Shown in pieces: positions 1-64,000 of a stretch of DNA of 64,000 bases. Made by a program: the position numbers and the translations under genes. The notes under the pieces were generated by a model. It was not told the origin of the DNA. It ran no database searches and was given only the letters and a program-made list of their open reading frames with translations. Numbering within the stretch: position 1 is the first letter of the stretch; each line of letters starts with the position of its first letter. The stretch comes from Pelagibius sp. Alg239-R121 (GTDB lineage Bacteria > Pseudomonadota > Alphaproteobacteria > Kiloniellales > Kiloniellaceae), in assembly GCF_947331435.1 (NCBI RefSeq), contig NZ_CAMZOF010000014.1:62001-126000 (forward strand), in the 5' to 3' direction.

Positions 1-57
1 GAAACCCATGCCTTCGAGGATCTTCGAGACTGATTCGTGTTAACTTGACAATGCCAC

Positions 58-462
58 CTATTCCACTTTGTCGAAATCTTCCGTGTTTCTTCTGAATGAT
101 TCGCCACTGCGTTTGGTGCCATTTGTATCAAAACTAGCCATATCAACCTTATTACCATCAATACCAGATGGCCAATTAAGCGTAATATAAGCTATGTCGC
201 CGCTTTGGTTGGTAAAACCACCTGCAATCCGCTTTCCTTTGGCTAACCCTAGAGCATCCCAAGTGCAGCCAGCGACTCCTCGCGACTGGATGGCATAGGG
301 GCCATCCGTGAATCTTAAATTGCGGAGTGATTTAAGCTTAGTAACATTTATTTGGCATTGCGGATTTGCAGTTGAAACATATTTTCCACCCATTTCCGCT
401 GAAAGTGGCGTTATGGTGGACATTGTGGCGGCGGCCACAACGCAAAGGTAAAGTGTTTTCAT
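58..462 (-). CDS. small secreted protein of unknown function
   Basis: Predicted 134-residue protein with an N-terminal signal peptide: a short charged start, a hydrophobic stretch rich in Ala and Val, and a likely cleavage after Leu-Ser-Ala near residue 22. The mature part has two Cys residues that could form a disulfide, and many Gly, Asn and Thr, consistent with a periplasmic or secreted beta-rich protein. I do not recognise the family. A GTG 18 nt upstream (480) is in frame, but the GAGGGAG Shine-Dalgarno lies between it and the ATG at 462, so 462 is chosen. It stands alone on the minus strand; the neighbouring genes give no hint of its role. Confidence 0.55.
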   Translation of the reverse strand: MKTLYLCVVAAATMSTITPLSAEMGGKYVSTANPQCQINVTKLKSLRNLRFTDGPYAIQSRGVAGCTWDALGLAKGKRIAGGFTNQSGDIAYITLNWPSGIDGNKVDMASFDTNGTKRSGESFRRNTEDFDKVE

Positions 463-539
463 CTTGCATGTCTCCCTCACAATTTGTTCATTTTGATATA
501 AAAGAAAACCTCTAGCTCCAGGAAGTGGAACAGGGTCAG

Positions 540-555
540 AATCTCCGGCTCACAC
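540..555. repeat. 16-bp word shared with 4188-4203, IS-end-like
   Basis: AATCTCCGGCTCACAC here and AATCTCCGGCTGACAC at 4188-4203 differ at one base and are in the same orientation. Both follow a GGGTCA-containing stretch. Read on the minus strand each starts TGTSAGCCGGAGATT, which resembles IS21-family termini from memory. No transposase gene accompanies it, so at most this is a leftover end. Confidence 0.35.
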
Positions 556-638
556 GAACCTTCATGCGTATGAATCTTCGGACAAAGAACTCTATTCGGA
601 GCTAGAAACTCGCACACCTCCCAAATGGGAGGTCAGTT

Positions 639-1802
639 TCAACGAGGAGAATAGGTCATGAGAAGACGAATCAGATCTGGCTGACTGCGGGTGTCAGTCT
701 TCCGAAAAATCAGTTTCAGTCTTTGACGTGCCGTGCCTTCAGTAATGCCCAGTCGACAAGCAGCGGAGATGAGCGAATACCCTGCCAACAAGCTTTCGCA
801 AAGGGCTCTTTCTGCATTTGTTAGGTCATAAAACGCTGAGACTACAGAAGCATCTAAAAAGCTCGAATGATTGGGGTCTAGAATCTCTAGTAAAACTCGC
901 GCATCCAAGCCGGCATCATCTAACAACGAAGGGATTGGATAGAACGTCAGGTTATATGGCCTAGTTGATGCTGGATTGGACATCTGCACGCAGGACGATC
1001 TAGGCTCTGCCTCATTACCGCGCGATGAATTGGCCGTTGTCCAAATAGCGCGATCTATCTCTCTCTGTGTTTTCGAATCCTCAACTCTGAGCTGGCCTGA
1101 ACGAAGGTTTAGAACACTTTGCCTTCGAAGGAAATCCTCGGCCTCTTCATTCACTTTTACGACTGTACCTCCCGATTTCAGGATCAAGACCGGGCGAGGC
1201 TGACTATCCAACAGGCGGTCGATTGTGCGTTCATGGCTTTGTAGAGAAATAAACTTCTGGCGCAAAACCAGGCTGTTCTGAACATGAGGGACAAGCCGCT
1301 GGTAGGCCAGGAGATCCTTGTTCGTATAAGCGTCGGATTGCAGGCCACCGTAAACGCTCATCATGACTCTGGGGACCCCGCTTCGTCCGGTCCCGTCATG
1401 GACCGTTGAAGCAATCAAATTCTTGACTTCAATGTACCGTGTGTAGTCGTTGAAATACTCCGATTCCTCAAAGAGCTTGTCATCGATCAATTCTTGACCG
1501 ATGAAACACGTTCCCGAACGAATATATCCCATTGTTTCAGCGTTGAGCGACCATAGGTCGCGCGTATGATAATACTCTACGTATTCCTTCAGATCGTTTG
1601 CAGACAGATCCAAGCTGGCCCAGAGGCTGTTGTTCGCTGTCGGTGCCACATGAGGTGTGAACATCAGACAGCGCGCGCCATTAAAAAGATGTCGCACATC
1701 TTGCATGACTCCTGGCCATAACCCGTCGTCGGTGGAGGCTTCGTAGATTTTTTCTATGATCTTGTGTACAGATTTCATAGAGATCGTGCGCCGGTATTGC
1801 AT
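639..1802 (-). CDS. LuxR-type HTH transcriptional regulator
   Basis: A 387-residue protein. Roughly residues 1-190 look like a sensor region of the PAS/GAF kind found in alphaproteobacterial regulators (the opening with 'EKIYEASTDDGLWP' is typical). Residues about 325-385 form a LuxR-type helix-turn-helix: LTNAERALCESLLAGYS, then an ITEGTARQRLKLIFRKT recognition region and a closing DLIRLL. There is no phosphoacceptor receiver domain and no obvious autoinducer-binding signature, so the ligand is unknown. An internal ATG at 1778 (MKSVHKII) is an equally good start because neither has a clear Shine-Dalgarno. It has no operon partner; whether it controls the neighbouring island genes cannot be told from sequence. 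Confidence 0.8.
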   Translation of the reverse strand: MQYRRTISMKSVHKIIEKIYEASTDDGLWPGVMQDVRHLFNGARCLMFTPHVAPTANNSLWASLDLSANDLKEYVEYYHTRDLWSLNAETMGYIRSGTCFIGQELIDDKLFEESEYFNDYTRYIEVKNLIASTVHDGTGRSGVPRVMMSVYGGLQSDAYTNKDLLAYQRLVPHVQNSLVLRQKFISLQSHERTIDRLLDSQPRPVLILKSGGTVVKVNEEAEDFLRRQSVLNLRSGQLRVEDSKTQREIDRAIWTTANSSRGNEAEPRSSCVQMSNPASTRPYNLTFYPIPSLLDDAGLDARVLLEILDPNHSSFLDASVVSAFYDLTNAERALCESLLAGYSLISAACRLGITEGTARQRLKLIFRKTDTRSQPDLIRLLMTYSPR

Positions 1803-1901
1803 TGGGCTTACATCATCAAATTCTATCAGAAATCCCTTATTTCGCGAATAAATTTGTTTGAGCTCTACTCATGGGCTTGCATAGATTCAGTTGCCCTATC
1901 A

Positions 1902-1921
1902 AAAGGCGCTCTGGCGCCTTT
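1902..1921. terminator. GC-rich hairpin, possible bidirectional terminator
   Basis: AAAGGCGC, loop TCTG, GCGCCTTT: a perfect 8-bp stem with A runs and T runs at its two feet, as in intrinsic terminators working in either direction. It lies about 100 bp upstream of the LuxR-type gene start and upstream of the resolvase relic, so it would insulate the two. No transcript evidence. Confidence 0.45.
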
Positions 1922-2010
1922 ATCGAAGAGACCGATTAGTAAGATAGGGAGCATGTTGTGGAATCTAGCTGCATAAATGATGTTGCATAAACAAAACGCG
2001 AAAAAGATTA

Positions 2011-2527
2011 ATGCAACACGAAGTCCGGCTACGCGCGCGTTTCGACAACCGTACAGAATCTGAATCTCGAGCTTAACGCGCTTTGCGAACCCGGTTGCCA
2101 AGAAACCTACAGCAAGAAGCTTTCGTCTGACTGGGTGATCCTTCCGGAACTTGAGAAAGCCAAGTCCCGACTCCGTGAAGACGATACGCTCGTTGTCTGG
2201 AAGCTCGACCGCCTAGGACGGCAGACCGTCGGTCTGCTGGGCGTCACCTAGGAGCGCACAGTTCGCGGTCTCGAAGCCCGAAGGCACTCAGTTAGGCCGA
2301 AAAGAAAGCTAGACGATAAGCAGATTGGGGTTGTTATCCAGTTGCTGGAGACGCCACACGATGATGGTAGCTTTCCCTCTTGCGAGGAATTCGCCACCGT
2401 CTTCAATGTGGACAAATGCCACCATTTCACAACGTGTGCGCGAATTCAAAGCAAGGAGCTGATCGAGGATTACTGGACTCTTGGGGCCTTGGGGTGCCAA
2501 TATCGTTCTGAGCTGTATTGGTTCTGA
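2011..2527 (+). pseudogene. decayed serine resolvase/invertase
   Basis: From 2021 one frame reads GYARVST, then a QNL-containing helix, then DDTLVVWKLDRLGR before a TAG at about 2249. These are the N-terminal catalytic-domain signatures of Tn3/Hin-type serine recombinases (catalytic Ser in ARVST, Arg residues in KLDRLGR). The same frame after the stop continues with a KRKLDDKQI segment and a poor helix-turn-helix, ending at 2527, which matches the resolvase C-terminal DNA-binding region. The ATG at 2011 is one base out of frame with the conserved part. A start frameshift plus the internal stop make it non-functional. Probably a remnant of a Tn3-like or invertible element. Confidence 0.75.
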
Positions 2528-2601
2528 CCTAATTTGTAGTAGTTCAGACTCGATCTGACAGTTACCGGCTTGGATGTGGCGTCTGTCAGATTAGGTCAGA
2601 A
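2520..2601. repeat. nested inverted repeats beside the integrase (possible att site)
   Basis: An outer 13-bp perfect inverted repeat (GTTCTGACCTAAT at 2520-2532 and its complement at 2589-2601) encloses an inner 9-bp one (ATCTGACAG at 2552-2560 with CTGTCAGAT at 2582-2590). The word TCTGAC thus occurs twice on each strand. It starts 64 bp beyond the recombinase stop codon, where phage-type and island integrases often have arm and core sites. That it is the attachment site is inference; a terminator function is less likely because no T run follows. Confidence 0.4.
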
Positions 2602-2664
2602 CTAATATGACTAACTTCTACGGGAGTGGACCGACCCGCTCACTTAGGGCATTGCAGCTTGCAC

Positions 2665-3810
2665 CTATTTCAACAGTCTCGCGGCCCGGCTCAATTCCGC
2701 TTCTGCGTCGTTGTAATACTCTGAAGCCTGTTGCACTGACTTGTGCTGGGACTGCTGCATGGCCTCTGCCAACGGTATTCCATCTCTTGCTGCTTGGGTG
2801 AGGTATCCGGCGCGCAAACCATGCGCACTGTAATCTTTGACATCATAGCCTGCGCTCTTGAGTCGAGACTTGATAACCCAAGCGATCCCGGCTTCGGTCA
2901 TCCCGCGTTCACCTACATTCTCCCAGCGATCAACTTGGCGAAAAACATATCCCTCTTCGATGTTCTCACTCTCCAGCCAAGTCAATAGTGCCTCAACGGG
3001 CCGACCAATCAACTTTACCGCTGCACCGTCTTCCGCATCTGTCGTCTTTGTGCGTCCGAGTTCGATCGTAATACAGGGCAATAAAGGACTTTCCGGATCT
3101 TCAGGGTCCGCAGGCACAGGTTCTTCTTCGATTAGTTGCTTAACTTTGAGGGAGGCTAGTTCGCTGCGTCTGCGGCCCCCTGACCCAAAGGCGACCGATA
3201 GCAAGGCGCGATCACGCAAAGCAGCCGGTCCTCCATCCCCACAGGTCTCCATGAGATCTTCGAGAATGTTGCGTGTAATCGCGCGACGGCTGTTTCGAAC
3301 CCTCGGCCGATCGGCAGCTTTGGCAGCCCGTTTAACAGACTCACGTAGGCTGGGTGAATCAAAAGGACCTTTCTGCCCGCGAATGCGGTGCAGCGTGGCC
3401 CAGCTGGACAGGCGTCGTCGCACTGTCGCCGGTGCTTGTGGACCTTGGGAGCGCAACAGGTCACGCTCACGGAGTATATGCTCAACTTCTGGCGGCATGC
3501 CATGATTCGGATCTCGGGCACGCTCGGCCGCATCGTAAAGGTGATGCGCCACATACTTGAGCGCCAAAGATTCAGGTGCCGGCCAAGTTAAAGCCTGATC
3601 GGTAGCCGCCAGGCACCAAGCTTCAAGGTAAGCAAGGTCCGAAGTCAAGGCCCGCAAAGAGTTCTCAGGCGTGCCTTTGCGCGCCAGATGTTTAAGTGTG
3701 TTGAGATCAGCGTCGGTGAGAAGGTCTGTGACCAAATCCTGACGCTCGAAGGAGACCACGGAAATCAAAGAGCCCAACCGGTCGCTCGAATCTACTGAAG
3801 GTTCAGTCAT
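2665..3810 (-). CDS. tyrosine recombinase/integrase
   Basis: A 381-residue site-specific recombinase that would cut and rejoin DNA through a covalent phosphotyrosine. The C-terminal catalytic domain shows the expected residues: Arg in the GGRRRSEL box, a Lys in RTKTTD, the HGLRAG box (His-x-x-Arg), a His in QSQHKS, and the nucleophile in SEYY near residue 366. Residues about 40-170 form an all-helical SAM-like core-binding domain. The ATG at 3810 overlaps by ATGA with the stop of a frameshifted WGR gene upstream, so the two were once co-transcribed. It most likely moved the island; it is not an IntI integron integrase because the IntI-specific insert is not visible. Confidence 0.9.
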   Translation of the reverse strand: MTEPSVDSSDRLGSLISVVSFERQDLVTDLLTDADLNTLKHLARKGTPENSLRALTSDLAYLEAWCLAATDQALTWPAPESLALKYVAHHLYDAAERARDPNHGMPPEVEHILRERDLLRSQGPQAPATVRRRLSSWATLHRIRGQKGPFDSPSLRESVKRAAKAADRPRVRNSRRAITRNILEDLMETCGDGGPAALRDRALLSVAFGSGGRRRSELASLKVKQLIEEEPVPADPEDPESPLLPCITIELGRTKTTDAEDGAAVKLIGRPVEALLTWLESENIEEGYVFRQVDRWENVGERGMTEAGIAWVIKSRLKSAGYDVKDYSAHGLRAGYLTQAARDGIPLAEAMQQSQHKSVQQASEYYNDAEAELSRAARLLK

Positions 3811-4093
3811 GTTTCGGTCGATCTTTGGTTGCTCTGTTCATAGTCGCGGCGGTGCTTCTCAGTCAACTTTGCCTCTAATGCTCATTCCGCTTTAACAGCG
3901 GTGTCGAACCATTCGGTCTTCGATCGGCCTTTGTTCCGGTTCTTCCCCAGAAACGCAACAAGCTCCACTGCCCAAAGAGAGGACGAGCAATTGGCAACCC
4001 GTAAGTGCGATGCAAATTACGCTCCGGCGTATTGTGCTCTATGTAGACGCCTCGGTACAACTCATCTCTGTTTGTAGAAAGATCCTGATTCAT
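3807..4093 (-). pseudogene. WGR-domain gene broken by a one-base deletion
   Basis: From ATG 4093 a 72-residue frame contains a recognisable WGR domain: TPERNLHRTYGL, then PLFGQWSLLRFWGRTGTK. It stops at TAG 3875-3877. Stepping back one base at about 3881 restores a tail beginning ALEAKLTEKHRRDYE, the normal end of small WGR proteins, and that tail stops at 3807-3809 overlapping the integrase ATG. So one nucleotide was lost and the gene is inactive unless recoded. WGR domains bind nucleic acid in PARP-like and molybdate-regulator contexts. The 4-bp overlap shows it was translationally coupled to the recombinase, hinting at an accessory role in element mobility. Confidence 0.7.
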
Positions 4094-4343
4094 TAGACAC
4101 GATCCCGCAACACCATTTGAAAAATCGACCTTTCGCACAGAGCTGCTTGTCAAAGGGTCCGCACCCTGGGGTAGTGGGTCACTTTGAAATCTCCGGCTGA
4201 CACTCGGTGTAAGGACCGCAGTTTTCCGAGCCCTGGTCGTTTGGCCTCGATCAGGGTTACATAGTTTTTGATTTCCCAAAGATGATCTGTCAGGCCATCC
4301 ATCTCTGGAGCTTCTCCAAGCGGACACAGCCAACTAAGGCCTG
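4094..4343. other. non-coding junction with an IS-end-like remnant
   Basis: About 250 bp between the sspH stop and the WGR relic. An open frame runs through it continuous with the WGR relic, but its residues look like random translation. The only recognisable content is the IS-end-like word at 4188-4203 followed outward by a GC-rich GGGTCC/GCACCCTGGGG stretch. I see no clear terminator for the ssp operon here. Confidence 0.4.
4188..4203. repeat. second copy of the 16-bp IS-end-like word
   Basis: AATCTCCGGCTGACAC matches 540-555 at 15 of 16 positions in the same orientation. Being direct rather than inverted, the two copies would be the same end of two related elements, not the two ends of one. 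Confidence 0.35.
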
Positions 4344-7300
4344 TTACAACCCATCTAAGGCCGCACTCGCGAAAATCTCGAGATCTTCCGTAGATGCAAA
4401 TGGCACTTGGGCAATGAAGTACTCTTCGCCGGATGGTTTATCGCCGCCTAGGCGAGCCGCGACATGCCCTTTTCCGAGCAACCGCTCAGCTCCTTCGACG
4501 CCAAGCGCGAGCTTTGACCCAGCAGTGCTGGCGACCTTTAAGCAAAGCCGATTGCCGAGGTTATCGCGGATGCCGACAGGGATGGCGTCCTGGGCAGCAC
4601 GCTGCGTGATCATGATGATATGGATACCACAGGCTCGAGCTTTGGCCGCAAGACGTGTGAAGCAGCTCTGTACAACATGACGATAGTCTTCAGAGCCAGC
4701 CATCCAGTCCGCCATCTCGTCATGGACCACTGTGATCAGAGGAAGTCTTTCAGTTTCAGATACGCGCGCGTTATATTCCGAGATCTTTGGTACACGTGCC
4801 TGCATGAAGAGCTCGTAGCGACGATTCATCTCCTCGACAATCTCATTGAGAACCTGCTCGGCAGCTTCTTGTGTAGTTACAATCTCACGAGCTAGATGCG
4901 GAGCCTGTGAAATCCAGAAGAAGTCCACACCAAACTTAGGATCTATGACATAGAGTTTGAAGTTCTTAGGGTGATTGAATGCAATCATCTGAAGCAGGAG
5001 GTTCTGTGTCAGCACGCCTTTGCCGCTGCCGGTCTCACCGGCGATAAGTGTATGTGGTGCGTGTTCCTCATTTTCACCGTGGGATCCTTGCAGATTCAAC
5101 CAGAGCGGCTCCCCGGAATCCTCCCGGAGACCAATTAGGAATCGGGACGTAGAATTCGGGCAGGAAACTGGCCAAATCGCTTCAAGCCAGACACGAGCTA
5201 AATCGACGATCTGTCTCTTCTGTGCCGCTACGAACAGTGAAATCCGACCTAAGCCCGTCCTGATATCCGTGACATCAAGGCCGAAGGTGGTTTTCAGCTC
5301 GAGTAGCTTGGGTTCTAGTTTCTTGACGGTCAGTGTGCCGTGGCCAGCAAAATTTACCAGGACGCCATTAGGCGTTGAGATGGTTGGATTAGGCATGAGC
5401 ACTGCATGCATACCCAGCTCGGTCAAAGCTGCTTGAAGCTGCCTTGCCGTCTTGACCGCAAACTCAAGTTCTTGCTCTTTGCTACCCTGCCCACCGTTGC
5501 GTGTCATCGATAACTGAAGAGCGTTCTCTAGGGCAGGTCTGATCCTTCTATTGGAGACTGGAGCAATCTCGGCATCCGGTTCTTCAGCCAATCCTTGCGC
5601 CAATTCATTTTGCTCGACGAGTTCATCGTCGGACAATACCTGCTGCGGGTTCGTTGGAGCAGTTTGTTTAACGCTCTGTTCGTTTACTGTCTCCGGAAAA
5701 GAAGGCTCACTGCGTCTCTTGGGTTCCATACACTCCCGTTTTGTAAATCCTTCCGGCACGGGTATCGAAGGCGCATCAGGTGATTGGGGGTCTTCGATGA
5801 CTCTCATGAGACGGCCGAGGGCACGCTGGCGGACCTGGTACTGCCAGACATCGTCATCAGATGTCGATAGAGTCACGATGATGCTGTCATCAGCGGTTTC
5901 GTCGTCATGAATAACAACAATCGACCTACCCTCAACGCGATATTGGACTTCACCGCGGGCAAGAGAGCTGCGGAATCGATCAAGTTCTTCAATGTCACCG
6001 AAGAAGCGAACATATTCAGGGCGCAACACCATGAGATGCAAAAGCTGAACGCCCCAAGCCTGTTTCGCGACTGGATCTTGCTGGTCAACAAAGTTTGCCC
6101 TGAGGGTATTCAAAGTGGAGGAGACTTGCTCACGAGATGATTTCGATTCCGTGGTCGAGGAGGTCGCGGCAACACATTTAGCTTCTACAACACTCATGTG
6201 GATGACGAAGTCTCCGGCATCATTCTTGGAGACAGAAAGTGCAAGAGTGTCAGCCATTTTTCCCGTTAGACCGAAGAAGGCCCTGTTATCGTCAAGTGAA
6301 AACCAAATTGGTTCGATGTTACTTGATCGCTTGTCGATACGGATGAGTGAGGTTGCAGCTGCGAGACCGATAACTTCACGGGCTGCGGATTTGGATCGAG
6401 CTGAACTTAGAATCTTCTGACCGCAAACCTCAACGACCGTGGAGATCGTTCGCCGCGCCATTGACTGCGCATCGTCGTGGAGTGCGGCGTCCACCATATG
6501 CTCAAAATCCGACTGTATATGCCGTACGAGGTTGGCGCTCGGTTCGCGCGATGATACCAGAACGCGCAACTCTGAATCCGGCAACTGCACATCCCGTATC
6601 ACCTTGATGCCGTTATCAGCAAGCATCTGCCTGCTTGACATGCTATCCACACTGACGACCCACTCTCCGATCGCATGTGCCCGCTCGATTGTACGTCGAA
6701 CTGCGGTTGTATCCCAGGACACACGCCGAAGCGGCAAGGCGCGCCAACCCTCCGGTATAATGACGAGATCTTCTCTACAGCAGTGGCAGAGATCGAGGAA
6801 CTCTGCGGCGGCTCGTGGCGGATGTGTGACGGTCAACGACATCTCAATTGTCTTGGCGGAGACCCAAGAGTTGCCTGCATCACCGGCGCGGCGGCGTGGG
6901 AGAGCCACATTTCTAAAGTCTATCGCGTCAGGCAGCGTGTCTGGCTCACCCCGCTCATAATCCCACGTCATCTCCGACTGTTTGAAGAATACATCGTGCA
7001 GAAATACGAGATCCGTGCTGTTTCGACGATCACTTTTGCGAGCACTATCACCTTTGCCAACACCGACCCTCAGTCGCGACAGGAAACCTTCTGTCACCTC
7101 ATCCAAATTCTGAGCACGTAGCCTGGCATTCTGAGTGGCGTAGATCTTTCGCATCCGATCCGGATTGTCATGGGAGATCAGAAGACTGCAGCGGAGGTGC
7201 CCATTCCGCGCCATCCGATCTTCGAGGCCCTTGGCTATCATTCCGGGCAAGCTGACCGTGTCCGCATTGAAGATGGCGGTCGAGAAATTTCCCTCTTCAT

Positions 7301-9776
7301 GAGGATTGAGCTCGAGATAACGGTCAGAAACGGACAGAAACTGCCGACTTGCAGTTGATGCGGTTGCCTCGAGTTCCTGAGGATCAGAAGCGGCTGTTCC
7401 AACCGGAACGGCAAAGCTGTACCCCGCACAATCCTGAAGAGCAGCGTAGGACTTATGATTAACCGAGATAACCTCGGGAAAGAACCATTTCTTATAGAGA
7501 TATCGACGCTCGTCACAAGCTCGCTTCAGTCCATCATCCGAGACTGTGTCGACACTCAAAAGGGTTTCGACAAAGTCTGCAAGATCTCTGGCTTTGGCCT
7601 GACGCTCAAGCAGCCGTAGCGGATGCCAAGCGGGGATGACTGCCCCCTCTTCCGAAGTGGCAGAGATAACAATACCAAACTCCGTAATCTTGCCCATAGT
7701 AGTAAGACGAGGGTTCGTGTTTGCGTTCAACTTTTGTCGCGCGACTTTGCAAAGCTGACCAAAGGCCTGAGCTTGTTTTTCGATCAAATCGGTCTGGTAC
7801 AAGTTTTCCGGGTCGGTTTTCAGGCCTATAATCGCATTGGTGAATGCCTGACGGAACTCAGCCAATGCCTGCAGAATGGCATCTTTGGATGGAGCGTCGA
7901 TATGTCGCCCAGCCTCATGATCCGTCAGCTCATCACCGATGACAACAAACAGATCTTCTTCTTTTGGAGCACTTGCGGGGTCAGCCGTTCTGCCCTCCTC
8001 TCCGTGCGCCACATCAACAAACGTCCCTGTATCATACAGAGAAACTGGTAAGGCATTTATTTCAACGCCTGGCTTCATTGAGAGTTTTGAGTCATGCACA
8101 CGGATAAAACCATCCGTCATCCCTTCATAAAGGGCGTTGATATCCTCGGGCCAGGCCATTGCGATGCTGCTGACCGAGGGCGTCCAGAAGATGCGGACGC
8201 GGTGTGACAAGGGACAATCCGATCCGTCATCGGCGACCAGCCCCATCTCGAATTCAATTTGACGAGCGTCTTTCTTGGATTGCCCGGTTGCTTCGTCGAT
8301 CGCCTTCTGGTCAAGCCATCGACCAAAATTAAATTCAACATGACCGGACAGCACCTTCTGAAGAAGCTGCGCCTCCTGCCGGAACAGTGCGTACACTCTC
8401 GCGTCAAGGGATGACCAGCTGGAAAGTTTCTCGCAGTGCTTGGCTTTAATCTCGATTTTCCCGCCGGTTGCGATCTTTCCATCATCATTGGCGGTTTTCA
8501 TCAACAACGCATGGATACCCTCGAGGATTGACACTTGAAGGTCGTCACTCGTCACCTCATCTGAAAAGAGATGACGGCGCCACGCCTCATAGACCTTGAC
8601 GCTGGTACCTGATCGGAGCTCATCCTGCCAAGTGTCGAAGAAATCCTGATCTTGTTCCGGGGTGGTGTCCTTAGTACCGAGATCCTCGAGATATTGTTGA
8701 GCGGCCTCATCACCTTCAAACTTATCGGCGAACTCTTCGGTTAACAGCTCCCGAGTCCGCTCGCTCAGATCTGGCGTTCGCCTTCGGCGTCGCACTCCGA
8801 AGGCATTTTTCCCAAATGCTGTCCAGTCAATAGTCTTGCAAAAGATCTCCTGGCTTAACCGCCAGCTCCCGTGTCGCAGATGTTTGCGATCTGCAACCAG
8901 TGCTCGAATGGCGTCAGCCTGAATCTTTTTATCTGTTGAATATTCCACCTCATTCTCATCGAGGCGCTCAAGTAGCTGGTCGGTATCGACCCGCTTGTCG
9001 GTCTTATCGAGCAGATAGACATAATTCGCGACTTCCTGTTCTGCGCCGCGAAACATGCCGCGGAACTCCTGCTCGAGCTTTGACCTTGCAGTCTCAAGTG
9101 CGGGTATTCTGGCGAAGCTGTAGGTCGGCATATGCAGGGCCGGTGCAGATTGGTGGACCTTTTGTGGCCAGGGGAGTGAAGTCTTTTCCTGGAGCAAAAG
9201 AACGAATTCGGCAAACTGATCGAGTTCCCTAGTGACTCCAGACTGGTTTAGTCCTTTCAGAAGGGCTTTGATCCAGTTCCGGCGATCATTACTACCAACG
9301 TCGCCAACGTGCCTGTCGACGATCACAGCCACCCATAGATCAATTTGTTCTTGTATCGAGTTTCGGTCGATCCTCGAGACTGGGTTGAGGCTTGCACCAA
9401 CCGTTTCGCGCTCCTCGTCAGAAACCGCGAACAAGATAATATCAGCGGCATCACTATTCCGGAAATAAACAGCAGGCTTGTCGGTCAAATGATCCGCAGA
9501 CAGGCTGGCGGTCAGAGCGGCATCAATATCCTTTCGAATCTTGAGGTCGATTTTTTTTGATGAATTCGAAGGTAGCGTGCGGGATATCCCTGCGAGATGT
9601 TCCGGCCTCAACCCTGCAAGTAGCTGAATAGAGCGCCCCGTATTGTTCTTCGCCTCATTCAGAACCATTTGCCATACGATTTTGCCGATAAGATCAGCTC
9701 TTTCGCTAATGCGGGCGTGTGCATCGCCGTCGAGGATGGGGCCTTTGGGGGGGGCTGTTGTCACAAGCGGATCCAT
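4344..9776 (-). CDS. sspH: SspH/DptH-like phosphorothioation-dependent restriction protein, FtsK-like C-terminus
   Basis: A 1810-residue protein. The last 235 residues are an FtsK/HerA-type ATPase: Walker A GETGSGKG at about 1580-1587, a Walker B ending VVHDEMADW near 1685, and a MITQRA sensor motif near 1723. This fits the large translocase subunit of the FGH restriction cassettes of phosphorothioate systems (DptH is about 1700 residues). The first 1500 residues have no domain I can name; they are mixed alpha/beta without membrane segments. It is last in the operon and its ATG directly abuts the sspG stop. In the described SspABCD-SspFGH systems the FGH proteins damage unmodified DNA and block phage replication. 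The assignment as SspH rather than DptH rests on the single-strand type modification genes upstream. Confidence 0.85.
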   Translation of the reverse strand: MDPLVTTAPPKGPILDGDAHARISERADLIGKIVWQMVLNEAKNNTGRSIQLLAGLRPEHLAGISRTLPSNSSKKIDLKIRKDIDAALTASLSADHLTDKPAVYFRNSDAADIILFAVSDEERETVGASLNPVSRIDRNSIQEQIDLWVAVIVDRHVGDVGSNDRRNWIKALLKGLNQSGVTRELDQFAEFVLLLQEKTSLPWPQKVHQSAPALHMPTYSFARIPALETARSKLEQEFRGMFRGAEQEVANYVYLLDKTDKRVDTDQLLERLDENEVEYSTDKKIQADAIRALVADRKHLRHGSWRLSQEIFCKTIDWTAFGKNAFGVRRRRRTPDLSERTRELLTEEFADKFEGDEAAQQYLEDLGTKDTTPEQDQDFFDTWQDELRSGTSVKVYEAWRRHLFSDEVTSDDLQVSILEGIHALLMKTANDDGKIATGGKIEIKAKHCEKLSSWSSLDARVYALFRQEAQLLQKVLSGHVEFNFGRWLDQKAIDEATGQSKKDARQIEFEMGLVADDGSDCPLSHRVRIFWTPSVSSIAMAWPEDINALYEGMTDGFIRVHDSKLSMKPGVEINALPVSLYDTGTFVDVAHGEEGRTADPASAPKEEDLFVVIGDELTDHEAGRHIDAPSKDAILQALAEFRQAFTNAIIGLKTDPENLYQTDLIEKQAQAFGQLCKVARQKLNANTNPRLTTMGKITEFGIVISATSEEGAVIPAWHPLRLLERQAKARDLADFVETLLSVDTVSDDGLKRACDERRYLYKKWFFPEVISVNHKSYAALQDCAGYSFAVPVGTAASDPQELEATASTASRQFLSVSDRYLELNPHEEGNFSTAIFNADTVSLPGMIAKGLEDRMARNGHLRCSLLISHDNPDRMRKIYATQNARLRAQNLDEVTEGFLSRLRVGVGKGDSARKSDRRNSTDLVFLHDVFFKQSEMTWDYERGEPDTLPDAIDFRNVALPRRRAGDAGNSWVSAKTIEMSLTVTHPPRAAAEFLDLCHCCREDLVIIPEGWRALPLRRVSWDTTAVRRTIERAHAIGEWVVSVDSMSSRQMLADNGIKVIRDVQLPDSELRVLVSSREPSANLVRHIQSDFEHMVDAALHDDAQSMARRTISTVVEVCGQKILSSARSKSAAREVIGLAAATSLIRIDKRSSNIEPIWFSLDDNRAFFGLTGKMADTLALSVSKNDAGDFVIHMSVVEAKCVAATSSTTESKSSREQVSSTLNTLRANFVDQQDPVAKQAWGVQLLHLMVLRPEYVRFFGDIEELDRFRSSLARGEVQYRVEGRSIVVIHDDETADDSIIVTLSTSDDDVWQYQVRQRALGRLMRVIEDPQSPDAPSIPVPEGFTKRECMEPKRRSEPSFPETVNEQSVKQTAPTNPQQVLSDDELVEQNELAQGLAEEPDAEIAPVSNRRIRPALENALQLSMTRNGGQGSKEQELEFAVKTARQLQAALTELGMHAVLMPNPTISTPNGVLVNFAGHGTLTVKKLEPKLLELKTTFGLDVTDIRTGLGRISLFVAAQKRQIVDLARVWLEAIWPVSCPNSTSRFLIGLREDSGEPLWLNLQGSHGENEEHAPHTLIAGETGSGKGVLTQNLLLQMIAFNHPKNFKLYVIDPKFGVDFFWISQAPHLAREIVTTQEAAEQVLNEIVEEMNRRYELFMQARVPKISEYNARVSETERLPLITVVHDEMADWMAGSEDYRHVVQSCFTRLAAKARACGIHIIMITQRAAQDAIPVGIRDNLGNRLCLKVASTAGSKLALGVEGAERLLGKGHVAARLGGDKPSGEEYFIAQVPFASTEDLEIFASAALDGL

Positions 9777-11402
9777 TCAAATCACGTCGTCAAGCCAATA
9801 GGGGTTTGAGACAAAGGCGCAATCATCAGAAAGGCGCTTGACGTAACCCAGACCGGTTAAACGGCGCTCAAATGCCTTTAAATTGTCTTCGAAGGAAGAG
9901 ATGTCGCAAGGTGGACGATCGAAGGCAATTCCTGCTTCTCGTGGACCAATAACGATGCTGTAGCGCTCATAGAGACTGGACATGAATTCCATGATCGTCA
10001 CTGGCCTAGTCACATTTGCGAGTACAAGAGCTTCGATAAATTCATCTGAACCTGCGAACCATGAACCGACACCTCGGCGGGCAAGTACAAAGCCGGTCTG
10101 TTTGCCCAGGGGTTCGATCAGCGTTGAGACGTTATTACGACTGCGTCCCTTGGCGGCTTTGAGAAAATCGCTGCGCCAAGCGGTTGGCTCCTTTGCTCCT
10201 GTCTCACTATCATAGATGTTGGTATTGAAGGCCTCTCGGATTGCTTGCTTAGCGAGATTTGAGCGTTGTTCGAGATCGGGATGGGTGTGAGCTTGCTGCC
10301 ACTTGGGCATGCCATCTAGGCTCTGGATGATGAAATTCTCTACTGCGTCCTCGATCAATTGACGCTGCCGCTTGAGATAACTTCTGGACAAGTCCCTGAG
10401 ATCGCTCTTAGCACCGCCAGTCAGGTCAAGCGGGATGGGATCTCGGACTGGACTCTCTGCGACTTCATGCGCCCGGTCCACGAAATACCGCACAAGATTC
10501 AACGCGGTCATCCTGAAGAGCGGATCTAGTTTCTGAGGAGTCGGGAGCTCGCTTAGATTAAGGATCGACACCCAGTCTCCGGCCATCCGTTCATAAGAAG
10601 AATGATGCTTGAGAGGTAGATATCCGACTACCCCACCATCACTAGCGTCAGAGTCTGGTGTTTTTGGAGGCGCCAATTCTGCCGCGATTTTGTTGAGCGA
10701 GTCTTCAGTACCGAAGAACTGTGTTTTGAGTAAAGCGGCAAGCTCATCGGCCTGAGAAGAGCGATTGAGCATGAGATAGACCATCTCGCCGCCGCGTCCA
10801 AAGAACCGTCGGTCCGCACTAAAATCTTCCTTCACATCGGCGAATTGCAGATTTGGCCCCCTCGGAACGAGAAAGCGCGAAGTCCAACGACGATTGTGGA
10901 TTACATCGAGCTCGAGACCCCTCAGAATGCGGACGGCCTGCAGAACCTCGAAGAAACGGTCGCCAAACCGTGTCGATAGATATTTAAAATCTACTGTATC
11001 CTTACGAGCTGTCGCTTTATAGCCGCGATTGAGTTCTTCGACCCATTGTTCAAGGCGCTCTTCCGGGGTGAGGTTTTCTGCGTAATTGATCCGCTCGAGA
11101 GAAGAGTCCTGAAACAAGATGTAACGCAAGGCTCCCATTTTGCGAACCGGAACCTTGAAACTCTCGTGCTCATTTTCGGAGCTTTTGGGGTGACTAAAGA
11201 TCCGGTTAGCTTCATAGGAGGTACCACTTCCGTCAATCTGCAAGGCACGGCAGATCGAGAGAACCTCCAGCACTAGCATAAAGGCTTTCTGTTCTTCGAT
11301 ATAGCGATGTCCAAATACCGCTTCCTGCACCCACATATCTATGGGTCTTTTGTTGATGTGATTGTCCGTCAGGCAATCGGTAGCTGCATTGATTTTTGTC
11401 AT
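9777..11402 (-). CDS. sspG: SspG/DptG-like middle subunit of the restriction cassette
   Basis: A 541-residue soluble protein with no motif I can name: no Walker A, no metal-binding cluster, no membrane segment. It is placed by context, lying between an SspF-like ATPase (2 nt gap) and the FtsK-like SspH (no gap), exactly where the unannotated middle subunit of FGH cassettes lies. DptG proteins are usually 400-450 residues, so this one is somewhat long. A GAGGG Shine-Dalgarno about 10 nt before the ATG is inside the end of sspF, so translation is coupled. Function by position: partner of the ATPase and translocase in restriction of unmodified DNA. Confidence 0.65.
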   Translation of the reverse strand: MTKINAATDCLTDNHINKRPIDMWVQEAVFGHRYIEEQKAFMLVLEVLSICRALQIDGSGTSYEANRIFSHPKSSENEHESFKVPVRKMGALRYILFQDSSLERINYAENLTPEERLEQWVEELNRGYKATARKDTVDFKYLSTRFGDRFFEVLQAVRILRGLELDVIHNRRWTSRFLVPRGPNLQFADVKEDFSADRRFFGRGGEMVYLMLNRSSQADELAALLKTQFFGTEDSLNKIAAELAPPKTPDSDASDGGVVGYLPLKHHSSYERMAGDWVSILNLSELPTPQKLDPLFRMTALNLVRYFVDRAHEVAESPVRDPIPLDLTGGAKSDLRDLSRSYLKRQRQLIEDAVENFIIQSLDGMPKWQQAHTHPDLEQRSNLAKQAIREAFNTNIYDSETGAKEPTAWRSDFLKAAKGRSRNNVSTLIEPLGKQTGFVLARRGVGSWFAGSDEFIEALVLANVTRPVTIMEFMSSLYERYSIVIGPREAGIAFDRPPCDISSFEDNLKAFERRLTGLGYVKRLSDDCAFVSNPYWLDDVI

Positions 11403-11404
11403 GG

Positions 11405-13213
11405 TCAGCGACCCTCTTCAAGAATGCCAATCGGGGAATCTACGAGGCGCTCTTTATCGGTTTTAACGGCGACATACTGAATCTCGATATCACGATCCTT
11501 GTTGTAGCGAAGGATTGACCCAACACATTTGATTTGGAAATTCCGGATATCCTGAAAGCATTGGTTCGAAAAGCTGGTAGGTAATGCTCCTTCCGCAACG
11601 CGCATCAGATATTCGAACAATGTTGGAGAGACCGACAAATTGCTCATGGGTTGCCGATCCTCAGAACTGACCAATTCAAGTTGAGGGGCGCGACCGGGAT
11701 TAGACGGTGGGTCCAGCCGCAGATAATAGGGGTAACCTTGCCAGTTGATCGGCGATCCAACTAGCAAGGGGACATCCATTCCCAAATAAACACCGGAGGG
11801 CTGAGTCAGCCAAAGCCGGTTGGTTGTCCCTGTCAAGGACCCGGTCAGAGTCCGATTGAGTCCGAGCAGTATACGTGCCCGGGTCCATTTCATGCTGTCT
11901 GCGTCTCTTTCCTCTAACGGGCGAAGCAAATTGATATAGAGATCACCATGATGATGGACCGAGAGTTGCCATGGACACATCTCGCGATCGCCTTTATGAG
12001 GCACATCTTCGGTGGTAAAAAAAAGCCGCCGCCTTTGGGCGATCAGCGCATCGCGTAAATCATCGATGTGGCGCTCGGGATTATCTCGATAGTTCTTTCT
12101 GATCTCATCAAAAAGGGGTTGTCCATACCGGCTGTGATCAGGCAGGGACGTGCCAGCATCGAGCAGCTCGTCATCGAAAAAATTGTTGGTCTCATGACCA
12201 ATGCCGAAGCTGTCCAAGGCTTCGAATGCCGTGAACTGCATCCGCCGGATCTTTGGATGATTGTGGCCAAAAACGTTGGAGAAGGGATTTGTCGCCTTGT
12301 ACTCAGCGGCATCGGCTCGAAGTCGAGCGCGATTGCAGTTTAACAACGGGGTCGCCGTACCCTTTGCATCTCCAAGAAGGGCGTTGACCACAAGTATCAT
12401 GAGCTGGCGGATGGACAGATGTTTGTCGTCTGCCGCCGCCATCTCGATCAATGAACGCAGCCGAGTTTGCATTGTCGCAGGCCCAGCCTCGAGTAACACT
12501 TTGCGGTTTTCCCGGATCGGACAGGGGGTTGGCTCAGACATTGCTGAGCATGATGGCGGACAGGATGACCATGCCGAGTGATTGCAAATGGCATCTATCA
12601 TGGCATCGAAGGTCTCAGCGTGAGAAGTGCGAGACATGTTGATCAAACGGAAAGCCAATCCAGGAGGTTTTTCTTGATCATCCTTGAGCAAACTCTGAAA
12701 AATTTGCAGGACTTTGACCGCATGTGGGTCATCTCCCATATGTTCGCGCCAGGATTTTATTAGATGTCCGTCATTGACGCAGACGACATAAACTTCGCGG
12801 CTGCCCTCTTCGCGATAGAATGCTTTGAGCAATCGTGGAATGAGGGACTGCTTGGTAGCATTATCAATTTCACTGAGATCCTTGATGAAGTGGATCTGAT
12901 AGCCGTTCTTGGTGCAATTAAGTGTTACTTCAGGGTCAGTATTACCCCAGGCTAAGCTTCCACCACTCAATTCGTTTAGCACGTGTCTGGCGGTATAGGT
13001 TTTGCCATCTCCTGCAGTACCAGTCAGCAGTACCGAGGTTGGTTCATCAGCAGTCACATAAGCCTTGATCTGGGTTGAGCGCTCTTGATGGATCTCAATG
13101 GGATCGAGACCCGCTGATTTAGCTGCTTGGACAACAAATTCGTCATACATGTTGTTGCCATCAGAGGTCGGGCCATAGGCTGCCAGAAATTCGATTAACG
13201 GATTGTCGGTCAT
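11405..13213 (-). CDS. sspF: SspF/DptF-like P-loop ATPase
   Basis: A 602-residue protein with a P-loop, GTAGDGKT at residues 65-72, and a hydrophobic strand ending VCVNDGH near 165 that serves as Walker B. A Cys cluster near residues 214-236 (SSCPPSC then a CPI motif) suggests a bound metal. This matches DptF-like restriction ATPases. An in-frame start at 13288 would add 25 residues, but AGAGG lies 7-8 nt before the ATG at 13213 and residues become well-structured from there, so 13213 is used. A gap of 143 bp separates it from sspD, whereas sspBCD and sspFGH are each overlapping or nearly so. This suggests two joined modules and perhaps an extra promoter in the gap. Confidence 0.8.
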   Translation of the reverse strand: MTDNPLIEFLAAYGPTSDGNNMYDEFVVQAAKSAGLDPIEIHQERSTQIKAYVTADEPTSVLLTGTAGDGKTYTARHVLNELSGGSLAWGNTDPEVTLNCTKNGYQIHFIKDLSEIDNATKQSLIPRLLKAFYREEGSREVYVVCVNDGHLIKSWREHMGDDPHAVKVLQIFQSLLKDDQEKPPGLAFRLINMSRTSHAETFDAMIDAICNHSAWSSCPPSCSAMSEPTPCPIRENRKVLLEAGPATMQTRLRSLIEMAAADDKHLSIRQLMILVVNALLGDAKGTATPLLNCNRARLRADAAEYKATNPFSNVFGHNHPKIRRMQFTAFEALDSFGIGHETNNFFDDELLDAGTSLPDHSRYGQPLFDEIRKNYRDNPERHIDDLRDALIAQRRRLFFTTEDVPHKGDREMCPWQLSVHHHGDLYINLLRPLEERDADSMKWTRARILLGLNRTLTGSLTGTTNRLWLTQPSGVYLGMDVPLLVGSPINWQGYPYYLRLDPPSNPGRAPQLELVSSEDRQPMSNLSVSPTLFEYLMRVAEGALPTSFSNQCFQDIRNFQIKCVGSILRYNKDRDIEIQYVAVKTDKERLVDSPIGILEEGR

Positions 13214-13356
13214 AAAAAAACCTCTACGGGCGCTATAGTCCGATATCGCCCTGGATAGTTTGAACTTTTCAGCGATTATCGGCTGCAAAGTCGTAGACCT
13301 AACAGTTTACACAAATTAATTCGTTGTCTCAACTTAAAGTGGAAATGCAAAATCTT

Positions 13357-14196
13357 TTACTTGTGACAAATGATGCAGGACGCAGCTACATCTGCGGTTC
13401 CGTAAACCTCATCAATTTCAATGTCATTAAGTCCTTCTCGAAGCGGATTGATTGGACGTCGTGCTCGCTCGCGCGCAAGCCGCTTATCAAAATCCTGTTC
13501 GATTTGAGCAATCCGATCGGGATGCTCCAGCTCAACAAGGGATTCTCGATCACTCCATGTAAAAGGAGAGCCGTTATCAATCGCAGTCTTCTCGTAACGT
13601 TTCGCCTCTTCAAAGGCCTCTGGATGTTCTTTCTTGAGGCGAACCCACTCAATCTTCTGTTGATAGAAGCAGAAGGTACAGCCACTGCGAGAGCGCCAGT
13701 CATAGTACTTTGGGAGCCCAAGCCCAGACGATTCTAGAAGTTCAATGACAGCTGGTTTGTCGAGACCATGCTCGCGGAAGGGAAAACGGACCTGGAGGTT
13801 TGGATGCGTCGCTTGCATCCCCGATCGAGCAGGTTCGTCTGCACGGATTGCTACGTGACTGATGACTTTGATACCGGCGTTGAGGTCGTCTTTGATCCAA
13901 TTCTCAAACGGCCGAATTTTGAGCTGGCGAGTGCACCAGCGTGTACGAGGAGACGGGAGGAAATTTCCATATTCTTTGAGCCAGAAGTCGAAGTTCCGAT
14001 CGGGATTGAGATATGCGATCTGTTTCCCAAGGAAGCCTTCTAAGCGGCCCAAAAATTCGTAGACTTCCGGCAACTCTTTTCCTGTATCCGTAAAGAAATA
14101 CTCAATCTCCATCTCGGGATAAGTCTGGCGCATGAAGACGGCGAGCGCGGCACTGTCACGACCGCCAGACAGTCCAAGCACATTACGTTCCGTCAT
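13357..14196 (-). CDS. sspD: SspD, PAPS-reductase-like ATP pyrophosphatase
   Basis: A 279-residue PP-loop protein. The ATP pyrophosphatase loop is SGGRDS at residues 10-15. Cys88 (RWCTRQLK), Cys173/Cys176 (GCTFCFYQ) and Cys274/Cys277 (SCIICHK) are candidate ligands for an iron-sulfur cluster or carriers of persulfide sulfur, as in DndC-type enzymes. It would activate the DNA backbone phosphate and accept sulfur from SspA. The ATG at 14196 overlaps the sspC stop as ATGA; an upstream in-frame start at 14214 would add six residues and a larger overlap. PAPS reductases of cysteine biosynthesis share the fold, but the setting between SspC and an FGH cassette makes phosphorothioation by far the best call. 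Confidence 0.92.
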   Translation of the reverse strand: MTERNVLGLSGGRDSAALAVFMRQTYPEMEIEYFFTDTGKELPEVYEFLGRLEGFLGKQIAYLNPDRNFDFWLKEYGNFLPSPRTRWCTRQLKIRPFENWIKDDLNAGIKVISHVAIRADEPARSGMQATHPNLQVRFPFREHGLDKPAVIELLESSGLGLPKYYDWRSRSGCTFCFYQQKIEWVRLKKEHPEAFEEAKRYEKTAIDNGSPFTWSDRESLVELEHPDRIAQIEQDFDKRLARERARRPINPLREGLNDIEIDEVYGTADVAASCIICHK

Positions 14197-17100
14197 GACG
14201 CCATCTCCCGACACTTGTCTTCACCACTCTCTTGAATGAGGCGAGCCCCGAATTCGGCCAACGCTGCAAGCACGAGACGCTGATCCTGCCCAGATTTTGT
14301 GGCGACGTTCGAAAGCTTCTGGGCCAGAGCACTGGCAGCCTTTCGCTCTTGCGCTGAAAGTCGGACCGATTTCATTTCGGCCTGTGCGGCCTCTCCCGTT
14401 CCAAATACAATGCCGACGGCGTGCTGCGTTGGCTCTCGATCTTGTACTCGAGCCAACATCTCGGCTTGAGTGAAAGCGAGCGAGAGCTCGGCGATGGCGA
14501 GAAGCGCACGTTTGGGATCCTGATCGGACCATAAGGGCGGAGGCTTGTTGGCCACGAGGCTGACGATAGCTTCGAACTCTTGCTCGGTGCCGGAGAACTC
14601 AGCGAGACGTCCGGCAAATGCGTCGAGACGAAGATCACCGGTGATCCCTTTTACGGTTTTCGCTCGATGTCGGAGATGCTTGATGTCGATCTCTTTGTTA
14701 CCAAGGGCTGACATCATTTTTTCACGCAGAACGCTCAGCATATCCGTATAGGCTGAGGAGAGTTCTGTAAGCGCGGCACCGATTTCACCTATAGGATGCG
14801 CTTGGTTCGATGGTGATACGGCCTGAGGCAAATCAACAAAAAGCGTTTGGTGAGGGTCACTCGCGCTGAGCAAGATCCGACGAACATTTGCCGCCGTTTC
14901 TGACAGCGTAGAGGTGCGGCGGGTCCAATTCGGCAGCTTCATCGCAAATTCCACTAGAGCTCGCGCCAGTTCGAGCGCTCCCGGTTTTGGCGTCACACCG
15001 GTCGAATCTTGAAGCTGCCAGCGCAGCGCTGATATGAGTTCCTCATTTTCGGCGGTGCGATTTACCTGCCGGAGCGAAATCGCTTGAGCATCTTGGAGAA
15101 GCCGATCAACAACCACATCAGTCACTCGTGGCTGGAACATGTCGTCGACATAAACTGCCACCTGTTGACTGTTTGCCATGATGAACGCAACCGAAAGGAT
15201 TGGAAGGACACCCTGTCTGAGGCCGAAAGGCGGCTGCCTCCATTCGTTATATATCGAAGCCAGAGAAACGGCGCCGTCAGACGACGAGAGAATTTTTTCG
15301 GCAGCCCCCCACATCGGCCGGAAAGTCTTACCGATCTTACTGCTCTGATGCGGCGCATTGAATCCGGCGCGGCCGCCTCTCGTGCCATGAAGTCCTGACG
15401 CTTCAAGGATAGTCGCGTGAAGACCCCGCTCGGCCGGAAATCCATTGATCCCAAGTACGATTTGGTCGCCTCGGGAGACCATGGCGTGCAGCAGCGCGCG
15501 AACGGCGGCCTGACTGTTGCTCGACGGCCGCTCTCGGTTGACAAGCTCGCTCTTAATGATGGGGGCCTGGTCGAAGGTTTCGTTTGCTAACTCCGTAGCA
15601 AGATGCGCAACGGATCGACTATCTTGAAGCTCACGCTTTTCACCGCGCACAAACCATGCCGCTTGGTCAAAACCGGTCCTGAGAGCTTCTTCGAGCTCTG
15701 CGCTCGACAAGGCGATGCGCGCCTGAATTTCTCGACGTGCAACATCGTCGCCTTCGAGCGAAGGGTGCTCTCGCCTTATCGTCTCTAGCGCAATGAGTTC
15801 AGCGCCAAGCATACGGATCGCCCATGCATTCTTAGGGTAGCCGACCGCCACGGGAAGATCGCAAACTTGTTCTGACGCCATGCGGCATCGCTCTTTGACA
15901 GTTCGTTCAGGCTCCTCACCATCAGGGATCGCGAGAATAAACTGACCGGCCGCGCCGTCTTGCGGAACGAACGATGACATCGTTTTTTTGAGGTCAGTCA
16001 CGCTCGTTAGCCCTGACTCGAACCATCGAAGCGTACCGGTCCGAAAATAATGCTTCTTAGCGAGCAGAGGCTGAAGATTTGCTAATTTTGCTAGACGCCC
16101 TACATCGAGCTCCGTCCGCTCAGCCTCAGTCTCTAGAAGCGCAGCCGCGATGTCGAAGTCACTGCCGGCGTATACCGTCCAAGCGTCGGTGTGCTTGCGA
16201 AAAACGATGATCGACCGTTGCTCGAGGGCCTCGACAACCGCCTTAATCGATTTTACCTTTTCGTGTGGGAAGCACGCGCGCAGAATATTCAGCTCCGCCA
16301 TAAGACCGGACCCGTTTCGGAAAAGGTCGATCAGTGCGATTGTCTTTGCCAAACGAATGTGCAGCGCGCCACCAAAGCGCTCGCACCGCTCAACCGCGTC
16401 TGCGCCCATTGCCCATCGATGCCCATCAGGAGAGGCGAGAATAGCAGGCTCTAGGTTGACCTGTAGATAGTCCCAGAAATCGGCAGGCTCATAAGTGACT
16501 TGGGCTTCAACCGGTGTTTCTTGCAGGAAGTCCTGAAACGCGTGGGTCTCAGTAGAATTGAGAAAACCAAAGACACTTCGCTCATTCTGACCGAAGCGGC
16601 GTCGCGAAACTGGGCCAACGAGTGCTGCGGTTATGGGATGTAGTGGCCAACATGCGGCCAAGCGATCCTGGAGGTCTTTTGGGCTGTTCGGTCTACGCTT
16701 GGAGATAGTCGTAGCAACCGCCTCAGCTATTTTTACATTTGTTTTGGGCAGTACTTCGGTCGATAGAGCCCGTCCAATCAAGTCGATGACCTCATCGATC
16801 GCAGTGACGACCGGAATGTCGACATATCGACCCTGGATCTTCGCCCATTCGTCCTGGACTTCTCGACCTAGGCGTAGCGCATACTGCTCAAAAGACTGGT
16901 GTAGTATGCCGATGACGATGAGACGACCACCACAGCGGCCCGCTGTCTCGGCGAGATCTTGGAAGAAGTGGATATCGGTATCTGCACTCGCGGCGCCGTC
17001 GAGATACTTCCCCATCTCATCGACGACAACTAAAACGCCGCTGCCTGAACGCGCTTCGGCTTCACTGACGAGCCGCTCCAAAACGTCGCGGCCCGCAGGA

Positions 17101-17546
17101 TCCGCCTTGCGTCGCTTTGTGCGCGGGCGGCCTTCCTCGCGGGCGATCGCGTTGGCTGTAGCAGATCGAAGGTCGTCGACAGGGTCGGATCTACCTCCGA
17201 CAACCGGAACCAAGAGCCAATTCTCGCCACCGATGGGAAATGCTTTATCAAGCATTGGGACGGCGCTAAGTAACGCCCTCGCCTCTTCACGACGCGTAGG
17301 ATCGGAGCCAACAGCTTCGCACAGCGCAAGCGCGAGACTAGACTTGCCGCCACCATAAGGGCCTGTCCACGTAAACGCGCGTTGGCCTGTATGAACCGAT
17401 AGTCTTGCCATCGTTTCGAGCGCCTGGGCGTTGGATCCGTGGCAAACGAAGCCGTGCAATGCACCATCAACACCGAGGTCTGCATCAATGCGAATGGAGC
17501 GTTGGTAGCGCCGCTCGACTGACACGACTTCGGACAGAGTGGTCAT
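14193..17546 (-). CDS. sspC: SspC, large ATPase of single-strand phosphorothioation
   Basis: A 1117-residue soluble ATPase. Walker A is GPYGGGKSS at residues 62-70 and Walker B is VLVVVDEMGKYLD from 171. The rest is largely helical, with no other domain I recognise. In the characterised Vibrio SspABCD system SspC is the ATPase of the modification complex. Its ATG overlaps the sspB stop (ATGA, 17543-17546) with a strong AAAGGAGAG Shine-Dalgarno inside sspB, and its own stop overlaps sspD, so B, C and D are translationally coupled. DndD of double-strand systems is also an ATPase but is SMC-like and about 660 residues, which does not fit. Confidence 0.9.
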   Translation of the reverse strand: MTTLSEVVSVERRYQRSIRIDADLGVDGALHGFVCHGSNAQALETMARLSVHTGQRAFTWTGPYGGGKSSLALALCEAVGSDPTRREEARALLSAVPMLDKAFPIGGENWLLVPVVGGRSDPVDDLRSATANAIAREEGRPRTKRRKADPAGRDVLERLVSEAEARSGSGVLVVVDEMGKYLDGAASADTDIHFFQDLAETAGRCGGRLIVIGILHQSFEQYALRLGREVQDEWAKIQGRYVDIPVVTAIDEVIDLIGRALSTEVLPKTNVKIAEAVATTISKRRPNSPKDLQDRLAACWPLHPITAALVGPVSRRRFGQNERSVFGFLNSTETHAFQDFLQETPVEAQVTYEPADFWDYLQVNLEPAILASPDGHRWAMGADAVERCERFGGALHIRLAKTIALIDLFRNGSGLMAELNILRACFPHEKVKSIKAVVEALEQRSIIVFRKHTDAWTVYAGSDFDIAAALLETEAERTELDVGRLAKLANLQPLLAKKHYFRTGTLRWFESGLTSVTDLKKTMSSFVPQDGAAGQFILAIPDGEEPERTVKERCRMASEQVCDLPVAVGYPKNAWAIRMLGAELIALETIRREHPSLEGDDVARREIQARIALSSAELEEALRTGFDQAAWFVRGEKRELQDSRSVAHLATELANETFDQAPIIKSELVNRERPSSNSQAAVRALLHAMVSRGDQIVLGINGFPAERGLHATILEASGLHGTRGGRAGFNAPHQSSKIGKTFRPMWGAAEKILSSSDGAVSLASIYNEWRQPPFGLRQGVLPILSVAFIMANSQQVAVYVDDMFQPRVTDVVVDRLLQDAQAISLRQVNRTAENEELISALRWQLQDSTGVTPKPGALELARALVEFAMKLPNWTRRTSTLSETAANVRRILLSASDPHQTLFVDLPQAVSPSNQAHPIGEIGAALTELSSAYTDMLSVLREKMMSALGNKEIDIKHLRHRAKTVKGITGDLRLDAFAGRLAEFSGTEQEFEAIVSLVANKPPPLWSDQDPKRALLAIAELSLAFTQAEMLARVQDREPTQHAVGIVFGTGEAAQAEMKSVRLSAQERKAASALAQKLSNVATKSGQDQRLVLAALAEFGARLIQESGEDKCREMAS

Positions 17547-18490
17547 GCGACTCTCCTTTCGGAAGAGCTTGAATATGCGGACGGCAGAAACATGATCGGG
17601 TCGACGTCAGGCTTGCGCCGCGCAACATTTCGTACGCCGGCCGTGTCAGACCAGATGAAGGCGTTGTTTGAGCTTTCGCCGATGCGCGCGAGACGATCAG
17701 TGAGAGAGGCTTCGTCGATCTTGAAGACGCGCCCCGGCGAGCCCGACTCATAGGCGATGCTTTCGACCGATAACGTGTTCTGGTCGATCGCATGACGCCG
17801 CCAGAACTCTGTGAGCGCAAAGAGAAACACTCCGTCTGGGAGACTTGGTTTTGGGCCTCGGCGAAACTCAAACGACTTGCTGCTGACAGCGCGAATAAGT
17901 CCAAGCTGAGCGAGCACCGGCTCCATACTGTCGTCGGTGAATTTTTTGCTCGTTGCCGGCACATAACTACGCAGGAAGCATTCGACGTCTCGCTTGATTG
18001 TCGCCGCTGATGCGCGAGTCCAACCACGAGCGTGACAAAGCTCGCCGATCGGCGTTGCGACCGCGTCATGGTCGAAAACCTGCGGGGCAAGATGATTGAA
18101 CGCGTAATACCATGTTGTGCTGCGTTCTGGCCGACCCGCGATCATCCATTGGAGAAGCCAATTGGTCGCGGGGGTTTCGAGATAAGGGTCTAGCCCCTCT
18201 TCGTCGTCGAAGATCAAACGCCCGAGTCGGGTGGGACGATAGACTTCTCCATCCTCCTTTATCACTTCACATGTCAGAGCCCAGTGGCGAATGGCACTCA
18301 CCATATTCTTGCCGACACCGAAGGTTACAATCGCCTTGTCTTCTGAGAAGAGTGATTTTGAAGCGCCGCTCTCTGTCTTCGCCACTTCATCGTAAGCTTT
18401 TTTGAGCCAGAGATGCCTGAGCGGGAACGTCTCATGGCCCGAGAACTGTCCTTTGAAACCATGGTCTGTAAGGGCGCCGCGCAGTTTCAT
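17543..18490 (-). CDS. sspB: SspB, DUF4007 protein (nickase of the Ssp system)
   Basis: A 315-residue protein that looks like the DUF4007 family: the opening FSGHETFPLRHLWLKKAYD and the following FGVGKNMVSAIRHWA are hallmark stretches. In the described Ssp system SspB acts as a nickase, thought to open the strand so that sulfur can be introduced on one strand only. Shine-Dalgarno GGGAGG lies 5-6 nt before the ATG. It starts 84 bp after the cysteine desulfurase stop and overlaps sspC by 4 bp. DUF4007 is the feature that separates this locus from double-strand DndBCDE systems, none of whose B, D or E proteins is present here. Confidence 0.92.
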   Translation of the reverse strand: MKLRGALTDHGFKGQFSGHETFPLRHLWLKKAYDEVAKTESGASKSLFSEDKAIVTFGVGKNMVSAIRHWALTCEVIKEDGEVYRPTRLGRLIFDDEEGLDPYLETPATNWLLQWMIAGRPERSTTWYYAFNHLAPQVFDHDAVATPIGELCHARGWTRASAATIKRDVECFLRSYVPATSKKFTDDSMEPVLAQLGLIRAVSSKSFEFRRGPKPSLPDGVFLFALTEFWRRHAIDQNTLSVESIAYESGSPGRVFKIDEASLTDRLARIGESSNNAFIWSDTAGVRNVARRKPDVDPIMFLPSAYSSSSERRVA

Positions 18491-18574
18491 CTTTGACCTC
18501 CCGGCTTGACCATATCGTTCGGTTCGCGACGGAAGCGAAGTAAAGGACTGTTTGTAGGTGTCATCGTCACATCG

Positions 18575-19735
18575 TTACTCCGCTGCGATGGCTGAGTTGA
18601 AATGCTCAACTTTGCTGGCGATCAAATTGGCTGCTCGGTCAACCTCGTTTTCGGTTGTTCCCCGTCCAAACCCGAACCTGAGGGACGCGTTTGCTTCTTC
18701 GAAAGTGAGGCCAAGGGCGGTGAGCACATAAGACGGCTCGATGAGGCCTGAGTTGCAAGCAGACCCATTCGACGCCGCGACACAGCCTTCGAGCGCCAGA
18801 ACGATCGATTGTGCATCATCTGTGGGAAGTCTGACATTGAGACATGTAGGCAGGCTCTCCGTGAGGTTGCCATTCACTTGAAGGCTACCGAGACGGGCTT
18901 CGAGCGCGGCCTTAAAGCGAGCCTTTAACATCCGGCAATGCGCGTCGTCGTGCTCCATCTCCACAGCAGCGATCCGGCACGCTTCGCCAAATCCTGCACA
19001 CAGCATCGGAGCTAAGGTTCCGGCGCGGAGACCGTCTTGTTGTGCACCGCCGAGAATCAATGGTGCGAGTTTCGGCTTGAGATAGTCTGAAACATAGAGG
19101 GCACCGATGCCCTTGGGCCCATAGAGCTTATGTGACGACATGCTGAGGAGGTCGACATTCAACGCGGTGACGTCAATTGGTAATTTGCCAAGCGCTTGAG
19201 CTGCATCGGTATGAAACACCACCCCGTGCGCCCGGCACACCTCACCAATTTCGGTGATTGGTTGAATTGTTCCGATCTCGTTGCTCGCGGTCATTACGGA
19301 GACTAGAGCCGTGTCTTCACGGAGCGCTGTCTGGACTTGCGCAGGGTCTACCCTGCCTTCCTGATCGACCGGCAACACCTCTATGATGAACCCTTCAGAT
19401 ACAAGCGCCGCGGCTGTGTTCAGAACACATTTATGTTCAATCGCCGTCGTAATAATGTGGTGTCCGCGTCGGTGTTTGCTGCGCGCCCACCCCATGATCG
19501 CCAAATTATTCGCTTCAGTCGCACCGGAGGTGAAGATGATTTCGGACGGTGTCGCTCCGATAAGATCGGCGATCTGCCCCGCGGCACCGTTGACCGCTGA
19601 AGCGGCTTCCCAGCCATATACGTGCTCCGAATGGGGATTCCCAAAGGTGCCGTCGAAATAAGGTAGCATCGCGTCTCGCACACGCGGATCAAGCGGCGTG
19701 GTCGCCTGATAATCGAGATAGATGCGTTCTGGCAT
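18575..19735 (-). CDS. sspA: SspA, cysteine desulfurase
   Basis: A 386-residue class V aminotransferase-fold enzyme that would take sulfur from cysteine using PLP and pass it as persulfide to SspD. Motifs: LDYQATTPLDP at the start, TSGATEANN (69-77), His101 in IEHKCVL, Asp177 in FHTDAAQ, PLP lysine 203 in SSHKLYGPKG, and catalytic Cys327 in SNGSACNSG. The frame is open to 19840, but ATG 19735 has AAGGGCG upstream and is where IscS/NifS homologs begin. It is first in the ssp gene set. A housekeeping IscS-like role is possible in principle, but adjacency to sspB makes the dedicated role most likely. Confidence 0.92.
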   Translation of the reverse strand: MPERIYLDYQATTPLDPRVRDAMLPYFDGTFGNPHSEHVYGWEAASAVNGAAGQIADLIGATPSEIIFTSGATEANNLAIMGWARSKHRRGHHIITTAIEHKCVLNTAAALVSEGFIIEVLPVDQEGRVDPAQVQTALREDTALVSVMTASNEIGTIQPITEIGEVCRAHGVVFHTDAAQALGKLPIDVTALNVDLLSMSSHKLYGPKGIGALYVSDYLKPKLAPLILGGAQQDGLRAGTLAPMLCAGFGEACRIAAVEMEHDDAHCRMLKARFKAALEARLGSLQVNGNLTESLPTCLNVRLPTDDAQSIVLALEGCVAASNGSACNSGLIEPSYVLTALGLTFEEANASLRFGFGRGTTENEVDRAANLIASKVEHFNSAIAAE

Positions 19736-20112
19736 ACCTAATATCGCCCTTCGTCGTCGCTGCGGATCAGCGGTAGCCCGGCCTGATCCCCTTGTTCTTG
19801 TTGTTCGATAAAGTCCGGGTTCGCGCGTCGTAACAATCAAGAAACCGCATCGTCATGCAGCTCTGCCATACGAACGAGACTCGACACGCCTAAACTGTCA
19901 GAAACTAGAGTCGTATCCTTTTCGCCTTTATGACGCTACAATTGAAATTCCATACGTGTTGCACTACTTTTCACCAAATCTTCATCAGCGTCAATTGGGA
20001 ACTGGATGAAATCGCCAGTTCGATTATGGGGCATGTTTTCAAATTGTGACCATCGATGTAAAGAAGTGTCAGATTTCGCGGCAAAAATTATTCTGAGCTT
20101 AGGGTCTCGAAC
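19736..20112. promoter_or_regulatory. divergent intergenic region between sspA and the methyltransferase
   Basis: 377 bp between two divergent starts must hold the promoters of both the ssp operon and the methyltransferase gene. The sspA side carries AAGGGCG before ATG 19735; the other side has a weak AGGG before GTG 20113. There is a short inverted repeat AACTGG/CCAGTT about 100 bp before the methyltransferase. I could not assign -35/-10 boxes with confidence. Confidence 0.5.
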
Positions 20113-21147
20113 GTGACTTTCAAAACTGAAGCATATGAGCAGAACTACCAGCAGTTTCGATCTCTAAACCAAATCATGTGGCAGATCCCTGTGCTCGCCA
20201 TGACACTTACAGGTGGTTTGTGGTTTGGTGTTTCTAGGCTTGAAGACGACTCTCTCTTGTTTACGGTTCTCTTGCTGACCGCCGTTGTTGGCAATCTCAC
20301 CCTCGTTGCGATCTTATATCGGTTCAGGCACGTCATGGGGTGCTACCTGAAGTGGCTGAAAGATGCCGACTCTGACGGATTTGTAGAGGCAAGTTCCAAT
20401 ACAGGTTCAGAGAATTGGTTCGAGCGCTTTTGCAATGCCGACAAGACTGTTCGCAATTTGTTCTCATTTCTCTTATACTGGGCCGCAGGTTGGAGTGCAA
20501 TTGTTCTGATCGGGTATTGGCATGAAAGAAACTGGGATTGGGCAATGACAGACTCAACGATTGCCATAGACTTTTACGATCAGCATGCCGCGGCACTCTC
20601 AGATAGCTACGAATCCATCGCCTTCGAAAAGGCATATCCATTTTTGGTACCCGTTTTCGAAGGAGCAGCAATTGAAGTGTTAGATATCGGCGCAGGTACA
20701 GGTCGCGACGCTTCTTGGATTGCATCGAAAGGACATTCTGTAACGGCGGTCGAACCTTCCGCAGCAATGCGGTCCATTGCAACATCGCTCCACCCGTCGA
20801 ACAGAATCTCGTGGATTGACGATAGGCTTCCGAGCCTATCTGGATCGAACTTAATTACGGCCAAGTTCGATGTGGTGCTCCTAAACGCTGTTTGGATGCA
20901 TGTAAATCCGTCTGATCACAAAGCAGCGATTGGTCGAGTCTTCGAGCTCACGAAGCCGGGTGGAGCCGCATTCGCGTCTTTGCGTCTAGGACCGCAGAGA
21001 GCAGAGCGCGGCATGCACGAAGTGTCCTCGAGCGAGTTTGTCAGCCTAGCTAGAAGCGCAGGGTTCACCGTAGTTCCCAAGGGCGATTTCGCAGACCTCC
21101 TTGGACGACCGGAGGTTAGTTGGAAGATGTACGAACTTCGTCGATGA
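20113..21147 (+). CDS. membrane-anchored SAM-dependent methyltransferase
   Basis: A 344-residue protein in two parts. Residues 1-145 contain three hydrophobic helices (about 22-40, 48-70 and 115-136) separated by a soluble loop, resembling small membrane-sensor domains such as SLATT-like modules. Residues 155-344 are a class I methyltransferase: motif I VLDIGAGTGRD at about 190-200, an acidic Glu in TAVEPSAAM for the ribose of SAM, and a C-terminal KPGG strand turn. The substrate cannot be read from sequence; a small molecule or lipid is more likely than DNA because no DNA-MTase catalytic motif is present. Start is GTG at 20113. It is divergent from sspA and may be an independent gene. Confidence 0.75.
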   Translation: MTFKTEAYEQNYQQFRSLNQIMWQIPVLAMTLTGGLWFGVSRLEDDSLLFTVLLLTAVVGNLTLVAILYRFRHVMGCYLKWLKDADSDGFVEASSNTGSENWFERFCNADKTVRNLFSFLLYWAAGWSAIVLIGYWHERNWDWAMTDSTIAIDFYDQHAAALSDSYESIAFEKAYPFLVPVFEGAAIEVLDIGAGTGRDASWIASKGHSVTAVEPSAAMRSIATSLHPSNRISWIDDRLPSLSGSNLITAKFDVVLLNAVWMHVNPSDHKAAIGRVFELTKPGGAAFASLRLGPQRAERGMHEVSSSEFVSLARSAGFTVVPKGDFADLLGRPEVSWKMYELRR

Positions 21148-21553
21148 CCAATGAATTTGTGAGACTAATCCTTTAGTCATTTTGACAGATTTACTCAAAC
21201 GCGAGACGCACCCTTCATTTCATTCGTCGCGTCGGCCCTAAAATTAAGGCTCTTGCCCAAGCGACCAGACTTTTGTCCAAAATTTGAGACTGCCGCCGGA
21301 CCCTCGGAGCCGATAGCTCCAGCAACATTACTGCATTAGTCCGAGCTAAAAGCAATTGTGGCTCGCCTCGTGTTCGTTAAGCGCGGCACAAGAGAAGCCG
21401 AATATTCGTGAGCAAATGCCGCTCAGCTATCCAGATTAATGCTGATCATGGAGATTGGGTGTGCATCGGCAGACTGCCATTCTGGAAGATGAAGGCAATA
21501 GCTGGGGGCTTGCCCCGCGCGGCAGAGTCAGGCGATCACCCATCCGTGCAGCT
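21148..21553. other. 406-bp convergent gap
   Basis: Lies between the methyltransferase stop and the stop of the VWA gene on the other strand. No coding signal. A small GGGG-CTTG-CCCC hairpin lies about 35 nt beyond the VWA stop without a T run, so it is at best a weak terminator. Otherwise I see nothing here. Confidence 0.4.
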
Positions 21554-22783
21554 CTATTTCAGTTCCACCCGGAGCTTTGGCGACAAGTATTCTCTTCTAG
21601 TGCCTTTCGTGAGGACGTCGATCATTTCTGACAAATGCAACGTCTTATCGGCATGTTCTCGGACGGAGTCGTCGTTTGTACTCCAGAATTTCCACCAAGG
21701 AGTCATGGCCGCCACGACGTTCAATTCAATCTCAAATGATGATGTCTTTGTCGGATCAACTCTCAAAGTCCATTTGTCATTCTCATCCCTAATCACTGCA
21801 ACCGCATTTTTGCGGGAAGCGTCAATCACCCAGTGAAATTCTTTCTCGCGTGGAAATTTTTCCTCGAGTCCGGTTACTGTCATGTGAACACTGAAGGGCG
21901 CATTGAAGCCTCGGGCAAGACGCATCTCCAAGTGATCTTCGTTTTCAATCGTCAGCACCTCCTGCAATGCATCGACATTCAATACGACAGCCGGGTTCAG
22001 TTTTTCGGGCTCGGTTAGCTGAACGACTTCTACCCGCGCCCCGTCTTGCTTCTCGGCCAAAGAGCGTATCGCCTCAATGAACCCCTCGACGATGTCTGTT
22101 CCAATAGCCATGTCCCGCGCGCCAATCCACAGATAAATGGGCCGTACACCGGAATGGTCGAATGACCCTTTTTGTCCAAATGCGTCCGGCGTCTCCGGGT
22201 AGACGCGACCACGAAACTCTGAGCGAAGTCCGATTAACCACAGATTGACCCCCTCACGGTCAAGCGATTGAAGCTGGGTCATAAGTCGACTGTCGATGCC
22301 AGCCTGGCCTGGGCTAGACGGCAAGCCGTCCGTAACAACCACAAATACTTTGGATTTGCGGAGCTGATCCGTGGATAGGAGTTCGACCAACCTCGTTTGT
22401 CGACTCCCAAAATATTCCTTCCTCGCCTTTGCCGACGGGAATTTGAGCCTATTTAACAGCGATTCTGTGGGGCGCAGCTCTTCTGGATCCGGAACGGCTT
22501 CGCCAAACGTCCCAAAATACACCGGCTCGTCACTGAGTTGGCCGCGTATTACTTGGAGCAGATGGACCCATAGAAACCGCTGAATGATGCTTCCATGCTC
22601 CTTTGTCGTTCGAAAGTAACCTACCATGCTGAGAGATGCATCCAGGTAGGTTGCAACACCCTTGTAATCCCTGGGGGGCGGAGGCGGTGGCGGTGGTGGG
22701 GGAACTGGCATGCTTGGGTAGAGCCAATATGCCGCTCCGCCGAGGAACGCCAGGGGAAGGAGAAATATCAGGAACCGTTTCAT
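21554..22783 (-). CDS. membrane-anchored VWA-like protein with polyproline linker
   Basis: A 409-residue protein. Residues 3-22 are one transmembrane or uncleaved signal segment, followed by eleven consecutive prolines (28-37 region) as a rigid spacer. Then comes a von Willebrand A-like fold: MIDAS motif DASLS at 48-52, a Thr near 131 and VVVTDG ending at 153. The C-terminal 150 residues resemble a beta-sandwich. It would sit on the periplasmic side and bind a partner through a metal ion. It is the last gene of the minus-strand cluster, 6 nt after the preceding gene. VWA proteins accompany tubulin/FtsZ-like proteins in proposed membrane-remodelling operons, which fits here. Confidence 0.75.
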   Translation of the reverse strand: MKRFLIFLLPLAFLGGAAYWLYPSMPVPPPPPPPPPPRDYKGVATYLDASLSMVGYFRTTKEHGSIIQRFLWVHLLQVIRGQLSDEPVYFGTFGEAVPDPEELRPTESLLNRLKFPSAKARKEYFGSRQTRLVELLSTDQLRKSKVFVVVTDGLPSSPGQAGIDSRLMTQLQSLDREGVNLWLIGLRSEFRGRVYPETPDAFGQKGSFDHSGVRPIYLWIGARDMAIGTDIVEGFIEAIRSLAEKQDGARVEVVQLTEPEKLNPAVVLNVDALQEVLTIENEDHLEMRLARGFNAPFSVHMTVTGLEEKFPREKEFHWVIDASRKNAVAVIRDENDKWTLRVDPTKTSSFEIELNVVAAMTPWWKFWSTNDDSVREHADKTLHLSEMIDVLTKGTRREYLSPKLRVELK

Positions 22784-22789
22784 CGCGTC

Positions 22790-23608
22790 TTACTCTTGGA
22801 CACTGAGTGTGCCTTTCTCACCTTCGACGCGCCAGCCGTCGGTCGAACGAACTACGACAGGAGCACCCAGTACACGGCCGACACGCGTTCCTTCCTTCAC
22901 GTTTCCCCATTCCTTAAGCTCAAAAAATGGTGAAAATGCTTGCATCGTCCATCCCGCCATTCGCCGTGGGAGCAGAACAAACCGGTCGTCCGGCATCCGT
23001 ATTGCGAGGAGGAGCCAATCACTGTCACTCACCGCACACTCCGTCGAACACACGAGATGAACCTCGACTTCGCCAAATCGCTGTTGAAGGCTATCCTTGC
23101 ACGCCTCCAGGACCATGTGCCCCTCGGCTCGCCACCACGCAAGAAGGCTTGATAGAGTGAGCGGTTCGGTGCTTATTCGGACATCGCGTCGCACGGTTTC
23201 GGCCGTGAGACCTCCCCCGCCTGCGACGGCCGCAGGAGAATCCGATGGGATGCTGTCGAGTGCTACCGTCACGTACCGGTTTACCAGTAACTGCAGTTCA
23301 TTCATGAACTGACCAAACTGTCCGGCATCGTTCGCAATCGGGGGTCGGCGCTCAATTTCAGGCCTCAGTTCGCCGCCATTCCGCCTAGTTCTCGCGGTTG
23401 CGATTCCCCTGACCTCCTCCGCGAGTGCGTCGAGCCGTGCTTCCATGTGGCAGATCTGTTCATCGCGGAGTCGGGCGACATGCGACCATTGATGAAAGGT
23501 CTTGCGGAAAAAAAAGATTGCGGCAGCCGAGATGGTGACCAGCCCAAGGGCCAGGACCAAGTACAAGAGAAAACGAACTGCCTGTGAGGTGAGTTCATCC
23601 ACCACCAC
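22790..23608 (-). CDS. membrane-anchored coiled-coil protein, unrecognised
   Basis: A 272-residue protein with one transmembrane helix at about residues 11-33, a heptad-like segment at 40-70 (rich in Glu, Arg and Leu), and a soluble C-terminal domain of about 190 residues that I cannot name. The likely start is one of three successive GTG codons at 23600-23608, overlapping the end of the actin/Hsp70-like gene, so translation is coupled to it. It ends 6 nt before the VWA gene. By position it may tie the cytoplasmic ATPase to the membrane, which is inference. Confidence 0.6.
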   Translation of the reverse strand: MVVDELTSQAVRFLLYLVLALGLVTISAAAIFFFRKTFHQWSHVARLRDEQICHMEARLDALAEEVRGIATARTRRNGGELRPEIERRPPIANDAGQFGQFMNELQLLVNRYVTVALDSIPSDSPAAVAGGGGLTAETVRRDVRISTEPLTLSSLLAWWRAEGHMVLEACKDSLQQRFGEVEVHLVCSTECAVSDSDWLLLAIRMPDDRFVLLPRRMAGWTMQAFSPFFELKEWGNVKEGTRVGRVLGAPVVVRSTDGWRVEGEKGTLSVQE

Positions 23609-26438
23609 TATCCCATTGCAAACTCGCTACTAGTCGCGGCTGAATTTTCTCCAGAAATAGATTAAACAGGCTATTGTTTAGTCCGTATTTCCCCCCTGGC
23701 GCGGTATACACGCAAGTTTGACATTCCCTGTTCAGCTCGCGAGCGATATCTTCTAGCTGTTTTTTGGATATCGCGAATCCGGATAACGCCACGAATTGCT
23801 CGACAAACCGAGAACAATCGAAAGACAGTGTTTCACTTGATAATCCACCAGTTGGAATGTCGCTTTTCCAATCGATAGGCTGACCTGCAACGATGACATC
23901 CCCACCCATGATGGTTCTGACGGAAATATTGTCAGGGTGATTGTATGTCCCTTCTCGAGCAATCCGCACCGCACCTTTCGAGACTGCGCCCTTGAAGTCA
24001 TTGTTCCTAGGTAGAATTACATTGGCGTCGACGCCCCAGTGTTGGAACAGTCGGCTGACATACTCTGGTATTGTATCGTGTGGAGCGGAATAACCTTCGA
24101 TTAAGCGCCATCCGTTGCCGACCGGGAAAAAATCGACTTTTCGGATGTCGTGTCGAGCAAGCAGACGTTCGAGGTAAACAAAAATCCCAACAAAGAATCG
24201 ATTTATCGCGGCCTGAGCCGACTTTCTCTGGGGTGGCGTGAAAGTGTCCAGGACCAATCGGATGCCGCCGGCATCCCGCAAGAGCCGTTGCATGATGATC
24301 ATCCGATCATTCACATCCAGGTCCTTGTCATCCAGGCCTTCGCGACGAATGTTCCGGAAATTCTCCGCCAGATAGTTCAAATAGACGTTACCCCCGTAGG
24401 CGACGCTTTCGACATATTCGCCGCCGGCCACATTCATGGCGATATCGGTTGTTCCACCGCCGATATCGACCACCATTACCGCACGGTTCTGTTCTGACGA
24501 GCCGACGGAAAGCGCCTCCACCGCGTATGATTCGGCGATTAGTTCTTGCAACCCCAGAGTCGGATTAACCATAGCCAGTTCGATTACCATTCCCGTCTGT
24601 TCGGCAAGATCGGCGAACAACGCGCCGTTGCCGGTCGAAGCCGCTAACAGCTGCTTGTATTGCTCATAGCGGCTTGCTCCGAAGGCCAGCGGGTAGGTCG
24701 GTACGATGTCAACATGGCAACTGAGGTAATCCTTCCTGATTTGAGCCAGCACGAGGGTGAGGACCATGTTGAGGTAGACTTTGGTTAGCTCATCACGACT
24801 AAAACCGTCAGGTGCTTTCCATTTGAAATTGCTTACCAGATGTCTACTAATTCCGGTTCGCCTAAAATAAGGAAACGGCACGGTAAAATCGGCGATAGGA
24901 CGCGTCAAATTTCCTTTGACCCTGGCACTCAACGTCGTGAATAAGATTTCGGACGGCAGCAGCGACAATCCAGGCCCATCCATATCAGCGGCTGAGGCGG
25001 TCGGCACGAAGCTTGATGCCTCACGCTTTTGATTGCTTTCGGGTTTCCACCATAGTCGCGTCAGGAGGTCGTAGGAGAGGTCCTCGAAGGTGAACGTGGT
25101 ATAGTCCCCTGCTTCGTCGTCGAATATCCCGAGAGCCGTGTTTACGGTTCCGAAATCGAGCGCGATCGTCTTCGCTATGTTGCCCGACTCAAGATCGGGA
25201 CGATCGTCCATGAAAATACCGGCAGGCTTGCCGTCGACGACCATTTCCGCATATCGCACTGCTTCATTGATCTGGCACCCTAGAGAGTCCGCAACCGTAT
25301 CCAGCTTGACTAGGCGTTCTCCAAAAAGATTGACCGTTGGATGTGTCCCGGCGAACTCCGCATTCGTCATGAAATAGGCGTAATTGATCTTCCATCCTTT
25401 GGCTCTATAATTCGGCCAAAGGAGTAGGCTTCCCTCAAAATTCTCGATCAACATAGAGGCTAGAGGCTTCCATTCGATCGGTGCGTCCCATCCTCTCAGA
25501 TAAATTTGGTAAACTGGACGCCCTTCAAATGATCCACTGATTCCCGATGCGTCAGTGTCCACAAGGTTCAAAAATTCTGAACGTAGAGGCAGATCGGGCG
25601 TACGGCCATTCGAGCAAATTACAAGTCTCTCGCAGAACAGATGCTTCGAGATCGCACGGAGGGGTACACTCACTAATTCGCCATCGTGTTTGCGGAGTCG
25701 CGCGGTAGAGATCACGCTGGTGAGGTTACCGAGCGCTCCAGTAGGCGCCTTGACGGTGGTGGACCAGTTCCCCGAGGAGAGATTGTTGAGAGAATCGAGA
25801 GCCAGAAGAGGCTCGCTCGATGGCAGTTGAAGGACCTTCCTAATCTCCTGAACCCATTCGGTGAACAATGCCTTGACGAGACCCGGCCCGAGGCGCTCCA
25901 TTTCTTCGTCGATCGCGATGGCGAGAGCATTCAGGGTGATATTGCAGACAAGCAAGTCGTCCCGGATCCGGACGTAGTCCGGTTCGGGGCTCGTCGTCGG
26001 CCCCTTGAGGTCCCACTCCGACGCCGCCTGGAATCGGGCACCCGGGAAAACAAGGCTATCTGGGTATGCACCACCGATGACCTTGTTCTGCCATTTTAGA
26101 ACAAAAAACTCATCTAAGTTGGGTTCAAAGCTTTGCAATACATATGCGGCACGAACGGTTGGCGCCAGGTCGGTGAGGCTGTGGGAGACCACCTCAACGA
26201 GACCGAGGAAGATCCCCTGCACCAAACGGCTGAAATACTCGTTGGCCGCCGGCTCTTGCGGTATCTGGTTCAAGGCCTTGGTGAAGGAGAACGCGCGCGC
26301 GAAAATCGACGGAACGCCCCCGTGGTGAATCTCTTCCTCTCGGTACAGCCGACCGTCGAAATCACTCGGTTCGATCGTGGTGGTGCCGGCTTCGAGAGCT
26401 AATTGCCGCCAATCGCCAGGAAGAAGTAATTCGGCCAT
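23595..26438 (-). CDS. actin/Hsp70-fold ATPase, SrfB-like in size
   Basis: A 947-residue cytoplasmic protein. The C-terminal half carries the actin/Hsp70 nucleotide-binding signature: phosphate-1 loop ALDFGTVNTALG at about 426-437 and phosphate-2 loop VVDIGGGTTDIA at about 656-667, with a GNGWRL adenosine-type segment further on. The first 420 residues have no motif I recognise. Length and layout recall the SrfB virulence-factor family (actin-ATPase clan, about 1000 residues), but I cannot confirm membership. The ATG at 26438 has AGGAGA upstream and lies 2 nt after the tubulin-like stop; a TTG at 26444 is an alternative. Pairing with a tubulin-like GTPase in one operon is the notable feature. 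Confidence 0.8.
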   Translation of the reverse strand: MAELLLPGDWRQLALEAGTTTIEPSDFDGRLYREEEIHHGGVPSIFARAFSFTKALNQIPQEPAANEYFSRLVQGIFLGLVEVVSHSLTDLAPTVRAAYVLQSFEPNLDEFFVLKWQNKVIGGAYPDSLVFPGARFQAASEWDLKGPTTSPEPDYVRIRDDLLVCNITLNALAIAIDEEMERLGPGLVKALFTEWVQEIRKVLQLPSSEPLLALDSLNNLSSGNWSTTVKAPTGALGNLTSVISTARLRKHDGELVSVPLRAISKHLFCERLVICSNGRTPDLPLRSEFLNLVDTDASGISGSFEGRPVYQIYLRGWDAPIEWKPLASMLIENFEGSLLLWPNYRAKGWKINYAYFMTNAEFAGTHPTVNLFGERLVKLDTVADSLGCQINEAVRYAEMVVDGKPAGIFMDDRPDLESGNIAKTIALDFGTVNTALGIFDDEAGDYTTFTFEDLSYDLLTRLWWKPESNQKREASSFVPTASAADMDGPGLSLLPSEILFTTLSARVKGNLTRPIADFTVPFPYFRRTGISRHLVSNFKWKAPDGFSRDELTKVYLNMVLTLVLAQIRKDYLSCHVDIVPTYPLAFGASRYEQYKQLLAASTGNGALFADLAEQTGMVIELAMVNPTLGLQELIAESYAVEALSVGSSEQNRAVMVVDIGGGTTDIAMNVAGGEYVESVAYGGNVYLNYLAENFRNIRREGLDDKDLDVNDRMIIMQRLLRDAGGIRLVLDTFTPPQRKSAQAAINRFFVGIFVYLERLLARHDIRKVDFFPVGNGWRLIEGYSAPHDTIPEYVSRLFQHWGVDANVILPRNNDFKGAVSKGAVRIAREGTYNHPDNISVRTIMGGDVIVAGQPIDWKSDIPTGGLSSETLSFDCSRFVEQFVALSGFAISKKQLEDIARELNRECQTCVYTAPGGKYGLNNSLFNLFLEKIQPRLVASLQWDSGGG

Positions 26439-26440
26439 TA

Positions 26441-27865
26441 TCAATGTTCTCCTGCCAGACCAAATTCCCCGTTGAAATATCGATTGTCGAGAGAACGAAA
26501 CAGAGCGCTGACAATTGCATCGGATACGGTATCGTAATCCAGTTGTTCAGCTTCTAAATTCCTCAATCCTCTGGTTGCTGCTCGTATGAACGCCATTGGT
26601 CGGTGGAGTGACTGCTGGTAACCGTCACCATCGAGTTCGCATTGCAAATCAATTGAAAACGGCACAATGTCCTTCGTCAGTGCCTCGTACCGGCGAACCG
26701 TCGTGTGTATCCGCTGCGCTTCCTCGGTTAGTTTGGTGCTGACAGCACGCTGGATAGTCTCTCGTCTATTTTTCGTCAGTCGTGTCAATCGCGTCAGGAT
26801 CTTTTCGATATCCTTAGGCATCGGTGGCACGAAGGCAAAACCCAACCCGCCGTCGAAAAGTCGTGAAAGTCGGGAAAGATAGCGCGCCACGGCGACGTTT
26901 AATTGGATGACCCGTTCAAGCGAAACCGACCTCCCCTCCCCGAGCGCAATGCCGATACCGAGATCCGTGGCGACTTTCCGACCCTGAGGCATCTGCACGA
27001 CCTCAATGGCGTGGGCATTGTGGAGACGCGCTAATCGGCCGCCGTCGAACAGAGACTGTGCGTATGCAGCGGCGAGGACATGCAGCGGTTCGGATTGCTC
27101 AGTTTGCTTTCCGACTGCTTCATGCGTTCGGCTCGGCGGAACACCAAGACCGAAAAGTACACAACCGTTTGTTCCATCAACGATTTTGTCAGCGAGAAAG
27201 CTCATACCTGACTTGGCGTTAACGGCGATCTGCTCATTGTGAATGATCTCATGATCCGCCATACCTTGGTCGACCGCGACGGGGCGTAGGCTGAAGTGCT
27301 GCAAAAAATAGAGGATATATAGTTTGACGTTATCTCGATGGGATGTCGATTTCAGGGCGCGATTGATCTCATGAGCGATGGTCGGTACACCACCAGCGCC
27401 GGTACCACCCATAGCCGAGCCGCAAACGATCACGGTGTGTGTCATGCCGTCACGAAGGTACGCATTCGTCGACTCGGGCGATCCGTCGAACAATTCGTCG
27501 AATGAACCTGACGCCGGACGACTCAGGCTATCGACAATCATTGCCGCCCCGACTGGAGGACGCCCGTACATTCCCTGGCCTACCGGTGTGCTCTGCTCCC
27601 GTGCCGTGAACAGAGCATCCAATACATTTTCGCAGAACTCGCGGTTACTGGGCTCTGTGAAATGTGTGCCGACAGTGGCTCCGGCCCCCTGAGGAAGTGG
27701 ATCGATAAACGTGCTGTCGACGGAATCCGTATAGTGTTCAATCGTGTCGCGATCAAGATGATACATCCGGGCAGTCGGCAACCAGGGCATCAATGACATG
27801 AGACGTGCATAGCTAAGGGCCATCATCTGCCCGGTGCCACCAACCGCAATCATAAAACTTGCCAT
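26441..27865 (-). CDS. tubulin/FtsZ-like GTPase (Tubulin_2-like)
   Basis: A 474-residue soluble protein. It opens with a Rossmann-type strand and GGTGQ loop (residues 9-13), as in FtsZ and tubulin, and has the tubulin signature loop as MGGTGAGG at 152-159 after a VIVCGSA strand. An acidic loop and long helices follow. This is the pattern of the tubulin-like families of bacteria that are distinct from division FtsZ (Pfam Tubulin_2 type). It would bind GTP and perhaps polymerise. The T7-type GxxNxDxxD catalytic loop of FtsZ is not obvious, so polymerisation-coupled hydrolysis is uncertain. It is coupled to the actin/Hsp70-like gene downstream by a 2-nt gap. Confidence 0.8.
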   Translation of the reverse strand: MASFMIAVGGTGQMMALSYARLMSLMPWLPTARMYHLDRDTIEHYTDSVDSTFIDPLPQGAGATVGTHFTEPSNREFCENVLDALFTAREQSTPVGQGMYGRPPVGAAMIVDSLSRPASGSFDELFDGSPESTNAYLRDGMTHTVIVCGSAMGGTGAGGVPTIAHEINRALKSTSHRDNVKLYILYFLQHFSLRPVAVDQGMADHEIIHNEQIAVNAKSGMSFLADKIVDGTNGCVLFGLGVPPSRTHEAVGKQTEQSEPLHVLAAAYAQSLFDGGRLARLHNAHAIEVVQMPQGRKVATDLGIGIALGEGRSVSLERVIQLNVAVARYLSRLSRLFDGGLGFAFVPPMPKDIEKILTRLTRLTKNRRETIQRAVSTKLTEEAQRIHTTVRRYEALTKDIVPFSIDLQCELDGDGYQQSLHRPMAFIRAATRGLRNLEAEQLDYDTVSDAIVSALFRSLDNRYFNGEFGLAGEH

Positions 27866-27916
27866 TTTTTACCGTCTGTCCGTTTGCAACGTGCTTGGGT
27901 GTCACCTCTTATTTAG

Positions 27917-28348
27917 TCAGCGTTTGGCAATCCAGAGCGAGACACCCATGGTCCAATACAATACTATCGATAGTATGGCGTTCGTCATCACGGCCGTCAT
28001 GATCGCGACTTCGTCGCCCCGCACCGGCAGCAGCCAACTCCAGGGAAATTTTATAAACTGCGTGCAATTTCCATTGGACAGGGCGTCCTCGAGGTCGGGA
28101 GACGCGAGGATAAGCAAAATTGGCGTCGCTGCCGCTACAATCGCCAGAACGCCGAGCGGGAGAAGTAGGCGCACCAACGCATGAACATTGCGCGCAGTAT
28201 CGCCGTCAGGGGCATCATCTTCGAAGGAGGAGAAACTCAGCCGCCGCGTCATCCACACGTGCCATCCAACGGCGAGTGCGGAAATGATAGTGATCAACAC
28301 GAGCGATAGCGCCGCACGGTCATTGATCAATCCAATACAACCTATCAA
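27917..28348 (-). CDS. small three-helix membrane protein, unrecognised
   Basis: A 143-residue integral membrane protein with hydrophobic helices at about 12-32, 61-83 and 116-138, and an acidic cytoplasmic or periplasmic loop between the first two. No family recognised. Start is TTG at 28348 with GGGGGA 7 nt upstream; no in-frame ATG precedes the first helix. It lies 27 nt after the secreted DUF1598-like gene and 51 nt before the tubulin-like gene, so it is part of the same transcription unit and could anchor the tubulin-like protein. Confidence 0.6.
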   Translation of the reverse strand: MIGCIGLINDRAALSLVLITIISALAVGWHVWMTRRLSFSSFEDDAPDGDTARNVHALVRLLLPLGVLAIVAAATPILLILASPDLEDALSNGNCTQFIKFPWSWLLPVRGDEVAIMTAVMTNAILSIVLYWTMGVSLWIAKR

Positions 28349-28375
28349 GGTCGTTCCCCCGATCTCACCGAGTTT

Positions 28376-30286
28376 TTATGGGAACTGACCCCAATAGGTC
28401 GTTCCCCCGGCGGGCGCAATAACATCCGGTAGCACGAACGCTCGCAATTGGGCCATTTTAGGATCATGCAACATTTCTACGAGCGCACGCAACCTATCTA
28501 GGCCGGTCGCACCTGTGCCGCGTGAGACGCTGATGATTCCGACACCATTGGCTTGCAGGGCATGAATGATGTCACGATCCCAAATCCGGGATTGCCCGGA
28601 GTCCAAGGCATTGATCGCCAGGAACCTTATGTGATCTAGACGGCGCAAAGCGAGGATAGACTCGTATCCAACGTTCCCATCTCGAACGACGAATCCACCT
28701 TGGCGAAAACGCCCGTCGAGCAACAGCACGTCAATTTCCGGCTTTCCTAAAAACTCGAGAAATTCGCCCTTGTTCGGATTGATCAATACACGGTCCGGCC
28801 CAAGTGTGCGCTTCAGTATTTTAGCCCAATCGTTCACGCTGTCTTCGGTCCGTACGAGGACAGCATGAACCCGACTGCGCGCCAATGTGGGGACCGCCAT
28901 CATCCTGGTCGTTAGGCGGAGTATGCTGTCCAATGGATCGTTGTTGTTGGCTGTGATCGGGAACAACATGCCAGAGGAGCCGAAACCGGCCTCTTGAGCG
29001 ATAGCCAACCAATCCGCGTCCACGTTATCGGAGATCAGGCCGATTAAGGGACGACTTTGCCGTTCAGCTGAGACGAATGGGGCGATGTGGTCGCGATGGA
29101 ATGCCTCCCAATCGTCGCCGACGTGATTTTCGTCAGTTGCACGAAGAATGAGATCCTTTAATAACCGAGCATCGTTGGTTCGTCTCGTGGACGAGCGCGA
29201 GCCTGGGATGATTGACATCATAGGCGGATTCACTGATAGGCGTATGGACAGGAAGACAGCTTGATTCGTTAAGCCCAGTGCGCGGAGATGGCTCTCGGTG
29301 CGAGCTAAGCGCTGGTCGCGTTGTGGCGACAGGGTCGTGAATTCCAGAGCGGACAAACGAACCGCGGACTCTGAATCCTTTTCGATACGGGAGAGCAAGG
29401 TGCGTCGAACCGACGCCAACGCCGCGTCGGCGCGACAACCTCGTTGCCTAACTGCACCAACACCAACTGTGGTAAAAACAGCATTGTCCGCTCGCCATTC
29501 CAGAGATCGGCGGGTTTGAACGTCTGTGACCCGATAGGCATTGAGCAAATAGGCCCAGTTCGATGCCCTAATATTCTTTCGTAGTGCATCAAGGGCTTCG
29601 TATAGTGCAAGGAAGTTTCGTATCCGTTGAAACGCAGAGTGCGTTCGTGTGAGAGCTGCATACTCCTCGAGCAACTGCCGGTTCCACTCGACGATATCCA
29701 AATTATTTCGGTCTTTGGATTTTGTTGAAACTGCAATCGAAACGCCCGGCTCGTCAATCACGGCTATTTTCGACCCAGTTATCGCATCGCACCGCACACG
29801 ATGTGGAATCAGCCCCGTTCGCCCTTCGTCAGACCCAGGATGGATCCAGAAACCGGGCGGGACCTTAGTTTGACCTGCGGCAATTCGATTGAGCGCTTGC
29901 AGCCCAACTGTCATGGCGGCGCCGACCGAAGTGTGCCGAATGCCGCCCGAATACAGCAGCTTGTACGATGTTGATCGTGTCCTTACATCCGGTGACATTC
30001 GGACACCAGGTGGTTGGGACGATCCAATGAGCGCTCGCAACGCCAGGACGACGTCTTCCAACTCCAGGGGGGCGCTTGTCGTCTTTCTTCCGATCAACAA
30101 CAGATCACCGCCCACGCCGACTACAATCGCGTTCAAATGGTCGATCGGTAGCTTCGGTTCTGTCGTGTTTGCCGCCGCTTCCTTTTGAACACGTGCAAGG
30201 GAAACAACAATGAGATCGAAACTCTCCGCTCTACATTCAATAATGCCCAAGATCAGGAGAAGGCTTGCGACAGCAATACGCTTCAT
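28376..30286 (-). CDS. secreted protein with DUF1598-like domain
   Basis: A 636-residue protein with a signal peptide (residues 1-20, cleavage near CRA-ES). Residues about 48-150 form a domain with strands ending in LLLIG, then LELEDVVLALRA, PGVRMSPD and a GGIRHTSVG turn; this recalls DUF1598-type domains from memory and closely parallels residues 815-925 of the RHS protein at 37460-42832. The C-terminal 230 residues are Rossmann-like alpha/beta (VLLLDGR, FLAINALD). Its ATG overlaps the stop of the upstream helical protein as ATGA. A periplasmic sensor or scaffold role is plausible; nothing catalytic is visible. Confidence 0.6.
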   Translation of the reverse strand: MKRIAVASLLLILGIIECRAESFDLIVVSLARVQKEAAANTTEPKLPIDHLNAIVVGVGGDLLLIGRKTTSAPLELEDVVLALRALIGSSQPPGVRMSPDVRTRSTSYKLLYSGGIRHTSVGAAMTVGLQALNRIAAGQTKVPPGFWIHPGSDEGRTGLIPHRVRCDAITGSKIAVIDEPGVSIAVSTKSKDRNNLDIVEWNRQLLEEYAALTRTHSAFQRIRNFLALYEALDALRKNIRASNWAYLLNAYRVTDVQTRRSLEWRADNAVFTTVGVGAVRQRGCRADAALASVRRTLLSRIEKDSESAVRLSALEFTTLSPQRDQRLARTESHLRALGLTNQAVFLSIRLSVNPPMMSIIPGSRSSTRRTNDARLLKDLILRATDENHVGDDWEAFHRDHIAPFVSAERQSRPLIGLISDNVDADWLAIAQEAGFGSSGMLFPITANNNDPLDSILRLTTRMMAVPTLARSRVHAVLVRTEDSVNDWAKILKRTLGPDRVLINPNKGEFLEFLGKPEIDVLLLDGRFRQGGFVVRDGNVGYESILALRRLDHIRFLAINALDSGQSRIWDRDIIHALQANGVGIISVSRGTGATGLDRLRALVEMLHDPKMAQLRAFVLPDVIAPAGGTTYWGQFP

Positions 30287-32793
30287 CGCAACCTCTGGAT
30301 CCGGACTCTTGGTGAGTCACCTTCGCGATCGGGGGGTTCGACGATAATATTAACATCACCTGCCGAATAAAGAAAATTACCTGTATCGTCAATTTTCTCA
30401 GATGAAAGATAATCGCCTTCTGAAACAGCGCCGGCGTTTAATTGAATAATTATAGTTATGTTAATAATCACGCTAACCGTCAGCAGCACAAAGAGAATCG
30501 CCATAAGGATCTGCGGCTTCATGCCAGTCAAAAAAGCACTTGATAGCGTGCGGTTTTTAGAGGTACCAAACAACGATTTCCCGCCCCTCCTCGCCTTGGA
30601 GACAGTGCGAATAAGAGTTGCCACAAGGACCACAAAAAGGAGTAGCGCCAGTAGCAGAAGCGCTAACACCCATAATGGAAAAGCGGCAAGATATGCCCAC
30701 AAGCTGCCCCAAAATCCCAATCCCGCCCCTGTTTCGCTACCGCCAATTGGAACATCTCTTGAATTGCCTTGGAGCCCACCTACGGGTTCGCTGGTTTGTG
30801 AGGTAACAGATTCTGAGCGTACGGTTTCTCGTGCTCGCGCCTCCTCCGCTAGACGCGCAGTCTCTCGTGCTCGTGCCTCCTCCGCTAGACGCGCAGTTTC
30901 TCGTGCTCGCGCCTCCTCCGCTAGACGTGCAGCCTCCTTTTCATTTTTGATCTGACTTAACGCGGTTTCGACGTCAGTGTTAAGTTTCTCTTCTACCTGT
31001 TTTCGGATTTCTTGAAAAAGTAAGGCGTACCGATTATCCAGAGAGGCTGGTGGTTGCTGGGGCCAAATCGTGTCGACGCGATAAGCTGACCAGATTTGTT
31101 CAATAAGAGATGCGAAGTACGTCACCCACTCTTTTTTGCTGCCGCTTCCAGCTGTGGGAGGCTTCGCATCGAATCCGACTGGCGCACCCACGATCAGCTC
31201 TTTGATCGTAGAAAGTCTGTTTTTGTCGCGACTACGCACGCCTTTGATTGCCGCCGTGTGGCCAAGGTAGATTTCGTATTGGCCGTCCCAAGCGCGTAAC
31301 GCTTCATTGATACGATCCTCCACACCGCGGCTTACGTACTCTTTGGTTTCCGCCAGAAGCACATCGGTTTTGAAATCTACCGAAGAGATTGAATTCAGAA
31401 GGTTCAAATTTCCGAGATCCTGACAAACAATAAACAAACAATCGCGGATGCGCACAGGATCGACGATACGTGTTCCATCGCCCAGTTTCATTGACACGAT
31501 GAAGCGTTCATCGGGGGGCTTGAAAAACCAGGTCCTATCCGCTATCGATCTAAAATTATCCCTATACTGGCCTGCTGCAATAGTTTCACGAGCAGCCTCA
31601 AATGGGGTCGCGATCAGGGCATTGACACGCGCCGGAAGGACGTCACCTAGTTCTTGCAAGTAGCTTTGCTTGACTCGTTGTCGCACCTCCGCTTGTTCCT
31701 GATCCGGTACACCAAGCACGTAAGCCTCGACGAGGAGACTTTGAAGTCGGGGAAATAGCTTCTCGACAATCAGGCTGCGGCTGGTCTCCACTTCGGCATG
31801 CGCTATGAGATCAGTGCGGATCAAGCGCTCGATCTCCCCTGGGTCAGTTAGGGGCAGCACATGCTTTTCAATGAACTCATCGAAACGCTGTTTTTCTAGA
31901 TTGGCCGCACCCTCCTCGATCATAATCCGCACAATGGAGAATAACGGGTAAATATAGTGCCAATCCTCCTTGCTTTCGCTCTGCTTGTCGATCGCACGTT
32001 GGACCGAACCGGTCCAACTCGAGGAAATCTGACCTCTGGTCCAAAGTTCGGGCGCCAGCTCAGAATCGATCGCCGTTTTCTGGATCGCGATCTGCTCCTT
32101 GACATGGGCAATGATCTGCTTAATACGTCGTTCGACGGCATCGGACACTTCTGCCAATAACGCGGGCTCCGCGCGCTGCATTTTCCGAACAAGTGTTCGT
32201 TTGACGAAGTTTTTCTCGTCCAGAGCCGGCCAACCAGCCTTCTCCATCTCCTCGACCTGCTCGATCGAGGGATAGTGATTAAGCGAAATGCGGTTCATTT
32301 GAGCTTCGACCGCCTCGTCTCTCGCCCTCACGAAGAGGGCTCCGGCAGTATCCGAAAATGCCTTTTTGCTTTGCTCAAATTGTACTGTGAAAGCTTCGCG
32401 CATTGAACGACGAAAGGCTTCCTCGCTCAACTCGCTTTCCGCGATTTCGACGCTTCGGTATGCGCGTGCAAGCGCTTCGTCGAATTCTTGTTCTAGCCTT
32501 TGATCGAGGAACTCGAGTGTCAGCTTCTCGCTTTCCTCCGCAGTCGAATGATTTTCGATGTTGGAGAGGATCTGTTGTTTGATCTCGCCGCGAAGGGTCT
32601 TCGCCTCCTGTTCGGCTTTGTAGCGCCCGCCCGCATCCTGAGCAGCCTCTCGCGCGAACATCTTGGCAGATAGCAGACGACTCTTGTGCTTGGCATCTTG
32701 CTGCGCGTGTGCCGGGTCGCTCGCCGTGGTCGAACCGATTAACGCGATTACCAGCGCTATTAAAAAAAGACCACTCTTTGGCAAGGGACCCAT
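30283..32793 (-). CDS. large periplasmic helical protein with C-terminal membrane anchors
   Basis: An 836-residue protein. A signal sequence (residues 1-30, cleavage near AHA-QQ) is followed by some 600 residues of mostly charged helices that should project into the periplasm. Three copies of the 12-residue unit ARLAEEARARET come next, then a Ser/Gly linker, a strong transmembrane segment (about 695-730) and a second one (about 762-788), and a short soluble end. I do not recognise a family. ATG 32793 lies 5 nt after the MotB-like stop; a start at 32826 would overlap that gene. It is probably a structural, rod-like element between the membrane and the cell wall. Confidence 0.65.
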   Translation of the reverse strand: MGPLPKSGLFLIALVIALIGSTTASDPAHAQQDAKHKSRLLSAKMFAREAAQDAGGRYKAEQEAKTLRGEIKQQILSNIENHSTAEESEKLTLEFLDQRLEQEFDEALARAYRSVEIAESELSEEAFRRSMREAFTVQFEQSKKAFSDTAGALFVRARDEAVEAQMNRISLNHYPSIEQVEEMEKAGWPALDEKNFVKRTLVRKMQRAEPALLAEVSDAVERRIKQIIAHVKEQIAIQKTAIDSELAPELWTRGQISSSWTGSVQRAIDKQSESKEDWHYIYPLFSIVRIMIEEGAANLEKQRFDEFIEKHVLPLTDPGEIERLIRTDLIAHAEVETSRSLIVEKLFPRLQSLLVEAYVLGVPDQEQAEVRQRVKQSYLQELGDVLPARVNALIATPFEAARETIAAGQYRDNFRSIADRTWFFKPPDERFIVSMKLGDGTRIVDPVRIRDCLFIVCQDLGNLNLLNSISSVDFKTDVLLAETKEYVSRGVEDRINEALRAWDGQYEIYLGHTAAIKGVRSRDKNRLSTIKELIVGAPVGFDAKPPTAGSGSKKEWVTYFASLIEQIWSAYRVDTIWPQQPPASLDNRYALLFQEIRKQVEEKLNTDVETALSQIKNEKEAARLAEEARARETARLAEEARARETARLAEEARARETVRSESVTSQTSEPVGGLQGNSRDVPIGGSETGAGLGFWGSLWAYLAAFPLWVLALLLLALLLFVVLVATLIRTVSKARRGGKSLFGTSKNRTLSSAFLTGMKPQILMAILFVLLTVSVIINITIIIQLNAGAVSEGDYLSSEKIDDTGNFLYSAGDVNIIVEPPDREGDSPRVRIQRLR
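30824..30931. repeat. three tandem 36-bp repeats inside the helical-protein gene
   Basis: Units 30824-30859, 30860-30895 and 30896-30931 differ from one another at only a few bases and encode the 12-residue charged helix ARLAEEARARET three times. The near identity at DNA level implies recent expansion or ongoing copy-number change that would lengthen or shorten a helix without shifting frame. Confidence 0.9.
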
Positions 32794-32798
32794 CTGCC

Positions 32799-33746
32799 TT
32801 ATTCGACCGACTGAAGCTGGTACCACGTCACATCAAGGAAGGCATACCCGGCTTGTTGGAGTCGTTCGCGGATTTGGTCGATCTGTCGTTTGTAGAACTC
32901 GTTGACCTTTGCCCTGCGATCCTCGGGAGTCGTTGTTTGATCTAGTATCTTGTTGACGAGCTGTTTGGACTTGGCGTCCAACTCTGCCGGGCGTGCAAGG
33001 AGAAGGTCAAGAATGCGCGTGAGGACCTCGCTCTGTATGCGTTTGGCATCCTGTTCAAATGTATCGACGCCCTCCAAAATTGCGTTGTGAATTAGGGCTC
33101 TATTGGTGGGAACTACGATTTTGGCCTTGGCCAGCGCGAGTTGCGCTTTCTGATCCGAGGATAGCTCGCCGAATTGTACGTCCTCGATAACCGTCAATTC
33201 GTCGGCCCACTTCTGAACCGGCTCTTTTTGAAATCCTGCACGCGCTTCAACCAGATTTGCTTTCTCCAACACCCTGGCATAAAGGCCATCAAGATATGAC
33301 TGTCTCGACGCCGCTTTGCCATCAAACAAACTCTTGATTTGGGAGGAAAATACCTGAAATTCGAGATCGTCGATCACTGTATTATTTAGTCTTACGCGAA
33401 ATCCCGAAGAAAAAATGGCAAATCCGATTCTCGCACGCTCTTCAATCTTAACTGCGTTCCAAGCCTCGAGCATCCTCAGTCTCTGCAATTCGTATATATT
33501 ACGCCACTCCAATATTCTTGCCTGCTCAGGTTTTGTTTCGCCAATACCTTCAATCTGGTCTTTCAAATCTTTATTTTCCGCCTCGATATATTGACCAACC
33601 AATTTGTTCTTAGAAATCTCCAAAACCGCCACCAAACTTAGAATCATGATCAAAGGGAACAAAAGTTGCGTAAACAGGTTCCATATCATGTCTTCGTCCT
33701 GGGAGCTTTTTCCGTAGACCAACGAGCGCGCACTCCTTGTATTCAT
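32799..33746 (-). CDS. MotB/ExbD-position membrane protein without OmpA domain
   Basis: A 315-residue protein with one transmembrane helix at about 21-43 preceded by the acidic cluster DED (residues 17-19), then about 260 residues of charged helices. It follows the MotA/TolQ-like gene with a 9-nt gap, where MotB, TolR, ExbD or ZorB would lie. The Asp just before the helix could match the proton-relaying Asp of MotB, though it sits nearer the membrane edge. The peptidoglycan-binding OmpA-like domain of MotB and ZorB is absent. GAGGTGGAGAG precedes ATG 33746. The stator-partner assignment is from position and topology. Confidence 0.6.
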   Translation of the reverse strand: MNTRSARSLVYGKSSQDEDMIWNLFTQLLFPLIMILSLVAVLEISKNKLVGQYIEAENKDLKDQIEGIGETKPEQARILEWRNIYELQRLRMLEAWNAVKIEERARIGFAIFSSGFRVRLNNTVIDDLEFQVFSSQIKSLFDGKAASRQSYLDGLYARVLEKANLVEARAGFQKEPVQKWADELTVIEDVQFGELSSDQKAQLALAKAKIVVPTNRALIHNAILEGVDTFEQDAKRIQSEVLTRILDLLLARPAELDAKSKQLVNKILDQTTTPEDRRAKVNEFYKRQIDQIRERLQQAGYAFLDVTWYQLQSVE

Positions 33747-33755
33747 CTCTCCACC

Positions 33756-35111
33756 TCATTCACCAAATGGCCGGGGCCACCATCCTCTTTTCTTCGGCTT
33801 ATTGCTGTAGCTATCGGTAATCGCCTTTATTTCAGCGACGAGCTTTTGATGCAGGTCGGTGATTGAGTCCAAGTCCTTAATTTCTATAGTCACGTGGGTG
33901 CGATGTTCCTGCTTCCTCACTGCGCTCAACAGTTCGTCAAACCTTCGGTCAACTTTGTCTCTATGGGAATTTGACTTCTTTTCCATCTCGCCCTCGGTCT
34001 GAGTTATCTTCTCAGAAAGCATGTTCGCCACTCGTGTCAGAACCTCGGCGAAGGCGGCGCCAAGTCCGTCGACAGCATTCTTAGTTGCCTCCGGTTGGTT
34101 TGCGAGTCCCGTCTCTACTCCTTTGATGGCTTTCTTAATTTCAGCAAGATCGGATTTTAGAACGCCGGCGGTATGGTTTTTATCGAAACTGTCGGGGAGA
34201 GACTTAACCGAGTCGTTTACGTTTGTGAGTCCTGTAGAAATCGAATTCCACAATTTAATAATTTTTTCCGGCGATTGCTTCTCGACGGCGGCAGAAAGCC
34301 GATCCACCGCCGTCTTTAATTCAACTATGCTGTTTTCGGTTCCAGCCAATTCAACACTGGTCGATTTCAATCTTTCCTCAAGGCGGGCGAGAGAAGACTC
34401 GGTAGAACCGGCGGTTGGATCTGAGAGATCATAGATCCATCGCCAGACCCGGATCACCAAGGGCCCAAACACGTAAGCCAACACCGTCCCAGTAAATGTA
34501 CTGAGAAGGGCGGTTCCGAAGGCTTTCAGCAGAATGTCGAGCGTATCAACGGCACCAACGTTCCCGACGACGTCTTTCATCCCCCAACCGATGAGCATAA
34601 ATCCCCACAACGTACCCAGCAGTCCGAACTCAATCCACTGGCGCTCGTAGCGAAAATGCAAAGGCAGGACGTCGGCTTCGTCGTAGAGCCGTTCCTCCGT
34701 TATTCTCCCCCTTGCCGCCTGCGTCGTGTTACGTGCTAGGTCGAAAAAGAACCAGCAAAACAAGAATGGAGTAACTGCTGAAAGGTCAATCGAGGCCCCT
34801 CGTAAAATAGCGATAAAACGGCTAAAAAATCTAACGCGCTCGTCTATGCTGGCACGCTCAGGTTCACTGGATAGCGGCCTGTCCGACGTCTCGAATATAC
34901 TTTGGTTCGACTCGATCTGATTCGGAATTTCACTAATGTTGATGACTAAAAATGTTACGGAGATTGCTAACCCAGTAATAGCGATCAGCAACAGAATAAT
35001 TAGAATCAGCTTTTTACCGGCGGATTTCGGGTTCACAAAATGGTATTTTACGGCGCCAATAGATTGCTTTGCCGCACTCCTAGGCAGTCGGCCTGTAGTC
35101 GCTTTTTTCAT
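33756..35111 (-). CDS. MotA/TolQ/ExbB-like channel with long coiled-coil tail
   Basis: A 451-residue protein with transmembrane helices at about 34-57, 107-126, 162-180 and 197-222. The last two carry the proton-channel family signatures: GLLGTLWGFMLIG, and FGTALLSTFTGTVLAYV. Residues about 230-425 are a long cytoplasmic tail with heptad-like Leu/Val spacing and many Glu/Lys. That tail is reminiscent of ZorA in Zorya defence systems, where a MotA-like channel bears an extended tail. No ZorC, ZorD or ZorE is present. It would drive ion-powered motion or signalling together with the next gene. It lies 6 nt after the TPR lipoprotein gene. Confidence 0.82.
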   Translation of the reverse strand: MKKATTGRLPRSAAKQSIGAVKYHFVNPKSAGKKLILIILLLIAITGLAISVTFLVINISEIPNQIESNQSIFETSDRPLSSEPERASIDERVRFFSRFIAILRGASIDLSAVTPFLFCWFFFDLARNTTQAARGRITEERLYDEADVLPLHFRYERQWIEFGLLGTLWGFMLIGWGMKDVVGNVGAVDTLDILLKAFGTALLSTFTGTVLAYVFGPLVIRVWRWIYDLSDPTAGSTESSLARLEERLKSTSVELAGTENSIVELKTAVDRLSAAVEKQSPEKIIKLWNSISTGLTNVNDSVKSLPDSFDKNHTAGVLKSDLAEIKKAIKGVETGLANQPEATKNAVDGLGAAFAEVLTRVANMLSEKITQTEGEMEKKSNSHRDKVDRRFDELLSAVRKQEHRTHVTIEIKDLDSITDLHQKLVAEIKAITDSYSNKPKKRGWWPRPFGE

Positions 35112-35117
35112 GCCTTA

Positions 35118-37004
35118 TCATCTATCGCGGCAGATGGCGACAGCGTGTGCGTCGATATCGTCCTCGCTTTTTGCATCTTTGTTCCCCCCGTTATCGGAAA
35201 TCATCTCTGCAATTGATAGGCGTCCTTCGACATCTACCCGCTTTTCCATCCCCAGAATTTCATAGGCTTTACACAAATCACTTAAGTATGACTGAATTCG
35301 AATTGGGGATTGAAGTTTCCCACGCTCAAAATAGCACTCTGCGCAAGAAGAATTTTTCTCAATAGCTTTAGAAAGATATTCTAGAGCCCTTTTTTTCCTA
35401 CCCCTCTTACGATTTGTTCTTGCAAGAAATAAGTACGGTTCATAACGATCACTATTTTCATCTGTCATTTTCGAAAATAGTTCAATTGCTTCTTCTTCCT
35501 CGCCATCGCGGATGAGGAGCTTCCCGAGTCCAATTTGAGCCTCGGGCTCGCCGGCTTCCGCGGCTTTCTTGAAATGGGCCTTCGCCTTTGGCCAATTGCC
35601 GTTTCCAGCATAGATATTGCCAATTTGTGTCAACACTGCCGGGGTCTCTGGAAGCTGCTGCCAGTAGTTAAGTGTGATCCTCTCGCGGGCATTTTCCATA
35701 CAGGCGCTCGACGGCCAGTTTCGAACATAGTCTCCGTATCCCTCGTAGGTGTCGGTGCGCGTTGCTTCACGGTAGGCGTTGAAACTTTGCTCGATCTTCT
35801 CCATCTGCGCGCGTTGTCGCCCAGTACCCTCTGGAAAGGCGGCTTTATATACACGAAACGGTTCACTGACGCAGGAGGTTCCAGCTTCACGTAAAAGGCT
35901 GGGCTCAACAAGATCCCGTACTGGTTTGGCATACCGGCCCGATGGCCAACGTCTTAGATATTCAAGCGCAGGGCCCTTGGCGCCATTGACCGTTTCGGTT
36001 GCTTTGCGAACGTCACGAAACTCTTTGAACTCCGGATCGATCAACTTCACCGTCTTATGATCGCGAACCACGACGCCTTGATTTTTCACAGCAACACCGA
36101 CCTCAAGAGTGAGGGATGCTTCCTCGTCGATGTCCGGAGCATGGAAGGTAATGGGCACGCGTCTGTTCATGCCACTGTCGAGGTTCTGGATCGATTTTGA
36201 AATCAATGGCTGCGTAGCACCATCGTAACCACTAATTTGTAGCGCCACATCGAGACCTTCGATCGTCGCGCTACTGGCGTTTTTGAGATCGGCAAAGACT
36301 GTGTACGCAGTGTTGTCGAAGAGCGGCTCGGCCGCGCTTAAGTTTTCCAGGGTCAGCGATATCGCGACAACGATAGGTTCGAGTTTTACATTGGTCGGCT
36401 CTGGCAGTTTGGGGCTCGGTGGAGGAAGCGCGGCTAAACTCCCGATCCGGTCCGAGGAAGGACTTGGTTTTGCTATATCCTGTTTCTCGAGGTTGTCTAA
36501 TTCTTGAACTAAAATAGTGGTGTGCGGCGCAGTCCCACGATCTTGATTCTGGTCTGTAGCGGTGGAAGGCGGGCGTGCAGCTGTTTGAGAGGGTTCCTGC
36601 GAAATCGTCTCTTCTCCAACTCGCTTTTCGTGCGCTGTCGGACTATGAGGTTCGGGCAAGCCATTCGTGACGGTTGTACCCCCATCATCGTGCTCTTGGG
36701 GGCGATCATTCGTCTCTTCCAGACCGACTACCTTTCGCCAATCAAACTCTTCGGCGATGGTCACGAATTTGTCTGCCGTCTCGCATCCGCTCAAAAGCAC
36801 ACATGCCATAACGAAGGAGGTCAACCTGCCGAGTGCCCGCCATGGCCACTGAGGCCGAGCAGTGCCTCCATATGCTGGATGTGGAGGCTCACCTGTCCGG
36901 AAGTTCACAAGATTGAGTTGCAATCTTGATTGCTGGCGCGAATTAGCCAAGAAATCCCAAGGTCGAAGTTCTGCATGAACAGACCAGCGAGAATTTGATG
37001 ACAT
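35118..37004 (-). CDS. TPR lipoprotein
   Basis: A 628-residue protein from ATG 37004, which has a good GAGGAAAT Shine-Dalgarno; GTG 37040 is an alternative. A hydrophobic segment with lipobox LLSGC places the lipidated Cys at about residue 74, late for a signal peptide, so the real start may be a TTG close to the lipobox. After a Pro/Thr/Ser-rich linker comes a beta-sandwich domain (about 200-310) resembling CARDB/Ig-like modules, then TPR or SEL1-like helical repeats (about 470-590, including GNWPKAKAHFKKAAEAGEPEAQ). It would be anchored in the outer or inner membrane leaflet facing the periplasm and scaffold the complex. It is first of the tightly packed genes. Confidence 0.65.
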   Translation of the reverse strand: MSSNSRWSVHAELRPWDFLANSRQQSRLQLNLVNFRTGEPPHPAYGGTARPQWPWRALGRLTSFVMACVLLSGCETADKFVTIAEEFDWRKVVGLEETNDRPQEHDDGGTTVTNGLPEPHSPTAHEKRVGEETISQEPSQTAARPPSTATDQNQDRGTAPHTTILVQELDNLEKQDIAKPSPSSDRIGSLAALPPPSPKLPEPTNVKLEPIVVAISLTLENLSAAEPLFDNTAYTVFADLKNASSATIEGLDVALQISGYDGATQPLISKSIQNLDSGMNRRVPITFHAPDIDEEASLTLEVGVAVKNQGVVVRDHKTVKLIDPEFKEFRDVRKATETVNGAKGPALEYLRRWPSGRYAKPVRDLVEPSLLREAGTSCVSEPFRVYKAAFPEGTGRQRAQMEKIEQSFNAYREATRTDTYEGYGDYVRNWPSSACMENARERITLNYWQQLPETPAVLTQIGNIYAGNGNWPKAKAHFKKAAEAGEPEAQIGLGKLLIRDGEEEEAIELFSKMTDENSDRYEPYLFLARTNRKRGRKKRALEYLSKAIEKNSSCAECYFERGKLQSPIRIQSYLSDLCKAYEILGMEKRVDVEGRLSIAEMISDNGGNKDAKSEDDIDAHAVAICRDR

Positions 37005-37459
37005 ATTTCCTCGTATCCCGAACGGCAAAATCATATGCACTCTCTTTCGGGTCGGCTTGGTGTCGTCTCATATGTTAATGCGGTTACTACAACCAATGTT
37101 AGTTGTACTCATGACGACTGTCGAATCTTTGGTGTCAATGTATCAATTTTAATGGAGAAAAACTTCGCGCCACACCCTGTCCGTGCGTACCTTCGATACC
37201 TGACAAGTGTTCTAAAAGGCTAGTAATGCGAACCTCTCGACAAAAGCTGTATCATCACCCGCGCTCTAAGTTACTCATGTCGTACCAGGAGGTTCAAAAG
37301 TTCTGGCAATTGCGCAAATCCTGCGTCGAATCAAGTTCGTTGCCTAGTTTAGTACGCATGCCCCTCCACACGGGGAGGTCTAGCCTTTTGAGTCGAATCA
37401 AGCGCTTACTTGACAGTGGTAGCCAGTTCCCGCCATGACATCCAACCATCGTGTGATCG
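37005..37459. promoter_or_regulatory. 455-bp gap upstream of the TPR lipoprotein gene
   Basis: Separates the RHS gene stop from the next gene on the same strand and probably holds the promoter of the ten-gene run. It contains two direct copies of GTCGAATCAAG about 70 bp apart and a weak CCTCC/GGAGG hairpin; no clear terminator or coding signal. Confidence 0.4.
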
Positions 37460-40400
37460 TTACTCCGCCGCTCCCCACGCCATCGAAGCGATCCGTCCAT
37501 AGTTGTCCGAACGGATTTTTACCTGAGAAGGGCCGAGCCGGACTTCTTCAGTTCCGGTGCCCTGGTTATCCAGTGATCGGTAGTCGATCCGCAATCCACT
37601 CGGCAGTACGATGGTTTGCAACCGCCTAATTTCTTCCTCGGAACGATAAACCCATGACGTAATACCTCCGTCGAACGCCACGTACTTTTTGAGGCGACCC
37701 TCCGGGCCCAAAGTCGTGACGGACGTCGTGCCCGCCCGTTCGGTTTCGATCGTTATCAAATCACCGGCGTTCGAATATGCCAGTTTCTCTAAGGACAAGA
37801 GCGACTTGATCTGCGTCACCTTCCCGTGGTTATTCCGGACGATTTGAGTCCCCTGCAGCTCGCCACTGCGGGTTAGTCGCCCAAACTCCGATATGCGGCC
37901 CCGGTCGTCATATCGCGTAGCATAAATGAACCCCGACGAATCGGTTACTTCGACAAGGCGGCCCATAAAATCCCATTTTTCCTCAAGCCACTGACTAGAT
38001 TTACCGTTTTTATGGGGCGCACTGATTAGAATCCCGGTGGGTCGACCATCGCGATCGCGGCGCGGTCGCAACACTGTTTTGCCAAGTTGAACAGACGCGA
38101 TGCGTCCATCAGGCTGCCATGAAAGCTGTGCGGCCGGGACGTCATCAACCGAAACCTTAGTGGTGCGCCCCTTAGTGTCGTTGGTGATCTGGTAGAGCGG
38201 ACCACCAAGAGCATTGGTAGTCTCAGTTTGGCCGTCCGAGCTAATCAATCGTGTGAAAACGGCCACTCCATCGTGCGAATGGGTTTCGCGCACTTCCCTG
38301 CCCTTGCCGTAACGCCATCGGACCATTCCCCCGTTGCTGAGTTGCGCCTCGGAGGGGCGCATGCGCTGGTCAAAGGCCCATTTCACAGGCATGTCTCCAG
38401 GCTGGTCCGACATCACACTCAGTTCCGAGCCATGCTGTGTCTCGGAGATGGTATATTCAATTTTATGGGTTCGGCTCTGCTGCCAGCGCAACCGGGCCTG
38501 ATCGTCATATCCAAAAGAGAGTTCTTGTTTGTTGTCACCGCCAATTCGGGAAAGTCGGTTCGCTTCGTAGGCGTAGGTCCATTCAACCTGCCCACTCGTA
38601 CCATTGCTCGAGCTCGGCCGAGAAACCGTACTTAGGCGACCGGCGACGTCATATTTGAATTCGACCGCTTCAGTTGGAGCTGGCGCCTGCTTGCTGAGAA
38701 TCCCGATTTGCTCCGCTACGCCCCCGATGATGCGGTCGAACTGGTCGTATTGGAGTGAAATTTTGGCGACGACGTCTTTTCCCTGAAAACCGACAATTTG
38801 GGTGAGATGTCCCGCTTTGTCCCGCACGTAATGAAGCGCTGAACCATCAGATTCCACTAACATCAAATAGGTATCGTTGCCGAAATGCCAAACGGTTCCA
38901 TCCCTGAACAATAATTGTATAGTCTTCGCCTTGAGAACATCGCTCTGCGCAACGCCGACTCCCGAAATTTCTGGATGGTTCGGGGCGACAGTCAACTCAC
39001 CAAAAGGTTCCACCCGGGCTGCGCGATTGAACCGAACATTGATCGTCCCCAAGGGGCTGACAAGATGGAATTGGGGTCTGTAAGTTTTCTCCTTAGATCT
39101 CATTTCCTTCTCTATACTACTGTCCGACTTTAGAGGTACTGGTACCTTCAGTAGTCGCGGAAGGTCGAATGTCCAGCCCTTTCCTAACGAGCCTTCGGGG
39201 TCAAAAAACGAGTTGTAGAACCGCGTCAGCCTGATACTGCGCCCCAATCCGATCGGAACGGTCATGTCTGTCACCGATTGGCGATTTGGTGCGAGTGAAC
39301 GGGTTGTCGCGCCCGGCAATGTGACCATCGAAGGTATTGCACCATCCGATGTGACTACAGCGCGGTTGATACTGATGGGCGACGACGCCGTACGCGCAAG
39401 CCGTGGAATCTCTCGTATCGCCATTTCTGCCTTGATTCTGGATTCTTTGAAGAATGAGGCATCTTCCTGCAGTAGGGAATGGGATTCAGCAAGGTTAGCC
39501 TCAGCGTAAGCGTGAACGTCGGCGGCGTCCGGCGCAAGGTTCACTCCACCATAAATTTCGCTGCCCCTTCCGTCTGACTGGTACCTGCGTTCAGTCAGAG
39601 ATGGCGTAGTGGTATCCATCGAAAACTCTGCAACACGATAGTCACGCATCCATACGGGCATCGCCTCACCGAGGTCACGCAGCCGTTCGGCAACCGCGCT
39701 AACCAGCGCAATTCTTTTTAATTCGTGAAAAATCGCCACAGGCTGATCCCGGCCATTGCCGGGGGGTGGTATCAGGACCACTTCATCGGCGATTTTCGAG
39801 TACTTTTCGGTAAACCAAAGTTTGAACGCGATGGCGCCGTCAGAAGATTTGCCTTTCTCGTCGTCAACCAATTGCCCGTTTTCCCAGCGCATTTTCTGAG
39901 TTTCAATCTGGAGTGGCAGATCAAACAGCGAAAGGTTGCTCGCTCCAGCGTCGTACCGGGCGACACGAGTTGGCTTGATCCAAAAGCGTTCCCAGTTCGA
40001 GTTCTTATTCTTTTGTTCCCGTTTGCCGAAGAAGACCGCATTGAGAATGCTCTCGTAGCCTGGAACACGTGAAGAAATATGTTCTTTGGTGACGTTGTCC
40101 TTGCCGAGCTGATAGCTCTTCATAATCCGGTCACACTGGAACAGGACCCAGCCGACATAGGTGTCGTCCGTTCCTGGGCCGTGCTTCACATCCATGGTCG
40201 ACCCTTGTGGGTTCGTTTTATCCGGATCAATCGTCACCGATGGGGCTTTGCCGTGGTCGTAGATTGCACGAAACACCGTAACAACGTCATCAAGGTGCAA
40301 CGGTGGCAAGGTTCGATTTTTGCCATCGCCACCTATCAAGATCAAACGCCCCGTCGATTTATCGACGGCTACGCCCTTTATGTGCCCTAGACCGACCAAG

Positions 40401-42832
40401 GCCTTCGCTCCGCCGGCAAGGCTGACGCCACCAACGGGAGAAGGCGTTGCCACTCTCGACGCATTCCATGCTGCCAACGCAGCCTTACTCCCTGAGGAAG
40501 CAAAACCACCTGGCCCTGCGATCAGTCCTTCACGTCCTGTCGTGTCGTACTGACGTTGGATTTGTTGCATCTTGCCAATATCGGACATCATCTTGTTGGT
40601 TAAACTTCTAAATTCGGAGGTATTATCGCTCAGTCCATAAGGTCGATCGGGCGCTCTGTAGTTGTAGTTGCTGCCTCCTGGCAGAAAATGCGGCATCATG
40701 TCATCTACTATGTGACTCCAAGTAGACACACTCTCGTCTGCCTTATTGTAAGTACCTCGCGACGGACTATTTCTATCCCAATACCCATTCGGGTAAACCT
40801 TAGCCAGGAAATTGATTTTGTTTCGAAGACGACTATTTCTGCCTCCTTTCTTAGGATCTGGTATAGCAAGAATCGCCTCATGTGACCCTCTACCATCTAT
40901 ACTTATAAACTTGTATGTCTTGTGCCCTGAGATTGAATGAAAAACACTCTTTCCCGGTGGCAGGAGTGTCCATTTTGTCCCCCTATCGTCAAAATAAGTG
41001 TTGTTACCATTTTTGACGTATTCAAAACTGGAGACTGGTTTTTTGTTTTGCCATAGTGATCCGTACGGTATTTTGTTGTTATAAAAATTGTTACGGTCGT
41101 GGTGGCTGTATCTAGGATGATTTTTTGAATAAATTTTAGGAAGCGAGAGTCCGCTACTGAAATTTCCGTTTCCGGCGTCAAGCATCCATGCCTGCGCCTC
41201 GGCCCCATTCCTATCAACGAAGTTTACTGGGTCCCCGCTGGCATAAGCATATAGTGAATGGCTGTGCTTCGATGTGCCCGGCACCCGAAGAATCGGATCA
41301 GGCTGAAGGAAACGCCCCGTGGTTGAATCGTAGGCACGGGCCTTGGCCAGATAGACCTCCGCCACGGGATCCCAGATCAGGCCGGCGAAAGCGGCGACCA
41401 GATCCGAATCGAGATCATTCCAAAGCGGCGCGCCATAGGGTGAGTAATCGCGCTGGCTGGTTAAATCGCCGCTGCCGTTCAGCTCCACTCTGACACTAGC
41501 GAGATGATCCTCGAGTCGGTAGCGAATATTCCCGTCACGCAATTCCATTAGCGGCACCGCGCCGTCCCAGACAATGATGGTCTCCGCACTATCCGCATCA
41601 CGCCGCCAGAGCGGTCTCCAGGCATCGGTAAATGGATCGGGTAGGAATGCCGTCGTCCGTCCCTCGACCAAGCGCTTAGTCAATAAGCCGAGCGCATTAT
41701 AGGTGTATCCAACGGCAGCGCCTCGCGCGGTTATTAGCTCGCCAGCGCCGTTGTATTTATAATCGATGGCCTTCGGCAGAGTTGGGAGCTGCCGGACATG
41801 CCCACGAGCATCCAAGTGCACAGAGCCCCGGTTGTCGGCCATGAGGGCGCCAGTCGGTGTGCTGGTGAAGTGTAGTGTTTCTTCCAATCCGGACTGCGCC
41901 TCGGCCAAATTCCCGAGGGCATCGTATTTGTAGTGATAGCTGCGCCCATCTCCTCCCTGGCAGGCGACGCCGGTTAGCCTTTGCATCACGTCATAGTCGT
42001 ATGTGCAGTCGTGATTCCTTCCATCGTAGCTCAACTCGCTAACCATTCGAAGCAAACCATCGGGCCTATAGGTATAGGCGTATTGGGCAAGGATTCGGCG
42101 GCGGGAATCGACATGGGTCAGTTCTACGAGTTCACCCTCGTCGTCGAACTTGCGGATGGACTCGATCCCGTTCGGCAATCGGCGAACGATAGTGTTCGAC
42201 GCACGGTGATATTTATAAGTGATCTCACCCGCAGGAGTTATGGTCGTAGTGAGACGTCCTAGATAGTCGTACCGATATCCAATGGTCGTCGCCTTTCCAA
42301 TTTGCAATTCGACAAGATTGCCCCATACGTCGTATCGGTAGCGAAGGGTCGGCGCGCCACTGGAACGCACCTCAATGGGCAATCCGGATGACCCGTAATG
42401 GAAGGCGATATCTCCACCAGGTGCCTCACCTCTCAACAGGCGACCTTGGGAATCAATTACAAACGTCCGACTTTCGTCACGAAATTCAACTGTGGTCGTC
42501 GTTGTTTTTGCGCCCGTCTTATCAGATCCCTCATAGTGGATCAGCGCGGCCGTCGAACCTGGACCAACGATCTCTGTTGGGCGCCCCTCGCTGTCGTATC
42601 GCCAACTCCAGTTCAGCGTCGACGTGCCGTTGGCCCCATCTGGCAGTTTCTCAATATTGGTGACCAGCGCAGGCTTCTGTGATGGCGCGTCATTTGTCAC
42701 GCCTCGTACCACGGTATTGGACACACCCACGATCAGCCAGATCGCAAAGAGCAGAAGCGCCAAAAACCCAACGACAGCGGAACCAAACATGAGCCCTGTC
42801 CGAGAACGGAAGATCGTATCCTGAAATCTCAT
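37460..42832 (-). CDS. membrane-anchored, permuted RHS/YD-repeat protein
   Basis: A 1790-residue protein from ATG 42832 (GGGAAGG upstream). Order: transmembrane helix at about 14-40; YD repeats (about 75-420, many YxYDxxGxL units); an RHS core-closing block with LEDHLASVRVE near 440, YDSTTGRFLQPDP near 500 and NFVDRNG near 540; an AT-rich-encoded variable segment (545-760) with W-x-LLPPGKSVFH; a DUF1598-like domain (about 815-925); then an RHS opening block, RLTRFYNSFFDPEGSLGKGW near 1210; and more YD repeats to the end. In ordinary Rhs proteins the opening block comes first and the closing block plus toxin last, so this is permuted or a fusion of two halves. No signal peptidase site is seen. 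It likely forms a beta-cage. Confidence 0.85.
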   Translation of the reverse strand: MRFQDTIFRSRTGLMFGSAVVGFLALLLFAIWLIVGVSNTVVRGVTNDAPSQKPALVTNIEKLPDGANGTSTLNWSWRYDSEGRPTEIVGPGSTAALIHYEGSDKTGAKTTTTTVEFRDESRTFVIDSQGRLLRGEAPGGDIAFHYGSSGLPIEVRSSGAPTLRYRYDVWGNLVELQIGKATTIGYRYDYLGRLTTTITPAGEITYKYHRASNTIVRRLPNGIESIRKFDDEGELVELTHVDSRRRILAQYAYTYRPDGLLRMVSELSYDGRNHDCTYDYDVMQRLTGVACQGGDGRSYHYKYDALGNLAEAQSGLEETLHFTSTPTGALMADNRGSVHLDARGHVRQLPTLPKAIDYKYNGAGELITARGAAVGYTYNALGLLTKRLVEGRTTAFLPDPFTDAWRPLWRRDADSAETIIVWDGAVPLMELRDGNIRYRLEDHLASVRVELNGSGDLTSQRDYSPYGAPLWNDLDSDLVAAFAGLIWDPVAEVYLAKARAYDSTTGRFLQPDPILRVPGTSKHSHSLYAYASGDPVNFVDRNGAEAQAWMLDAGNGNFSSGLSLPKIYSKNHPRYSHHDRNNFYNNKIPYGSLWQNKKPVSSFEYVKNGNNTYFDDRGTKWTLLPPGKSVFHSISGHKTYKFISIDGRGSHEAILAIPDPKKGGRNSRLRNKINFLAKVYPNGYWDRNSPSRGTYNKADESVSTWSHIVDDMMPHFLPGGSNYNYRAPDRPYGLSDNTSEFRSLTNKMMSDIGKMQQIQRQYDTTGREGLIAGPGGFASSGSKAALAAWNASRVATPSPVGGVSLAGGAKALVGLGHIKGVAVDKSTGRLILIGGDGKNRTLPPLHLDDVVTVFRAIYDHGKAPSVTIDPDKTNPQGSTMDVKHGPGTDDTYVGWVLFQCDRIMKSYQLGKDNVTKEHISSRVPGYESILNAVFFGKREQKNKNSNWERFWIKPTRVARYDAGASNLSLFDLPLQIETQKMRWENGQLVDDEKGKSSDGAIAFKLWFTEKYSKIADEVVLIPPPGNGRDQPVAIFHELKRIALVSAVAERLRDLGEAMPVWMRDYRVAEFSMDTTTPSLTERRYQSDGRGSEIYGGVNLAPDAADVHAYAEANLAESHSLLQEDASFFKESRIKAEMAIREIPRLARTASSPISINRAVVTSDGAIPSMVTLPGATTRSLAPNRQSVTDMTVPIGLGRSIRLTRFYNSFFDPEGSLGKGWTFDLPRLLKVPVPLKSDSSIEKEMRSKEKTYRPQFHLVSPLGTINVRFNRAARVEPFGELTVAPNHPEISGVGVAQSDVLKAKTIQLLFRDGTVWHFGNDTYLMLVESDGSALHYVRDKAGHLTQIVGFQGKDVVAKISLQYDQFDRIIGGVAEQIGILSKQAPAPTEAVEFKYDVAGRLSTVSRPSSSNGTSGQVEWTYAYEANRLSRIGGDNKQELSFGYDDQARLRWQQSRTHKIEYTISETQHGSELSVMSDQPGDMPVKWAFDQRMRPSEAQLSNGGMVRWRYGKGREVRETHSHDGVAVFTRLISSDGQTETTNALGGPLYQITNDTKGRTTKVSVDDVPAAQLSWQPDGRIASVQLGKTVLRPRRDRDGRPTGILISAPHKNGKSSQWLEEKWDFMGRLVEVTDSSGFIYATRYDDRGRISEFGRLTRSGELQGTQIVRNNHGKVTQIKSLLSLEKLAYSNAGDLITIETERAGTTSVTTLGPEGRLKKYVAFDGGITSWVYRSEEEIRRLQTIVLPSGLRIDYRSLDNQGTGTEEVRLGPSQVKIRSDNYGRIASMAWGAAE

Positions 42833-43102
42833 ATCGCGGCCTTCCCACAACGAAAATAATGGCCACCTAAACTATGGATTTGGCCAATCCAAAACAACTT
42901 GCCCCAACTATGCAACAGATCTATCTGCGAAGGCTGACATACCTTCAAAAATGGCGTACTATGCCAAGAAAGTTATATCGCTATTTCCTTTGGGAGTTGT
43001 ATCTAAAACGCATTACTAAAGCTAACATCATAAGTGCGACATCTGAATCGGCATATCCAGCGCCGCGATAGATTCCCAAAGTATTAGCTAAGGGAGCAAA
43101 TT
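42833..43102. promoter_or_regulatory. divergent region between RHS and encapsulin genes
   Basis: 270 bp between divergent starts, AT-rich compared with its flanks. It should carry promoters for the RHS gene (GGGAAGG site) and for encapsulin-tcA (AGGGAG site, 8 nt before ATG 43103). No convincing -35/-10 pair or operator repeat found by eye. Confidence 0.45.
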
Positions 43103-44008
43103 ATGAACGAGCTTAGTTGGACCGAAGAGCAGCATACCATTGTTAGAGATCTCATCGCCGAGGAAACCGAGAGAGCTCGGCTAAGCCACATGTTTATTCC
43201 CGAGCATAGACTTGAGGAAATATCGCGGAGTGTACCTGCCGACGAATTCGATTCCATCGCAAACACAGTCGACGACGTTAAAACTATCCCGCTCGTGGAA
43301 GTCGCCGCGCTTGTGAACCTTACTAAGCTTCAAGTCGAAGACTCAGATCTTTCTGCGGCGTTGTTGCTCATTCGTCGTGCAGCGAACCGATTGGCTCGCG
43401 CACATGATGCAGTCGTCTTTGTTGGACAGCCCGGCGCGGATCAATTGCCTCCGACGGCACCTCAACCGCCGCCAAAAAAAGTCGTGAGTGCAATCGGAGG
43501 TTCTCAGAACGATGGAGTATCTGTCTCAACAAACACCGTAGATATCGGGCCAGCAACAAGTAGTGCAGTCACAAAGACTAAATCGACAAGCAGCAAAAGT
43601 GGTGGATCATCAACGGAGGGTTCTTACGGAGAGGCACTTGTGGCAGGCGTGGCTGAGGCCTTAGTAAAGCTCGAAGGAAAAGGGTACATCGGCTCATATG
43701 TTCTCATTCTCGGCCATGAACTATTCATCTATGCGCATACACCGTCTGTCGGATCCCTTGTGCTTCCCAAGGATCGTCTAGAGGGCTTGCTCGGTGGAGG
43801 CCCAATACACCGCTCCAGCGTCATAAACACCAAGGAAGGGTTCTTACTCTCCCTCGGTGGAGAGCCAATGGATCAGGCGGTAGCCGTAGCTCCAAAGTTT
43901 GAGTTTCTCCGGATTGGCGATAATGAGGTACGCGAATGCCGTGTGTTCGAGCGATTTGCACTTCGCCTCAAGGAGAAGGACAGCGTTGTTAAGCTAGTCC
44001 TAAAGTGA
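43103..44008 (+). CDS. encapsulin-like HK97-fold shell protein
   Basis: A 301-residue protein with family 1 encapsulin (linocin_M18-like) features. Residues 1-35 match the N-terminal helix (LSWTEEQ... EETERARL). Residues 60-113 match the IPLVEVAALVNLTKLQVED strand-helix block and the AxxxAxxxDxxVFxG segment. Residues about 185-301 match the C-terminal shell domain: EGKGYIGSYVLILG, LLGGGPIHRSS, GFLLSLGGEP and a closing FALRLKEKDSVVKLVLK strand. A low-complexity Pro/Ser/Thr/Lys insert at about 115-180 is unusual and makes it longer than the typical 265-290. No cargo gene of the known types (peroxidase, ferritin-like) is adjacent; the only partner is tcA, 9 nt downstream. It would self-assemble into an icosahedral shell or possibly a different array. 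Confidence 0.8.
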   Translation: MNELSWTEEQHTIVRDLIAEETERARLSHMFIPEHRLEEISRSVPADEFDSIANTVDDVKTIPLVEVAALVNLTKLQVEDSDLSAALLLIRRAANRLARAHDAVVFVGQPGADQLPPTAPQPPPKKVVSAIGGSQNDGVSVSTNTVDIGPATSSAVTKTKSTSSKSGGSSTEGSYGEALVAGVAEALVKLEGKGYIGSYVLILGHELFIYAHTPSVGSLVLPKDRLEGLLGGGPIHRSSVINTKEGFLLSLGGEPMDQAVAVAPKFEFLRIGDNEVRECRVFERFALRLKEKDSVVKLVLK

Positions 44009-44017
44009 GGGCAGCGT

Positions 44018-47000
44018 ATGCCAACCCTAGAGTGCGATGACTTCCGCATATGGTTCGGTACCGAAGATGCGCCTGCTCCCTCAGGAGCCATTCCACACGG
44101 AAGCAAAATTGCGGCTCGTGTCGGTGTTTCGCCAGATGCTCCAGAGCTAACGATAAGATTCCAATATCGCCGCCAAAGCGGCACGTGGATGACGTTGTCG
44201 ACGAAGCCATTACCTAGGGACAATAACAAATCCCCTCGGTACTACGAGACTTTCTTCCCTGACCTAGCACCCGGAGCTATTATAGAATATACGGTTCAGT
44301 GTAGGCGAAGGGGTAAGATCGTCGAAACAGGCGACGCGAAAACACTGATGTTTGAGGTCGAGTCAGTTACGTCGACGGGAGGACGCGGAAAGCACAATTC
44401 TTTCCGGCCTACAACTGGAAGAGAGAGCAAATCCGCTACCGCTACGATCGTAAGGGGCGTTGCTTCGTTATCTTCCAGAAACACACCGGCTGCTTCCTTA
44501 TCTGGAACAACATACAAAGCCGCACGACTAGTAGGTTTCAAGAAGGACGTCGCATCCCAAATTGCCGTTAAAGCTCCAGACATCTCTCAACTTGATAGTG
44601 AAGCTACTCGGCAGCTCGTCGATGAAGGGACGCTTGACGCGGTTGACGCCGGAAGGCTCGCCATCGCTTCCGTAGTCGTTGAAATGACCGGCGGTGATGA
44701 AAGCGCCGCCGGAAAAGTTTTGACGGCTCTTGAAAACCGTGGCGTTACAAAACCTCAAGACCTTGCGGGCGTGAACAGTGAGGAGATGACTGACACTCTC
44801 GAAAGCGCGGGGGTAGGCAGTCGCGAAGAGGCTGCGGTTCAGGCGGCGAACTTGCGCACTGCTGTGAGCACGGCATTCCCGAGTGAGATACTCTCACCGT
44901 CCCGTGCTCCACTTCCCGCCGCTACGGTTCGACGAGGAAAACAACGGGTTTCCGTCAAACCCGAGACAATCGACAAAGCGTGGAAGAACAACGCCGATCT
45001 TGACCTGTTGCGACTGGACATCTCCAAGGACTCGTCTGATAGACAGAAGCTTAACCTATCGGGCCTTGGAGCAGCAGAGCGCAAGGCATTTATCCGCGAC
45101 ATTCAAGTTCGCAAGGGAGCTGTTAGGGCGACGCAAAACGCAGACATTGCCGAGAAGCTTCTCAATAAGGGCATCACTTCACCCGGCACAGTCTCGCCGG
45201 CCCGGCTGGCGAAAGAGACTGGGATCTCGCTCGCTCGCGCCGTGAATACCCACAAGCGTGATATTCAGCATTTTGGGAGGCTTTCCCACGGACTGTTCAC
45301 CCTTCTGGACGCGCACAGCGGTGGCCTACAAGATACTGCGGTTGGCAACTTGCGTCAGGCTAAGGTCGTTAATTTCGTTCGGCGCACTGAGACGAACGAA
45401 ACCTTTGACGGTCTTGACAACATAGAGGAGCTTTTCGGGGACCAAGACTCATGCGACTGCAAGCACTGTAACTCGATCCTTGGTCCAACTGCCTACTTCG
45501 TCGACCTAATGCACTTCCTGCACACACATGTGCTCGACGATGACGTTGCAGAGGGCGACGCTCCATTCCAGGGAAAACAAAACCATCAGTTACATCTCAA
45601 GACCAGGCGGCCAGACCTATGGGTGTTGCCGCTCACCTGCAAAAACACGCATACGGAAGTCCCGCAGCTTCAGATCACGAACGAGATCTTCGAGAACTTT
45701 TTAGCCGAGAAACGCGGCACCATAGTGACGCCTGACCGCAAGGACGTTCTAGACACAGTCTACGGAAGCGTTCTGCCAGGAGGTAGAAATTCCATGCTCC
45801 AGCCTTTCCATTTGCCTATGGAAGAGCTCGAGATTTACCTTACCCATTTCAAGCTTCGGCGTAACGACATCGCGGAACTCCTAGACGAACCCGAAGATGA
45901 CCAGCTCCGTGCTGTGCTGGGTATCTCCAAGGTCCACGCTTCCTTAATTACGATCCCAGATGCCGCGGCCGTTAACGTTCACAACAAGCTTGGCTTGAGT
46001 ATACCCGCGGACGGAATCCTATCGGTAAAGAAGCTGCTGCACGCAACACAACTTCCCCGGCAAGAGTTGGGAGAGCTCCTTCAATCTAGGTTCGTTGGCG
46101 GTGCGCAGCCAATGGCAATCACAGCCGAGAAGAAATCGGCCGAAAGTGTTCAATTCGACATCGAACGCGTTCATGATATCACGCATGGCCACCTTGATCG
46201 CATCCACCGTTTCCTGAGATTAAAACGATTTCTCTCGTGGCTACCTAAAGAATTAGATGGCTTCATTGACTCTGCTGGCGGCAATCTCGATAGCGCAACA
46301 TTGGCGGATGCCGGACGTGCTGCTTTCCTGAAGGGCCGGTTCAAGGCGAGCCCATATGAACTGTGCGCGTTCGCAGGAGACCTGCCGCAGTTCTCAATTG
46401 AGCGCAAGAAAAACCCAGGTGACGAAGAGCGCACTCCGTTCGATATGCTGTTCAACGTGCCAGACCTAATGCGGGAGGATGGGAGCTACCCCAACGCCTC
46501 GATTCGTTACAGTGAAGGCGAGACATCAAGTGCAGCGCAGGAGCGCTCGATGCGACTGCGTGCCGGACTTCGCATTGACAAGAGCGACCTTGCGGCCCTG
46601 ATCGAAGGGCTCGCAGACGCGTTTGAAGAAGGAGCTGAACCCAATGTTACTTCAGCGCATATGCACTTTTTCGGTCTTCGACTCCGCACATCTCCGCGAC
46701 CCACCCTGCCAACCATAGTTCCGCCGAAAATCGCGCGTCCACTAGCGGTAATCGGCGATAGTGTTGGCTCGTTCCCCTTGGATGGACATAATCTTTCGCT
46801 GCTCTTCCGCCATGCGGTGCTTGCCCGTTGGCTGAAGCTTAGCATCGTCGACCTACTGACTTTGATTCGGCTTGCGCCTGATGTAGGCAACTACGTTAAA
46901 AATCTGCGAGATGTGCTCGCCGTTGTTCGGTTCTATGACTGGTGGAGGAGCACTCGCCTGTCACTCCAAGATCTCTCGCTGCTCCTCGCTCCGGTCGACG

Positions 47001-50000
47001 CGTTGCAGGAACAAGTGGAAGACCTTTGGGAGGCGCTGCAGGCATGGTTGCTCGAACAAGACCAAGTCCTGCTTACGAGCAATTTCCTTACACAGATTGA
47101 GGGAGTGAGTGAAGAGCTGTCGCGCGAGATTGTTGCCTTCAACACTGGCAAGATATTCGAACTAGATGGTGACCTATTGCGCGTAGCCGCATCATCGGAT
47201 GTAAAAGACCTCGACTTGACTCCTGCTGAGGAGCAGGAGGTAGATGTTGAGGCTATCAAGCAACATGTTCGCGGGTACCTCTCCGACGAACGACTTCCTC
47301 GCGCCCTAACTGAAGCCCTCGGAATGGATATTGAGTTGGCTCGAGCCGTCGTAGCGGCTGCATTAGCAGGTGATGATGATCCCTCACCAAGTGCCTTCCT
47401 AAAGGGGGGCGCATTGCAAGAAACCTTGAGGCCCGCTTTAGTTGCTATCTTGCGATTGCATCGCGTCGGGTTGGCTGCACGGCTCGTACCATTAACCCTC
47501 ACCTTTTTCGCCGAGAACCAGGGTGCCTTTGGTGTCAATAATTGGATTGAGCCAAACCCCAAAGCGTTGAGGCGGATTGTTGCCACCCAGACCCTCCTCA
47601 AGAAGAATTTCCGTGACGATCCGGCGCCTGCTCTTGCGCAGATCAAGCGAGTACTGGAAAGAAAAGAAGTACTGATAGAAGTTGCTGTTGCGATCTTCGG
47701 GATTGAGTCCTCCACTGCGTGTGATCTGGTTCGCACCTTGCGCATCCCAGAGAACGTCATCGACGCGCTCCTGAGGATAGAGAGATATAGCGAGACCATA
47801 GACAAACTGAGCATCGACGCCACCGCGCTTTCGGGTATCGTTGATGAAGATTATGTCCGGGCTGGTATGGCATCGACCGCTGTAGTTGCCGGCTTCCGTG
47901 CAAAGTACGCGGAAGAGGCTGCCTTTTACGAAAAAGTCGAACCCTTCCAGGAGCGCGTGCTTGAGAAGAAACGCGATGCCCTCATCGACTACCTACTGCG
48001 CGGTCCGGATGCGGAATTCCCTGATGCCCGCGAAATGTACAAGTACTTCCTTATCGATGGGGAAGTCGATGGCTGCTTCCGCACGTCGCGGGTTGTTGCC
48101 GCAAACTCCAGCCTGCAGCTTTACGTTCACCGGATTCGGATGAACTTAGAGAAGGAGCCGAACGGAGGGCTTCATGTTCCTCCATCTCTCATTCCCGACG
48201 AGGAGTGGGAGTGGCGGCAACATTATCGTGTCTGGGAAGCCAATCGAAAGATCTTTCTATGGCCGGAGAACTATCTTGATCCCACAATTCGAGACGACAA
48301 GACGCCGCTGTTCGAAGAGCTCGAATCCGAGCTGTTGCAGCAAGAGATCACCGAGCAGACGGTGGTCGATGCGTACTCGAATTACCTCAAAGGTCTCGAG
48401 GAGCTAGCGAATCTGCGATACGCGGGTGCCTATCACCACTACATCGAGGATGAGGATTCTGCGGAAGTCACCGATATCATCTATCTGTTCGGTGCCACTG
48501 GCGGAGAAGCGCCCACTCACTACTGGCGCGAGATCCGAAACCTGGCGCGGAGCCAAGAGGACGAACTCGTGTCGCCGGAGTATGGGCCTTGGCGCAAGGT
48601 CGAGACCCGCATCTCCACCCGCCACGTCAGTCCAATCGTCTACGACGGGCAGTTGCACGTTTTCTGGAACGAAATCACAACAACCTCTCAAAATGCGGTC
48701 AACGATGGTAAATCGCGTTTCATCGGGTACGCTCACCGCTTCGCGTTGCAGTTCAGTTCTCTCCTCTTGGGCGGGCAATGGACACCGCCCGGAAGTATTT
48801 CACTCACGGGTGCCGCTCCAACTTTTGAGGAGTCCAACAGCTCCGTTGATGACCCGCTCGCGGAGAAGTCGGAGATAGGTGACTTCTACGAAGCCATTTT
48901 CGCTAAGTTCTTTCCTTGGTTTGGAATCTATCGCGACTCAAACATCGATCTCGATGAGGCAAAGAGGAATATCCTGGTGCCTCGCTGGGGCATCGACATC
49001 CACACCAAAGCACGTGAGGGCTACACAGTTGGTAACTTCATGTGGGAACGGCCCTATCTCTCGGCTGATCCATCTTATGGTCACCGACTCTTGGTGAACT
49101 GCGCAGGCCTGATGGTCCGCGGTGCCGTGGATTTGTTCGATCGGCTGGTACTTCGCACCGACGATACACTTCATAAGACGTCTCCCGTCGTCGAGAGCCA
49201 ACTCCTTGCGTACCGGAGGAACTTAATTAGCTGGGCGGGTATTTGGTCTGGTGGTTTGAGGCTTGTCGGTGGATTACCTGATTTCACGCTTTTGCGCCGA
49301 GACAATAACTCACTATCACAGGAGACGTGGTCAGCGTGCCCCTTCGATTACACAGTCGCCGCAACACTCGCACTCAATGCGCGGAATCTTGAAGTCTTTA
49401 AGCGGCATTGGGGTGGAGAGCCAGGGTGGTCATCTACAGACAACAAGGTGGCAAATGTTACTGCCGATGCCGGCGTGTGGGCCGTAGCCGGCACCCCTGG
49501 CGAAACGGTCATTGAAACCGAGGACGAGCTTTTCCTTCTACAACCGAGTGCCATTGTGGCCGACCACTACGTGCTGCACCGGCTGGGAACGACTCTTATT
49601 CGAGACGTCGCTCGCAAGCTGTTCACAGATGGTGTCGATGGGCTGTTGGCGACTGCTCACCAGCTTGGACTGTCAGAACAGAACCCCGAGGTTACCGGTC
49701 CACGCACGCACGATCAAACGATTCGAAATCCGATCGCGAACGACGCCTCATACGGCATCTACTACCAAGAAATCTTCCAGCATATCCCCCTGCTGATTGC
49801 ACATCATCTCAACGCACAGGGCAAGTTCGAGCACGCTCAACGCTGGTATCACTACGTGTTCGATCCGACCTCTCCGGAACCTCCGACCGACACGGACGCC
49901 CCCGAGACGGATCGAAATTGGAAATATCGTCAGTTTCGCGGACAAGAACAGACCAAACTGCGTGACGTTCTCTCCGACACGGCTGCGATTCAGAAGTATC

Positions 50001-53000
50001 GCGAGGACCCATTCAATGCGCATGCAATTGCGCGACTACGAGTGAGCGCCTACCAGAAAGCCGTGGTCATGCGCTACATAGACAACCTATTGGACTGGGC
50101 CGACGTGCGATTTAGGCATTTCCAGATGGAGACAGTGAACGAAGCGATGATGCTATACGTGACGGCGGCCGAGGTATTGGGGCCTCGTCCCGTCCAGCTC
50201 GGCGATTGTGGTGAGCTAAGCGACAGTGCTCGGACCTACGACAATCTGAAAGAATCAATAAACAAAAATGGGGAACTACTTCTAGAAGTAGAAGAGCTGA
50301 TACCTCGGCCGACTCCAGCGGTCCCAGCACCAGTTGGCCCAGCACCAGTTGGCCCAGCGTTGATCAAGCCAGTCTTTGGGTTGAAGGGCTTATTAGCGTT
50401 TCCTCTCAGTAAAGCAACAATAGCAGTTAACTCGACAGGGCCGTCGGTCACAGTTGGAGGCAAATCCGCCGTTGCTGTAGCGATGGAGACGCCAATCGCG
50501 TCGATGACCGAGACCGACCCGATCGGGGCAAAGACAGGCGTCGCGAAGCCAGCATCTACCTCCACCTCGATGGCTATAGGGGCGACGTCGCTGCCTATGA
50601 TGATGACGATTGCCAAACTGGACGCAGGTAAAGGCGCCGAACAACCCGGTGCAGGCAGGATCACGGCTGCAATGAAGGGCGCAAACGCAGCTAAGGCGTC
50701 AAAGGGGAAGACGGGGTTTCTCATCGCGGAAGAGGCGTTTGGGAAAGCGGGGACAGTCGAGTCAAGCGACCCTCCTGACACAAGCGGCACACTGACCCAG
50801 GGCATAGGAAAGGCTACCAATCTTGGCACCGCGACTGCAGTAGGCGGGCTGTTGACGGGCGCCGTGCCTTTTGTGAAAGCCGCACTTGCCCAACCTCGCA
50901 CCGAAGCGCTAGTCAAATCGTTTGCGCTGCGACAGCAGTACCAGTTCCTTGGTGGCCGCTGGAAGATCAACGGCGGGCACCGCATTCCATCAACCTTGGG
51001 AGATCGTTTTGGAAGAGCCGTCGTCCGCCAAATAAGTGCGGCATTCTGTATCCCCCGGAATGAGGTCCTTGAAGATTACTGGTTCCGGGTCGAAGACCGG
51101 ATCCAGAAGATCCGATCCTGCCGGGATATCACAGGTCGCAAACGCAAACTCTCGCTTTTCGCACCACCGATTGATCCAAACCTGCTTGCTCGCGCGCGTG
51201 CTGCCGGGATCGCGTTAGACGATGCTCTGGGCGCATTCGAAGGAACGGTTCCTCAGTATCGGTTCCCTCACCTGCTTCAGAAGGCAAAGGAGTTCAACGG
51301 AACAGTACGGTCTTTTGGAGCTGAATTGCAGTCAGCGCTTGAGCGTAAGGATGTCGGAGAACTCGTCCGACTGCAAACTACGCAGCAGCAGCAAATCCTT
51401 GCTCTAACCACCAAGGCCAAGGAATGGGAACTGGAAAGCGCCCGGGCAAACGTTGATGTAACTGAGCGGCGCAAAACTGCTATAGAAAATCGGCAAGCTC
51501 ACTATTCCGATTTACTGGAGGCTGGCCTCAACAAATGGGAGCACATGGATCGGATAAGCACACATGTGTCTTCGACAATCTTGGGCAGTGCCGCAACACT
51601 GAATATGATTTCGGCGGTCTTGGGCATGGCTCCTCAAATTGGCTCTCCATTTGCCATGAAATACGGTGGCGTCGAACTCAAGGAGGGACCCGGGCGGGTC
51701 GCTCAAGCGTTGGCCTATTTGGCTGACCTCGCGCAGATCGTGGCTACGTCTGCGCGATTAGAGGGCGGTACCAAACGACGAAAGGAGGACTGGCAGTTCC
51801 AGCGCGATCAATCGAAGGATGAAGCAAGCCAAATCGAGAAGCAAATCGAAGTGGCTGAGATCGCCCGAGATTTGGCAGAACATGCGATCAAGTTCCACGA
51901 GAAGAACATCGAGCACAATGAGGAATTGCTCGATTACCACGAGGACAAGTTCAGCAGTCTTGGACTCTATACCTGGTTAGCGTCGCAACTCCAGCGAACT
52001 TACGGAGAAGCCTACAACATGGCCTACCGGATGGCTCGCTACGCCGAACAGGCATACCGGTTCGAGCGAGAGGACTACACGAGCGAGCTACTATCCGGTC
52101 AGTATTGGGAGGCCCCGCGCGCGGGTTTCCTTGCCGGCAACCGTATGACGTTAGATCTCCAACACCTTGAACAGCGCTACATCGAAACAGACCATCCCAA
52201 ACGTGAACTCACGGATCATTTTTTCTCTTTGCGGCAGTGGGACCCCATGGCCTTGGTTGAGCTGCGGCAGAAAGGCGAGTGCACATTCAAGGTGCCCGAG
52301 CTCTTTTTCGACCTTGCATCTCCGGGTGACTACCGGCGGCGGCTCCGTTCCGTTCGCGTGACGATTCCAGCCGTAGCCGGTCCGTATATCAATGTGATGG
52401 CCTCGTTGTCGCTATATGGCAGTCAGATGCGGTACGAGCCGAGCCTCGACCTGCAGGATGCTCCGCGTCCTCGTGTAGACTCGATCACTACTAGTAGTGC
52501 CCGCAACGACGCGGGCGCGTTCGAGCTCAACTTCCGAGGCGAGAAGTACATGCCGTACGAGGGCGCAGGAGCAGTGAGCGAGTGGTCGCTCAGCCTACCC
52601 ACAACCGTTAGAATGTTCGACTACCGCACCATCGGCGATGTGGTGCTGCACCTCGACTACACAGCCTCGTTTGATGGTCTCCACCGCGACGTCGTCCAGG
52701 GCGTGACGACCGGCATCGTCGCGTCGGCGCAGGAACGGCTGGCGAGCGACGGGATGGTGCGCGCTTTCAACCTGAAGGAAGAGTTCCCCGCCGAGTATCA
52801 GCGTCTCGTTGCCGGAGAGATGGCTGAGATTGAAATTACAGCTGACCATCTGCCGTTCTTCCTGCGCTTGGCGAGCGTGAGCGAGGCTACACTGGTCTTC
52901 ACTTCTATACCCGAGGACGAACCAACGATCAGCGAGGTCGAGCTTGACGGCAGCTCTCTTGGTGCACCGACTGCTGATGAAGAGGTCGACGGTTTAAGCG

Positions 53001-53107
53001 TGGAACTTCCTATCCGCGGAGAGGCACCTTGGAAGCATTTGATCCGTGTACAGGGACTTTTAGGAGGTACCGGTTGTTATCTTGTGTTTGCGCTCAGCAA
53101 TGCATAA
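44018..53107 (+). CDS. Tc toxin subunit A (TcdA-like) with N-terminal extension
   Basis: A 3029-residue TcA protein, which forms the pentameric pore and receptor-binding syringe of ABC toxins. The VRP1/SpvA-like signature (CDCKHCNSILGPTAYFVDLMHFL) begins near residue 477, so there are about 400 residues in front of it not present in classic TcdA: an Ig-like beta domain (1-115), a Ser/Ala-rich linker and a helical segment (190-300). Neuraminidase-like and receptor-binding regions follow (about 1480-1900). A Pro/Ala/Gly-rich low-complexity linker lies at about 2095-2270, followed by the helical pore-forming region (coiled coil at about 2470-2680) and the C-terminal TcB-binding beta domain. GAGGGCAG precedes the ATG. 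It is coupled to the encapsulin gene. Confidence 0.9.
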   Translation: MPTLECDDFRIWFGTEDAPAPSGAIPHGSKIAARVGVSPDAPELTIRFQYRRQSGTWMTLSTKPLPRDNNKSPRYYETFFPDLAPGAIIEYTVQCRRRGKIVETGDAKTLMFEVESVTSTGGRGKHNSFRPTTGRESKSATATIVRGVASLSSRNTPAASLSGTTYKAARLVGFKKDVASQIAVKAPDISQLDSEATRQLVDEGTLDAVDAGRLAIASVVVEMTGGDESAAGKVLTALENRGVTKPQDLAGVNSEEMTDTLESAGVGSREEAAVQAANLRTAVSTAFPSEILSPSRAPLPAATVRRGKQRVSVKPETIDKAWKNNADLDLLRLDISKDSSDRQKLNLSGLGAAERKAFIRDIQVRKGAVRATQNADIAEKLLNKGITSPGTVSPARLAKETGISLARAVNTHKRDIQHFGRLSHGLFTLLDAHSGGLQDTAVGNLRQAKVVNFVRRTETNETFDGLDNIEELFGDQDSCDCKHCNSILGPTAYFVDLMHFLHTHVLDDDVAEGDAPFQGKQNHQLHLKTRRPDLWVLPLTCKNTHTEVPQLQITNEIFENFLAEKRGTIVTPDRKDVLDTVYGSVLPGGRNSMLQPFHLPMEELEIYLTHFKLRRNDIAELLDEPEDDQLRAVLGISKVHASLITIPDAAAVNVHNKLGLSIPADGILSVKKLLHATQLPRQELGELLQSRFVGGAQPMAITAEKKSAESVQFDIERVHDITHGHLDRIHRFLRLKRFLSWLPKELDGFIDSAGGNLDSATLADAGRAAFLKGRFKASPYELCAFAGDLPQFSIERKKNPGDEERTPFDMLFNVPDLMREDGSYPNASIRYSEGETSSAAQERSMRLRAGLRIDKSDLAALIEGLADAFEEGAEPNVTSAHMHFFGLRLRTSPRPTLPTIVPPKIARPLAVIGDSVGSFPLDGHNLSLLFRHAVLARWLKLSIVDLLTLIRLAPDVGNYVKNLRDVLAVVRFYDWWRSTRLSLQDLSLLLAPVDALQEQVEDLWEALQAWLLEQDQVLLTSNFLTQIEGVSEELSREIVAFNTGKIFELDGDLLRVAASSDVKDLDLTPAEEQEVDVEAIKQHVRGYLSDERLPRALTEALGMDIELARAVVAAALAGDDDPSPSAFLKGGALQETLRPALVAILRLHRVGLAARLVPLTLTFFAENQGAFGVNNWIEPNPKALRRIVATQTLLKKNFRDDPAPALAQIKRVLERKEVLIEVAVAIFGIESSTACDLVRTLRIPENVIDALLRIERYSETIDKLSIDATALSGIVDEDYVRAGMASTAVVAGFRAKYAEEAAFYEKVEPFQERVLEKKRDALIDYLLRGPDAEFPDAREMYKYFLIDGEVDGCFRTSRVVAANSSLQLYVHRIRMNLEKEPNGGLHVPPSLIPDEEWEWRQHYRVWEANRKIFLWPENYLDPTIRDDKTPLFEELESELLQQEITEQTVVDAYSNYLKGLEELANLRYAGAYHHYIEDEDSAEVTDIIYLFGATGGEAPTHYWREIRNLARSQEDELVSPEYGPWRKVETRISTRHVSPIVYDGQLHVFWNEITTTSQNAVNDGKSRFIGYAHRFALQFSSLLLGGQWTPPGSISLTGAAPTFEESNSSVDDPLAEKSEIGDFYEAIFAKFFPWFGIYRDSNIDLDEAKRNILVPRWGIDIHTKAREGYTVGNFMWERPYLSADPSYGHRLLVNCAGLMVRGAVDLFDRLVLRTDDTLHKTSPVVESQLLAYRRNLISWAGIWSGGLRLVGGLPDFTLLRRDNNSLSQETWSACPFDYTVAATLALNARNLEVFKRHWGGEPGWSSTDNKVANVTADAGVWAVAGTPGETVIETEDELFLLQPSAIVADHYVLHRLGTTLIRDVARKLFTDGVDGLLATAHQLGLSEQNPEVTGPRTHDQTIRNPIANDASYGIYYQEIFQHIPLLIAHHLNAQGKFEHAQRWYHYVFDPTSPEPPTDTDAPETDRNWKYRQFRGQEQTKLRDVLSDTAAIQKYREDPFNAHAIARLRVSAYQKAVVMRYIDNLLDWADVRFRHFQMETVNEAMMLYVTAAEVLGPRPVQLGDCGELSDSARTYDNLKESINKNGELLLEVEELIPRPTPAVPAPVGPAPVGPALIKPVFGLKGLLAFPLSKATIAVNSTGPSVTVGGKSAVAVAMETPIASMTETDPIGAKTGVAKPASTSTSMAIGATSLPMMMTIAKLDAGKGAEQPGAGRITAAMKGANAAKASKGKTGFLIAEEAFGKAGTVESSDPPDTSGTLTQGIGKATNLGTATAVGGLLTGAVPFVKAALAQPRTEALVKSFALRQQYQFLGGRWKINGGHRIPSTLGDRFGRAVVRQISAAFCIPRNEVLEDYWFRVEDRIQKIRSCRDITGRKRKLSLFAPPIDPNLLARARAAGIALDDALGAFEGTVPQYRFPHLLQKAKEFNGTVRSFGAELQSALERKDVGELVRLQTTQQQQILALTTKAKEWELESARANVDVTERRKTAIENRQAHYSDLLEAGLNKWEHMDRISTHVSSTILGSAATLNMISAVLGMAPQIGSPFAMKYGGVELKEGPGRVAQALAYLADLAQIVATSARLEGGTKRRKEDWQFQRDQSKDEASQIEKQIEVAEIARDLAEHAIKFHEKNIEHNEELLDYHEDKFSSLGLYTWLASQLQRTYGEAYNMAYRMARYAEQAYRFEREDYTSELLSGQYWEAPRAGFLAGNRMTLDLQHLEQRYIETDHPKRELTDHFFSLRQWDPMALVELRQKGECTFKVPELFFDLASPGDYRRRLRSVRVTIPAVAGPYINVMASLSLYGSQMRYEPSLDLQDAPRPRVDSITTSSARNDAGAFELNFRGEKYMPYEGAGAVSEWSLSLPTTVRMFDYRTIGDVVLHLDYTASFDGLHRDVVQGVTTGIVASAQERLASDGMVRAFNLKEEFPAEYQRLVAGEMAEIEITADHLPFFLRLASVSEATLVFTSIPEDEPTISEVELDGSSLGAPTADEEVDGLSVELPIRGEAPWKHLIRVQGLLGGTGCYLVFALSNA

Positions 53108-53843
53108 CCGTACCAAGAACCCGTTCGGTCGACCTGCCACCAATGCCGCGTCAGGCAGCTGCAATCTTTGAGGCGGCGATTGCTAAACGTTCAACAGAAC
53201 ATTGTGCAGACAGCAGCTATTGTGATCACGTCATTCGTCTCCCACTGGTAGCCGCTTGAAACGCGTACCAACTACGGTTGAGAGGTCTCCGCGCTCCCGA
53301 CCGAATTAACATTGTTTACACGTTCGCAAGCTCCGTTTCCTGGTTTCCCGTAATGCTCTTGCGCTTGACGTTCAACTTAATTCAAATTTTTTTAGGTTCC
53401 GTATACTTTCTCGAAATCCTGCTCACCGTTAGCTAACAGGATATCGCTCAGATCGGTGTTTACCATGCCGAGGGCAGGATCGATCAGTCCGTAGGTTTCG
53501 TTCATGGTCTGGTGAAACTTCGCCTCCTCCGCCACGGGAAAGTTCGTCAGTTTTTGTAAATTTGAACGAACCTTGTGGATCGTAGCTACAAAATCTTAGA
53601 ACAGGCTGAGTCTCACAACAGCTCTTTTTCACTTCCCAGTTTCACGATCACGCCGGCAAGTGCAGTGTCAAATAACTGTCGCTCCAGAAACCCATATTGT
53701 TTGGGTGGTGTTAGTATTTGCGGCATATTATTTTTCGTTCTCTAGTTTGTCCAAGCTATTGATCCGGTTCATAATCGGTATATCTTTATCCAATGTGTTT
53801 GCAATCTGTGGCTGGGCTATCTCGTATTTCAATCGAATATGAC
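53108..53843. other. 736-bp convergent gap between tcA and tcB-tcC
   Basis: Both flanking genes end here. Apart from the coding relic at 53392-53595 I see only AT-rich non-coding sequence (for example the T run near 53388 and 53720-53760). No strong intrinsic terminator hairpin was found, although convergent transcription would need one. Confidence 0.4.
53392..53595 (-). pseudogene. C-terminal remnant of an unrecognised protein
   Basis: A frame of 67 codons ending at TAA 53392-53394 and closed upstream by a stop at 53596-53598 translates to protein-like sequence (for example TIHKVRSNLQKL, HQTMNETYGLIDPALGM, ending DFEKVYGT). Composition and helix pattern look like a real conserved C-terminus, but there is no start with a Shine-Dalgarno, so it is probably a truncated gene left by rearrangement. 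Family not recognised. Confidence 0.4.
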
Positions 53844-56800
53844 TCAAGGTAGCGGCCGCACTTTCGTCGTGAAGTTCTTTCCAAACTCGAAGTACATACG
53901 CACCAGTTCGTCTCGCATGAGTCTGAATTGACCCGTCCCCGTATTGCCAAACTTTGAATATGCCCTACCCAAGGGATGCGCGGCCCACCAGGCAGATCGT
54001 TTATTTCGTCCTCTTCCACCAAATGGATTGCGCCAGCGAAGTCCGCGCTGCTTAAACTGGTTCCGCAGGAACCCCAGAAGCGCCTTGGGGGTATCGGGGT
54101 TCACAAGGGCTTCGATCTTTGTCACATTGCGGTAGAACTCACGCTCTCGACCTCTTGCAGCTACCGACATTTGCTTGTTGAAGTCCGACATGGATTTGAT
54201 GACGTTTTTAGTTGGCCTTAGCGTCCGAGCCGCCGGGCTGGCGAAGCGCAGTGCAATTGCCAGCGCACCCGTCCTGATCGTAGGTGCAGCAGCTTTTCCA
54301 AGTGCAGTTAGACCTGACTTTATCCCTCCTACAACACGGCCCATGGGAAGGCCTCCTAATAGGCGGAGCGCATCTTGGCCAATACCCGACAAACCACCTT
54401 CGGCAAGTCCTTCACCCAATTTGAGTATATCAACGAAGCCCCTGCCTACCTCCATGGCTGTGGCGATTCCTGTCGCTGCTAGTGTTTTCGCCATATTCGG
54501 GTCGTCTCCAACCCAATCTTCAAGAATACCCGTAGCCTCAGCTTGCTGTTGCTCCCACGCTCGAGCTAAATCACCTGTAGTTTCTACGTGCTCAGGTGCG
54601 TTTTCCTTTTCGCTAATTTTAGCCGCTGACGTATTAGCGCTCTCTTCTCCAATCTCTTTCGTTTGTTCCAATACTGGCGTAGAATCATTGGATGGAGATG
54701 CAGCTCCGTTTCCTTCAGACACACTAGGCGCCGGTCCTCTCATATCAAAAGGCAATCCCGGAACCGAATAGTAGTGATGTCCGCTCACCTCGCCCACATA
54801 AGCCGCACCTTCTGGGAGGCCTGTTGCAGTTCCTGTAGGATCGATATACGAAGTCGGTCTATTCTGCACATAAACATAGATATTTGGTCCGTCGACCAAC
54901 CCTTCTGGGTCAGTTGTCGTCCACCTTCCTAGCCACGGCGCATAATACCGCGCACCATGATGACTGAATCCGCTCTCCTCATCCCGCTCCTTGCCCGTAT
55001 ATCGATACTGCTTCAGGCTCACCTCAGCAGCGCTGCACCCGACTTGTAAGGCCGTGGTACCATAGGGGTGATATTCCTCATAGGAGATCAGTGCGCCGTC
55101 CTCGGCCAGCTCCACGCTGGTCGAGCCTATGTGATTGCCGAGTTGGTAACGTTGGAGAGGAACCGGCTCAATGACGGTTTTGCCGTTTTCGATGGTTCGG
55201 GTTTCAGCCAGTGCGATGCGCTGGTTGTTATCCATAACATGCAGCGATTCGCGTTCTAGTGCGGTCGTGCCGGTTCCCTTGTACTCGCGATAAACCTCGA
55301 AGCCACCGAGGTAGATGCGCTCCTTCTGACGCGTACCGTTATGTGAGTTGATCACCTTACGCACTCGTTGGCCCGCCGCGTCGTAGACGTAATATGCGCT
55401 GCCGCCACCACCCAAATCCACTTGCTGCAACTGATCCTCAAAGTCCCAAACCATGGTTGCCAAGTGGGGCATGGAAGTCATGTTGCCGTGGGCGTCGTGG
55501 CCATAGGGCTCGATGCGATTGAGGCCATTACCCAACATAGTATGCGTCAGCTGGTTGCTTTGCTCGCCAGCTTCGATGAGGCTGTCTTCCTCATAGTTGT
55601 AATGCCGAGTCCAACTTCCGCCGTCTGCGACGTGGCGCAGGCTATCGAAGTTGCCGGTGGCGTCATATTCATAATGCTGTGCGAACGTGCGCAGCGCTTT
55701 CAGGTCGTTGGGATGCGTGAGCCCGACGAAAGGATAGTCTCGATTGTTGCCATCCGGTGGGTCGAAGTCGAAGGCATTTTGCCCGATATGCTCCCGGCCT
55801 TGAGCTCCGATCAGGCGGTAGAGGGCGTCGTAAGTAAAGTTACCCACTGGGTGGACTTGCTGGCCGCCATGGACAATCGTCTTATGGGCGGCGTCTTCGA
55901 TGCGGTTGATATTGCCCATTGGATCATATGTATAGTGCAGGTCCTGCACAACCATCGGGTCGATAAAGATCTGTGCCGCTGGACCGTTCGGTCTGCCAGG
56001 GCGTGTTGTGCGCATGTGCATTAGGCGAAAGGTCGTAGGATCGTAGTCATAGGTGGTCGTCGCGGCGTTGCCGTAGGCGATCAGTTTCCGCCGGCCTCCG
56101 GCGTCGTAGTCGATATCGGTGACGAAAGGTGTCCAGACCTGCTCATCAGCAGCATTCTTCCTGCCACGCAAGTTCACGTCCACTTTGTCGAGCAGGCTGG
56201 CTTCGTTAAATGTGGGTCGATAGACGCTGCCATCCGGCGAGGTCGCGGTAAGTGGGCGGTTGAGAGCATCGTAGGTAGTTAAGCTTGTGAAGTTGCCATC
56301 GCTGGCTGTGGGGTTCTGCAGCCAATTCACTGCTTGCCAGTAAGCGGGCAGTAGTTCTCGCCGGCTTTGCAGCAAGTTGCCTTTGAAGTCGTAATGTACG
56401 CTGGTCAAAATGCCAGCGCCGTCGAATATCTGATGCACGCGGGTACGGTGGTTGGTGGCACCGCCTTGGCTTTCGCCGTAGATTTTGCGCTCAGCCAAAC
56501 GCTCCGCGCCGTTCTCAGTAACATATAGGTCAGATGCGCGGCGCAGTGCGTCGTACGTCATACGTCGCCGGAAGTGGCGGCTGTCCCAGGCGCGGATCGG
56601 ATTGCCCGCGACGTCGTTCAGTATCCAACGCTCGCCCGCCTCCATGCTGGCCTGGTGGATGAGGTTGCCGATCATGTCGTAGCCGTAACGCATAATAACG
56701 CGATCTTTGGCGTCGATGGCCTCGCGCTGATTGCCCACAATGTCCAGCGTTACACGATTGGCGTTCTTCTCGTTGACGACTGCGCCGTTTCGCTCGTACC

Positions 56801-59800
56801 TGTTGTGTATGATTGTCAAAAATGGACGGCCTATCGCATCGAGGTGTGTGACGGTGGGCGTGTCGGCATGGTCGGCAGCCTTTTCAGCCGCACTCTTTTC
56901 GGTGGTTCGACGGCTGGCGTTCTCTGGAAGCGGCTGGCCACCGGAATCCGTGTCCGGCCACTTCTGCAACGCTTTTGCCGTATCTGTCCTCAAGTCATAC
57001 CAAGTGGGTAAATACTCATCCTGCGGCAAGCGCGATAAATACTGGCCCACATCTGGATCTTCCTTGGGGTCGAAGGGCGGGTCGCCCGGATTCAGAGGCG
57101 AATGCAATGTATCATTGACGTCCCACGTTGTCTGTCGCCAGGGATCGAAGGCGACTTTGTCATACGTGTGGTTGGGATGCAGGGTGGCGACGACGCGCTC
57201 GACCGGGTCGTAGACCAGCACCGGGCTAACGCCAGTGTCGGTGATCTCATTCTCGGGTTCGTGCAGATGCGTAGCACTGAAGAAGGGTTCGTATTGCCGG
57301 ACCGGCTTACCCTTGTTGTTGAATACCGTACGGCCTGTGCCGACCCAGCGGCGCGGCGTGTTGACCTGCACTGGTTCACCCTGCTCGTCGCGTACCAAGT
57401 CGCCGGGGCGGATATCGCCGCCGGGCGGAAGCACCGGAGCTTGGCGTTGCGGCGCATCGCCTGCTTCCGCCTGGATTTTCTTCTGAATCTCGCGTCCGAA
57501 GCCGTCGGAGTGGGAAAAACTGATCTGCACCCTGGTCTGCGCGCCGCCGGGGTCGTGGAAATGCGTCTCGCGTGACAGCGTGGCGGCGAAGGGTGGCTGG
57601 CCGATGCGCTGGTAGCGCTCCATGTCGTAGACGATCCGGGTGGTGGTTTTACCCAGCAATGACCGAGCCTGGGACTGTGGGTCGGCAATGAAGGCTAGCA
57701 GGTCGGTGAGCGTTAGGTCGACGTCGAAGTCTTCCAGAAGATCACCAAGATACTCACTTTCCTTGCCCATCACTGCCGTGGCCACGACCATGCCCAGCGC
57801 GTCGAACGCGGCGGCGGTGCGATTGCGGTTCGGGTCGGTGACCAGCCGAGGTTGTAGCACTCGGTAGTCGTTCATCACTGTCACCCTGTTTCCCAATGCA
57901 TCGCGAGTACCGGTAATGAGTAGGTCATAACGGGGCGCATTTGGATCGGCCGAGCCGTCGTAGTCCACTACGGTGCTGCGGCCGAAGGGATCGGCGACTT
58001 TGCGCAGCAGGTAGAAGTTCTCGCGAGCAGACTGTAATTCTTGCGCCGCTGTGTTGGAAGGATTGGCAACATCGGCGACAGGGTCGAAGAAGGTCCGGCC
58101 CGAAGGAACCCACCAGCTGCCATCCATGGCGATGTAACCACCCTGATCGCCGTCCTTGCCCTCTAGCAGTGGCGTGATGGGGTCGGGCAGCAGGTCTTCG
58201 TCGGACAGGCTGGTCTGTTTGCGTTTGAAGACATGGGCTATCAGGCCGGGGGTGAAGGCAAGCTTGTAACTCTCGCCCGGCAGGGCAAGCGGATTGACCA
58301 CGCCAAGCGGCAGGAGCACGGTCAGGTCATCCTTGCGATAGTAGGTGCGGACGTGCTCGATCAGCCGCTTCTGCTGGGTGATGTCGTCTGCCGTCTGCTC
58401 GAAGGGAATTTCCACTATCGAAACCAGCGATGCGAAATCATCCCGCCACAATTCGTCGAAGCTGAAGCGTGCGGCGTTGTTCTCCAGCTTGAAGCCGGAC
58501 AACTCATACGTCCGCGCTTCAGACGGAAGCGGCGTGCGGTAGTCGTCTGGATGCTGCATTACATTGTCGACAGCGTTCGTTAAACTGTTGGTAGTGTAGC
58601 TGATCAGCGTTTTTGTCTGCTTTTCTCTGTCTCGCAGCTCGGTCAATGGTGACTGTCTTCTGCCGTAGCCGACGGCAAGTGCCTTACGGACATTGCCGTA
58701 CTTATCCACGTCCAGTGTCAGCGAGTGGCTGATGCGCGGGTCGCCAGGGTTCCGCTCGTAGTGGTAGTTGAGGGTTTCGCGGGGGTGGGCGAAGAAGACC
58801 GCATGGCGATTGTCGCCGTTGGCTTGCACATGCTGCAAAGTGAAGTTCTGCTCGGTCACGGTGTAGGGGTGGCCATACGGATAGCCTTCGGTGCCCGTGC
58901 CAGTGAGCGCATAGATCTCCTGGCGCAGCATAGAGCCTTTCAGGGCGCGGCAAGCTTCACGTTCTTCCTCCACCGTCAAGCCGACTGGTAAGACTGTGTC
59001 CTCAAGTAGTAATTTTTCGACTTGTTCATCTGTCAGGCGGGGCTCGCGGTAATATTCTCCGGCATCCCTTTCATCCAACAGCCCGGCGAAGAAATCGGAA
59101 ACATGGCTGCGTTCCATGTAAACACCTGTATGAAACCAGGTCTTGGTCAATACCGGTGGAATGTGTGAGGTCTCATCGATGTTGGTTGCATCCGGAATTT
59201 CGCCGCCCTGGCTGAGAGATACAAATTCCTCAGTATCCCATTGCTCGACCATGCCAAAGCCGTGGAACTCACGCTCGAAACCATCAAAATAGCCGTGGTG
59301 GTATTTGTAGCGGGTAACGAATCTGTTGCGACTTATCCAGTCATAGGTCTCCACCCGCTCGACCACGTGCACCGGGAACGGCAGTCGCGTGATCCAAGGT
59401 TTATTGTCGCGTTTGTCCTGTAGATAAAACTTTGTGGAAGGCGCGTAGTCGACGAGAGTCTCTGCCCCCATGTTGTTGCAGGTCTTTACTAGCAAATGAG
59501 GCTTTCGGGTGCCCATCAAGTTGACATAGCGTACGTGCCGTTGCGCATCACCCGGCATGGGAGATGACCAAACCAAGCAGGCTGTTCCGTTTCCAAGCAA
59601 GTCGATGGGAACAATATCCACCGTGTCATCGATTCGCGGGAACACCCTCAGCGTGTAGTGATTGCTCCAGCTGTTGCCTGATTGGTTGAAGTATAGACGT
59701 ACGCCGCCACGATGCAGATAGATGATATCCGTGGTTCCGCTGCCATCAATGTCTGCCAGCCGAATGAGCTTATGGTCAAACTGATCCGGGTTGTCGAAAA

Positions 59801-61880
59801 TTGGTGCAAAATCCATCGTGATCTTGGCGCCGAAACCATAGCCAAGGTTCGGCCAATAACAGATATCGCCGTTGCGGATACGGACGATATCGGTCAGACC
59901 ATCGCCGGAAAGGTCGGCGAGATAGATAGACTGAGTGCCGTCATTGAACACGACACGCGGACCAGTTTCTTCGTCAAGTGCTTGAGCGACTCTGTGAGCA
60001 GGTCCGAATCCCTCTCCAGCTAACGAAGCGTGCCAGACGAAGGCGGCATCTTCGGTGATCAGTACATCGGCGTGACCGTCGCCGTTGAGATCGATAAACC
60101 TGAGATTTGGATCGCGCAGGTCACGGTTCAAGCGAGAGATGAAGGGACGGAAGGTTTGCCATCCTTCGGCTTCGTCGTGCTCGTACAAGCCGGGTATGGT
60201 CAGTATGTCCGGTCGACCATCGCCGGCACGGTCCATGAACTCTGCGCCGCCGCTCAGAGCCACGTTGGGCTTGCGGGCAACAGTTTCGAGTGGAGCGAAC
60301 TGCGCTTTAATCTGATCCTTGCCATCGGCCTGTTTTTGCGGGATCGGGCTAAGGTTGCGCTTGTAGAACCAAGCTCCGGCATGCTCCTGAAGTATGCCAG
60401 CGATACCTTCACCGTGCAGGTCGATCCACTGGTAGGTGCTGCCGTCGAGGCCAATGGGCAGGTTTTCAAGGCTTTCCGGATTCACTTGCTCCACTGTGTC
60501 TTGCACGAAGGGTTCGGAATATTCGAATTCTACGGGTGGCATGGAGCGTTGGTTGTATCCGCTATTGTTGCGGTGGTAGCCGGTCTGAACGACAGAGCGC
60601 AAAAATGTATAGATCGGGTTGCGGACGTCCGTGGGTTTCACTTCGTCCGAATAAGTGAAGTCTGTCGAGCGCACCAGACAGTTGCATTCCACACCCTCTT
60701 CGCCTGGGAAGTGATGGAACATCAGCACGCGTTGGCACAGTCCGTGTAATGTCCGGACCTCGAAGGTCGCGCGATAGGAGGAAAATGGGTCCGAACGTAG
60801 TTTCCACGGGTACTTGAGCAATCCCGCCGCATCCTCGGTCTTGTCGTCGTTTGGCTTGGGACAGTTTGCATCGTGATCCGTGTAGTCGAACACGACCTCG
60901 AACATCCAGTCGTCGTTGTCGATCAGGTTGTCAATTTGTGCCTTGTCAAGGAAACGTGGGCGCCCACCGGTCTTGTCGATCAGCGGCGTTCGGTTCCCGT
61001 AGTGGATGCGCTTAAGGTAACGATTGGCTGTTCGACGTTTGTCGTCCTCCAGACCGCGGTTGCGCTCGTGGGCGTTGCTGAGGTCGGCGCCGCGCCCGTC
61101 TTCGGCCTTGTAGCGATAGAGAACTGCGTTGCCCTTATCGTCGCGCGTTTCGCAGATCAGCCAAGAAAAGATTCGGCTTGGATCAAGCGGGTCGGCGATG
61201 CGAGAGGCCGAGTCAAGTCCATAGAGGGTGAGGATGTTATCTTTAGATATTGAGCGCCAATGAACATCGGCAGGCTCCCCGAGTTTGCTCCAGCGCTCAA
61301 TCCGCGCGAAAAGACCTTCGATGCGTGGCCTATAGCGGCGAACCCGGTAGCCGTCCAACTCATCTTCGTGAACAATGAGTTGGCCGTCTGAGTGGCGCAC
61401 CCAAAATCTTTCAGGATCACGCTGGTAACTTGGGTGGTCGGCTACCCACGTCCCGTCACCATCCTGTCGATAAACTGGCACCAGGTCTTCTGTGCCTGAG
61501 AGGATGAATATGTCTGATTCAACTGCGTCATTGTATTGCGGCAGGCCTCTGTCGGTTTTCCTGGTGATAGACGGTAAAGAGAGACTCCACCCAAAGCCGA
61601 ATGGTCCGTTACCAGACCCCGAGTCATAGGACAGAGACAGCTGTGGGCCGAAGCCTGAGCGACCGGGACTGGTGGCAATAGGTAGAGTCATCGCACCTGT
61701 TCCCGTGACCGGGTTGCTTGCGAATTTTTCACCGATTCCACTGATTGCGCCACCACCCTTAGGCAACGAGATCGACGGTGCGCGGACAGCAAATTCGTTG
61801 GTCTTTGGTTGTGTTGCTGACTGGAACCGTTGTTGTTCAGTCACGTTATTTGTTTGAGAGCTTTCTGTCCGATCCTGCAA
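53844..61880 (-). CDS. TcB-TcC fusion toxin protein
   Basis: A 2678-residue fusion of the TcB and TcC parts of an ABC toxin. N-terminal SpvB-like region (about 35-350, PKGGGAISGIGEKF and YDSGSGNGPFGFGWSLSLP). Beta-propeller repeats with LNGDGHADVL, DLSGDGLTDIVRI and DIDGSGTTDIIYL (about 600-720), then TcB middle domains. RHS repeats follow, closing with YYAPWLGRWTTTDPEGLVDGPNIY and YIDPTG near 2350. The final 325 residues are a variable region: a helical Ala/Gly-rich stretch (about 2440-2560) and a basic, Trp/Arg-rich end with no motif I can assign. The RHS shell would hold and release this end as the toxic domain. Start is TTG 61880 with AGGAG 7 nt upstream. TcB and TcC are often separate genes. 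Confidence 0.9.
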   Translation of the reverse strand: MQDRTESSQTNNVTEQQRFQSATQPKTNEFAVRAPSISLPKGGGAISGIGEKFASNPVTGTGAMTLPIATSPGRSGFGPQLSLSYDSGSGNGPFGFGWSLSLPSITRKTDRGLPQYNDAVESDIFILSGTEDLVPVYRQDGDGTWVADHPSYQRDPERFWVRHSDGQLIVHEDELDGYRVRRYRPRIEGLFARIERWSKLGEPADVHWRSISKDNILTLYGLDSASRIADPLDPSRIFSWLICETRDDKGNAVLYRYKAEDGRGADLSNAHERNRGLEDDKRRTANRYLKRIHYGNRTPLIDKTGGRPRFLDKAQIDNLIDNDDWMFEVVFDYTDHDANCPKPNDDKTEDAAGLLKYPWKLRSDPFSSYRATFEVRTLHGLCQRVLMFHHFPGEEGVECNCLVRSTDFTYSDEVKPTDVRNPIYTFLRSVVQTGYHRNNSGYNQRSMPPVEFEYSEPFVQDTVEQVNPESLENLPIGLDGSTYQWIDLHGEGIAGILQEHAGAWFYKRNLSPIPQKQADGKDQIKAQFAPLETVARKPNVALSGGAEFMDRAGDGRPDILTIPGLYEHDEAEGWQTFRPFISRLNRDLRDPNLRFIDLNGDGHADVLITEDAAFVWHASLAGEGFGPAHRVAQALDEETGPRVVFNDGTQSIYLADLSGDGLTDIVRIRNGDICYWPNLGYGFGAKITMDFAPIFDNPDQFDHKLIRLADIDGSGTTDIIYLHRGGVRLYFNQSGNSWSNHYTLRVFPRIDDTVDIVPIDLLGNGTACLVWSSPMPGDAQRHVRYVNLMGTRKPHLLVKTCNNMGAETLVDYAPSTKFYLQDKRDNKPWITRLPFPVHVVERVETYDWISRNRFVTRYKYHHGYFDGFEREFHGFGMVEQWDTEEFVSLSQGGEIPDATNIDETSHIPPVLTKTWFHTGVYMERSHVSDFFAGLLDERDAGEYYREPRLTDEQVEKLLLEDTVLPVGLTVEEEREACRALKGSMLRQEIYALTGTGTEGYPYGHPYTVTEQNFTLQHVQANGDNRHAVFFAHPRETLNYHYERNPGDPRISHSLTLDVDKYGNVRKALAVGYGRRQSPLTELRDREKQTKTLISYTTNSLTNAVDNVMQHPDDYRTPLPSEARTYELSGFKLENNAARFSFDELWRDDFASLVSIVEIPFEQTADDITQQKRLIEHVRTYYRKDDLTVLLPLGVVNPLALPGESYKLAFTPGLIAHVFKRKQTSLSDEDLLPDPITPLLEGKDGDQGGYIAMDGSWWVPSGRTFFDPVADVANPSNTAAQELQSARENFYLLRKVADPFGRSTVVDYDGSADPNAPRYDLLITGTRDALGNRVTVMNDYRVLQPRLVTDPNRNRTAAAFDALGMVVATAVMGKESEYLGDLLEDFDVDLTLTDLLAFIADPQSQARSLLGKTTTRIVYDMERYQRIGQPPFAATLSRETHFHDPGGAQTRVQISFSHSDGFGREIQKKIQAEAGDAPQRQAPVLPPGGDIRPGDLVRDEQGEPVQVNTPRRWVGTGRTVFNNKGKPVRQYEPFFSATHLHEPENEITDTGVSPVLVYDPVERVVATLHPNHTYDKVAFDPWRQTTWDVNDTLHSPLNPGDPPFDPKEDPDVGQYLSRLPQDEYLPTWYDLRTDTAKALQKWPDTDSGGQPLPENASRRTTEKSAAEKAADHADTPTVTHLDAIGRPFLTIIHNRYERNGAVVNEKNANRVTLDIVGNQREAIDAKDRVIMRYGYDMIGNLIHQASMEAGERWILNDVAGNPIRAWDSRHFRRRMTYDALRRASDLYVTENGAERLAERKIYGESQGGATNHRTRVHQIFDGAGILTSVHYDFKGNLLQSRRELLPAYWQAVNWLQNPTASDGNFTSLTTYDALNRPLTATSPDGSVYRPTFNEASLLDKVDVNLRGRKNAADEQVWTPFVTDIDYDAGGRRKLIAYGNAATTTYDYDPTTFRLMHMRTTRPGRPNGPAAQIFIDPMVVQDLHYTYDPMGNINRIEDAAHKTIVHGGQQVHPVGNFTYDALYRLIGAQGREHIGQNAFDFDPPDGNNRDYPFVGLTHPNDLKALRTFAQHYEYDATGNFDSLRHVADGGSWTRHYNYEEDSLIEAGEQSNQLTHTMLGNGLNRIEPYGHDAHGNMTSMPHLATMVWDFEDQLQQVDLGGGGSAYYVYDAAGQRVRKVINSHNGTRQKERIYLGGFEVYREYKGTGTTALERESLHVMDNNQRIALAETRTIENGKTVIEPVPLQRYQLGNHIGSTSVELAEDGALISYEEYHPYGTTALQVGCSAAEVSLKQYRYTGKERDEESGFSHHGARYYAPWLGRWTTTDPEGLVDGPNIYVYVQNRPTSYIDPTGTATGLPEGAAYVGEVSGHHYYSVPGLPFDMRGPAPSVSEGNGAASPSNDSTPVLEQTKEIGEESANTSAAKISEKENAPEHVETTGDLARAWEQQQAEATGILEDWVGDDPNMAKTLAATGIATAMEVGRGFVDILKLGEGLAEGGLSGIGQDALRLLGGLPMGRVVGGIKSGLTALGKAAAPTIRTGALAIALRFASPAARTLRPTKNVIKSMSDFNKQMSVAARGREREFYRNVTKIEALVNPDTPKALLGFLRNQFKQRGLRWRNPFGGRGRNKRSAWWAAHPLGRAYSKFGNTGTGQFRLMRDELVRMYFEFGKNFTTKVRPLP

Positions 61881-62093
61881 GGACTTGCTCCTGTTCTTAC
61901 TTCGGCAACTGGCTAACCGAAAAAGATTTTCAAACTTTACACTCTTTTTCCGAGATGTTCTTGGTCTTTTTTCCAGTTATTGGACTGATGCTGGGAGCCA
62001 AACAAAATGTAAGATCATTGTCGGATGGCTCGCCGGCGGAGTTAATTCTATTGTGGAACCAGATTTTTGATTTCATTCTGCAGCTCGCACTTG

Positions 62094-63080
62094 CTATACA
62101 ATCCCGTAGGCTCGAAAGCGCGACCGGCCAGTTAGCTCCCGCACAGCACCGGTCCCGACCAACTCACCCATCAGCCTGACCGCAGTCGGTTGCGTGGTCT
62201 TAAGCTTCTTGGCGATCATCGGCGCCGATACCAGGGGCTGCTCGAGGACCAGCTGCGCCACTGCCGGCAAGTGCGATGTCGTCCGCCGCCCTTCCAGGCG
62301 CCGCGACATTAATCTGCGGGCCATGACCAATTGCTGATGCAGCTGAAGCCCCTGCCCTGCGGCTTTTGTCACCGCCCGGCAGAATTCCTTGATCCAGATC
62401 TCCAGAGAAGCCCCGCCATGACCGTACCCTGCGTTGTGGTCCGACCACCGGATTGCCTTTAGACCGAGGTTCAGACAGAGGATCTGACCGGAAATTTTAC
62501 CCCGTTTCATGAGCAGGCTTGAGGCGAGCAGCCGGCCCAGGGTGGGATTGCGGTGTTGGAACGGGCAGAGGCTGTTCCAGGCATGCAGAGCAATTGCTGC
62601 TGCCGGCAGCGCAGGAAGCTCTTCCAACTGCGGCAGCAGAGTCAACCATTCCTCGAGCGCTTCTTCCGGGTCCCAGAAGGGATCGCGCAGGAGCATCTCT
62701 TGGGTGTCCTGCCGCGTGATATCCAGTTGGTCCCTGCCCTCCTGCAGAGCAAGCAGGTTTTCTATTGTCAAAACCTCATCGGGTTTCTGGCGCGCCAGAC
62801 GCCGCCGGATCAGCAGGATCGAGCGGGCCTGAAAGAGTTCATGGTTGGGCAGGCGAGCATTGGTGTTGGCATCATCGAGGACCAGGTCCTCCAGAGGGAC
62901 GAGTCCCCCTTCGACCCAGAGCGCTGCTGCAGCTTCCTCGAAGTCCGCCCGGCGCAACCAGGCCTCTCTCAAATCGCTGTGCCCGAGGCACTGGTCGAGC
63001 CGTGCGAGCGCGTCGCCGGCTTCATCCCACAAAGTGACGAACTCGTCCCATGGGAGACTCTGAGGAAGTTTATAGGGCAT
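62094..63080 (-). CDS. DUF1612/RHE_PE00001-type protein with C-terminal winged helix
   Basis: A 328-residue protein of the kind annotated in rhizobial and Rhodobacterales plasmids as DUF1612 plus helix-turn-helix. The middle has the HAWNSLCPFQHRNPTLGRLL stretch, distantly Fic-like (helical, with NPxxGR), and the final 60 residues form a winged helix (AKKLKTTQPTAVRLMGEL) that should bind DNA. Function is not established; a plasmid-linked regulator or toxin-like protein are both possible. It stands alone, with a perfect inverted repeat about 80 bp upstream of its start that could be its operator. Confidence 0.75.
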   Translation of the reverse strand: MPYKLPQSLPWDEFVTLWDEAGDALARLDQCLGHSDLREAWLRRADFEEAAAALWVEGGLVPLEDLVLDDANTNARLPNHELFQARSILLIRRRLARQKPDEVLTIENLLALQEGRDQLDITRQDTQEMLLRDPFWDPEEALEEWLTLLPQLEELPALPAAAIALHAWNSLCPFQHRNPTLGRLLASSLLMKRGKISGQILCLNLGLKAIRWSDHNAGYGHGGASLEIWIKEFCRAVTKAAGQGLQLHQQLVMARRLMSRRLEGRRTTSHLPAVAQLVLEQPLVSAPMIAKKLKTTQPTAVRLMGELVGTGAVRELTGRSRFRAYGIV

Positions 63081-63161
63081 TGGTTTATCGCGTTAATTAT
63101 TCTCTAATATTCATTAACACATAGTTAGTGAAGAGCACTAGAGGGTATCTATAGATTATCT

Positions 63162-63198
63162 CATCACTTACGATAATTAACCCTTATCGTAAGTGATG
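63162..63198. repeat. perfect 15-bp inverted repeat with 7-bp spacer
   Basis: CATCACTTACGATAA (63162-63176), spacer TTAACCC, TTATCGTAAGTGATG (63184-63198). It lies 82 bp upstream of the DUF1612-type gene start in an AT-rich stretch. Symmetry and arm length suit a dimeric DNA-binding protein or a tyrosine recombinase core; no T run argues against a terminator. Confidence 0.85.
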
Positions 63199-63351
63199 GA
63201 ATCTGACAAAATAGCGAATTAAGCCACCCGCGGCGGCCGCCGTTTTGGGGCAAAGCGAGAATGCGAGGGCAGGGTCTCAATGGGCATGACGTGCTCCCCT
63301 AGAAGCTCCTCGAAATTGGGTTAGTCTGTTCTTTGATGAAGGAGACAGACG

Positions 63352-63618
63352 ATGAAGCGCAGCAGGTTTTCTGAAGAGCAGATCATCGGTGTTTTGAAGG
63401 AACATCAGGCAGGTCTTTCGGCGGCCGAGTTGTGCCGTAAACATGGAATCAGTGATGCCACTTTCTACAAGTGGCGCTCCAAATATGGCGGGATGGAAGT
63501 GTCCGACGCCAGGAAGCTGCGTTCGCTGGAGGATGAGAACCTGAAACTGAAACGGCTTCTTGCCGAGCAGGTTCTCGATAATGCGACGCTGAAAGAGATG
63601 CTTGGAAAAAACTTCTGA
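63352..63618 (+). CDS. IS3-family (IS407 group) OrfA
   Basis: An 88-residue complete OrfA. Residues 1-55 form the helix-turn-helix that binds the element ends (FSEEQIIGVLKEHQAG, LCRKHGISDATFYKWRSKYGG), and 57-80 the leucine-zipper segment (LRSLEDENLKLKRLLAEQ). The end MLGKNF at TGA 63616 is typical of the group. In intact elements OrfA is joined to OrfB by a -1 frameshift just before this stop. Confidence 0.92.
   Translation: MKRSRFSEEQIIGVLKEHQAGLSAAELCRKHGISDATFYKWRSKYGGMEVSDARKLRSLEDENLKLKRLLAEQVLDNATLKEMLGKNF
63606..63612 (+). promoter_or_regulatory. slippery heptamer for -1 frameshifting (orfA-orfB)
   Basis: A-AAA-AAC in the orfA frame, four codons from its stop counting the stop. Slipping back one base enters the orfB frame (AAA CTT CTG AAG). 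This is the standard IS3-family arrangement for making the OrfAB transposase. Confidence 0.75.
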
Positions 63619-64000
63619 AGCCCGGTTCGAGGAGAAGAGCCGTGGACTGGGCCATGAAGGAGCAAAGCTATTCTCAGAGGCGGGCGTGCCGCCTGGTGGG
63701 TATTGATCCACGTGTTTACCGATACCGTTCGAGACGGCCGGATGACTCTGCACTGCGCCGGCGACTGCGGGAGTTGGCGTCGGAGCGCCGGCGGTTCCGC
63801 ATTCTCTGCGTCATCGACGATTTCTCGCGTGAGTGCCTGACGACGGTGGTCGACAACTCGATCTCGGGCGTTCGGGTTGGCCGGGAGTTGGACCGCATTG
63901 CCGAACTGCGCGGCTATCCGCGCCTGGTCGTCAGCGACAACGGGACCGAACTGACATCCAATGCCATGCTCAAATGGCAGCAGGACCGAGGCGTCGCATG
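63609..64000 (+). pseudogene. IS407-group OrfB, internally deleted and cut by window end
   Basis: The -1 frame reads a normal OrfB start (RRRAVDWAMKEQSYSQRRAC, then LRRRLRELASERRRF) and then jumps at 63786-63800 to RILCVIDDFSRECL and VVSDNGTELTSNAM. In intact relatives roughly 60-70 residues separate these blocks, including the first Asp of the DDE triad. The join falls on CGGCGGTTC, which codes RRF on both sides in intact elements, so deletion between short direct repeats is the likely cause. The frame stays open, but the product lacks an essential catalytic residue. Confidence 0.8.

Follow-up and report, generated by a model that had tools for sequence, protein, structure and literature searches.

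In bacteria, relatives of tubulin and actin are known as a working pair chiefly from cell division, as FtsZ and FtsA. The FtsZ-FtsA-ZipA tether combines these two NTPases with a single-pass membrane protein that carries a cytoplasmic domain.

A tubulin-like GTPase family that is distinct from FtsZ and goes by the names FtsZl1 and Tubulin_2 has been described together with a VWA protein and with membrane and OmpA-like proteins (Makarova and Koonin 2010, PMC2875224). That paper questions filament formation of the usual type for FtsZl1, some filament elements not being identifiable. Two further systems offer partial likenesses: Zorya, whose ZorAB is presented in PMC11890865 as a long-tailed MotA-like protein with an OmpA/MotB-like partner, and SrfB (PF07520), a large ASKHA-type protein.

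Here we analyse a window (the whole stretch of DNA studied, 64,000 nt) from Pelagibius sp. Alg239-R121, contig NZ_CAMZOF010000014.1, positions 62,001 to 126,000. A first-pass annotation had picked out a ten-gene operon that places a tubulin-like and an actin-like protein in one cluster with envelope partners, and this observation holds. So does the kinship that it drew to the FtsZ-like/VWA/OmpA proposal of 2010, as far as the text of PMC2875224 describes it. That text, however, mentions neither an actin-like ATPase nor a MotA-like protein in these operons, and it stresses GTPases and kinases, neither of which we recognised in the window operon; the actin-like gene may be among the unannotated families of its Additional files 5-6. 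The cluster shares with the division tether a tubulin-like and an actin-like NTPase and a single-pass membrane protein with a putative cytoplasmic domain, but differs in its VWA-like partner, in the size of the actin-like protein and in the presence of a separate FtsZ-type gene in the genome. The genes considered below are as follows.

21554..22783, minus strand: VWA-like protein, N-terminal hydrophobic segment, MIDAS-like DASLSM
22790..23608, minus strand: CC (p272), single TM helix, probably a coiled coil, C-terminal domain conserved
23595..26444, minus strand: ACT, actin/MreB/FtsA-like (ASKHA) ATPase, long N-terminal region, 4-nt overlap with TUB
26441..27865, minus strand: TUB, tubulin/FtsZ-like GTPase, divergent Tubulin_2 (FtsZl1) relative
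27917..28348, minus strand: TM143, small membrane protein of 143 aa, three hydrophobic segments
28376..30286, minus strand: p636, 636-aa protein, N-terminal signal-like segment
30283..32826, minus strand: p847, 847 aa, a long middle region between one hydrophobic segment at the N-terminus and several at the C-terminus (hydropathy)
32799..33746, minus strand: p315, 315 aa, single TM helix at the N-terminus, candidate MotB/ZorB-like partner
33756..35111, minus strand: MotA/TolQ/ExbB-like membrane protein, long C-terminal coiled-coil tail
35118..37040, minus strand: TPR-repeat protein, probably a lipoprotein (lipobox LLSGC), actual start uncertain
37460..42850, minus strand: RHS-repeat protein (Pfam RHS_repeat), upstream on the same strand, possible associate

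Hydropathy, the lipobox and the signal-like segments agree with the earlier prediction that parts of the set are directed to the membrane and periplasm. A promoter/terminator scan gave a result at or below chance, and NCBIfam models run against proteins of the window and of a related locus, L103, returned nothing above a curated cut-off. A phosphorothioation-like module adjoins the operon.

The tubulin-like and actin-like proteins

The tubulin and actin folds claimed for the two NTPases are both supported. When Foldseek's own matches to the predicted TUB model were re-aligned, all 50 PDB entries listed were FtsZ, CetZ or tubulin, consistent with a tubulin/FtsZ GTPase fold. The T4-type loop, MGGTGAGG at residue 152, is near but not identical to GGGTG(S/T)G, and its GGTGA is invariant across 38 aligned family rows. 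The T7 catalytic loop and filament contacts were not identified by sequence, and beyond residue 295 several stretches of the model have pLDDT <50, so that polymer contacts cannot be judged. Tubulin_2 (PF13809) scores 15.9 bits against TUB, under its curated cut-off of 27, which the L103 relative exceeds at 29.9 bits; 35 of 38 family members match at E<=0.01. The genome's one strong PF00091 match (175.9 bits) lies on a different contig and is presumably FtsZ itself. Single-sequence scans of genome-contig and viral-contig collections with TUB gave no relative, and the window's own TUB, ACT and p636 matched nothing among plasmids.

Most ACT copies are about 950-1250 aa in length and have an extended N-terminal region. 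A profile built without the window sequence recovers the window ACT at 2.3e-25, and against the PDB the family alignment (A4) finds MreB at 3.2e-9, the top 12 of 39 matches being MreB, FtsA or actin-family chains; Hsp70 structures are matched as well. The phosphate-1 and phosphate-2 motifs are DFGT at 430 and DIGGGTTD at 660, and by our own reading VGNG at 775 is the adenosine motif. SrfB resembles ACT in being large and of ASKHA type, but the window ACT has no SrfB match at E<=1, and we rejected that identity; a second actin-like gene of Terracidiphilus falls just below the PF07520 cut-off (7.7e-6, 24.6 of 27.1 bits). Across 23 family and 385 class genomes, the only matches to ACT outside its own genome were short ones around the phosphate-2 motif, in 17 genomes of the class; we took these as other ASKHA proteins.

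Conservation of the cluster

We assembled 84 loci, comprising 80 of 126 TUB relatives and G762, G935, G942 and G972. L100 and L109 share their contigs with G935 and G762 and were dropped, as was L108, whose genome is not otherwise counted; L038 and L080, with no TUB ORF in the ORF selection, were excluded, leaving 79 non-duplicate loci. Since loci were picked by likeness to the window TUB, the score of the TUB profile is not an independent one; this choice leaves the ACT and VWA scores unaffected.

ACT lies within two genes after TUB on the same strand in 43 of these 79 loci, many of them close relatives, with a gap of -25 to 60 nt in 37 of the 43. The pairing also occurs in all five further loci and in G308, a positive outcome for the co-occurrence test that the first-pass annotation had set itself. 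All five core genes were found by profile in 22 of the 43. TUB can occur without ACT nearby, as it does in 36 loci, 35 of them under selenomonad-type titles. Tree distances of TUB and ACT correlate at r=0.943 over 40 loci (0 of 2000 permutations as high; species phylogeny not controlled for), and at 0.942 (Spearman 0.897) over the 35 loci left without the window, L067, L112, L108 and G935.

It might be argued that unrelated genes have come together by chance, given that window proteins share no more than 14-23% identity with their relatives. We give this next to no credence: profiles built without the window recover its ACT and its VWA-like protein (the latter at 3.2e-19), gene order is kept across phyla, and the frequency of TUB-ACT pairing argues strongly against it. 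The conserved unit has five core genes (for the VWA-like, small membrane, tubulin-like, actin-like and coiled-coil proteins) and an optional MotA/OmpA pair; it is not the full set of ten genes as first proposed.

The remaining core proteins are more divergent. The D-x-S/T-x-S/G pattern of a MIDAS, DASLS in the window, is present in most of 35 relatives of the VWA-like protein; Pfam VWA models matched 0 of 28 members at E<=0.05, and it is by the motif that the protein is called VWA-like. Against the PDB, the VWA-like and CC profiles gave nothing informative, CC matches being mostly generic coiled coils among those inspected. The CC profile finds p272 weakly (E 0.012), outscored by the tail of the MotA-like protein; the C-terminal motif of p272 aligns in alignment A7, and its gene lies downstream of ACT. 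TM143 escapes the TM-family profile (E 2.8); by position it would correspond to the small TM protein encoded just before the tubulin gene in other loci.

The optional motor and its neighbours

The tailed MotA-like protein also stands: Pfam MotA_ExbB scores 19.4 bits against it, under the cut-off of 22.9, and its GLLGT motif is common to eight related loci. The L043 relative exceeds that cut-off (24.3 bits), and the L103 protein has no Pfam MotA match. A motif screen gave nine rows besides the window, one of which, L037 (308 aa), we discarded by eye as a dehydrogenase-like Rossmann protein. The tailed gene thus occurs in 8 of 43 ACT loci versus 0 of 36 others. OmpA-like genes occur in seven related loci, and there is no OmpA match within the window; the OmpA-like partner in L103 scores 21.3 against a Pfam cut-off of 27.2. 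In the window, p315 is the top match of an OmpA/MotB profile, a weak one (E 0.011 in 29 proteins), and in this weak alignment it has Gln at the channel-Asp column (TQLL versus TDLL). With the aspartate apparently absent from this candidate MotB-like protein, the window channel may be non-conducting.

Could the cluster be a Zorya-like anti-phage system, in which a ZorAB-type motor senses phage disturbance of the surface and triggers the NTPases to block growth or the membrane? By PADLOC, the MotA/OmpA copies of Synechococcus SynAce01 (L103) match ZorA (1.9e-9) and ZorB (2.7e-9); they stay below NCBIfam cut-offs. The distribution of TUB is patchy (2 of 398 genomes in the phylum and 2 of 367 in the class, own genome counted in each; 5 of 246 genomes of another order). 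It occurs in six cyanobacterial plasmid records, four of which were examined; in the three annotated plasmid copies, most core genes carry the label hypothetical or unknown. Integrase-like and resolvase-like ORFs, seen by eye, lie near TUB in G308, and the phosphorothioation-like module of the window is of a piece with such a role. However, the flanks examined showed no motor in 35 of 43 ACT loci, the window MotA-like protein resembles ZorA only in the coiled coil (0.0023), and the core has no recognised nuclease or other known effector. Scans of 5 of the 10 window proteins, 5 of L103 and 73 neighbour proteins showed no ZorC/D, ZorE or other Zorya effector, and among the neighbours only four PADLOC models matched at 1e-10; two were RT-protease models, and their three members each we took to be trypsin-like proteases. 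The defence role raised earlier is therefore possible but not favoured, and we consider it unlikely.

Those 73 neighbours (68 hand-picked from 222 candidates and five from G308 and G942) gave matches to 120 families, with DUF805, zinc-ribbon, trypsin-like, SH3 and TPR proteins as recurrent accessories. Such accessories, together with a Ser/Thr kinase near one plasmid copy and the filament elements not identifiable in FtsZl1 according to PMC2875224, would suit a sensory or regulatory scaffold, in which the VWA-like protein reads the state of the envelope and the NTPases switch conformation without filaments. That the TUB and ACT genes are so tightly paired points instead to direct assembly. Tubulin-type and actin-type folds also usually polymerise, and we find the scaffold rather unlikely.

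The window's TPR-repeat protein matches Pfam TPR at 1.8e-12; eight other ORFs matched across the 84 loci and were taken as generic repeats. No homologue of p847 or p636 was found in these loci, and among 279 phylum genomes p636 matched itself only. The DUF1598-like identity proposed for p636 was rejected: the genome's only PF07643 match (12.1 bits, E 1.5) lies elsewhere. Residues 48-122 of p636 resemble residues 821-900 of the RHS protein (34.7 bits; maximum of 2000 shuffled decoys 30.4), and this shared region, with the RHS gene upstream on the same strand, might suggest a device that exports or delivers the RHS and Tc-like products of adjacent genes. Yet many loci have the five-gene core, and no RHS/Tc family is among the 25 of 120 neighbour families shown, which makes toxin delivery, also mooted at first pass, highly improbable.

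Discussion

The same core cluster recurs in very different bacteria, and the machine that it encodes is therefore probably real, yet undescribed. Our preferred reading, held tentatively and with somewhat less than even confidence, is that the window carries a divergent member of a widespread envelope machine, with a core of tubulin-like GTPase and actin/FtsA/MreB-like ATPase that assembles at the membrane for remodelling or force transmission.

Folds or motifs, gene order, conservation, correlated trees and the separate FtsZ-type gene are observed; for polymerisation, mutual binding, membrane docking, topology and function alike, we infer the following. By analogy with FtsZ and FtsA, both NTPases would co-assemble on the cytoplasmic side of the inner membrane, where the small multi-pass protein and the single-pass coiled-coil protein would anchor them in the manner of ZipA, and they would be coupled to a periplasmic VWA-like protein. 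Some lineages, including that of the window, would add the MotA-like protein with its cytoplasmic tail; elsewhere this protein and an OmpA/MotB-like partner may resemble ZorAB or TolQR-Pal and could sense the wall or exert a pull on it. Local envelope remodelling, or force transmission across the envelope, apart from division, would be the most likely job.

It is tempting to speculate further that bacteria from seven or more phyla possess, apart from the division proteins, a second pair akin to FtsZ-FtsA that co-assembles at the membrane as a composite cytoskeleton, in some cases geared to a wall-reaching motor of ZorAB/TolQR type, although we regard this bolder proposition as doubtful. FtsZl1-type proteins, for which the text of PMC2875224 gives no established function, would gain a specific partner and testable contacts. 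If true, this would be a second case of paired tubulin and actin relatives, spread over seven phyla, and it could show how composite cytoskeletons originate.

Results

Ten head-to-tail ORFs run along the minus strand of the window from 37040 to 21554, with intergenic gaps of -28 to +51 nt. The ten genes that the first-pass annotation had placed on one strand are indeed there, as is every motif it cited in their proteins. An RHS-repeat gene, also anticipated as a neighbor, lies upstream on the same strand. In order of reading, the genes are:

37460-42850, minus strand: RHS-repeat protein with an N-terminal hydrophobic segment, upstream of the operon
First ORF, minus strand: TPR protein with a lipobox
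Second ORF, minus strand: MotA-like protein, 451 aa
Third ORF, minus strand: 315-aa protein with a single TM helix
Fourth ORF, minus strand: 847-aa protein
Fifth ORF, minus strand: 636-aa protein
Sixth ORF (27917-28348), minus strand: 143-aa membrane protein
Seventh ORF (26441-27865), minus strand: tubulin-like protein TUB, 474 aa
Eighth ORF (23595-26444), minus strand: actin-like protein ACT, 949 aa
Ninth ORF (22790-23608), minus strand: CC, a 272-aa protein with a single TM
Tenth ORF (21554-22783), minus strand: VWA-like protein, 409 aa, the operon end in the window

Adjoining this end on the opposite strand is a gene for a methyltransferase-domain protein (20113-21147, plus strand) whose N-terminal part looks hydrophobic.

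Queried with the window TUB, 398 genomes of the phylum gave one relative besides itself, in a genome of the same class. A five-sequence TUB profile scanned over a collection of 84,980 species found 126 relatives, 80 of which were listed. The pairing of tubulin-like and actin-like genes recurs beyond the window. Once duplicates are dropped, 79 loci carry a TUB ORF, and in 43 of them ACT lies within the next two genes; the loci were picked by their resemblance to the window TUB and include many close relatives, such that they are not independent samples. Within three genes upstream on either strand, a VWA-like gene is present in 36 and a small membrane gene in 35 of the 43; a coiled-coil gene follows downstream in 32, and the complete five-gene core is found in 22. 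By record titles and the taxonomy of the organisms named there, the ACT loci span Cyanobacteria, Bacillota, Nitrospirota, Acidobacteriota, Aminicenantota, Pseudomonadota and Bacteroidota. Five further loci found with TUB queries all carry TUB-ACT (four with the VWA-like gene), and genome G308 has all five core genes. We are in very little doubt that this conserved TUB-ACT system is real.

The 36 loci lacking a nearby ACT comprise 35 with selenomonad-type titles and one cyanobacterium. Often just the small membrane gene sits beside TUB, and some of these loci are truncated by contig ends; the selenomonad loci (L048, L049, L059, L094 and others) may represent a pared-down version of it. By eye, integrase-like and resolvase-like ORFs lie near the G308 core (L118:1-8000), suggesting a mobile island. 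Two acidobacterial loci, L050 (16442-19162) and L078, each contain two ACT-related genes close together; the additional one is 906/916 aa long, and that of L050 matches HSP70 (9.5e-9) and SrfB (7.7e-6).

Judged by sequence, the window operon is a member of this family. Profiles built without the window sequence and run on 29 window ORFs each gave a sole clear match, to ACT at 2.3e-25, to the VWA-like protein at 3.2e-19 and to TUB at 6.2e-29, the TUB score having been helped by locus choice via the window TUB and the other two being unaffected. The coiled-coil profile matches the 272-aa protein weakly (0.012) and scores the MotA tail higher (4e-5), as coiled coils do, and the C-terminal domain of the 272-aa protein aligns with the family. 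The 143-aa protein was assigned by gene position alone.

Distances in the TUB and ACT trees are correlated, with r 0.943 across the 40 loci that have both (0 of 2000 permutations as high) and 0.942 (Spearman 0.897) when the window is left out together with four loci that are outlying or near-identical. Over 35 loci, the values are 0.838 for TUB-VWA and 0.880 for ACT-VWA. These correlations, uncorrected for species history, are compatible with inheritance as a unit.

A long-tailed MotA-like protein occurs in eight of the 79 loci, all with ACT (seven cyanobacterial titles, one Nitrospirae), and is accompanied by an OmpA/MotB-like gene in seven. The pair of Synechococcus SynAce01 matches ZorA (1.9e-9) and ZorB (2.7e-9) in PADLOC and falls below NCBIfam cut-offs; in Pfam, its MotA-like protein has no MotA match and the OmpA match of its partner is sub-threshold. 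The window MotA-like protein has the GLLGT core of these relatives. The top window match of the OmpA/MotB profile, weak at 0.011, is the 315-aa protein, where the channel aspartate is a glutamine on this weak alignment; it is a candidate partner of the MotA-like protein.

For the 636-aa protein, a DUF1598 assignment is not supported, and no relatives were found in the 279 genomes searched. About 75 of its residues are in common with the neighboring RHS protein (34.7 bits, reached by 0 of 2000 shuffled decoys; E 0.007 when searched against 1234 proteins), which may link the RHS gene to the operon. The RHS protein has a weak DUF6531 match at 1192-1230, downstream of near-N-terminal RHS repeats, as if its domain order were permuted. 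Among 73 hand-picked neighbor proteins of other core copies, DUF805 membrane proteins (7), trypsin-like proteases (4) and zinc-ribbon proteins (3) recur, and neither RHS nor Tc families are among the 25 of 120 families shown.

Further genes flank the operon in the window:

43103-44008, plus strand: protein whose encapsulin-type Linocin_M18 match exceeds the Pfam threshold, immediately preceding the TcA-like gene
44018-53107, plus strand: Tc toxin-complex-like, TcA-type protein with TcA_TcB_BD, ABC_toxin_N and Neuraminidase
53844-61880, minus strand: Tc toxin-complex-like, SpvB/TcdB/RHS protein
2665-19840, minus strand: phage-type integrase, FtsK-type ATPase, PAPS reductase, DUF4007 and class V aminotransferase genes, and a possible STAND/AAA ATPase (match below cut-off)

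The last set, adjacent to the operon, resembles a phosphorothioation-type defense module.

Discussion

Makarova and Koonin proposed in 2010 (PMC2875224) a membrane-remodeling system in which FtsZl1 is joined by VWA, GTPase and OmpA proteins; the available part of that description names no actin-like or MotA-like partners and states that most remaining genes of FtsZl1 operons have no recognizable domains. Tubulin_2 proteins are regarded as divergent and serve as root in PMC9871819. Facts on Zorya are drawn from PMC11890865, and a term search of PMC12505986 gave neither tubulin nor FtsZ. No paper on a TUB-ACT operon was among the matches listed, judged by title or start of abstract in mostly non-subscription literature.

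One conserved gene cluster joins two cytoskeletal-type NTPase folds with membrane and probable periplasmic partners. By analogy with FtsA and FtsZ, ACT would tether TUB to the membrane, CC may be a ZipA-like anchor, the VWA-like protein could provide coupling to the periplasm, and the optional motor would contribute ion-driven force or sensing; as a whole mechanism, we propose this tentatively and with somewhat less than even confidence.
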